Shown here piece after piece: positions 1-35,491 of a stretch of 35,491 nucleotides of DNA. Location: the NCBI RefSeq assembly GCF_025770725.1, contig NZ_JANZKZ010000007.1, positions 1 to 35,491 of the forward strand, in the 5' to 3' direction. Every line of letters begins with the position of its first letter. The stretch's first letter is position 1. The notes under the pieces were generated by a model that was not told where the DNA came from, did not search any database, and saw only the letters and a list, made by a program, of their open reading frames with translations. Position numbers and translations under genes: made by a program. The DNA comes from Sulfurospirillum oryzae (GTDB lineage: Bacteria > Campylobacterota > Campylobacteria > Campylobacterales > Sulfurospirillaceae).

Positions 1-1
1 C

Positions 2-661
2 ATGGCACAGGTTATTGGATACATTAAATCACTCCAAAATGGTATCTTTTTCGCAAAAGATGCACACGGTCAGATCAGAGAGCTCAAAGCAGGCGATCAG
101 GTCTTTAAAGATGAACTCGTCTATGGTGCAGAAAACAATCCTCAAAACGCACAAGTTATTATTGATGTCACTTTAACCGATGCCAAAGACATCGCACTTT
201 CAGGCGCTGAACAACTTTACACAGACCTTTCCGTTATTGGCGGATCCTTTGAAAAAGAAGATGCCGTTCTTTCAACTGATTCATTAGAAAACGCATGGAA
301 ACTCAGTACCAATACCGCTAATCCAGATATGCCATTAGATGCTACAGCTGCTGGTGTTGAAGCTCCTGCTGCTGGACAAAGTCCTGCAGATGGTGATCAT
401 CCAAACAGTGGGATCTTTTACGATAGAACAGGTGCCATTAGTGATGTCAGAACGGTTTTAGCTCAAGATACTGTTAATGGTACTATTTCTCAAAATGTTA
501 CAAGAGTTGATACCCAAGATCTCAATGACCGCCCAGTGGTTGAGAATGTTACAAGAACTGAAATAGAAGCACTTGATGGTTCAAATAAGATAAGTGGACA
601 ACTGGTAGCTTCTGATCCTGATGTGGGCGATACCCATACATTTTTTGCCGTTGAAGGTACA
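2..661 (+). repeat. 660-bp perfect direct repeat, copy 1 (5' end of adhesin 1)
   Basis: Bases 2-661 are identical to 6031-6690. Identity stops sharply: the first mismatch is T662 against C6691, after which the two genes differ every few bases, mostly at synonymous sites. The repeat covers the retention module, the TAAG cleavage site and the start of the first VCBS-type repeat. It may extend upstream beyond the window. Confidence 0.95.
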
Positions 662-3600
662 TTGCTTCTTAATGGAAAACCTGCACCAGAAGGTATTTCT
701 TTTGTTCTAAATCCAGATGGAACTTACTCTGTTACAGGAGATTTCAATCACTTAGCTATGGGAGAAAATGCGGTTGTTTCATTTCAATACTACGCTGTTG
801 ATAATGGTATAGACGTAGGTGCACCACACAATTCATTACCAGCAACCGTCACTCTTACCGTTCAAGGAACCAATGACCAACCTGTTATTAGCGATATTAA
901 TGTCAATGGCGGGGTGCAAGAGGAGATTACTCATCCTAGTATAGCCGTATTTGATAACAGCAAATATGTAGATAGTTCTAATGGTTATTGGGCAGAGTCA
1001 GATAATATTCAAGCTACACTAACTTCTCAAGGTCATTCAGTTTCAGCCTTTACTGATGAAAGTTCAGCAGGTTTTAAAACTGCTTTAGCCAATGCCAGTG
1101 TTCTTATTATGCCAGAAGAAGAAAATGGTAGCTATACCAATCTATCCGCGGGCGCAAAAGAGACCATACATGATTTTGTAAATGATGGTGGCACATTGAT
1201 AATAAACAGTGCTTATGTTAATTATGATACTGCCTTCCTTAATCAAATGTTCGGGTGGTCTTTAAGTGATAGTGGCATTTTTTACTCAGATGGCGGACAC
1301 CCTTTTAGTAAAACTTCTGATGCAATTGGTACACGTTATGAAGGTGCTCCAAGTTCATTGCCTGACAATGATGGAACTTATACTATAGCAACGAGCTCTT
1401 TGCCAGAAGGTGCATTAAATTTATATGCCGATGGTAATGGACATACCGCTATGTTTAGTATTACAGTAGGAAGTGGGACGGTAGTCTTTTTAGCTTATGA
1501 TTGGTATAACGCAGCACCAGTTGGAGATTATGATGGTGGTTGGTTAGATATTCTAAATCTTGCAGTTTCAAATACAGCACATGTTATCTATGAAACTCAC
1601 GATAGCAGTGAAGGCGCTACCCATACAAACGATGGTAACAATATTTTAACAGGAGCTTTATCTGTTACAGATGATGACGCAACTGATACCCATACCTTTA
1701 GAGTGGTTGATAACAGTGTTCAGATATTAGACAAATCCGAAGCAGGCATTACTTTAGATGATGTTAAAGTCTCTATCACTAAAGGTGAAGATGGCACATG
1801 GCAATATAAAATTGATGGTGACTTCACTAAACTAGCAGCAGGCGAAAAAGCAACCGTGACATTCCAATATGTTGCCGATGATGGTCATGGATTTGATGGT
1901 ACGGATGGTGTCAATGAAAGCTCTGTTAGTGCTCCAAAAACAATTACTCTTACCATTACAGGTACCAATGACCAACCAGTGGTTGAAAATGTGGTTGTTT
2001 CCCAAAATGAAGTCGTTGATGGTGTCAATACATTTACTGGCACACTTGTAGCAACCGATGCAGATGCTCACGATACACATAAATTCTATGGTGTTACCAA
2101 TGAAGGCGAGGGTGGCGGTGATATGCCTCCGATGGATGATATGCCTCGAAAAGAAATACTTCTAAAAGAAATGCCAGCTGATGAGAAGATAGTATTCATC
2201 CCTAAAGAAGTTCCACAAAGTATTGCTTATACACTTGATGCTCCTACTAAAGGAGTGTATGTTGATAATATCACCATCAATGAAAATGGCACATACTCTG
2301 TTGTTGGAGACTTTAACGCTCTTGCTACAGGTGAAAAAGCAGTCGTAACATTCCAATACTATGCAGTCGATAGCAGCAGTACACAAGCCAATGGCGAGTC
2401 CAATACCTCAGAGGTTAAAACGGTTACATTGACTATTGTTGGTACAAACGATGCACCAGTGGCACACAGTGATATTAACAGTGTTACAGAAGCAGGCAGT
2501 GATGATGTGGGCAAATTTATGGCGACAGGCAATCTTCTTGCCAATGATGTTGATGTCGATCATAATGCTCATTTGGATGTTGCTTCAGTGAATGGGGTTA
2601 AACCTTTCTTTGGGCAATTCATTGTTTTTGGTGAATATGGTGCATTACATGTAAACCAAGCAACAGGTCAATATGAGTATGTCTTAAATAATCTAGACAG
2701 TCGCGTAGATGGTCTTGATACTAAAGAAACCTTGACAGAAACATTTACATACGTTGTGACTGATGAGCACGGCGCTACATCGACATCGACATTGTCAATT
2801 ACCATCAATGGAACCAATGATGCTCCAACGATTTTTACAAGCACAGGTAACTGGTTCAATGCAAATGACACCGTCGATGAATCTGCATTAGCAAATGGTA
2901 CACATCAAAAAGGTACAACGGCTCTTGCTTATGGGACATTTACCATTGGCGATGTTGATGGTTTAGATGACATCAAATCTATCAGTGTGGCAGGAAAAAC
3001 ATTTAATGTTTCATCAGACAACAATTTTGCAGACCTTGTAGGACAAACCGTTGCAACAGAACATGGTGAAGTGACCATTGCTAGCTATAGCCATGGCACA
3101 TTTAACTACACCTATGCATTAACTTCTGCAACAATGGATGTTAAATTTGTGACCGAAACCGATAGCTTCAAAGTCATTGTTTCCGATGGTGATAAATCAG
3201 ACAGCGCGACTGTAACAGTAAACATCACTGATGATGCTCCAATTGTCACTAAAGATGCACAAACAACCAACGAAGATGTCGCAAGCATTTCTGGTAATGT
3301 TTTAGACAATGACAAAGTAGGCGCTGATGGTGTTGGTTCTGTTGTGTTTGACCATACTAAAGGTACTTATGGCACACTCTCTTACGACAGTAAAACAGGT
3401 GCGTACACCTACACACCTAATGCAAACGCTCAAACATTGGCACAAGGAGATAGTGTTCAAGAGAAATTCACCTATACTCTTACGGATGGCGATGGCGATA
3501 AAGCAAGCAGTACATTGACCATTACGGTTACAGGTAACAACGACGCACCAGTCTTCATTCAGCCTTCCTATAGCTTTAACTATAATGAAAATAGCACAGC

Positions 3601-5845
3601 TGCAACGGAACTTGGAACGGTTCAAGCAACTGATATTGACCATGGAAGTAGGGTTACATACTCTATTTTAAGTGGCAACGATGCTGGTTACTATACGATC
3701 GATAGTGCAACAGGAGCGATTAAATTAACCGCAGCAGGTGTCAATTCTTCTGCAAATGATTTTGAATCACCTACCAACAACCACAACCTCGTAATAGGCG
3801 CAAGTGATAGCATAACCACAACGTCTATCAATGTAGCACTCAATGAGAAAAATGTCAACGAAGCACCCGATGCGGTGAATGATATGTATGTCATTAGTGG
3901 ACTTAGAGGTCAATACTATGCGTATCATGAAGGTGATTTGCTCGATGGTGCAAATTTAAGTAACCTTGCTCAAGTGGAACAATTCATTGCTACACACACT
4001 GCAGATGCAACGTTTGCTGCAAAAGCTATTGACTTTAAATATATAGCATCAGGAGGCTTGGGCGGCGATGGTCATTTGCAAACATTCTTAGGAACAGATG
4101 CTTCAACACTCTCAAATGACCCTGAAAACAGTTCAGATGCTATTGTTAAACTAAGCGGTTCTATCGAATTAGCTAAAGGTGATTATACCTTTAGAGTAAC
4201 TTCTGATGATGGTTTTAGCATAGTTATTGATGGTAAAACGGTTGCGTCAGATCCTACTATCCATGCACCAACAACAACGGATTATACAGTCAACATTGCT
4301 GAGAGTGGGACTCATAATATCAGCATCGTTTATTGGGATCAAGGTGGTGAAGCGGTTCTTAAAGTCGAGGTTAAAAATAATGTAACGGATTCAAGTTTCC
4401 ATGTCTTGAATGGTACAAGCGATGCACTTTCCAATTTAGTGACCAATGAAGACACTCCTCTTACCATTGCACCAAGCATATTGCTTGCTAATGACTCCGA
4501 TGTTGATGGCGATAAATTGACAATTACGAGCGTTCAAGGTGATGCAGGAACACATGGTACGGTTGCTATTGTCAATGGCAATGTTGTCTTTACCCCAGAG
4601 AAAGATTACAACGGTGATGCAACCTTCAAATACACCGTTAGCGATGGCAATGGAGCAACAGACACGGCTACCGTTACTTTACATGTAAACCCAGTCAATG
4701 ACGCACCAGCCTTTGGACAAGCTTCTTATACCTTTGGTTATAATGAAAACAGCCCAACCACAGCCGTTCTTGGAACCGTTCACGCAACCGATGTAGATAG
4801 CACAACGCTCACTTACAGTATCATAGGTGGTAACAGCGATGGTTACTATGCTATTAACAGCACAACAGGAGCGATTAATCTTACAGACAAAGGCTTTGCT
4901 TCTTCTGCCAATGATTTTGAAACAGGCAATAATGCGCATACCCTTACCGTAAGTGTAAGCGACGGTAGCTTGAGTTCATCTGTCACTGTGACACTCAATG
5001 AACAAGATGTCGTTGAAGTAATTGCACATGCTAATGCAGATCATATTATTACCAATGCAGGTACAAGCACTTTTGTTGTTCCAGAATGGGCATTGATGGC
5101 AAATGATACAGGTGCGACAGATATTACAGGTGTGTCAAATAAATCTGATTTAGCGACAGTTAATTTGACAAGCAACAGCGGTTCTGTGACTATTCAAGAT
5201 AATAATAGTGCTCCTGATTGGGCATGGTGGAGTGAGACTAATGGAGGTTCATTTGACTATACAGCTAATGGCTCGACTGCACATGTTGATGTGACACAAG
5301 ACATTGGACGAAATCTAAATGGCACCAATGGCAATGATATTCTTATTAGCAATAACGGTCAACCTGATATTCATGGTGGCAAAGGAGATGATATTTTGAT
5401 TGGTGGCAATGGCAATGATTATCTCTATGGTGAAGCTGGCAATGACACATTGGTTTACAACCCTAACAATGGTATTATTGATGGAGGAACAGGAACAGAT
5501 ACTTTGGTATTTACGCAACAAAATCCAAATATTGATTTTGGCTCTTTGTATAGTAGAAATGAACCAATTTCAGGTATTGAAGTGCTTGATCTTAGCAAAG
5601 CCAATGTTAGCCTTACCAATATTTCGTACAGAGATGTTCTCGATATAACCGATAGTGGTAAATTGACCATCTTGGGAGATGCTTCTGACAATGTTGATTT
5701 TGCAAACAACGAAGAGTGGACAAAATCCGCAACACCAGTGACAGAAGCTATTAATGGTGCAAGTCATACTTTTGATGTCTATACCAATAGCCATGATAGT
5801 ACTGTTATAGTTAAAGTAGAGCAAAATATCCACGATACGATCTAA
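2..5845 (+). CDS. Giant LapA-like RTX adhesin 1 (type I secreted, retention module)
   Basis: Secreted surface adhesin of 1947 aa, predicted to be held in the outer membrane by its N-terminus. Residues 1-105 resemble the LapA retention module, and TAAG at 115-118 matches the double-alanine site cut by LapG. VCBS-type repeats ending in GTNDQPV/GTNDAPV follow, interrupted at about 308-524 by a Rossmann-like domain resembling a type 1 glutamine-amidotransferase fold, and at about 700-742 by an unusual Met/Pro/charged stretch. Then come a cadherin-like repeat (1184-1290), a PA14-like domain (1297-1462, with GLRGQYY and DDGFSIVIDG), a tandem-95 repeat, a second cadherin-like repeat, about five RTX nonapeptides (1773-1840) and a C-terminal type I secretion signal resembling that of the next gene. 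The start codon is at base 2, so promoter and RBS lie outside the window. Ligands are not known; the family role in biofilm adhesion is an inference. Confidence 0.9.
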   Translation: MAQVIGYIKSLQNGIFFAKDAHGQIRELKAGDQVFKDELVYGAENNPQNAQVIIDVTLTDAKDIALSGAEQLYTDLSVIGGSFEKEDAVLSTDSLENAWKLSTNTANPDMPLDATAAGVEAPAAGQSPADGDHPNSGIFYDRTGAISDVRTVLAQDTVNGTISQNVTRVDTQDLNDRPVVENVTRTEIEALDGSNKISGQLVASDPDVGDTHTFFAVEGTLLLNGKPAPEGISFVLNPDGTYSVTGDFNHLAMGENAVVSFQYYAVDNGIDVGAPHNSLPATVTLTVQGTNDQPVISDINVNGGVQEEITHPSIAVFDNSKYVDSSNGYWAESDNIQATLTSQGHSVSAFTDESSAGFKTALANASVLIMPEEENGSYTNLSAGAKETIHDFVNDGGTLIINSAYVNYDTAFLNQMFGWSLSDSGIFYSDGGHPFSKTSDAIGTRYEGAPSSLPDNDGTYTIATSSLPEGALNLYADGNGHTAMFSITVGSGTVVFLAYDWYNAAPVGDYDGGWLDILNLAVSNTAHVIYETHDSSEGATHTNDGNNILTGALSVTDDDATDTHTFRVVDNSVQILDKSEAGITLDDVKVSITKGEDGTWQYKIDGDFTKLAAGEKATVTFQYVADDGHGFDGTDGVNESSVSAPKTITLTITGTNDQPVVENVVVSQNEVVDGVNTFTGTLVATDADAHDTHKFYGVTNEGEGGGDMPPMDDMPRKEILLKEMPADEKIVFIPKEVPQSIAYTLDAPTKGVYVDNITINENGTYSVVGDFNALATGEKAVVTFQYYAVDSSSTQANGESNTSEVKTVTLTIVGTNDAPVAHSDINSVTEAGSDDVGKFMATGNLLANDVDVDHNAHLDVASVNGVKPFFGQFIVFGEYGALHVNQATGQYEYVLNNLDSRVDGLDTKETLTETFTYVVTDEHGATSTSTLSITINGTNDAPTIFTSTGNWFNANDTVDESALANGTHQKGTTALAYGTFTIGDVDGLDDIKSISVAGKTFNVSSDNNFADLVGQTVATEHGEVTIASYSHGTFNYTYALTSATMDVKFVTETDSFKVIVSDGDKSDSATVTVNITDDAPIVTKDAQTTNEDVASISGNVLDNDKVGADGVGSVVFDHTKGTYGTLSYDSKTGAYTYTPNANAQTLAQGDSVQEKFTYTLTDGDGDKASSTLTITVTGNNDAPVFIQPSYSFNYNENSTAATELGTVQATDIDHGSRVTYSILSGNDAGYYTIDSATGAIKLTAAGVNSSANDFESPTNNHNLVIGASDSITTTSINVALNEKNVNEAPDAVNDMYVISGLRGQYYAYHEGDLLDGANLSNLAQVEQFIATHTADATFAAKAIDFKYIASGGLGGDGHLQTFLGTDASTLSNDPENSSDAIVKLSGSIELAKGDYTFRVTSDDGFSIVIDGKTVASDPTIHAPTTTDYTVNIAESGTHNISIVYWDQGGEAVLKVEVKNNVTDSSFHVLNGTSDALSNLVTNEDTPLTIAPSILLANDSDVDGDKLTITSVQGDAGTHGTVAIVNGNVVFTPEKDYNGDATFKYTVSDGNGATDTATVTLHVNPVNDAPAFGQASYTFGYNENSPTTAVLGTVHATDVDSTTLTYSIIGGNSDGYYAINSTTGAINLTDKGFASSANDFETGNNAHTLTVSVSDGSLSSSVTVTLNEQDVVEVIAHANADHIITNAGTSTFVVPEWALMANDTGATDITGVSNKSDLATVNLTSNSGSVTIQDNNSAPDWAWWSETNGGSFDYTANGSTAHVDVTQDIGRNLNGTNGNDILISNNGQPDIHGGKGDDILIGGNGNDYLYGEAGNDTLVYNPNNGIIDGGTGTDTLVFTQQNPNIDFGSLYSRNEPISGIEVLDLSKANVSLTNISYRDVLDITDSGKLTILGDASDNVDFANNEEWTKSATPVTEAINGASHTFDVYTNSHDSTVIVKVEQNIHDTI

Positions 5846-5855
5846 TCTCTAAACG

Positions 5856-5893
5856 AGTCAGAGGGTATAAAAACTCTCTGGCTTTAATCTTTT
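5856..5893 (+). terminator. Rho-independent terminator after adhesin 1
   Basis: The 8-bp stem AGTCAGAG (5856-5863) pairs with CTCTGGCT (5876-5883) with one G:U pair and is followed by TTAATCTTTT. It lies 11 bases after the stop codon. A second hairpin, GGTAGT (5894-5899) with ACTACC (5907-5912), follows at once and may add to termination. Confidence 0.7.
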
Positions 5894-5991
5894 GGTAGTG
5901 GTAAAGACTACCCCTTCTTCTCGCAGTTAGTAATGGCATAAGGTGTCATTTTTAGTACCAAAGTACAATACTTTTTCCTACCTTTTTTTGT

Positions 5992-6020
5992 TAGAATATA
6001 AAAATTTTCAAAACAAAGGA
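5992..6020 (+). promoter_or_regulatory. Probable promoter -10 and RBS of adhesin 2
   Basis: TAGAAT at 5992-5997 is preceded by a T-rich stretch and TTTG, a layout common in Campylobacterota sigma-70 promoters, where the -35 box is weak. AAAGGA at 6015-6020 is the RBS, 10 bases before ATG 6031. The terminator upstream and this promoter suggest that the two adhesins are transcribed separately. Confidence 0.5.
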
Positions 6021-6030
6021 CCTATATCAC

Positions 6031-6690
6031 ATGGCACAGGTTATTGGATACATTAAATCACTCCAAAATGGTATCTTTTTCGCAAAAGATGCACACGGTC
6101 AGATCAGAGAGCTCAAAGCAGGCGATCAGGTCTTTAAAGATGAACTCGTCTATGGTGCAGAAAACAATCCTCAAAACGCACAAGTTATTATTGATGTCAC
6201 TTTAACCGATGCCAAAGACATCGCACTTTCAGGCGCTGAACAACTTTACACAGACCTTTCCGTTATTGGCGGATCCTTTGAAAAAGAAGATGCCGTTCTT
6301 TCAACTGATTCATTAGAAAACGCATGGAAACTCAGTACCAATACCGCTAATCCAGATATGCCATTAGATGCTACAGCTGCTGGTGTTGAAGCTCCTGCTG
6401 CTGGACAAAGTCCTGCAGATGGTGATCATCCAAACAGTGGGATCTTTTACGATAGAACAGGTGCCATTAGTGATGTCAGAACGGTTTTAGCTCAAGATAC
6501 TGTTAATGGTACTATTTCTCAAAATGTTACAAGAGTTGATACCCAAGATCTCAATGACCGCCCAGTGGTTGAGAATGTTACAAGAACTGAAATAGAAGCA
6601 CTTGATGGTTCAAATAAGATAAGTGGACAACTGGTAGCTTCTGATCCTGATGTGGGCGATACCCATACATTTTTTGCCGTTGAAGGTACA
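6031..6690 (+). repeat. 660-bp perfect direct repeat, copy 2 (5' end of adhesin 2)
   Basis: Identical to 2-661 (offset 6029). The base before the ATG is C in both copies. The match boundary is abrupt and lies inside a codon-aligned VCBS repeat, which fits recent gene conversion or duplication rather than selection on the protein alone. Confidence 0.95.
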
Positions 6691-9600
6691 CTGCTTCTTA
6701 ATGGCAAACCTGCACCAGAGGGTATTTCTTTTGTCCTTAACCAAGATGGAAGCTATACCGTTACAGGTGATTTTAACCACTTAGCTGTGGGTGAAAATGC
6801 TGTTGTTTCGTTTCAATACTATGCGGTTGATAATGGCATAGATGTAGGTGAACCACACAATTCATTACCAGCAACTGTTACGATTACCGTTCAAGGTACC
6901 AATGACCAACCTGTCATCGGAGATATTAATGTCAATGGCGGTGAAGAGTCTGTTGTTGTTGATACTACTGTAGAAAGTGGATGGGGTACTTCATACAATA
7001 TCGGTGGTCATGCGCAATCATTTTATGCGGCAGGCGATAATTTGACTGAAATTGGGATTGAGTTTAGTAATAACCAACATGGAAGCTTTAGATTTGATAT
7101 TTTTGATGCAGAAGGAAAAATTGTCTACAGTAGTAGTGCTATAGAGGTTAATACAGGAAATAGTAACGAAATAGTCAAAATAGACCTTTCTGGCGTCACA
7201 CTAAACTTGAAAGAAAAATATACGATTGATTTTGATGCTATTAGCGGAGATCCTAAAATTGTAATAAATAACGCGCAAAATAGTACGGATGGCGTTGGTT
7301 ACCTTTATGGCGAAGGAGCAGATAATACTTATACATATTTTCGTGATAACTGGGATCATGGCATGCAATTTATTTACGGTGGAGGGAAAGCTATCTATGA
7401 AACCCACGATGGCAGTGAAGGTCCTACCCATACTAACGATGGAAACAATGTCCTCACAGGGGCTCTTTCTGTAACCGATGATGACACAACGGACACACAT
7501 ACCTTTAGAGTGGTTGATAACAGTGTTCAGGTCTTAGACAAATCAGAAGCAGGCATTACTTTAGAAGATGTTAAAGTCTCGATCACTAAAGGTGAAGATG
7601 GTACATGGCAGTATAAAATTGATGGTGACTTTAGTAAACTAGCCGCTGGAGAAACCGCAACGGTTAAATTCCAATACGTTGCCGATGATGGACATGGATT
7701 TGATGGTAAAGATGGCATCAATGAAAGCTCAGTTAGTGCTCCAAAAACAATTACCCTTACCATCACAGGAACCAATGACCAACCTGTGGTCAGTGATGTG
7801 ACTCTTGACTCTCAAAATGAAGCAACAACAGGCACAAATACTTTTGGTGGAACATTGCTTGTCAGTGATGCAGATGCTCACGATACACATACCTTCCATG
7901 TGGTTGAAAATAGCTTACATGTAAACTCAGATTTTGTTAAAACTCCAGTTCTTGAGCTCAATGCCCAAACAGGTGCATACACAGTTACAGGAGACTTTAA
8001 CGCTCTTGCTGCAGGCGAAAAAGCAACCATTACATTCCAATACTATGCACAAGACAACAGCATCACGCAAGCTAATGGCGAGTCCAATACCTCAGAAATT
8101 AAAACGGTTACAATGACCATTATAGGTACTAACGATGCTCCAGTGATCTCAGAAACAAGTGTCATTGCTGGTACTGCCACAGAAGCGGGTAATCTTGATG
8201 ATGGTAGTGTTGTTCCAGCTGTCCAAACGTCAGGCACACTTGTTGCTACTGATGTGGATCATAATGCAGAACTTGCATGGTCAGGAAGTGCAAAAGGGAC
8301 TTATGGAAGTTTTGCAATCGATCCAGCAACAGGCAAATGGACGTACACCGTTGATGACACCGTAGGATCAGCCGCCGATAAACTTAAAGAAGGTGACAAG
8401 GTCACTGAGAAATTTACTGTTGTTGTTACCGATGACCAAGGCGCTACTGCGACACAAGTTGTGACTATTACTATAAACGGTACAAACGATGCACCAGTGA
8501 TTTCTGGAACAGCATCGGGTGATGCAGCAGAAGCGGGTGTTGTAACGATCACTGGCGTAACAACTCCAGTGGACGCTGTTGTTGCAACAGGAACACTCAG
8601 CGCAAGCGATGTAGATCACGATGCGACACACACATGGTCAACAAATGCGACTTCAGCAGAAGGTACAAATTATGGTACATTTGCGATTGATGACAAAGGT
8701 GTATGGACATATACTACAGGTGATGCCGCTAACCAATTAGCAGAAGGTGAAACCAAAGTCGAAACTTTCAAAGTAACAGTGACAGATGATAAAGGTGCTA
8801 TTGATACCCAAGATGTTACCATTACTATTCATGGTAACAACGATGCACCAGTGCTTAACTCGCCAAATGCGCTTAACTTTAGCGTTCAAGAAGACGCTGC
8901 CAATGAGGTAAAAGTTTACAATGGAGACATCGGCGTTAAAGATTTAGCAACCGATGCTGACAATGGTGCGACACTTTATGTTGGCAAAGTCAATGGTACT
9001 CTTGTTGGTAAAGATGGTTTTGACCAACCTATCAGCCTCTCTTATATCGACAAAGATGGCCATTCAGCAAGTATCGAAGCAATGTTACATGTAAACCAAA
9101 ATGGCTCTTATGTCATCAGCACCAACAATGACCTTAACCCAATCCCAGCAGGGGTAAAAGCAACAGCAACGCTAAGCTTTACCATTGCCGATGAACATGG
9201 CGCAGAGTCCGCACCTAAAACAGTCAACCTCGCGATTGAAGGAGCCAATGACGCCCCTGTTGTTGACCTTCATAGCGATACGTATGCAATGCTTTATTTT
9301 GAAAATGGTGCATCTATGCCGATTACATCAGGTACAGATATTAGCATTGGTGATGTTGACAGTGCAAACATTCAGTCAGCTTCTATCGTCCTTGCCAATG
9401 CAAAAGCAGGTGATTTTTTAACCTACAACGGTGTGACATACGACACTATCGTAGATGGCAAAATTACGGTTGATATTCACCAAACAGCTCCATTGTCTGC
9501 TTATCAAGATATGATCAAATCGGTTGCATACGGAAGCACCAGTGAAAACCCAAGCGCAGAAGACAGACACATAGAGGTCACTGTCAATGACGGATACGAT

Positions 9601-12600
9601 AACAGCAACACAGCAACATCAACCATACATGTCATCCCCGTCAACGATGCACCAACGACAACACCTGTCACTCTTGCACCGATTGCGGAAGATAGCGGTA
9701 AACACATCATTACGCAAGCTGACTTGCTTGGAAATGCACAGGATGCTGAAGGCGATAAGCTAACTGCAACAGACTTGGAGATTAGCGCTGGAAAAGGTGA
9801 GTTGATCAATAATGGTGATGGCACATGGACATACACACCAGCTGAAAATGACGACACAGCCGTAAGCTTTAGCTACAAAGTCAGTGATGGCATTGATAGT
9901 GTGAATGGCAGTGCAACACTCGACATTACGCCAGTCAATGACGCGCCAACCACAACTCCAGTGGCACTTGCAGCAGTTGTAGAAGACAATTCTCGCCTTA
10001 TCACGCAAGATGAGCTACTTACAAATGCCCATGATATTGAAGGTGACAAGCTAACTGCAACCGACTTAGCGATTACTGCTGGAAAAGGTAGCTTAGTCAA
10101 TAATGGTGATGGCACATGGACATACACACCAGCCGAAAATGATGACACAGCAGTCAGCTTTAGCTATAAAATCACAGACAATGGTACCACCAATGGAGCT
10201 TCTGATGCAAAATCAATCACAGCGAGTGCAACGTTAGATATTACCCCAGCCAACGACCAACCAGTGGTAAGTGATATTAATGCAAATCAACATATTAAAT
10301 TAGACTTTGATAATACGGGCTTTACAGTAGCTGAAACAGGTAATGGATATACAGCTGGACATATACCTGCAGGGTATGGCGGTATTCAATGGGATAGTAA
10401 TGTCGCTGTTATATCCGTTAAAGAGGGTGCTAATTATTATGGTTACGATAATGGCTCAACATCAGGCGCAAGCACAGCCTTTAACTGGAGTGGAGCTCCT
10501 TCTGTAGGATTGGTCTTTAGTGAGGCTGTTACCTTTAACTCTACATACCTTACCGCAGCAGTTGGCGCATCAACCCAAAATGTGACTTTTAATGGCTACT
10601 TAAATGGAGTGTTGGTCGATACCACAACCGTGACGATCAATAACCAAACACCTACCTTAGTAGAACTTAATTGGGCGAATATTGATAAACTGGTTATTTC
10701 CGATGGAACTGTTTCAGGTCAAAATTGGTGGTCAATGGATGACTTTACCTATACGCTTGGTACTGAAAAAGTGGTGTATGAGTCTATGGGTAACCTAGGC
10801 GCAATGTTGAGTGATGTTACAACAACATTTACAGGTAACTTGGCAACTGCAACAGATGCAGATACGAGTGATACCCATACCTATGGCATTTCAGGAACAG
10901 CAACCTCTACCAATGCACACGTTAAAGACTTGGTTGTAACCATAGTCGATGCTGTAAAAGGAGACTATAAAGTAGAGGGTAACTTTAATGCCCTTGCCGC
11001 AGGTGAGAAAGCAGTGGTTACCTTCCAATACTACGCAGTCGATAACAGTGGTGCCGATAACGCAAAATCAGAACTTAAAACAGTCTCCCTTACCGTTACA
11101 GGAACGAATGACCAACCAGTGGTTGAGAATGTTGCCCTTGCTTCTCAAAGTGAAGCCGCAACAGGAACCAATACCTTTGCAGGAACATTGGTAGCAAGTG
11201 ATGAAGACGCTAGCGATACACATACTTTCTACGCCGTTAAAGATAGTTTACATGTAGACTCACCTGTTGCACTTGGAACACCAACATTGGTTGTCAATAC
11301 AGATGGCACCTACTCTGTTGTAGGAGACTTTAACCACTTGGCACAAGGTCAAACAGCAACCGTTACCTTCCAATACTATGCGGTAGATAGTAGTGGTGTA
11401 GGTGCTGGTGATGCTCATAATGAGAGTGCGACAAGTGATGCTAAAACGGTTACGATGACCATTACAGGTACGAACAATGCGGCTGTGATTACTGGTGATG
11501 ATATAGGTTCAGTCAAAGAAGATATGACCACACCAAACTTAACCGATAGTGGAAAACTTACCAGTACCGATGTTGATGGTCATGATAATGTTTTTATTGC
11601 AGGAAAAGCAACGCCGTCAGGTGACGCTCTTGGTAGCTTGAGTATTGATGCACAAGGTAACTGGACATACACCGTTGATAATTCAAGAGTTCAATACCTT
11701 GCAGAGAATGAAATTAAAACAGAAACCTTTACCGTTAAAGCAGAAGATGGAACAACACATGAGGTTGTTATTACCATCGTAGGCACGAATGACGCACCGG
11801 TAATCGCAGGAACATTTAGTGGTAATGTGGTGGAAGATGGTCAAAAAACAGCGACAGGCACTCTCTCTATTAGCGATGTAGATACCAATCATAACCCAAT
11901 CAGCTTTGTAGACAAAGCCGCAACAGTAGGTGATAATGGTTATGGTAGCTTTAGCCTTGTTAATGGTACATGGACTTATACGCTCAATAATAACTTAGCT
12001 TCTATTCAGTCGTTGGCTGAGGGAGAAAAAGTTACCGATAAGATAACATTTACAGCAACCGATGGCTCGAATCAAGAAGTCAGTGTAACCATTACAGGCA
12101 CCAATGATGCTCCAGTCTTTGTTGTTGGCAACAATCAGCCTTCTTATAGCTTTAACTATAATGAAAATAGCACAACTACGACAGTTCTTGGTACTGTTCA
12201 TGCAACCGATGGTGACAATGGAAGTAAGATTACGTATTCTATTGTGAGTGGTAACGAAGCAGGCTATTATGCGATTGATTCTGTAACAGGAGAAATTAAA
12301 TTAACGACACTGGGTGTTAATTCTTTTGCCAATGATTTTGAGGCAGCTACAAACAGCCACAGCCTTGTTGTAGGTGCCTATGATGGAATTGTCACAACTT
12401 CCATTAATGTTACGCTTAATGAGCAAAATGTCAATGATAATCCAGTGGTGCTTTCAGACGCTAATAATGCTGCAAATACCGTTGCTGAAAATTCAGCAAC
12501 TGGCACTGTTGTGGGTGTTACCGCGTTTGGAACAGATGCAGATTCGGGGGCAACTATCACTAAATATGAATTGACCAACAATGCCGATGGACGCTTTTCG

Positions 12601-15600
12601 ATTGATGCAAATACAGGTGTGATTACCGTAGCAGATGGCAGTAAACTTGACTATGAGAGTGCAACAAGTCATACCGTAACGGTTAAAGCAACCAGTAGTG
12701 ATGGCAGCTTTACATCTGGAGATTTTGTCATTAAAGTAACCAATATCAATGATAATCCAGTGCTACTTTCAGACATTGATAACGCTGTAAACACGGTTGC
12801 TGAAAATTCAGCAGCGGGCACTGTTGTGGGTGTTACCGCGTTTGGAACAGATGCAGATTCGGGTGCAACTATCGCTAAGTATGAATTGACCAACAATGCC
12901 GATGGACGCTTCACAATCGATGCAAAAACGGGTGTGATTACTGTTGCCGATGGAACTAAATTGAATTATGAGAGTGCAACAAGTCATACTGTAACGGTTA
13001 AAGCAACCAGCAGTGATGGCAGTTTTGCGTCTAAAGACTTTGCTATTGCAGTGACCAATGTCAATGAAGCACCAGATGCCGTTAATGACATGTATGTCAT
13101 CAATGGACTCAGAGGTCAATACTATGCGTACACTGAAGGTACAGATGGTTCTAACTTGACGAACATTGGACAAGTGGAAAAATTTGTTGCTACGCATAAT
13201 GCAGATGCAACGTTTGCTACAACATCGATTAATTATACATACATAGCATCAGGAAACTTGGGAGGTGATGGTAATTTGCAAAAGTTCTTAGGAACAGATG
13301 CTTCGACACTCTCTAATGATCCTAAAAACAGTTCAGATGCTATTATTAAACTGAGTGGTGCTCTTGATTTGGCAGCAGGTGATTATACCTTTAGAGTAAG
13401 ATCTGATGATGGTTTTAGCATTGTTATTGATGGTAAAACGGTTGCTTCAGACGATAGTATCCACTCTCCAAGAACAACTGATTATACGGTCTCTATCGCT
13501 GAGAGTGGGACCCATAATATCAGTATCCTCTATTGGGATCAAGGTGGTGAAGCTATTCTTAAAGTTGAGCTTAAAAATAATGCAACGGATTTGGATTTCC
13601 ATGTACTCAATGGTGCAAGTGATAAGCTCTCTAATTTGGTTACCAATGAAGATACACCTCTTACCATTGTACCAAGTACGCTATTAGGAAATGACAGTGA
13701 TGTCGATGGCGATAAATTAACGATTACGAGTGTTCAAGGCGATGCAGCAACGCATGGTACAGTTGCCATTGTCAATGGTAATGTTGTCTTTACTCCAGAG
13801 AAAGATTACAATGGTGATGCAGTCTTTAAGTACACCGTTAGTGATGGAAATGGAGGCACTGATACCGCTACCGTTACTTTACATGTAAATCCAGTCAATG
13901 ATGCACCTGTTGTTACTAATACACCTAGCGAACTTTTTGGTTCAGTTACTGAAGATGCACTTGTTACAACGGCTTCAGGACAACTTGGCGCAAGCGATGT
14001 TGATTCAGGAGCGACACAATCATGGAGCATTGTTGGTACACCAGATACAACGTATGGTTCTATTGGCATTGACTCAACAGGAAAATGGACATATACGTTA
14101 GATAATTCGCTCAGCACAACACAAGCACTTGCAGAGGGTGAAACTAAAACACTTAACTATACTGCTCGTGTGATGGATGATAAAGGCGCTTATGTTGACC
14201 AAACGATTACAGTGACTGTAAAAGGAACTAATGACGCACCAGTGATTTCTGGAACAGCGCTAGGTGACGCAGTAGAAGCGGGCGTTGTAACGATCACTGG
14301 CGTAACAACGCCAGTGGCAGCTGTTGTAGCAACAGGAACACTCAGCGCAAGTGATGTAGATAACGATGCGACACACACATGGTCAACAAATGCGACTTCA
14401 GCAGAAGGTACAAATTATGGTACATTTGCGATTGATGACAAAGGTGTATGGACATATACTACAGGTGATGCCGCTAACCAATTAGCAGAAGGTGAAACCA
14501 AAGTCGAAACTTTCAAAGTAACAGTGACAGATGATAAAGGTGCTATTGATACCCAAGATGTCACCATTACTATTCATGGTAACAACGATGCACCAGTGCT
14601 TAATTCGCCAAATGCGCTAGAGCTTAGTGTTCATGAAGAGAATGCAACGCTTAATATGTACACCAGCGGAAGTGTTAGCCTTCCAACTTTGGCAACAGAT
14701 GTTGACAATGGTGCAACATTGCATGTCAGTAAAGTCAATGGAAATAGTGTTGATGCAACAAATGGTTATGATACACCATTGACATTCTCGTATACTGACA
14801 AAGATGGTAATGTAGCAACAGTCGATGCGACAGTGCATATCGGACAAGATGGATCTTATAAAATTACTTACACTAGTAGCTTGGATGGAATTCCTGAGGG
14901 TGCGACAGCAACAGCAACTCTAAACTTTACCATTGTTGATGAACATGGCGCAGAGGCAAGTGCAAAACCAGTTACGGTAACCATTATTGGAAATAATGAT
15001 GCACCAGTAGCCGTTGCTGATGCACTCAGTGCCACAGAAGATACCCAGATTATCTTTAATGCATCTGATTTGTTAGGTAATGACACAGATGTTGATAGTG
15101 CTAGTACTTTACTGAAGATAGCAAGTGTCACGAGTGGCGATAATGGTACTGCAGTTCTTAATGCAGATGGTACGGTAACCTTTACACCAAATGCGAACTT
15201 TAGTGGTACAGCACACTTCACCTATACAACTACTGATGGGGTAGCGACTTCGAATAGTGCAACTGCGACTGTCAATATAGCTCCAGTAGCTGATGCTCCA
15301 ACGCTGTCATTGGTTCTGGATACAGCGACTCTTGTTGCCCCACCAAGTATTGCAACTGGTAATGGATTAACTCAAACGGTTTACAAAAACTTTGACAATA
15401 CTACTATAAATAGTGATACGCTTGAAACTTTGACCGATAGTCTAAAAGGTGGAGTGAGTACGACAACGACACAGCCATATCGCACAGGTGGTGATGGTAC
15501 CGATAATATTGCTGAAAGAAGTGTTGAAGTTACTAAGGGACTAATTTATCTTGAGAAAGGAACTACACTCGCTTTCTCAGGCTATTTCGATGATTCATTC

Positions 15601-16728
15601 TTAATTGAATTAGGTGGAAAAACACTTATTAGTACAACAGGAGACGCTTATGGAAGCTACAATACAGCCAATACAGCAACAACGACTGTTGGTAGTGGAA
15701 CGGTTACTAGTACGGGCGTATTTACGGCTTCTGTCACAGGTTATTATACGTTAGAGACTTATATCTATAACCATTATGGTGCAGGTGACTTATCAATCAA
15801 TGTAAGTGTCAATGGAGCAACAGCGGTTGCTTTAAATACAACAAACTTTAAGCTTTATACCAACATTGCAGCTATTGATGCACAACATGCGCAACATAGC
15901 AGTTTGATTATTACAGCGGGAAGTGATGGTGGCGTTTATCCGATTGCACATGCGGGAGAATACAGTTATGACTTAACCGTTCATGCTGCATTAACAGATG
16001 GTAGTGAGACATTAGATTCAGTTCATATCCTTACTTCTTCGTTGGGTGGAGCGACACTCAGTGGTGCTGGTGTGACATTAGTGGGAGATCACTATGAGAT
16101 TGCTGTAACAAATGACACAGATTCCCATGTGACATTAACTGCAAATCATGCGATGAGTACAAGCGATATCAATGCTATTTCTGGCAGTGTAACATCAACA
16201 GATGGTACATCGACTGCTACGACAACCGAAACAGTGCTCAATGAAGTTACCGGTGTTACTGGAACGGATGGAAATGATCTTATAACAGGGACAATTAGTA
16301 GTGAAGCGCTAAGTGGTGGAAAAGGTAATGACACACTTGTTTACGATAGTGCTGATAGTAAAATAGATGGCGGAGTAGGTACTGATACATTACTCTTTAC
16401 GAAAAATACTACGATTGATTTTAGTACACTTGATAGTAGTACTAATCCAATTAAAAATATTGAGGTGCTTGATTTAACCAAAGCTAATGTCACCATTACA
16501 AATCTTTCATTAAACGATGTTATTGATATGACAGATACTAGTCATACATTAACCATTCTTGGGGATGCAGCAGATAACGTAACGGTTGATAGTAGTACAT
16601 TAAATAAAACAGGCACATCAACAGAAGTGGTCAATGGTGCTTCACATACGTTTGATATTTATACGCATACAAATGCAAGTGATCCAACGGTTACCGTGAA
16701 AATCGAACAAGATATTCACCATAGCTAA
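6031..16728 (+). CDS. Giant LapA-like RTX adhesin 2 (type I secreted, retention module)
   Basis: Secreted adhesin of 3565 aa, nearly twice the size of its neighbour. Residues 1-220 are identical to adhesin 1, including the retention module and the TAAG LapG-type site (115-118). The body is a chain of VCBS-type repeats of about 100-130 aa. It is interrupted by a beta-rich domain (306-455), a second unrelated insert (about 1411-1587), cadherin-like repeats (2031-2355, two nearly identical in tandem), a PA14-like domain (2357-2520), a tandem-95 repeat, further VCBS-type repeats and a second PA14/GLEYA-like domain (about 3100-3290). It ends with only two or three RTX nonapeptides (3410-3450) and a C-terminal secretion signal sharing the GASHTFD motif with adhesin 1. 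RBS AAAGGA lies 10 bases upstream. Release is probably governed by the lapG and lapD genes just downstream. The type I exporter is not in view. Confidence 0.92.
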   Translation: MAQVIGYIKSLQNGIFFAKDAHGQIRELKAGDQVFKDELVYGAENNPQNAQVIIDVTLTDAKDIALSGAEQLYTDLSVIGGSFEKEDAVLSTDSLENAWKLSTNTANPDMPLDATAAGVEAPAAGQSPADGDHPNSGIFYDRTGAISDVRTVLAQDTVNGTISQNVTRVDTQDLNDRPVVENVTRTEIEALDGSNKISGQLVASDPDVGDTHTFFAVEGTLLLNGKPAPEGISFVLNQDGSYTVTGDFNHLAVGENAVVSFQYYAVDNGIDVGEPHNSLPATVTITVQGTNDQPVIGDINVNGGEESVVVDTTVESGWGTSYNIGGHAQSFYAAGDNLTEIGIEFSNNQHGSFRFDIFDAEGKIVYSSSAIEVNTGNSNEIVKIDLSGVTLNLKEKYTIDFDAISGDPKIVINNAQNSTDGVGYLYGEGADNTYTYFRDNWDHGMQFIYGGGKAIYETHDGSEGPTHTNDGNNVLTGALSVTDDDTTDTHTFRVVDNSVQVLDKSEAGITLEDVKVSITKGEDGTWQYKIDGDFSKLAAGETATVKFQYVADDGHGFDGKDGINESSVSAPKTITLTITGTNDQPVVSDVTLDSQNEATTGTNTFGGTLLVSDADAHDTHTFHVVENSLHVNSDFVKTPVLELNAQTGAYTVTGDFNALAAGEKATITFQYYAQDNSITQANGESNTSEIKTVTMTIIGTNDAPVISETSVIAGTATEAGNLDDGSVVPAVQTSGTLVATDVDHNAELAWSGSAKGTYGSFAIDPATGKWTYTVDDTVGSAADKLKEGDKVTEKFTVVVTDDQGATATQVVTITINGTNDAPVISGTASGDAAEAGVVTITGVTTPVDAVVATGTLSASDVDHDATHTWSTNATSAEGTNYGTFAIDDKGVWTYTTGDAANQLAEGETKVETFKVTVTDDKGAIDTQDVTITIHGNNDAPVLNSPNALNFSVQEDAANEVKVYNGDIGVKDLATDADNGATLYVGKVNGTLVGKDGFDQPISLSYIDKDGHSASIEAMLHVNQNGSYVISTNNDLNPIPAGVKATATLSFTIADEHGAESAPKTVNLAIEGANDAPVVDLHSDTYAMLYFENGASMPITSGTDISIGDVDSANIQSASIVLANAKAGDFLTYNGVTYDTIVDGKITVDIHQTAPLSAYQDMIKSVAYGSTSENPSAEDRHIEVTVNDGYDNSNTATSTIHVIPVNDAPTTTPVTLAPIAEDSGKHIITQADLLGNAQDAEGDKLTATDLEISAGKGELINNGDGTWTYTPAENDDTAVSFSYKVSDGIDSVNGSATLDITPVNDAPTTTPVALAAVVEDNSRLITQDELLTNAHDIEGDKLTATDLAITAGKGSLVNNGDGTWTYTPAENDDTAVSFSYKITDNGTTNGASDAKSITASATLDITPANDQPVVSDINANQHIKLDFDNTGFTVAETGNGYTAGHIPAGYGGIQWDSNVAVISVKEGANYYGYDNGSTSGASTAFNWSGAPSVGLVFSEAVTFNSTYLTAAVGASTQNVTFNGYLNGVLVDTTTVTINNQTPTLVELNWANIDKLVISDGTVSGQNWWSMDDFTYTLGTEKVVYESMGNLGAMLSDVTTTFTGNLATATDADTSDTHTYGISGTATSTNAHVKDLVVTIVDAVKGDYKVEGNFNALAAGEKAVVTFQYYAVDNSGADNAKSELKTVSLTVTGTNDQPVVENVALASQSEAATGTNTFAGTLVASDEDASDTHTFYAVKDSLHVDSPVALGTPTLVVNTDGTYSVVGDFNHLAQGQTATVTFQYYAVDSSGVGAGDAHNESATSDAKTVTMTITGTNNAAVITGDDIGSVKEDMTTPNLTDSGKLTSTDVDGHDNVFIAGKATPSGDALGSLSIDAQGNWTYTVDNSRVQYLAENEIKTETFTVKAEDGTTHEVVITIVGTNDAPVIAGTFSGNVVEDGQKTATGTLSISDVDTNHNPISFVDKAATVGDNGYGSFSLVNGTWTYTLNNNLASIQSLAEGEKVTDKITFTATDGSNQEVSVTITGTNDAPVFVVGNNQPSYSFNYNENSTTTTVLGTVHATDGDNGSKITYSIVSGNEAGYYAIDSVTGEIKLTTLGVNSFANDFEAATNSHSLVVGAYDGIVTTSINVTLNEQNVNDNPVVLSDANNAANTVAENSATGTVVGVTAFGTDADSGATITKYELTNNADGRFSIDANTGVITVADGSKLDYESATSHTVTVKATSSDGSFTSGDFVIKVTNINDNPVLLSDIDNAVNTVAENSAAGTVVGVTAFGTDADSGATIAKYELTNNADGRFTIDAKTGVITVADGTKLNYESATSHTVTVKATSSDGSFASKDFAIAVTNVNEAPDAVNDMYVINGLRGQYYAYTEGTDGSNLTNIGQVEKFVATHNADATFATTSINYTYIASGNLGGDGNLQKFLGTDASTLSNDPKNSSDAIIKLSGALDLAAGDYTFRVRSDDGFSIVIDGKTVASDDSIHSPRTTDYTVSIAESGTHNISILYWDQGGEAILKVELKNNATDLDFHVLNGASDKLSNLVTNEDTPLTIVPSTLLGNDSDVDGDKLTITSVQGDAATHGTVAIVNGNVVFTPEKDYNGDAVFKYTVSDGNGGTDTATVTLHVNPVNDAPVVTNTPSELFGSVTEDALVTTASGQLGASDVDSGATQSWSIVGTPDTTYGSIGIDSTGKWTYTLDNSLSTTQALAEGETKTLNYTARVMDDKGAYVDQTITVTVKGTNDAPVISGTALGDAVEAGVVTITGVTTPVAAVVATGTLSASDVDNDATHTWSTNATSAEGTNYGTFAIDDKGVWTYTTGDAANQLAEGETKVETFKVTVTDDKGAIDTQDVTITIHGNNDAPVLNSPNALELSVHEENATLNMYTSGSVSLPTLATDVDNGATLHVSKVNGNSVDATNGYDTPLTFSYTDKDGNVATVDATVHIGQDGSYKITYTSSLDGIPEGATATATLNFTIVDEHGAEASAKPVTVTIIGNNDAPVAVADALSATEDTQIIFNASDLLGNDTDVDSASTLLKIASVTSGDNGTAVLNADGTVTFTPNANFSGTAHFTYTTTDGVATSNSATATVNIAPVADAPTLSLVLDTATLVAPPSIATGNGLTQTVYKNFDNTTINSDTLETLTDSLKGGVSTTTTQPYRTGGDGTDNIAERSVEVTKGLIYLEKGTTLAFSGYFDDSFLIELGGKTLISTTGDAYGSYNTANTATTTVGSGTVTSTGVFTASVTGYYTLETYIYNHYGAGDLSINVSVNGATAVALNTTNFKLYTNIAAIDAQHAQHSSLIITAGSDGGVYPIAHAGEYSYDLTVHAALTDGSETLDSVHILTSSLGGATLSGAGVTLVGDHYEIAVTNDTDSHVTLTANHAMSTSDINAISGSVTSTDGTSTATTTETVLNEVTGVTGTDGNDLITGTISSEALSGGKGNDTLVYDSADSKIDGGVGTDTLLFTKNTTIDFSTLDSSTNPIKNIEVLDLTKANVTITNLSLNDVIDMTDTSHTLTILGDAADNVTVDSSTLNKTGTSTEVVNGASHTFDIYTHTNASDPTVTVKIEQDIHHS
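8618..8816 (+). repeat. 199-bp perfect direct repeat inside adhesin 2, copy 1
   Basis: Bases 8618-8816 match 14363-14561 exactly (offset 5745), flanked on both sides by sequence that is only slightly diverged. It is the core of one VCBS-type repeat. Recombination between the copies would remove about 5.7 kb in frame. Confidence 0.9.
12436..13065 (+). repeat. Tandem pair of 315-bp cadherin-like repeats in adhesin 2
   Basis: Two consecutive units of 105 residues start at 12436 and 12751 with the same GATAATCCAGTG. They share most of their sequence, including GVTAFGTDADSGAT and TSHTVTVKATSSDGSF. This is an in-frame tandem duplication within the coding sequence. Confidence 0.85.
14363..14561 (+). 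repeat. 199-bp perfect direct repeat inside adhesin 2, copy 2
   Basis: Second copy of 8618-8816. The flanks differ at scattered positions (for example C8617 against A14362 and T8817 against C14562). Confidence 0.9.
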
Positions 16729-16744
16729 TAAAAAACGTTATAAT
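16715..16744 (+). promoter_or_regulatory. Candidate lapG promoter abutting the start codon
   Basis: TTCACC (16715-16720), an 18-base spacer and a consensus TATAAT (16739-16744). The -10 box ends 5 bases before ATG 16750, so transcription would begin at or next to the start codon, giving a leaderless mRNA. The lapG start has no well-placed RBS (only GGG one base before the ATG), which fits. Read-through from the adhesin gene is also possible, since no terminator is seen between them. Confidence 0.4.
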
Positions 16745-16749
16745 AGGGC

Positions 16750-17397
16750 ATGAAAACAAACGTCCTTGCATTATGTTTTGGGGTGGCGGTACTTACTGTC
16801 ACCCTTTTTAGTACTGCCGAATTCGTTCTCTCTGGGATTTCTTTAGAGAAGGTTGAAAAAGAGTATGGGGTGTTTGCTAAAAAACGTGTGTTGGCACTTG
16901 TCGCTATGATGAATCGTGCTAAAGATGAAAGCGAACTTGAGAAGCTTGAAAAAGTCAATGATTTTTTCAATGCTACGCCTTATCATAGCGATAAATCGGT
17001 GTGGGGTGTCGATGACTACTGGGCGACACGGTTGGAGTTTATCGGGAAAGATAAAGGCGACTGTGAAGACTATGTTATTGCGAAGTATTTTACGCTCAAA
17101 GAACTGGGTGTTCCTGCTTCTAAGATGTATATGACCTATGCGAAGTCACTTAAATTTAACGTAGCCCACATGGTTCTTACGTACTATCCAACACCAAAAT
17201 CTATCCCCTTAGTTTTAGATAATTACAATTACAAAATCCTCCCTGCAAATGAACGTACCGATCTTGTCCCAATTTATAGTTTTAGCGGAGATGATCTGTT
17301 CAACGCCAAACAAGCGCAACTGGGAAAAATGCTTCCAGCCGTTACCAAACAGACACGTGCATGGGATGAGCTTAAAATAGAGAAAAAGGAAAAATAA
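16750..17397 (+). CDS. lapG: LapG-like periplasmic cysteine protease (transglutaminase-like, peptidase C93)
   Basis: Predicted periplasmic protease of 215 aa that cuts the retention modules of the upstream adhesins at their TAAG sites. An N-terminal hydrophobic signal segment (about 1-29) is followed by the catalytic triad: Cys105 in GDCEDYVIAKYF, His140 in AHMVLTYY and Asp157 in VLDNYN. The spacing (35 and 17 residues) is close to that of Pseudomonas LapG. The order adhesin-adhesin-lapG-lapD supports the assignment. Its stop codon overlaps the lapD start by one base (TAATG), so the two are probably translationally coupled. LapG enzymes of this family depend on calcium; calcium-binding residues were not verified here. 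Confidence 0.9.
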   Translation: MKTNVLALCFGVAVLTVTLFSTAEFVLSGISLEKVEKEYGVFAKKRVLALVAMMNRAKDESELEKLEKVNDFFNATPYHSDKSVWGVDDYWATRLEFIGKDKGDCEDYVIAKYFTLKELGVPASKMYMTYAKSLKFNVAHMVLTYYPTPKSIPLVLDNYNYKILPANERTDLVPIYSFSGDDLFNAKQAQLGKMLPAVTKQTRAWDELKIEKKEK

Positions 17398-19352
17398 TGA
17401 CTCTTTTTAAACAAATGGCAGTAATGCTCAGTCTTTTCTTAGGTGTAATTCTTGCCTGTGTTATGGTGTTAAACTTCAAAACTGCCACAGCGTTTGTTCA
17501 AGACCAGCTCTATACCAATGCTAAAAATACAGCGCATTCCCTTGGATTATCTCTTTCAAAAATTGTAGACCCTAACGATGTGGCGAGTATGGAGACGATG
17601 ATTAATGCTATCTTTGACAGTGGGTATTATGAGAGGATTGCTTTAATCGGCGTTGAGGGAAATCCTATCTATGTGAAAGAAACCGATGTTCTTGTGAGCG
17701 ATGTACCTCAGTGGTTCATTAACACGGTGACCATTCAAAATGCTTATGCGACGAGTGACATTATGATGGGGTGGAATCGTTTTGGTACGCTTGAAGTCAG
17801 CGGGCATACGGGAAACGCTTACAGACAGTTGTATAAAACATTGATTGATCTTGTTGAGACATTTGTTGTTATTGGTGTCGTTGTTTTAGGGTTGCTTTAC
17901 CTTTTGCTTACCCTTAGTCTTCAATCCATTAAACAGATTCGCGATCAGGCACGAGGTATTATTGAAAATCGTTTTATTATCGAGCCGAAAATGCCTTTTA
18001 CAACGGAGTTTCGTTCTGCAACAGTCGCTATGAATGCGATGGTTTCAAAAGTCAAAGATATTTTTGAGCGGGAAAATGAAACGCTCATGCAGTATCAAGA
18101 CTTGCTTTACAAAGATGCAGAGACAAAGCTTTATAACCGCCGTTATTTAGTCACCAAACTTCCTGAATACCTCCAAGGCGATACCACCTTGTCACAAGGT
18201 TTACATGTAATGCTAAGTGTCGATGAGTTGGATCGTTTTAAAAAAGAGTACGGCTATGAAAATTACATGAAGCTGATTAAAAAAGTTGCAGAAGGATTAT
18301 CAGGTTGTGCAGGGTTGTGCGAAAACACACTCTTTGCAAGACTTAATGAGAGCGACTTTTTCCTTTTAATGCCATTTCAAGATGATGTTGCACTCAAAAA
18401 ACACCTTGATACTATGCTTTTAGAACTACAACGTAGTATTGATGCGCAAGCCTTAGTCTATTTAGTCATTGGCGTAGGTATAGGGGTGTATAATGAACAT
18501 GACACGATTAAATCACTTCTTTCAAAAGCAGATTTAACAGTATCTCAAGCTAAACAAAATGGTAATTTTACATGCACGATGGCATTACAACAGCCTCACT
18601 CGTTAATTTTAAGTCGTGAAGAGTGGCGCAAAGAATTGGTGGATGGACTGAGCGAGTCACGTTTTGTATTTGCAACGCAAAATGTTATTCATGCCCAGGA
18701 CACTTCTTCGAGTATTGTTCATGAAGAGGTTTTTATTCGCCTCAAAGGAAGCGATGGCTTTACACACTCCGCTGGCTTTTTCCTCCCTATGGCAACTGTT
18801 TTAGGTTTGGCGGATGAAATTGATCGTTATATGATTCAAAAGATGCTTCAACGATTTATTGCGCAAGAGATGAACACGCCATTAGCACTCAACCTGAGTG
18901 CTGAATTTGTAGGACATTATGCCAATATTCAATGGCTTAAAGAGCAATTGGAAAAACTCTCTCCAACCCAACGTGCAATGCTATGGTTTGAGGTGAGCAA
19001 CACTATTGCCCTTCATAATCTTGAAGCAATTGTCTCTTTGAGCGCTCTTCTTAAAATGTTAGGATGCCGTTTTGGTATTGATAGCTTTGCCATTCCATCC
19101 GAAGGTGCTTATTATCTTCAAGCAATCAGACCTGATTATGTTAAATGTTCGGTTGTGTATCTTAAAGACATTATGCTTGATGCCAGCACAGGAAAAAGCC
19201 AAGAAAGCCTCAATAACATTGTGCGAAGCCTTGGCATTTCGATTATTGCAACAAACATTGAAGATGAGCAAGATCTTGCAACTTTAAAATATTTAGGCAT
19301 TGCTTATAGGCAAGGAAGATTGATAGCGCCTATTGAGTTATTAGCAGAGTAG
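17397..19352 (+). CDS. lapD: LapD-like c-di-GMP receptor, degenerate GGDEF-EAL
   Basis: Inner-membrane receptor of 651 aa that, by homology, binds c-di-GMP inside the cell and sequesters LapG in the periplasm. Order: TM1 (about 8-27), periplasmic LapD/MoxY-type domain containing IFDSGYY (72-78) and a GW...GxLEV segment with Trp126, the counterpart of the LapG-contacting Trp of Pseudomonas LapD, TM2 (about 152-173), HAMP-like linker, GGDEF domain and EAL domain. The GGDEF signature reads NESDF (317-321), and the EAL signature reads EVF (444-446). The DDFG segment of EAL enzymes is replaced by IDSF and the KID segment by KCS, so neither synthesis nor hydrolysis of c-di-GMP is expected. RBS AAGGA at 17386-17390. 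It is the last gene of the locus, before a strong terminator. Confidence 0.92.
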   Translation: MTLFKQMAVMLSLFLGVILACVMVLNFKTATAFVQDQLYTNAKNTAHSLGLSLSKIVDPNDVASMETMINAIFDSGYYERIALIGVEGNPIYVKETDVLVSDVPQWFINTVTIQNAYATSDIMMGWNRFGTLEVSGHTGNAYRQLYKTLIDLVETFVVIGVVVLGLLYLLLTLSLQSIKQIRDQARGIIENRFIIEPKMPFTTEFRSATVAMNAMVSKVKDIFERENETLMQYQDLLYKDAETKLYNRRYLVTKLPEYLQGDTTLSQGLHVMLSVDELDRFKKEYGYENYMKLIKKVAEGLSGCAGLCENTLFARLNESDFFLLMPFQDDVALKKHLDTMLLELQRSIDAQALVYLVIGVGIGVYNEHDTIKSLLSKADLTVSQAKQNGNFTCTMALQQPHSLILSREEWRKELVDGLSESRFVFATQNVIHAQDTSSSIVHEEVFIRLKGSDGFTHSAGFFLPMATVLGLADEIDRYMIQKMLQRFIAQEMNTPLALNLSAEFVGHYANIQWLKEQLEKLSPTQRAMLWFEVSNTIALHNLEAIVSLSALLKMLGCRFGIDSFAIPSEGAYYLQAIRPDYVKCSVVYLKDIMLDASTGKSQESLNNIVRSLGISIIATNIEDEQDLATLKYLGIAYRQGRLIAPIELLAE

Positions 19353-19358
19353 TAGTGA

Positions 19359-19411
19359 CTTATCGCACACGAAGTGTTAATTCATTTCGTGTGCGATAAG
19401 CGTTTATTTTT
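19359..19411 (+). terminator. Strong Rho-independent terminator after lapD
   Basis: A perfect 15-bp stem (19359-19373 with 19386-19400), a 12-base loop and the tail CGTTTATTTTT. It begins 6 bases after the lapD stop and sits 3 bases from the stop of the convergent - strand gene. It can probably stop transcription from both sides, though the - strand side lacks a U-run. Confidence 0.9.
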
Positions 19412-20342
19412 CGAGTTTGATAATGCGAAATGCCACAGCATTTTGGAAGATGAGTGGATAGTCGTATTTACACGACACTATGCCTTCACATGGTGCAATG
19501 ATGGTCTGTAAAAGTGAGCCATCCAGTGCGTTATATATGCGAGCAAGCGGTTGCCCATGCACCACGTGTTCACCAATGGGTGCAAGCGCGTCAAAAAGCC
19601 CTGCTGCGTTGCTTTTGACCACTTCCATATCCTCTGATGTGATAACATTACCCACCGCACCTTCAAAGGCTGCATAATCAATCATCCCTTTTTTAGACAA
19701 AAAGCGAATCAACGCATCGAAAACTTTGGTTGATTCAATTTTGCGAAGCGTGCCTTTTTTGCCTGAAATAATGGAAAAAGACTTTGCATTCCAGATTTGC
19801 CAGTTATAGTTTAATGAGACGGTATCGCTAGGTGTTGGCTCTTTGTAGTGAATGAAATCCAGCCCAAATGCTTGCGCTTCGTTGACATCCTCATAGCCCG
19901 TTTTGAGTACCTTAACGTAAGGAATACACTCAGCACGATCTTTTCTCGCTTCTAGGACTACGGCATACTCAAAGTGATTGATTTTTTCAAAAAGCTTCGC
20001 AGCAATGCGTTGGGTTGACTCTCCCTTGTCGTAGCCTGGAAACATGGCGTCGATGTCGGTGTTATCCATCGGCCAAAAGGATTTTCCCATATTAAACGAG
20101 TAGGGATTGACTGCAGGGACGACTAAAATCTCTCCTTTTATAAAAGCAGGATTTTCCAGTTCTTGTTGGCGCAAGAAGCGAACAAGTCTTGATGCGACCC
20201 AAAGCTGATCAATAGCGGTTCCTGTTAAAGGGCCTACGATCACACAGCTTGGTTTGCTATTGGGCGTTCCAAAGCGAAACCCTTTGATACGAAGTGGCTC
20301 ACGACTGAGTGAGGTGATTTCGCATAAAATCTCTTCTCTCAT
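19404..20342 (-). CDS. AstE/aspartoacylase-like protein lacking zinc and catalytic residues (pseudoenzyme)
   Basis: A 312-aa paralogue of the preceding gene with the same layout: a carboxypeptidase-like domain followed by a C-terminal beta-rich domain. Every key position is changed. The HxxE zinc motif (His42, Glu45 in the paralogue) reads TGTAI here, the third zinc His becomes Glu131 in VLEARKDR, the Asn-Arg substrate pair becomes Asp-Ala (DIDAMFPG) and the catalytic Glu region reads SIISGKKG. The frame is open and the FPG and C-terminal motifs are kept, so this looks like a maintained non-catalytic partner, not a decayed gene. It overlaps the upstream gene by 4 bases (ATGA) and is the last gene of the five-gene operon. 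A regulatory or substrate-binding role with the active paralogue is an inference. Confidence 0.8.
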   Translation of the reverse strand: MREEILCEITSLSREPLRIKGFRFGTPNSKPSCVIVGPLTGTAIDQLWVASRLVRFLRQQELENPAFIKGEILVVPAVNPYSFNMGKSFWPMDNTDIDAMFPGYDKGESTQRIAAKLFEKINHFEYAVVLEARKDRAECIPYVKVLKTGYEDVNEAQAFGLDFIHYKEPTPSDTVSLNYNWQIWNAKSFSIISGKKGTLRKIESTKVFDALIRFLSKKGMIDYAAFEGAVGNVITSEDMEVVKSNAAGLFDALAPIGEHVVHGQPLARIYNALDGSLLQTIIAPCEGIVSCKYDYPLIFQNAVAFRIIKLEK

Positions 20343-21286
20343 TCATTCACCTCGCATGGATTTTCTAAGATGCGTGCAAGAAGTGAGCCTTCATACACAA
20401 CGGGGTATTCGCGGATGGTAAACAAAAGCCCATCACAAGGGCTTAGTAAACTCTCTTTAATAACACCCTCGAGTGGATCGATGATCTCGCCTAGTTTTTC
20501 ACCTTTTTTGACCATCACATTATGTTCAAGAGTTGGTATAAAAATACCGGCATCCGAGGCATTGATAAAATGTACCGATGAATTTTGTGTCGAAACAGAG
20601 GTTTTACAGGGATGCATTGGCTCATCAATAATGCCAGCGTATGCCATAAAGTTTAAAATACCCTTAGCAAGATTTTCACCATACTCTTTGGTAATGCGCA
20701 TACCAACCCCCATTTCAACAACAAGGGTTTTCGTACCGATTGAGTTTAGTGCGTGTGAGAATGTAGACTCCAAAACGGTGACAGCATCGTGTACCCAGAT
20801 AAAATCAATTCCCAACTTTTCAGCCAAAGGTACAAGATCATGCGCGTTTGATCGGCTGATGCGAATTTGAGGAAGCTCTTTTAGAAAAATATTGCTCGCA
20901 TGAATGTCGATGGCAAAGTCGCTTCCTTTGACCGTTTCCACAATAGCATTGGCAACTTGTGCCGGTAGAAAGTCTGCGGTGTGACCGGGAAATGAACGGT
21001 TTAGATCGACATCGTAAAAAGGAAAATTGCGGCTGATACTGTCGATACCCATAGGGTTCATCGAAGGGTAAATATCGACAATACCTTTAATCTTTTTGGG
21101 GTTTTCTCGAAGCCATTTAATGAGCAAATAGCAGACATACTGCCCCTCGAGCTCATCGCCATGCGTGCCTGTAACGATGGAAATCCGTTTGGTTGATTTG
21201 GTGATGTCCGGTGGATTGAAACGGTTTCGTTTGAGTTTCAACGTCTCTTCCACAGGGAGCTTGACACTAAAAACCTCTTCAATCAT
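20339..21286 (-). CDS. AstE/aspartoacylase-family zinc hydrolase, catalytically intact
   Basis: A 315-aa member of the succinylglutamate desuccinylase/aspartoacylase family (M14-like zinc fold). The zinc ligands His42 and Glu45 in TGTHGDELEG and His129 in AIDIHAS are present, as are the Asn96-Arg97 substrate pair (DLNRSFPG) and the general base Glu191 (VVEMG). The C-terminal third is a beta-rich domain typical of AstE-like proteins. Start and stop both overlap neighbours by 4 bases (ATGA), which indicates translational coupling. AstE itself belongs to arginine catabolism, but no other ast genes are present. The context with ATP-grasp, alpha-E and transglutaminase genes points instead to hydrolysis of an amide or acyl-amino-acid bond in a peptide-like product; the substrate is unknown. 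Confidence 0.88.
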   Translation of the reverse strand: MIEEVFSVKLPVEETLKLKRNRFNPPDITKSTKRISIVTGTHGDELEGQYVCYLLIKWLRENPKKIKGIVDIYPSMNPMGIDSISRNFPFYDVDLNRSFPGHTADFLPAQVANAIVETVKGSDFAIDIHASNIFLKELPQIRISRSNAHDLVPLAEKLGIDFIWVHDAVTVLESTFSHALNSIGTKTLVVEMGVGMRITKEYGENLAKGILNFMAYAGIIDEPMHPCKTSVSTQNSSVHFINASDAGIFIPTLEHNVMVKKGEKLGEIIDPLEGVIKESLLSPCDGLLFTIREYPVVYEGSLLARILENPCEVNE

Positions 21287-22068
21287 TGCTCATCCCTTGC
21301 CACAGTAACGTTTACATGTAAGTTTTGTTGGCTCTTTCCTATAAAGACACCACGGTTGAGACGACAGTCCATAAAGTCGCGTCCATGCGCTATTTTGATG
21401 TAAGGTTGATGTTCTAACATGATCCCATTGGTTGGGTCAAACCCTCTCCAGTATCCATCAATATAAGCTTCTACCCACGCATGGCTTTCACCTTCACCAT
21501 CAATAAATCCAGCAACATAACGCGCAGGGATGTTGTTCAGTCTTAAAAGGGTGATGAGCAAATGACTAAAGTCTTGACAGACGCCTTGGTGGCGCAAAAG
21601 TAGGGCGTCGGCATCACAGGTTGTGGTCGAAACACCTGCTAAATATTCAAAGTTTTGAAAGATGGTTTGGTTAAGCATCTTCGCTAAACTCAGTGGCGAT
21701 TGTGGAAGCATTAAAGTCTCTAAATACTCTTTTGCCATAGTTGAAAAAGGCGTCAGCATCGTTGGATGGAGGTACAAAGAGGCATTCTCGTTATCTTTGT
21801 ATTGGTAGCTTCCATGAAAGACCACACTCCCTGTGAGCATGGCTTCAAAATTGCGGTGAAATTTTTCAATCGTACCAAAAATAAGATCGTTTCCAAAGCC
21901 ATCTTTGGTTAAAGAAAATGGCACATCATTGTTGATGCGAAGCTCCCAATCAAGAAGTGTTTGCACCCCATTGCTGAGTGGAAGCATACGCAAGCAAAAG
22001 GCATGTTTGCGTACGGCTTCTTTAAAGTTAAGCGTAAATGCGTATGAAAAATTAACTTTCATGGACAT
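21283..22068 (-). CDS. Transglutaminase-like cysteine protein with N-terminal beta domain
   Basis: A 261-aa protein with an N-terminal bacterial transglutaminase-associated domain (about 1-110) and a transglutaminase-like core (about 125-220). The catalytic triad is intact: Cys164 in GVCQDFSH, His196 in ESHAWVEAY and Asp211 in GFDPTNG. No signal peptide is seen, so it is probably cytoplasmic. Proteins of this kind (COG1305) are regular partners of the alpha-E and circularly permuted ATP-grasp proteins encoded just upstream and are predicted to cleave or transfer peptide or isopeptide bonds. The start at 22068 overlaps the alpha-E stop by 17 bases; a second ATG lies at 22062. The first is preferred because GGAA lies at a plausible distance upstream. 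Confidence 0.87.
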   Translation of the reverse strand: MSMKVNFSYAFTLNFKEAVRKHAFCLRMLPLSNGVQTLLDWELRINNDVPFSLTKDGFGNDLIFGTIEKFHRNFEAMLTGSVVFHGSYQYKDNENASLYLHPTMLTPFSTMAKEYLETLMLPQSPLSLAKMLNQTIFQNFEYLAGVSTTTCDADALLLRHQGVCQDFSHLLITLLRLNNIPARYVAGFIDGEGESHAWVEAYIDGYWRGFDPTNGIMLEHQPYIKIAHGRDFMDCRLNRGVFIGKSQQNLHVNVTVARDEQ

Positions 22069-22714
22069 AGGCGAGCGTTCCGTAAATTGAATTTATTTTT
22101 TCTAATGTTTTATATTTGTTGCTCGATGAAAGAGCGATATGTTTATGGTTTGGACGAATTTTTTCCGCAATAATGTTGAGCTTTTCCACATCTAAAAGCG
22201 CGGCTTCAATGCTATCGTATATGCGAATATTCAAATCCATTCTCTCTACAACCTTTCCAAATTGAATCAAAGGCGAGTCTTTGGCTTCAACGAGCGAAAG
22301 CTCTAAATTTCCCCAGATAGCATCAAGCTCTTTGAGGGTTGACTCAAGCCAAAAAACTGAAACGGTACGCTCCTCTTTTGCTGTTTGATACGCAAGGTAA
22401 AGGGCATTTATGCGGCTAAACATACGATTTGAGAGGTGTGAACGTGTCAAAATCGCATTTTCTCTCGCACAATTAATAACAGTAATAAGACTTGCGTACT
22501 CGACATCAAAAACACTTTGGCGCAAAAATGCTTGTGAAGAGTCATAGTTTAGCTCAATACCCAATCTAGCATAGAAATTTTTGGCATCATCAAAATCAAC
22601 GTCGAGTATTTTATCAAAAAGTTGGATAACAAGACGAGTCATACTCTCCGCTCTTTGGATGTAGCGACCCATCCAATAAAGTTGTTCCGCACTTTGAGGT
22701 GATATGAGAATCAT
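22052..22714 (-). CDS. Alpha-E domain protein (DUF403, COG2307)
   Basis: A 220-aa, almost entirely alpha-helical protein beginning MILISPQSAEQLYWMGRYIQRAE once the start is corrected; the LYWMGRYxxRAE segment is the family hallmark. The start is placed at ATG 22714, not at the upstream ATG 22735, because AAAGGAG sits just before it and its ATGA overlaps the stop of the ATP-grasp gene by 4 bases. The biochemical role is not known; the family is almost always encoded beside circularly permuted ATP-grasp and transglutaminase-like genes and is thought to act with them. The gene is shorter than the roughly 310-aa members found in many proteobacteria. Confidence 0.88.
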   Translation of the reverse strand: MILISPQSAEQLYWMGRYIQRAESMTRLVIQLFDKILDVDFDDAKNFYARLGIELNYDSSQAFLRQSVFDVEYASLITVINCARENAILTRSHLSNRMFSRINALYLAYQTAKEERTVSVFWLESTLKELDAIWGNLELSLVEAKDSPLIQFGKVVERMDLNIRIYDSIEAALLDVEKLNIIAEKIRPNHKHIALSSSNKYKTLEKINSIYGTLAYVHES

Positions 22715-24084
22715 CGCTTCTCCTTTAAAATCCATGTGTCTTTAAAACCGCCACCTTGTGAGGAGTTGACGATGTAACTGGTTGGATCCATGGCAAAACG
22801 TGTGAGCCCTCCTGGCCAGACGAAGATGTCTTCGCCATACAGTGAGAACATTCTAAGGTCTGCTTTGCGTGGTGAGAAGGCACCTGTTTCATCCAAGCAT
22901 TCGATGTCATAAAACTCGATAATCTCTTGTGCAATGAAACGACGCGGTTCTGCACAAATGGCATCTTTGAGTTTTTCACGTTCACTTTTGGTCAGAAGTG
23001 AGCCAAAGACAACGCCATACCCACCCGCTTCTGCAACGTCTTTAATGACAAGATTTCGCATGTTTTGCAAAATGTGATTGCGATCTTTCTCAAAAAAGGC
23101 CAAGTAGGTCGGTGCATTTTGCAAGATTGGATCTTCTTTGAGGTAATAACGAATCATATCAGGTACAAAATAGTAGATGCCTTTATCGTCCGCGATGCCA
23201 TTTCCGATGCTGTTCATCAAAGCGACATTGCCAGAACGGTATACTTGCGTGATGTTGGGAACGCCGATCAGCGAGTCAGGATTGAACTCAATAGGATCGA
23301 GCGCGTCATCATCGAGTCTTCGATACACAGAACCCACACGTGCTTTTTTACCGCTGTAGGTTTTGAGGTAGAGTTTGTCTTTTTCAACCACCAAGTCATC
23401 ACCTGTTGCCAAGATAGCACCGCTCTCTTTTGCAAGATAGGAGTGCTCGTAAAAGGCGGAGTTATAACGTCCAGGTGTTAAGATAACGTTGATACCGCCC
23501 GTATTGACATGCTCCATCGCTGCAGCTAAACGGCTTGGGTAGTCTTGAACACTTTGAATCGGAAGCTTTTCAAAAAACTCTGGGAACACTTTGCGCGTTA
23601 GCATGCGTAAAGAGAGTGGGTAACTCACACCACTTGGAACGCGAAGGTTGTCTTCCAGCACAACCCAGCCATCTCCGACACTGTTTTTAACAAGGTCGAT
23701 ACCGCTGATGTGTACACGTATGTTCTTAGCCACAGGCGTGTTGGCAAAAGCGGGAAGATAGGCTTTTGAGGAAAAGACAAATTCGCTAGGAATGATGCCG
23801 TCTTTAAGAATCTTTTGCGCTCCATAAATGTCTTCTAAAAAGAGATTGAGTGCGTGGATGCGTTGTTGTATTCCTTTTTCAAGGTAGGAAAACTCCCCAT
23901 GTGAGACAATGCGAGGAATGATGTCAAAAGGAAATTTACGCTCTATGAAAGCGTTGTTTTTAAAAAGGTTGAAGTTGATCGCTTCGGTATTCATGTAGGC
24001 GAGCAACTCTTGGACGCGTTTCTTGTCGATGGTGTTTAAGATGCCTTTAAAAGCATCATAGAGTGGACTTTCTGACTCTATCAT
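22711..24084 (-). CDS. Circularly permuted ATP-grasp ligase (DUF404/DUF407, COG2308)
   Basis: A 457-aa predicted ATP-dependent amide-bond-forming ligase. Family motifs are clear: FPFDIIPRIV near the N-terminus, VLEDNLRVPSGVSYPL, LTPGRYNSAFYEH, YRRLDDDALDP, and GNGIADDKGIYYFVPDMIRYYL. The start is taken as ATG 24084, with AAAGG 8 bases upstream and an N-terminus (YDAFKGIL) that matches the family; an in-frame GTG at 24138 would add 18 residues but has less support. It is the first gene of the operon, and its stop overlaps the alpha-E start. In the work that defined these families (Iyer and colleagues, amidoligases) they are predicted to make peptide-like metabolites or tags; substrate and product are unknown. 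Confidence 0.9.
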   Translation of the reverse strand: MIESESPLYDAFKGILNTIDKKRVQELLAYMNTEAINFNLFKNNAFIERKFPFDIIPRIVSHGEFSYLEKGIQQRIHALNLFLEDIYGAQKILKDGIIPSEFVFSSKAYLPAFANTPVAKNIRVHISGIDLVKNSVGDGWVVLEDNLRVPSGVSYPLSLRMLTRKVFPEFFEKLPIQSVQDYPSRLAAAMEHVNTGGINVILTPGRYNSAFYEHSYLAKESGAILATGDDLVVEKDKLYLKTYSGKKARVGSVYRRLDDDALDPIEFNPDSLIGVPNITQVYRSGNVALMNSIGNGIADDKGIYYFVPDMIRYYLKEDPILQNAPTYLAFFEKDRNHILQNMRNLVIKDVAEAGGYGVVFGSLLTKSEREKLKDAICAEPRRFIAQEIIEFYDIECLDETGAFSPRKADLRMFSLYGEDIFVWPGGLTRFAMDPTSYIVNSSQGGGFKDTWILKEKR

Positions 24085-24141
24085 AACCTGTACCTTTGCC
24101 CTTTTACTCAAATAGAGTTCATGCAGAACTCTTGACACGCT

Positions 24142-24162
24142 TTTAAAGCAAAGCTTTAAAAA
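24142..24162. promoter_or_regulatory. Perfect inverted repeat in the leader of the ATP-grasp operon
   Basis: TTTTAAAGC (24142-24150) and GCTTTAAAA (24154-24162) are separated by 3 bases. The repeat lies about 60 bases upstream of the chosen start codon, in what would be the 5' leader. A smaller hairpin, GCACC-TTT-GGTGC at 24202-24214, lies further upstream. The function is unknown; neither has a U-run on the - strand, so they are not ordinary terminators. Confidence 0.5.
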
Positions 24163-24254
24163 CTACGTTAACACTTGGTTTTCCTCGAAAGATCGCCCGC
24201 GCACCTTTGGTGCTTTTCCTTCTTGCAGAATGAATTTTTAATGTCATAAAAGTA

Positions 24255-24263
24255 GTTTAGCAC
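24255..24263 (-). promoter_or_regulatory. Candidate extended -10 promoter for the ATP-grasp operon
   Basis: On the - strand TGC-TAAACT (24263-24255) forms an extended -10 element, giving a leader of about 160 bases before ATG 24084. No clear -35 is seen. The rest of the 24085-24345 gap holds the two hairpins above, a TTACATGTAA site and no convincing gene. Confidence 0.35.
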
Positions 24264-24321
24264 AAAATTAAGCAGAGAAAGTGCGGAAAAGGAGAGTTTT
24301 TTGCCTATTTTTTAAGCAGTG

Positions 24322-24331
24322 TTACATGTAA
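24322..24331. repeat. TTACATGTAA palindrome (intergenic)
   Basis: Exact copy of the 10-bp palindrome, 15 bases beyond the stop of the permease gene. It lies in the loop of a weak inverted repeat (GAGAGTTTTTT near 24292 and AAAAAAGCTCTC near 24332). Confidence 0.9.
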
Positions 24332-24345
24332 GAAAAAAGCTCTCT

Positions 24346-25707
24346 TTATAAAGACCACAGATAGGCAAAAATCAACCCTTCAATGAGGAAAAGAAGACAA
24401 AACAGACTGTTCCATTTAAGCGAGACTTCTATATGGGTAACACCTAAATATTTTGCGCTCAACAACGACATACCCGCAAACGGTGAAACGATAAACGAGA
24501 TGGAAGCTGATAGAAGCAAAATCAATGCAATGGAAACAGGGGGAAGTGGCAGTGAAACCGCCAATAAGATTTTGCCAAAGATAATCGCAAGGACCAAAGG
24601 GTGAATACCACAGATGGAGATAAGTATAAAAAGAAGAGGAATGACAATGATGGAAAAGATGCCAAGGTGGTTGACGCTCTCTTGCAACACGGGTTGGATG
24701 TAGCCCAAAATTCCACTATGATCGACAGCACCCGCAAAGAGCCCCACCGCAATAAAAAAAACTGAAAAATCAGTCGCTTGCATAATGCCGTTTCCCCAGT
24801 ACTCCTTCAACATGGCTTTTAGTTCGGGCTGTTTGAGATAATAAGCAATCCAAATGGTTGAGACGATGAGCCCTGCTAGTAAAATCCTTCCCGTCCCTGT
24901 GGCAATAGAAAACTTTTCAAAGAGTGCTATACACACGATAAGGCTGATAATCACAAGAATAATATGAGCTGTCTTTTGAGGTGCATTTTTGGCGATGCTT
25001 GAAGAGGTGTGTAGCGTTTCAGACATCGAAACGATGGGTTTGTTTAGGCGTGTAAAGTGCTCTAAAGCATACGAAGTCAACAATCCCATAGCGCTTAAAA
25101 AAAGACCTGGCAAAAACAGTTCTGACCACGAAACATGCGTCACTTGCATTACTAAAAGAATGATAATCGCCCCTGGCGCCCAAAAGAGGGCAAGGGTGTA
25201 CCCTCGCATAATAGCGGTTGCAAAAAAGCGCTGGTACTCAGAAACATTGTTTTTAAGGGCTTTGTTAAAGAGCGAAACCATCACGGGAACCGTTCCAAAG
25301 AGCAAAAAGCTTGCAAAAAGATTGGTGACAAACATAGCAAAAAGGTAAAGAGAACTCTCTTTTTTAAAAAGCTTTTTGAGCCAATACTCAATGGTGTCGT
25401 TGTAGTGTCCAACTTCAATAGGAATAGAAAAGAGTTGCATCACCACGATGATCGCGATAATGTTGGTCATAGAGGTGAATGACTGCAGCCAAATGGTAAA
25501 AGGTAGCTCAAAATAGACGAGTAGGGCAATGCCTAACGTAAAAAAGAATAGAGTGATGTTGCGAAACCCTTTTTTTTGCATCGATAGACCAAAAATAAGC
25601 AGAAGAAGTGTAAAAAATGTTAAGAGCTCAAGATTGATTGGCGTAAAGAGTTTGATGATATGTAAGAGTGTAAGTGCCACAATAGCAATTTTACAGAGGC
25701 TTTTCAT
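24346..25707 (-). CDS. Multi-pass membrane permease, ion-transporter-superfamily-like
   Basis: A 453-aa, very hydrophobic protein with about 11-12 membrane segments, a central charged loop (about 225-245) and two similar halves. Family identity was not recognised with certainty; the length, the pseudo-symmetric layout and the small-residue stretches (for example APGAIIILL and ICGIHPLVLAIIFGKIL) fit anion or dicarboxylate carriers of the ion transporter superfamily. The start is ATG 25707, preceded by GGAA; an in-frame TTG at 25725 is rejected because a good -10 box (TACAAT, 25739-25734) places the transcript start only a few bases from it. It is transcribed alone and divergently from yjjP. 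Substrate unknown. Confidence 0.75.
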   Translation of the reverse strand: MKSLCKIAIVALTLLHIIKLFTPINLELLTFFTLLLLIFGLSMQKKGFRNITLFFFTLGIALLVYFELPFTIWLQSFTSMTNIIAIIVVMQLFSIPIEVGHYNDTIEYWLKKLFKKESSLYLFAMFVTNLFASFLLFGTVPVMVSLFNKALKNNVSEYQRFFATAIMRGYTLALFWAPGAIIILLVMQVTHVSWSELFLPGLFLSAMGLLTSYALEHFTRLNKPIVSMSETLHTSSSIAKNAPQKTAHIILVIISLIVCIALFEKFSIATGTGRILLAGLIVSTIWIAYYLKQPELKAMLKEYWGNGIMQATDFSVFFIAVGLFAGAVDHSGILGYIQPVLQESVNHLGIFSIIVIPLLFILISICGIHPLVLAIIFGKILLAVSLPLPPVSIALILLLSASISFIVSPFAGMSLLSAKYLGVTHIEVSLKWNSLFCLLFLIEGLIFAYLWSL

Positions 25708-25733
25708 TCTATTTCCAAAATTCAAATTGCGAT

Positions 25734-25739
25734 ATTGTA
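25734..25739 (-). promoter_or_regulatory. -10 box of the permease gene
   Basis: TACAAT on the - strand, about 27 bases before ATG 25707. This spacing gives a short leader with GGAA as RBS and supports the chosen start. Confidence 0.5.
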
Positions 25740-25776
25740 GCGAAATGAAGGTTATGAATGATGGCTAAAAAAGCTT

Positions 25777-25786
25777 TTACATGTAA
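25777..25786. repeat. TTACATGTAA palindrome (intergenic)
   Basis: Exact copy, extended to TTTACATGTAAA, in the divergent region between the permease gene and yjjP. Confidence 0.9.
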
Positions 25787-25879
25787 ACTTTTATGCCAAA
25801 AACTCTTTATATCTAAAGCTTAAAAAAATATATGTGCATAAAAATAATTTATTTCTTTTAGTTTTAACCTAATTTTTAC

Positions 25880-25885
25880 TATGAT
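25880..25885 (+). promoter_or_regulatory. Candidate -10 box of yjjP
   Basis: TATGAT lies 12 bases before the yjjP start codon, preceded by an AT-rich stretch with no clear -35. It would give a very short leader, in keeping with the lack of an RBS before ATG 25898. Confidence 0.4.
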
Positions 25886-25897
25886 TCTTCGCATAGA

Positions 25898-26683
25898 ATG
25901 TTAAAAGGATTTCTCACGATCTCGTATGAAGAACAAACCAGAATTACTACTGTTGTTGTCCGCGTTGCTGTCATGCTCCTTGAATACGGAGCAGAGAGCC
26001 GTTTGATCGAGCAGTTATCGTCTCGTTTGGGCGTGGCGCTTGGGTGTACTTCTATTGAAATTTCGCTTATTCCCTCTGCCATTGTTTTAACGACACTCAT
26101 TGGCGACTCTTCGGTTACGACCACAAGACGAGCGCATGAACAGCCGATTAATATGTCCATTGTTCATCAAATCGTCACTATTTGTATTGCTGCGGAACAA
26201 AGCCCTCGTGACATTATGATGGTTGAACGTTCACTTGCAAACATTCACGCCAACCCGTATCCAGGATGGTTTATTGTTCCCATGATTGGGCTTTCATGTG
26301 CTGCTTTTAGCCATTTACAAGGCGCTGATTGGCCTGGATTTTGGATCACTTTTTTAGCAGCTTCTGTGGGTATGATGGTACGCAGGGCACTCTCCAGCCG
26401 TAATTACTCTTTGCTGATTGTCTTTGCGTTTACCGCGTTTGTGTGTACTTTGATCGCCAGTCTTGCTTTTTATCATGATCTTAGCTCCACCGGACGTGTT
26501 GTTCTCTCTTCCAGCGTTTTATTGCTTGTTCCGGGTTTACCCTATATCAATTCGATGCTCGATGCCTTTAAAGGGTATATCAGTATGGGATGGGGGCGTT
26601 GGACGCAAGCGACATTGCTAACACTTATGTCTTCCCTTGGTATTATGCTCGCCATGGGGCTTTTGGATATTAAAGGATGGTAA
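25898..26683 (+). CDS. yjjP: YjjP-like large subunit of a ThrE-type exporter (DUF1212)
   Basis: A 261-aa protein matching E. coli YjjP (256 aa) along its length: a cytoplasmic N-terminal part with LLEYGAESRLIEQLSSRLG (about 27-45) and SAIVLTT, then five or so membrane segments, including LVPGLPYINSMLDAFKGYIS. E. coli YjjP and YjjB form a split ThrE-family exporter implicated in succinate efflux; whether this pair moves succinate, another dicarboxylate or an amino acid cannot be told from sequence. No RBS is visible before ATG 25898, and the sequence AAAGGA lies just inside the gene with no canonical start after it. The homology to YjjP begins at about residue 11, which supports this start. 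Its TAA overlaps the yjjB ATG by one base. Confidence 0.87.
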   Translation: MLKGFLTISYEEQTRITTVVVRVAVMLLEYGAESRLIEQLSSRLGVALGCTSIEISLIPSAIVLTTLIGDSSVTTTRRAHEQPINMSIVHQIVTICIAAEQSPRDIMMVERSLANIHANPYPGWFIVPMIGLSCAAFSHLQGADWPGFWITFLAASVGMMVRRALSSRNYSLLIVFAFTAFVCTLIASLAFYHDLSSTGRVVLSSSVLLLVPGLPYINSMLDAFKGYISMGWGRWTQATLLTLMSSLGIMLAMGLLDIKGW

Positions 26684-27150
26684 TGATGGTATGGTTTACA
26701 CTTCTTCTCAATGCTATGTGGGCGGCGATTCCTGCTGTGGGATTTGGGATGATTTTTAACGTCCCTCGCTCAACACTACCTTTGTGTGCCGTAGGTGGCG
26801 CCTTTACGTATGGACTTAGAGATGTCTTGATGCACAACCACTTTTCGATTGAACTTTCAACGTTTATTGCCGCAACGGCTATTGGTATTATCGGTGTTTT
26901 CTGGTCACGTCGCTATGTGATGCCCAGACCTGTTTACACGGTTCCTTCCATCATTCCGATGATTCCAGGTACGTATGCGTATGAGATGATGATAAGCCTT
27001 GTCTCGATGAATTCAGATGGTGTAACAGATGCCTTACTTTCAAGCTTTATCCAAAATGGCTTGCATGCGATCAGTATTTTATTTGCCATCGCTTTTGGAC
27101 TAGTTCTTCCTTCGATGTATTACACCAAGCGTAAAAAGCCTATCATTTAG
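26683..27150 (+). CDS. yjjB: YjjB-like small subunit of a ThrE-type exporter (DUF3815)
   Basis: A 155-aa membrane protein matching E. coli YjjB (157 aa). It has AAIPAVGFGMIFNVP near the N-terminus, STFIAA and IGVFWSR in the middle, and the family motif VPSIIPMIPGTYAY, within about five membrane segments. It supplies the second half of the ThrE fold that YjjP begins. The start is placed at ATG 26683, overlapping the yjjP stop (TAATG) with AAGGA 5 bases upstream; ATGs at 26677 and 26686 are alternatives. The stop lies only 3 bases from the stop of the convergent nicO gene, with no terminator between them. Confidence 0.86.
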   Translation: MMVWFTLLLNAMWAAIPAVGFGMIFNVPRSTLPLCAVGGAFTYGLRDVLMHNHFSIELSTFIAATAIGIIGVFWSRRYVMPRPVYTVPSIIPMIPGTYAYEMMISLVSMNSDGVTDALLSSFIQNGLHAISILFAIAFGLVLPSMYYTKRKKPII

Positions 27151-27153
27151 GGA

Positions 27154-27954
27154 TTAGACGAGAATCAATAAGCTGCCTAAAACGATAATAATACACACAG
27201 CTCCAAAATCAAGAAATTTAAACGCTTTGGCAAATCTATTTTTGGAGCTTTTTCTCGCTTTTGTACTGATTAATGCGGTCATAGCAATAACAAAACCCAT
27301 ACCAAGACTCATAAAAATAGCACTCAAAAAGCCGATAAAATAGAGCTCTAATGTAATCGAAAATAGAAAAATCGTAATAGTCCCAGGACACGGAACAAGT
27401 CCAGCGGAAAGTACTAATGCAAACTCGCTACTGCCGTGATTTTTGCAACTTGCACATGAACATGAAGTGGTTACTGGTTCTGTACTCCATTGTGATTTTT
27501 TGAGACTTTGATAGTGTTTGAGTTTATTGGCTAAAAAGTAGATGCCAAGACCAAGGATAAGTGCGCCAGAAACTTTGGTGGCAATCGTCGAGATGTTAAT
27601 GATGGCAACCGAAAAGAGTGTTTTAAACACAAAGTAGCCTACAAGCGTCACCGTAAAGGCTGAAAATGTATGTACTATTGCGATGAGTAAAGCAACATAA
27701 AAACCGTTTTTATAACTTTTATCGTTAGCTAAAAAATACGATGCAACCAATGTTTTACCATGCCCCGGACCTGATGCGTGAATAAATCCATAAGCAAATG
27801 AGATCGCCAATAAAACAAAAACAGGGGTTAGACTATGCCCCTCTTTGATCTGCGTCAGAAGATCGCCAAGGCGAATAGAGAGGTCTTGCAGAAATTGGGC
27901 CAAATATGCGATGACAAAGTTTGTTTGCGTAGGTGTTGTTGATAAAGGGTTCAT
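27154..27954 (-). CDS. NicO/RcnA-type nickel/cobalt exporter
   Basis: A 266-aa inner-membrane protein with about six membrane segments. The first carries IHASGPGHGK (58-67), the family signature with His59 and His65 that lines the metal path; a second motif, GLVPCPG (185-191), begins the C-terminal half. The central cytoplasmic loop holds a small Cys/His cluster, CSCASC plus His173, which could bind metal. Members of this family export Ni and Co (RcnA) or, in some operons with DUF1007 proteins, handle other metals. It is the last gene of a three-gene operon; its ATG overlaps the stop of the DUF1007-like gene by 4 bases. Confidence 0.85.
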   Translation of the reverse strand: MNPLSTTPTQTNFVIAYLAQFLQDLSIRLGDLLTQIKEGHSLTPVFVLLAISFAYGFIHASGPGHGKTLVASYFLANDKSYKNGFYVALLIAIVHTFSAFTVTLVGYFVFKTLFSVAIINISTIATKVSGALILGLGIYFLANKLKHYQSLKKSQWSTEPVTTSCSCASCKNHGSSEFALVLSAGLVPCPGTITIFLFSITLELYFIGFLSAIFMSLGMGFVIAMTALISTKARKSSKNRFAKAFKFLDFGAVCIIIVLGSLLILV

Positions 27955-28529
27955 TTTTGGACTTCATAAGAGATGGTGTTGACGACAGACATTGTATTTT
28001 GCAGGACTTTAAATCCAAAAGTATTATGAATATCGAAACGGGTTGTATTGGCATATTTGATATTTTCTGCGGTATGAAAAAAAGCCAATGACCTTGTTGA
28101 ATCAAAAAAATAGAAGAGTAGTTTTGTTGAGTCATTCATAGGATAATTTAATTCTATATCAAATGAAAAATAGACAATTTTATCTTTAATGGTTGCTTGA
28201 AAGTGTGATACTTTAAACGTTTTTATTTCGATGCCATCTATTTGAATCATGCTCATAAACGGGGGCTTTTCAACATCGCTTAAAAGCTGAAACATAGTTT
28301 GCGTTTCTTGAGGATCAAAAAGTGTGTCTCTATTTTGGTCGTATAATGAGATAAGTTGAGAAGAGAAAGCTTCTTCAAATTTCCAAACAACCTCTATTTT
28401 TTCAATGGTGTTATTTGAAAAAATGGTATTGGTTGATGCGTTGATAAATGAGATTTTATTGCTACCACATAAAGCGCAGGCATGGGCTGATGAAATGAGT
28501 AAAATAAAATAAAGCGCTAGTTTAACCAT
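27951..28529 (-). CDS. DUF1007-like exported protein with N-terminal CALC motif, copy 2
   Basis: A 192-aa protein with a signal peptide ending ...SSAHA, followed at once by CALCGSNKISF. The DUF1007 core is visible as IEVVWKFEEAFSSQLI followed by an EF-hand-like DQNRDTLFDPQE, then FFDSTRSLAFF. DUF1007 proteins accompany NicO-type exporters and are thought to be periplasmic metal-binding helpers, usually starting with HPH motifs. Here a CxxC takes that position. It is a paralogue of the gene immediately upstream (gap 21 bases) and overlaps nicO by 4 bases. RBS AAGGG lies about 7 bases before the ATG. Confidence 0.78.
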   Translation of the reverse strand: MVKLALYFILLISSAHACALCGSNKISFINASTNTIFSNNTIEKIEVVWKFEEAFSSQLISLYDQNRDTLFDPQETQTMFQLLSDVEKPPFMSMIQIDGIEIKTFKVSHFQATIKDKIVYFSFDIELNYPMNDSTKLLFYFFDSTRSLAFFHTAENIKYANTTRFDIHNTFGFKVLQNTMSVVNTISYEVQK

Positions 28530-28550
28530 GATAACCCTTGTTGAAAAAAA

Positions 28551-29117
28551 TCATTTGGTAATCTCAAGTTTAATATAATTAGTCGTTGCCATCATCTCTT
28601 TGATCACTTTTATGCCATTGTCTTTTCGTGTTTTATAGTGTGTTGGAGTGATGATTTGTGTGTTATCAAGATTGTTTAAAAAGATGATTGTTTTTGTGGA
28701 ATCAAAAAAAACGATTTCGACATTGTTTCTTTCTCGAAGCGTATAAGAAAGGGGAATATCAAACTCAACATTCATCAGGTTGTTTTCAAGAAAGATTGTA
28801 AAATTTTCGATTTTAAAAGCGATGTTTTCTCCATTGATGTTCAAAAATGTCATAAAAGGGGGATTTTGATTTTTTTCCAACGAAGCATAGATTTTTTGTA
28901 AATCATCTTCTTGCATTTGCTTCTCTATCTGGTAAACCCTAGCAATTTCCGCTGAAGTGCTAGAACCAAACTGCCATTTTATATGTATTTTTTGAAGGCT
29001 GTCATCGCTGGCATAGGCTTTAATCGATGTTTGAACGAAAGAAACTTTATTGCTACACAGGGCGCATGAAAATGCAGTATTGAACGAAAGAAGAGTGATA
29101 AGCACTATTTTGAACAT
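28551..29117 (-). CDS. DUF1007-like exported protein with N-terminal CALC motif, copy 1
   Basis: A 188-aa paralogue of the next gene, with a signal peptide ending ...FNTAFS, then CALCSNKVSF. It keeps IHIKWQF in the DUF1007-like core and VFFDSTKTIIF near the end. The EF-hand-like segment is lost (IEKQMQEDDLQKIYA). The start is placed at ATG 29117, with AAGGGG 9 bases upstream; ATG 29138 is rejected because it would lie almost on the transcript start set by the TATAAT box (29156-29151). It is the first gene of the operon with the second DUF1007-like protein and the NicO exporter. A periplasmic or surface metal-binding role is an inference. Confidence 0.72.
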   Translation of the reverse strand: MFKIVLITLLSFNTAFSCALCSNKVSFVQTSIKAYASDDSLQKIHIKWQFGSSTSAEIARVYQIEKQMQEDDLQKIYASLEKNQNPPFMTFLNINGENIAFKIENFTIFLENNLMNVEFDIPLSYTLRERNNVEIVFFDSTKTIIFLNNLDNTQIITPTHYKTRKDNGIKVIKEMMATTNYIKLEITK

Positions 29118-29150
29118 AAAAAGCAACCCCTTAATCATGCATAGTTTTGA

Positions 29151-29159
29151 ATTATATCA
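29151..29159 (-). promoter_or_regulatory. Extended -10 promoter of the DUF1007-nicO operon
   Basis: On the - strand TGATATAAT (29159-29151), a consensus -10 with an upstream TG. It gives a leader of about 27 bases to ATG 29117. Confidence 0.6.
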
Positions 29160-29202
29160 TTCAATGTAAAATACTTTTTAAATATATCTTTGTAATAAAA
29201 TC

Positions 29203-29212
29203 TTACATGTAA
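29203..29212. repeat. TTACATGTAA palindrome (intergenic)
   Basis: Exact copy just past the U-run of the ATPase terminator, between the metal-resistance operon and the DUF1007-nicO operon. Confidence 0.9.
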
Positions 29213-29243
29213 AAAGAAAATGCTCCCCAAAATGAGGAGCATT
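29209..29243 (-). terminator. Rho-independent terminator of the metal-resistance operon
   Basis: A perfect 8-bp stem AATGCTCC/GGAGCATT (29219-29226 with 29236-29243) with a 9-base loop. On the - strand it is followed by TTTTCTTTTT. It lies 10 bases after the stop of the P-type ATPase. Confidence 0.88.
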
Positions 29244-29252
29244 CTACAAGGT

Positions 29253-31235
29253 TTATTTGTGTGTGAGAACGCGTGTAGCGTTTAAAACTGCAATGAGTGC
29301 AACGCCAACATCACCAAAAACGGCTTCCCACATGGTGGCAATTCCCATCGCTCCCATGATAAGAATAATCCCTTTAACGCCAAGTGCAAAGACGATGTTT
29401 TGCCAAACGATAGCATGGGTTTTTCGCGCGATTTTAAGCGCGGTTGCCACTTTGCTGATCTCATCGGTCATGATGACCACATCTGCCGCTTCTATGGCAG
29501 CATCTGAGCCCACACCACCCATGGCAATGCCAATGTCTGCACGTGCCAATACAGGCGCGTCATTGATGCCATCGCCTACAAAGACGGTTTTGCCTTTGCC
29601 ACTTTTTCGTGCCATGATCAACTCAAGTTTTTCAACTTTATGATGTGGTAAAAGTTCGGCTTCAATGTGGGTAATGCCTAAATCCTTGGCTACTTTCTCC
29701 GCTGCGGCTTTATTATCACCGGTGAGCATCACAATCTCTTTAATGCCCAGTGCTCGAAGGGCTAATATGGCTCGTTTACTGTCCTCTTTTGGCTCATCAG
29801 CGATGGTGAGATACCCTGCCATAATACCTTCAATGACGACATAAACAACCGTATCAGGTGTGTTAAGTGGTTCATGTGCAATGCCTTGTTCAAGGAGGAG
29901 TTTATCGTTACCTGCAAGAACGGTTTTACCGTCGATGATCGCTTTGACTCCATAGCCTGCAAGCTCCTCATAGTCGCTTACAACGGCTTCCAAATGTTCT
30001 GTGTAAGCACGTTTGATGGAAAGGGCGATGGGGTGGTTTGAGTGCATCTCGCAGAGTGCGGCAAGACGTAGGACACTCGCTTCGCTATGACCATTGAGCG
30101 CTTTGATGGAAGTGACGCTAAAGATGCCTTTGGTAAGCGTGCCTGTTTTGTCGAGGACGACTGTGTCAACACCATTGAGCGCTTCAAGGAAGTTTCCGCC
30201 TTTAACCAAGATGCCGTTTTTTGAAGCCCCTCCAATGCCACCAAAAAAACTAAGTGGAATAGAAACGACAAGTGCACACGGGCATGAGACGACCAAGAAA
30301 ACAAGGGAGCGTCTAAACCAGTCACTTAAAAGTGCGTCTTGCATCAAAAGCGGTGGCACAAAAGCGAGGAGAGCAGCGGAGATCACGACCAGTGGCGTAT
30401 AGTATTTGGCAAACTGCGTGATGAATTGCTCTGTTTTCGCTTTTTTAGCACTGGCATTTTGCACAAGATCTAAGATTTTTGAGACGGTAGACTCAGCGAA
30501 AAGTTTAGTTGTCTCAACGATGATAACGCCTGTTTTGTTGATGGTGCCTGAGAGAACTTCACTTCCCACAGCAACCTCTTTTGGCAAAGATTCTCCCGTA
30601 AGAGCCGAAGTATCTAGCGTAGAGCGACCTTCTAGGATGACACCATCAAGTGGAATTTTCTCACCGGGTTTAACGATGATGCGACTGCCTAAGTTCACGT
30701 CACTCGGGGCTACTTTTTGCTCACCTTCATCGGTCTGTAAATTGGCAAAGTCTGGGCGTATGTCCATGAGTTTTGTAATCGATTTGCGTGAACGTGCAAC
30801 GGCGAGGTCTTGGAAAAATTCACCGACGCGGAAAAAGAGCATAACCGCAACACCTTCAGGGTACTCACCGATGCTAAATGCCCCAACAGTGGCAAGCCCC
30901 ATCAAAAAGTTTTCATCGAAAACATAACCTTTGAAGAGGTTAGTGACTGCCATATAAAGAATTTCGCCACCGACTAAAAAGAAGCTGATGAGATACGTCC
31001 AAAACATCAGTGGATTGTTCTCGTCCATCAAAACAGCGGAAATAAACAGCACTGCACCCATACAAAAGGTGATGAAATGCCATGATTTGAACATCTCCAT
31101 CATACTAGAATCGTCTAGGCTTGCGTGATGGTGTCCATGGTTGTCGTGGTCATCTGGAATGGCAGGTTTGCACCTTGAACAACAACTCTGTGCTGTTGTA
31201 GAGCATGTTTGTGGAGCAGTTTCATGAAATTGCAT
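29253..31235 (-). CDS. cadA: Zn/Cd/Pb-exporting P1B-type ATPase
   Basis: A 660-aa inner-membrane heavy-metal pump. Diagnostic motifs: TGES (213-216, actuator), the metal-site CPC at 318-320 in VVSCPCALV, phosphorylated Asp362 in DKTGTLT, SNHPIA in the nucleotide domain, GDGINDAPVLA, and a final membrane helix with DVGVALIAVLNATRVL, which fits the Zn/Cd/Pb subgroup better than the Cu subgroup. There is no complete HMA domain; the N-terminus instead has a Cys cluster (CSTTAQSCCSRC) and a His stretch (HDNHGHHH). The start is ATG 31235, with AGGA 7 bases upstream; an in-frame TTG at 31241 is less likely. It overlaps the repressor gene by 14 bases, so the two are co-transcribed. Confidence 0.93.
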   Translation of the reverse strand: MQFHETAPQTCSTTAQSCCSRCKPAIPDDHDNHGHHHASLDDSSMMEMFKSWHFITFCMGAVLFISAVLMDENNPLMFWTYLISFFLVGGEILYMAVTNLFKGYVFDENFLMGLATVGAFSIGEYPEGVAVMLFFRVGEFFQDLAVARSRKSITKLMDIRPDFANLQTDEGEQKVAPSDVNLGSRIIVKPGEKIPLDGVILEGRSTLDTSALTGESLPKEVAVGSEVLSGTINKTGVIIVETTKLFAESTVSKILDLVQNASAKKAKTEQFITQFAKYYTPLVVISAALLAFVPPLLMQDALLSDWFRRSLVFLVVSCPCALVVSIPLSFFGGIGGASKNGILVKGGNFLEALNGVDTVVLDKTGTLTKGIFSVTSIKALNGHSEASVLRLAALCEMHSNHPIALSIKRAYTEHLEAVVSDYEELAGYGVKAIIDGKTVLAGNDKLLLEQGIAHEPLNTPDTVVYVVIEGIMAGYLTIADEPKEDSKRAILALRALGIKEIVMLTGDNKAAAEKVAKDLGITHIEAELLPHHKVEKLELIMARKSGKGKTVFVGDGINDAPVLARADIGIAMGGVGSDAAIEAADVVIMTDEISKVATALKIARKTHAIVWQNIVFALGVKGIILIMGAMGIATMWEAVFGDVGVALIAVLNATRVLTHK

Positions 31236-31599
31236 TTTCAAATCCTCGTGGTTCTAAAATGTGTTCTAAGCCTTGGTTGAAGATCTCTTTAATATGTTCG
31301 TCATCCAGTGAATAAAAGACGACTTTTCCCTCTTTTCGGTGTTTGACGAGTCTTGCTTGACGAAGTACTCGAAGTTGATGTGAGATGGCAGACTGGCTCA
31401 TACTTAAAAGTTCTGCAATATCACAAACACACATCTCTGCTTCAAAAAGCGCTGAGATGATTTTTACACGCGTGGTGTCGCCAAAGACTTTGAAAAGTTC
31501 TGCTAGATCGTAAAGCTTCTCTTCTTGAGGCATTTTTTTCTTAACTATTTCGATGATATTTTCATGCACAATGTTGCAACTGCAAAATTCATCACTCAT
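31222..31599 (-). CDS. cadC: CadC-like ArsR/SmtB-family metal-sensing repressor
   Basis: A 125-aa winged-helix repressor. With the start at ATG 31599 (AAGGA 6 bases upstream; the TTG at 31605 is rejected), Cys6 and Cys8 near the N-terminus and Cys57/Cys59 in EMCVCDIAELL match the alpha-3N site of CadC, which binds Cd, Pb and Zn. The recognition helix is SQSAISHQLRVLRQARLV, and a C-terminal DDEHIKEIF...LEH segment could supply the alpha-5 zinc site. It precedes and overlaps the P1B-ATPase gene, and an SmtB/CadC-type operator lies in its promoter, so metal binding should release repression of both genes. Confidence 0.92.
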   Translation of the reverse strand: MSDEFCSCNIVHENIIEIVKKKMPQEEKLYDLAELFKVFGDTTRVKIISALFEAEMCVCDIAELLSMSQSAISHQLRVLRQARLVKHRKEGKVVFYSLDDEHIKEIFNQGLEHILEPRGFENAIS

Positions 31600-31623
31600 C
31601 TTCAATCCTTTTTTATATATGTT

Positions 31624-31645
31624 TATATGAACAATTGCTCATATA
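31624..31645. promoter_or_regulatory. ArsR/SmtB-type operator for the metal-resistance operon
   Basis: TATATGA-N8-TCATATA, a 22-bp palindrome with one mismatched pair, containing the TGAACA half typical of SmtB/CadC operators. It lies 25 bases upstream of the repressor ATG and overlaps the AT-rich -10 region (TATAAA-like on the - strand). Confidence 0.8.
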
Positions 31646-31699
31646 TTAAAATAAATCGCATTAGAGAAGACTTAAATTGAGAGTAAATCTCAAAAAGTT

Positions 31700-31709
31700 T
31701 TACATGTAA
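31700..31709. repeat. TTACATGTAA palindrome (intergenic)
   Basis: Exact copy, extended to TTTACATGTAAA, in the 487-base divergent gap between the repressor and the chemoreceptor. Apart from this site, the operator and two promoter-like sequences, no gene is seen in 31606-32092. Confidence 0.9.
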
Positions 31710-31945
31710 AGGAAATTTAAAAAGTTAAAATTTAATCTTTATGCCCTTTTGCTTTTTTGTTTTCAGCAAAGAGAGCTATTTTCATGCTATAAAATTTATG
31801 TACCATCTCTTTAGTAAAGCATTTGTTTTAGTTGAAAATACTCTGGTTTTAGCGGATCAAATTAAGTCGTATTAAACTAATGGTAGACCGAAGATTTTGG
31901 TTTATTTTTAATAACAATTTTGACTATTTTATCTCCAGCTATTTG

Positions 31946-31973
31946 TTGTACAGTTTGTATGGTTAAGTAAAAT
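31946..31973 (+). promoter_or_regulatory. Promoter-like sequence without an adjacent gene
   Basis: TTGTAC, a 16-base spacer, then TAAAAT. It lies about 120 bases before the chemoreceptor start. It could be a distal promoter of that gene or drive a small RNA; no terminator that would end an sRNA was found. Confidence 0.3.
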
Positions 31974-32032
31974 TTGAATTTTTATTGCCTTTTATCTGCT
32001 CATTTCTTTGGAATCTAGGTAGCATAAAAATC

Positions 32033-32038
32033 TATAAT
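32033..32038 (+). promoter_or_regulatory. -10 box of the 4HB chemoreceptor gene
   Basis: Consensus TATAAT preceded by an A-rich stretch, about 55 bases upstream of ATG 32093. GAGGA at 32084-32088 is the RBS. Confidence 0.5.
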
Positions 32039-32092
32039 AATTTGATGTAAGACTTGATTTACTGACTGATAATTTGAAAGTGTGAGGATTGA

Positions 32093-33703
32093 ATGAGCAT
32101 TTCAAAACAATTATTAGCAATGTTGTTCATTGCTATTTTAGGTTTATTGGGCATCTTAAGTATTTCTATTCAAAAAATGGAAGATGTGTATGAAAAGACA
32201 AATACATGTAACGTTAGCGTATTGCCAAGTATATTGATCATGGCTGAGTTACAAGAAAATTTTTACAGGTTACGTATTTGTGCGTGGAAATTTGCTGCAC
32301 TTCATAATAAGGAAGAAGTCAAACAAACAAGAGAGCACTCTTTAGAGTACAAAGCCAATGTTGAAAAGAGCTTTCAAAAATATGAAGCATTTATTTCAGA
32401 TCAAAAAGATCGAGATTTATATGTCAATGAGAAAACCTTATTTATTCAATATGAGGCATTAGTAGAGCAATTGTATTTACTGAGCCTTGAAGGCAAGAAC
32501 GGTGAAGCTCTTGATCTTATAGATCAAAAGAATAAGATGGTTAATGAATTAACTCAAATGGTCAATAACCACATGAAGTATAATCAAACGATTGCAGAAA
32601 AAGATGCAAAAGAGGCGTTTAGTGTCAAAAGTAATGCAATGACTATCATGATTATGCTCTCGATACTTATTGTATTAAGTGTTGTGGGTATAGGCGTTTT
32701 AATCCGAAAAAGTATCATAACAGGGGTTCATTTAATTCGTGATGGTATTTCGGGATTTGTCCAAAATAAAGAGTTAAAATTTCGTATCAATTATGGTAAA
32801 AAAGACGAAATACAAGAGATTGTGAAAAGCTTCAATAGTTTGGTAAGTACTTTAGAGGTTATTATTGATGATGTCAAACATTCATCCAATGAAAATGCCT
32901 CTGTTTCTCATGAACTCAGTGCCACCAGTATGCAAATAGGTAGAAACGCAGAACATAGTACTATTATTGTCAACAATACCATTGAAGAGATTGTCTCTAT
33001 CAAAAAGTTTGTCCAAGAGACGGCTATACTTTCTGAGTCTATGAAAAAAAGCATTGGTATGGCTGGGGAGAGGCTAGAGTCTGCAAAGAATGAAGTCGTG
33101 ATGCTCAAAAACGAAGTGGAACTGGCAAGTGAAGCAGAAACCGCTCTTGCACAGCAATTAGAACAGATGAGTAAAGATGCAGAACAAGTCAAAGAGATAT
33201 TAACCGTTATCTCAGATATCGCCGATCAAACAAACCTTCTTGCTCTAAATGCTGCCATTGAAGCTGCACGTGCAGGTGAACATGGACGAGGATTTGCGGT
33301 TGTTGCCGATGAAGTGCGAAAGCTTGCAGAGCGCACACAAACCTCTTTGGCGGAGATTAATGCAACGATTAATGTTATCGTCCAATCCATCGTTAATTCG
33401 TCTGATCAAATGAGTAAAAATGCTCAAAACATTAGACATTTAGCTTCTGTTTCAATCAATGTTGGAGAGACCATCACGCATACGACTTCGATTATGCAAG
33501 AGAGTGTAGAGTCTGTGACCATTAGTGCGAACAATTCCAATGAAATTGTTCGCGATACGGATAAAATTGTTAATCTCGTGACCAATATCAACTCAATGAC
33601 CAGCGAAAATGCGCGTAGTGTTGAAGAGATTGCAAGTGCTGCTGATCATCTCTCTAAACTTGCTGAAAACCTCAATCACAAATTGAGCCAGTTTCAATCG
33701 TAA
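32093..33703 (+). CDS. Methyl-accepting chemotaxis protein with 4HB-type sensor domain
   Basis: A 536-aa inner-membrane chemoreceptor. TM1 is at about 8-27, a helical periplasmic four-helix-bundle-like domain covers about 28-180, TM2 is at about 183-204, HAMP at about 205-260, then the long cytoplasmic signalling coiled coil. The hairpin tip that contacts CheA and CheW is highly conserved ([19 protein letters not shown], then [18 protein letters not shown]). There is no C-terminal CheR-docking pentapeptide of the NWETF type. The ligand is unknown; the periplasmic domain has only one cysteine pair region (Cys39, Cys62) of note. It is transcribed alone and followed by a strong terminator. Confidence 0.92.
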
Positions 33704-33712
33704 AATGATACG

Positions 33713-33750
33713 TTTGACCTATTGATGAGATATTCAATAGGTCAAATTTA
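33713..33750. terminator. Terminator after the 4HB chemoreceptor gene
   Basis: A perfect 13-bp stem, TTTGACCTATTGA (33713-33725) with its complement (33734-33746), an 8-base loop and the short tail TTTACTTT. It starts 9 bases after the stop codon and may also serve the convergent small gene. Confidence 0.8.
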
Positions 33751-33761
33751 CTTTAGAACTT

Positions 33762-33771
33762 TTACATGTAA
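33762..33771. repeat. TTACATGTAA palindrome (intergenic)
   Basis: Exact copy between the chemoreceptor terminator and the restored stop codon (33777) of the small - strand gene. Confidence 0.9.
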
Positions 33772-33776
33772 CGATT

Positions 33777-34165
33777 TTACGCGACGAGTTTAAGCCGCTC
33801 TTTTTTCTCTTCAACCGTTAGGGTAGAGCTTTCTTGGTGTAAAAACTTGGAGAGAAGTTTGGTGAGTGTATGCGAAACGGAGTGCGAAAGAGTGGGTGAT
33901 CTTTTTTTGAGTACTTGTTGCTATCTATCCTAAAGATGCCATGCGTTTGCTGGTATCTTCCATCCAAATACCTACGTGATTGAGTCTTTTCTTCAATGAC
34001 TTTTCCTGTAATATCTTCGATAACCAAAGCGATGTCTCGTACAGCATCTTCATTAGGATTGGTTCGCATAACGTTGGTTGAGAAGGAGACAAAAATAGTT
34101 AAAAATCCAAGGTAAAAACGATGTGCAATTGACATTTGCAAAGCTTGAGGTATAAAAGACTCCAT
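33777..34165 (-). pseudogene. Small unknown gene, apparently frameshifted at an A7 run
   Basis: The open frame from ATG 34165 gives 115 aa ending at 33818. A hydrophobic N-terminal segment (about 12-33, FYLGFLTIFVSF) is followed by a soluble part with AVRDIALVIEDITGKVIEE. After the run of seven A (33902-33908 as T on the + strand) the frame turns into a proline/phenylalanine-rich tail. Adding one A restores a frame of 129 codons whose new C-terminus (HTLTKLLSKFLHQ, then TVEEKKERLKLVA) looks like normal amphipathic protein and stops at 33777. The gene could be a pseudogene, phase-variable, rescued by polymerase slippage, or a sequencing error. No RBS is obvious before ATG 34165; ATG at codon 11 is an alternative start. 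The family was not recognised. Confidence 0.5.
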
Positions 34166-34263
34166 AACGAAAGTTAAGGTGAAGTTTAAATAAAAGTTAT
34201 TGCGAAATTATTACTAAAGGTCATATTTTAGTCATTTTTTAGAATATATGTGTAACGATAAAC

Positions 34264-34269
34264 CGATAT
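34264..34269 (+). promoter_or_regulatory. Possible sigma-28 (FliA) -10 element before the dCache chemoreceptor
   Basis: CGATAT matches the CGATWT -10 reported for Campylobacter sigma-28 promoters and lies 36 bases before ATG 34306, upstream of a chemoreceptor gene. The upstream half-site is not clear. The rest of 34166-34305 is AT-rich with no gene. Confidence 0.35.
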
Positions 34270-34305
34270 ACTTTGAATAAAATTTAACCTTAGTAAGGAG
34301 CGGGT

Positions 34306-35491
34306 ATGTCGTTTAAAGCTAAAGTCATCTTAACTATTTCGGTGCTGATGTTTTTAAGTTTGAGTATTTTTAGTGCAATAAGCTATATGGATACAAAAAA
34401 GAACAGTGTTGTTCAGGTTGAAAGTAGTCTAAAAATGGCATCGCGTTCATTAACGGATTATATTGATTTATGGCTTTCATCCAAAAAAAGCGCTGTTGAT
34501 AGCGTGGCAAGATCGCTCAAAGATGTTGATCTCATGACACCCAATGATCTCATTGAAAAACTTCTAGAAACCGCTAAAATGGTTGGTGCGTATGAAGCTT
34601 ATCTTGGCTTAGAAGATGGCACTATGACATGGAGTAGCGGTAAAAAACAACCTAAAGAGTATGATCCTCGCGCTAGACCTTGGTATAAACAGGCTAAAGA
34701 AACGGGTAAACTTGGAATTACCGATGTTTATGTAGGTTCTACTTCTCAAAAACAGATGATTACGATCATGGCTCCTATTTATAGAGAAAAGAGTTTGATT
34801 GGAGTTTTTGGTATCGATATCACCCTTGATGCCCTCACCAAAGCTACTGCTGATGTCAACTTTAGTGGCGGATACGGTGTTCTTCTTGATACCAAAAAAA
34901 TCATGATAGCTCATCCCAATAAAGAACTTCTCGGCAAAGAGCTTTCTGCGTTAGTACCAGATCTCGCAAAAGCATTGGAGGGTCAAAAAGAGGGTTTAAT
35001 TGAGTATGGTTACAATGGAGCAGGTAAAATCTTTGCCTACAAGATTTCAGAACAAACAGGTTGGATGCCAGCCATTACATTTGATAAAGCTGTGGCCTAT
35101 AGTTTTCTTGACGCCCAAGTTAAAGAGTTGATGCTTATGGGGCTTGTCATGCTGATTCTCTCCATTGGCGTGATGATCGTGTTGATTAAAGCCTTGCTTC
35201 GCCCTCTTGATAATCTCAACACTGTGGTAGAAGAGCTCTCAAGCTCAGAGGGCGATCTAAGACAAAGACTTTCTGCCACTGCTAATGATGAATTTGCTCA
35301 AGTCTCTCGTAATATCAATAAATTCATCGAAAAACTCCATGAGATAGTCAAAAAATCTAAAACCATTAGTAATGAAAATGCTTCCATTTCTGAGGAGCTC
35401 TCACGTACCGCATCAGAAGTGGTTAGAAATGTGGATACAGAATCTAAAATAGTAGAAAATACCAAAGAAGAAGGAATTGCTTTAGTTAAAA
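34306..35491 (+). CDS. Methyl-accepting chemotaxis protein with dCache sensor (3' end outside window)
   Basis: Partial gene: 395 codons are present and the frame is open to the window end. RBS AAGGAG (34295-34300) lies 5 bases before the ATG. TM1 is at about 6-27; the periplasmic double-Cache domain (about 30-270) includes YDPRARPWYKQA and TDVYVGSTSQKQMITIMAPIY; TM2 is at about 271-295; then HAMP and the beginning of the signalling helix. Tyr119, Arg124, Trp126, Tyr142 and Asp171 fall at the spacing of the amino-acid-binding motif described for dCache receptors such as PctA, so an amino-acid ligand is a reasonable inference. The signalling tip and any C-terminal methyltransferase tether lie beyond the window. 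Confidence 0.9.
   Translation, partial: MSFKAKVILTISVLMFLSLSIFSAISYMDTKKNSVVQVESSLKMASRSLTDYIDLWLSSKKSAVDSVARSLKDVDLMTPNDLIEKLLETAKMVGAYEAYLGLEDGTMTWSSGKKQPKEYDPRARPWYKQAKETGKLGITDVYVGSTSQKQMITIMAPIYREKSLIGVFGIDITLDALTKATADVNFSGGYGVLLDTKKIMIAHPNKELLGKELSALVPDLAKALEGQKEGLIEYGYNGAGKIFAYKISEQTGWMPAITFDKAVAYSFLDAQVKELMLMGLVMLILSIGVMIVLIKALLRPLDNLNTVVEELSSSEGDLRQRLSATANDEFAQVSRNINKFIEKLHEIVKKSKTISNENASISEELSRTASEVVRNVDTESKIVENTKEEGIALVK

Follow-up and report, generated by a model that had tools for sequence, protein, structure and literature searches.

The Anbu operon encodes a circularly permuted (CP) ATP-grasp ligase, an alpha-E protein, a transglutaminase-like (TG) protein and the proteasome-like Anbu (Iyer et al. 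2009, as relayed in PMC6376114 and PMC5666114). Neither alpha-E nor TG nor Anbu has a known enzymatic activity, and a related ATP-grasp showed only the release of orthophosphate from ATP (PMC6376114). A similar set is found in Sulfurospirillum oryzae. The window (the whole stretch of DNA analysed, 35,491 nucleotides of contig NZ_JANZKZ010000007.1) holds, on the minus strand at 19404-24084, five overlapping genes that encode in order an ATP-grasp, an alpha-E protein, a TG protein and two AstE-type paralogues: (i) an intact zinc hydrolase (AstE), and (ii) a pseudoenzyme (dead AstE). What would an active/dead pair of hydrolase-fold proteins do next to an amidoligase, and does it stand where Anbu would stand?

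Layout of the operon

All five open reading frames are found at the positions given in a preliminary description of this DNA, as are the 4-base ATGA overlaps that it reported at three junctions (Table 1). At the remaining junction, between alpha-E and TG, the overlap is 11 or 17 bases. The ATP-grasp frame stays open as far as GTG 24138; the start implied earlier, ATG 24084, appears best placed and fits the ORF lengths of 453-457 aa seen in 17 of 24 relatives.

Table 1. Features of the AstE operon in the window
Feature	Position	Strand	Details
Circularly permuted ATP-grasp amidoligase (CP_ATPgrasp type 2)	22711..24084	-	457 aa from ATG 24084
Short alpha-E protein	22052..22714	-	220 aa from ATG 22714
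Transglutaminase-like protein	21283..22068	-	Cys164-His196-Asp211 triad intact
Intact AstE/DoeB-type zinc hydrolase	20339..21286	-	315 aa; H42, E45, H129 (zinc), N96-R97, E191
Pseudoenzyme paralogue of AstE, conserved	19404..20342	-	312 aa; without zinc histidines and catalytic Glu
ATGA stop/start overlap, ATP-grasp to alpha-E	22711..22714	-	
ATGA stop/start overlap, TG to AstE	21283..21286	-	
ATGA stop/start overlap, AstE to dead AstE	20339..20342	-	

The gene families proposed earlier are borne out by profile matches and, for the dead AstE, by a structural match. Against Pfam profiles, the ATP-grasp scores 454.6 bits with CP_ATPgrasp_2 (PF14403) and the TG protein 68.5 bits with Transglut_core, both above the curated cut-off; the ligase also has a solved relative, 3n6x (E 3.8e-118). 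The Cys-His-Asp triad of TG is close to invariant across 56 sequences, with the cysteine in 55 and the histidine and aspartate in all 56. The alpha-E protein matches its Pfam profile (PF04168) with 77.2 bits against a cut-off of 20.8, covering only positions 4-172 of the 294-position model, whereas an Anbu-type alpha-E covers positions 1-294. Its predicted structure is all-helical (pLDDT 90.9). A fold search gave no Foldseek match at E <= 0.001, and the best VIA-align match, to a helical bundle with Z 9.6, does not rise above the noise level given for such models. No constant sixth gene is present among the loci, where FUSC-HAD and C26 genes are minority neighbours. An apparent TG::AstE fusion in one relative (L098) was ruled out, as the ORF runs across a stretch of N.

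An intact hydrolase and its dead paralogue

The intact AstE scores 75.9 bits with AstE_AspA_cat (PF24827), for which the cut-off is 25; the dead AstE reaches 21.4 bits, under that threshold. Residues H42, E45, N96, H129 and E191 are invariant among the 102 intact sequences, and R97 is missing from only one. Since every intact AstE in ligase operons keeps the zinc ligands and the catalytic glutamate, catalysis matters there. In the dead paralogues, H42, H129 and E191 are replaced in 98 of 98 sequences, and E45 and R97 are still present in about half. The division into one intact and one dead protein, drawn earlier from this locus, holds across both sets of sequences.

The nearest characterised relatives of AstE are DoeB, by sequence, and CphZ, by a weak sequence match (E 0.0026) and as a close structural match of the dead twin. 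DoeB and CphZ hydrolyse small amides. DoeB/EutE, the N-acetyl-diaminobutyrate deacetylase, is the best-matching characterised family and shares the fold and the zinc and catalytic residues of the intact AstE, but it has another gene setting, no dead twin lies beside doeB in the plasmid locus viewed, and the window's AstE scores 51.9 bits with the DoeB equivalog TIGR02994, below its cut-off of 402.7. Among closer relatives, the AstE of S. cavolei (L081) is 79-80% identical to that of the window. A search for AstE orthologues on plasmids returned, among the matches listed, only generic DoeB/AstE relatives below 30% identity.

The dead AstE is predicted to retain the fold. Its model (pLDDT 89.7) matches DoeB (6twm) over the whole chain, with Z 31.1 and rmsd 2.8 over 300 residues, and superposes over the whole chain on related AstE-fold chains as well; the top Foldseek match is CphZ (PDB 8ein/8eip), a small-isopeptide hydrolase (isoaspartyl/cyanophycin dipeptide hydrolase), albeit at a low identity of 16%. 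The gene is under purifying selection, with dN of 0.017-0.053 and dS of 0.70-1.87 between the window and its three nearest relatives, and selection on it is about as strong as on the neighbouring genes. Among 48 sequences there are 21 invariant columns, 14 of them within residues 79-118, where the substrate loop formerly lay. The confidence of the single-chain model is lowest here too, the C-terminal end excepted, with blocks of 61-64 pLDDT. The pattern would fit a segment that becomes ordered when a partner or ligand binds.

In a tree with DoeB-like outgroups, the intact proteins form one clade and the dead proteins its sister, each with support 99 and with much the same branching pattern, so that a single old duplication accounts for the pair. 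The outgroup branches are long, which makes the root less sure than the two clades.

A conserved unit of five genes

This ATP-grasp family is carried by 26 of 298 Campylobacterota genomes, and in 21 of the 24 Campylobacterota loci with a short ATP-grasp the AstE pair comes directly after alpha-E, with or without TG. Relatives of AstE number at least 547 in 84,980 species genomes. The best 80 of these comprise 27 from Campylobacterota (several genomes being shared with the 24-locus set) and 53 from outside: Lachnospiraceae and other Clostridia, Bacteroidales, Spirochaetota, one Methanomethylophilaceae archaeon and one Aquificota MAG, with the proviso that MAG binning errors could affect single taxon labels, including the archaeal one. 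The active/dead pair is present in 77 of the 80. Two of the exceptions (L063 and L077) are cut off by a contig end; the third is the lone AstE of the Aquificota MAG, which has a GCS2 ligase gene directly upstream.

The complete order ATP-grasp, alpha-E, TG, AstE, dead AstE is found in 44 of the 53 loci outside Campylobacterota, and most of the others are truncated contigs. Gut Clostridia, Bacteroidales, Spirochaetota and an archaeon are among the carriers of this exact order. The earlier idea of a distinct system, which depended on the order recurring in relatives, is not refuted by this test. With 21 of 24 loci having the pair after ATP-grasp and alpha-E inside Campylobacterota, and 44 of 53 having all five genes in order outside it, the set is a conserved unit and no chance arrangement. 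Its carriers range from sediment to animal-gut bacteria.

The place of Anbu

A Klebsiella plasmid carries the three families with a 'proteasome-type protease' in fourth place, agreeing with the Anbu literature (PMC6376114), and the PF00227 profile detects this Anbu. An Anbu query returned nothing significant in the window's genome or in 25 related Campylobacterota genomes. The PF00227 profile has exactly one match in 25 of these 26 genomes and none in one; the matching ORFs are 177-245 aa long, most of them HslV-sized. In the window's genome (L059), the one in which the hslU neighbour was looked at, the sole proteasome-family gene is HslV-sized and adjoins a 441-aa, HslU-sized gene. In 150 Lachnospiraceae relatives, PF00227 matches are limited to three genomes and are weak. 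In none of the sampled genomes was the AstE pair seen alongside Anbu. The lack of an Anbu gene elsewhere in the window's genome, on which the earlier idea of a distinct system also depended, extends by profile and by query to 25 relatives.

The first three gene families are common to both operons, in the same order, with tight coupling and with the hydrolase-fold gene or genes last. By this gene order, the AstE pair fills the slot of Anbu in the classical operon, as the preliminary description had it. The two operons differ in that Anbu has the Ntn fold, whereas the slot is occupied here by an AstE-fold active/dead pair; in that alpha-E is 309 aa long there and short here; and in the ligase itself, since the AstE operons have ATP-grasps that group in a single clade (support 100), outside which the two sampled from Anbu operons fall. 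This single clade suggests one event in which the AstE pair replaced Anbu, provisionally so with only two Anbu-type ATP-grasps sampled. The operon would function as an Anbu operon does, but with a different hydrolase; as Anbu was tested for and not found, it is no member of the Anbu type. A literature search that did not extend to Iyer et al. 2009 found no description of an ATP-grasp/alpha-E/TG operon with AstE, and the novelty of the arrangement is uncertain.

TG and a second operon

Many Campylobacterota have a second operon, made up of a large TG, an ATP-grasp::alpha-E fusion and a small TG. It shares the ligase, alpha-E and TG families with the AstE operon, to which it is often adjacent and convergent, but it has neither AstE nor Anbu, and its ATP-grasp is far from the AstE-operon clade. 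This operon type is also found on a Granulicella plasmid.

The TG gene is missing from the AstE operon in 10 of the 21 pair-bearing Campylobacterota loci, and all ten of those genomes have the second operon; five of the 11 loci with TG are without it (Fisher p 0.035). In a second set, the second operon is present in 22 of 23 cases without TG versus 1 of 4 with TG (p 0.005). Both p-values are only indicative, as the two sets overlap and the lineages are not independent; in the second set, L080 is counted as having the second operon for a truncated copy on its own contig, though the search gave no match there. We read this as TG tracking need: where it is absent from the operon, a second, TG-bearing operon exists.

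Pairs without a ligase

The pair is not confined to ligase operons. The dead-AstE profile has matches in 41 of 150 Lachnospiraceae genomes, about 36 of them at or near full length. Alpha-E is present in only 15 of the 150, all among the 41, and ATP-grasp has much the same distribution, exceptions being few. A sample of 20 loci with the pair away from a ligase was compared. Fifteen of these genomes have no PF14403 match and one (G385) has short or weak matches only; in the other four (G330, G331, G336 and G364) a ligase operon is present elsewhere, in addition to the freestanding pair. As at least 15 genomes have the pair but no ligase, AstE is not bound to the product of this ligase everywhere. 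Together with the lack of TG in many Campylobacterota operons, these genomes also leave the 'fixed stoichiometry' and the single five-protein complex suggested in the preliminary description without support.

In the freestanding loci, both histidines and the glutamate are gone from 20 of 20 dead copies. The active partners are changed at H42 in three cases, at E45 in one and at R97 in six, affecting seven of the 20 loci. Mean pairwise identity is 48.8% for the active and 58.0% for the dead proteins, the dead being the more alike in 183 of 190 comparisons. For ligase operons the values outside Campylobacterota are 60.7% (active) and 51.7% (dead), with the dead higher in 1 of 55 comparisons, and within Campylobacterota they are 65.5% and 54.3%; the comparisons share sequences and are not independent, although the direction is clear. 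That the better-conserved partner switches with the presence of the ligase is an argument for a separate role of the dead subunit and for the ligase as the factor that keeps its AstE partner catalytic.

A PurL-like gene lies in the pair's stretch in 13 of the 20 freestanding loci, usually directly downstream. PurL uses glutamine, and a related Burkholderia ATP-grasp/alpha-E/TG cluster is NtrC/sigma54 dependent, its expression dropping strongly in an ntrC mutant (PMC5491218). The pair might therefore serve chiefly to sense a ligand or to regulate nitrogen/glutamine metabolism, an arrangement in which the dead subunit senses and the ligase, where present, makes the signal; the better conservation of the freestanding dead subunit and the altered catalytic or substrate residues of its partners at seven loci are in keeping with this. 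Such a role is unlikely to be the main one, however, given that the intact AstE of ligase operons never departs from its zinc ligands and catalytic glutamate, and the adjacency to PurL may be a lineage-specific gene position.

A possible amide cycle

Gene neighbours give some hint of the chemistry. In the RimB-RimK-AstE triad of a Phaeobacter plasmid, rimK abuts the gene for a more distant AstE relative, so that there too an AstE-type gene adjoins a glutamate-ligase gene; in contrast with the present operon, RimK is of another ATP-grasp family, a RimB-type peptidase is encoded, and there is no alpha-E, TG or dead AstE. In 7 of the 53 loci, the operon has a same-strand neighbour of the C26 family (gamma-glutamyl hydrolase type) no more than 318 bp away, which precedes it in three loci and follows it in four; two of the copies are short ORFs, and two of the loci are near-identical. 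Together with the kinship to DoeB and CphZ, the C26, rimK and ntrC clues point weakly to nitrogen and glutamyl-type amides, and a glutamyl-type amide as the substrate is a weak guess.

Our tentative reading, to which we give a little less than an even chance, is an amide-bond cycle with the AstE pair in Anbu's functional slot. The CP ATP-grasp, helped by the short alpha-E, would join a carboxylate and an amine at the expense of ATP, and the TG-like Cys-His-Asp protein would supply or process one of the substrates. The intact AstE would then cleave an amide of the ligase product, probably a small molecule or a short isopeptide. The dead AstE, whose gene is linked to that of AstE in 77 of 80 loci and shares its inheritance, would pair with AstE in a putative hetero-oligomer and may retain a role in binding substrate, product or partner through the rebuilt former substrate loop. 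The earlier notion of a system that 'builds and trims' is plausible in these terms.

Support for the cycle comes from the recurrence of the pair and of the five-gene order, from the first three genes shared with Anbu operons and the lack of Anbu in the 26 Campylobacterota genomes, from AstE-type genes adjoining other amidoligases (GCS2, RimK), the C26 neighbours and the kinship with DoeB and CphZ, as well as from the ligase-dependent switch in the better-conserved partner, the tracking of need by TG and the NtrC/sigma54-dependent Burkholderia cluster. Several points count against it: the pair occurs without the ligase; the C26 link comes from seven loci, two of them with short ORFs; and no sigma54-like (-24/-12) site was seen upstream of the window's or related operons with one simple pattern. 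A pull-down among Anbu-operon proteins gave no complex, which counts against the cycle as well, as do the lack of a known activity for alpha-E, TG and Anbu and the limit to orthophosphate release in a related ATP-grasp (PMC6376114).

The small-molecule relatives of AstE also bear on whether the ligase might instead place an amide-linked tag on proteins or peptides that the AstE pair takes off. Tagging has been proposed for the Anbu operon (PMC6376114), with which the ligase/alpha-E/TG core is shared, and RimK, the ATP-grasp beside another AstE-type gene, glutamylates a ribosomal protein (PMC12239564). We nevertheless hold tagging to be quite improbable, as DoeB and CphZ have small molecules for substrates, the operon holds no recognised tag gene or small conserved ORF, and C26 and transporter neighbours suit small molecules better.

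A biosynthetic pathway would accommodate small molecules too: AstE would remove a protecting acyl or amino-acyl group from a ligase-made intermediate, and the end product would be exported. DoeB deacetylates an intermediate, and a FUSC/ArAE-HAD membrane protein is encoded directly after the operon in 5 of the 53 loci. This linkage is sparse, however, no tailoring enzymes consistently accompany the operon and the same set occurs in very different hosts, so that we doubt such a pathway.

Implications

Beyond the amide cycle in the AstE operon itself, a broader reading can be entertained, though we regard it as unlikely. The AstE pair would be a widespread module in its own right, with a ligand-binding dead subunit that outlasts loss of the ligase and a partner that the ligase keeps catalytic; and because the pair can replace Anbu, Anbu operons would likewise run a small-amide cycle, not protein degradation.

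The natural swap of Anbu for an AstE fold with known small-amide chemistry offers a direct experimental entry to such operons. It also brings to light a conserved bacterial pseudo-metallohydrolase, present in about a quarter of the sampled Lachnospiraceae and in several other phyla, that belongs to a system of gut bacteria, and the ligase-dependent switch in the conserved partner is a testable clue to the job of the dead subunit.

Gene neighbourhood of the operon

The membrane protein encoded immediately upstream of the operon had no match in Pfam or NCBIfam, and a relative with 65-91% identity lies upstream in eight of the Sulfurospirillum-like loci. Open reading frames of 261 and 157 aa, placed similarly to the window's ThrE-type pair, recur in related loci. 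On the other flank, the adhesin-like open reading frame of the convergent set is very large (3565 aa) and repetitive. A FUSC/ArAE-HAD fusion stands immediately 3' of the operon in five loci (L094, L137, L123, L112 and L126).

Features in the window and in loci from other genomes or plasmids (L-numbers)
Location	Feature	Context
Window, 6031-19352	Adhesin-like ORF, then LapG-like C93 protease and LapD-like GGDEF/EAL protein	Convergent with operon
Window, 24346-25725	Membrane protein, 459 aa	Minus strand, as operon; immediately upstream
Window, 25898-27150	ThrE-type threonine/serine exporter, two genes	
L046:11814-12635	Extra alpha-E-like gene, 273 aa	Upstream of L046 operon
L047:12049-12870	Extra alpha-E-like gene, 273 aa	Upstream of L047 operon
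L094:11852-13144	Fusion protein with FUSC/ArAE membrane and HAD hydrolase domains	Directly downstream of operon
L099:250-2258	GCS2-family ligase gene, then directly single AstE orthologue	Aquificota MAG
L171:1518-3909	Tight row of RimB-like, RimK and AstE genes	Phaeobacter plasmid

Related genes in other arrangements

The additional alpha-E-like genes of L046 and L047 share 30% identity with the window's alpha-E. A second operon, usually convergent with the AstE operon, occurs in L035, L041, L048 and others, and encodes a transglutaminase-like protein of ~1120 aa, an 830-aa ATP-grasp-alpha-E fusion and a ~300-aa transglutaminase-like protein.

The AstE orthologue of L099 is without a dead partner. 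In the Lachnospiraceae loci (L178-L197), no ligase genes adjoin the AstE/dead pairs; a PurL-like gene is close to the pair in 13 of the 20, and the dead AstE is more conserved than the active one.
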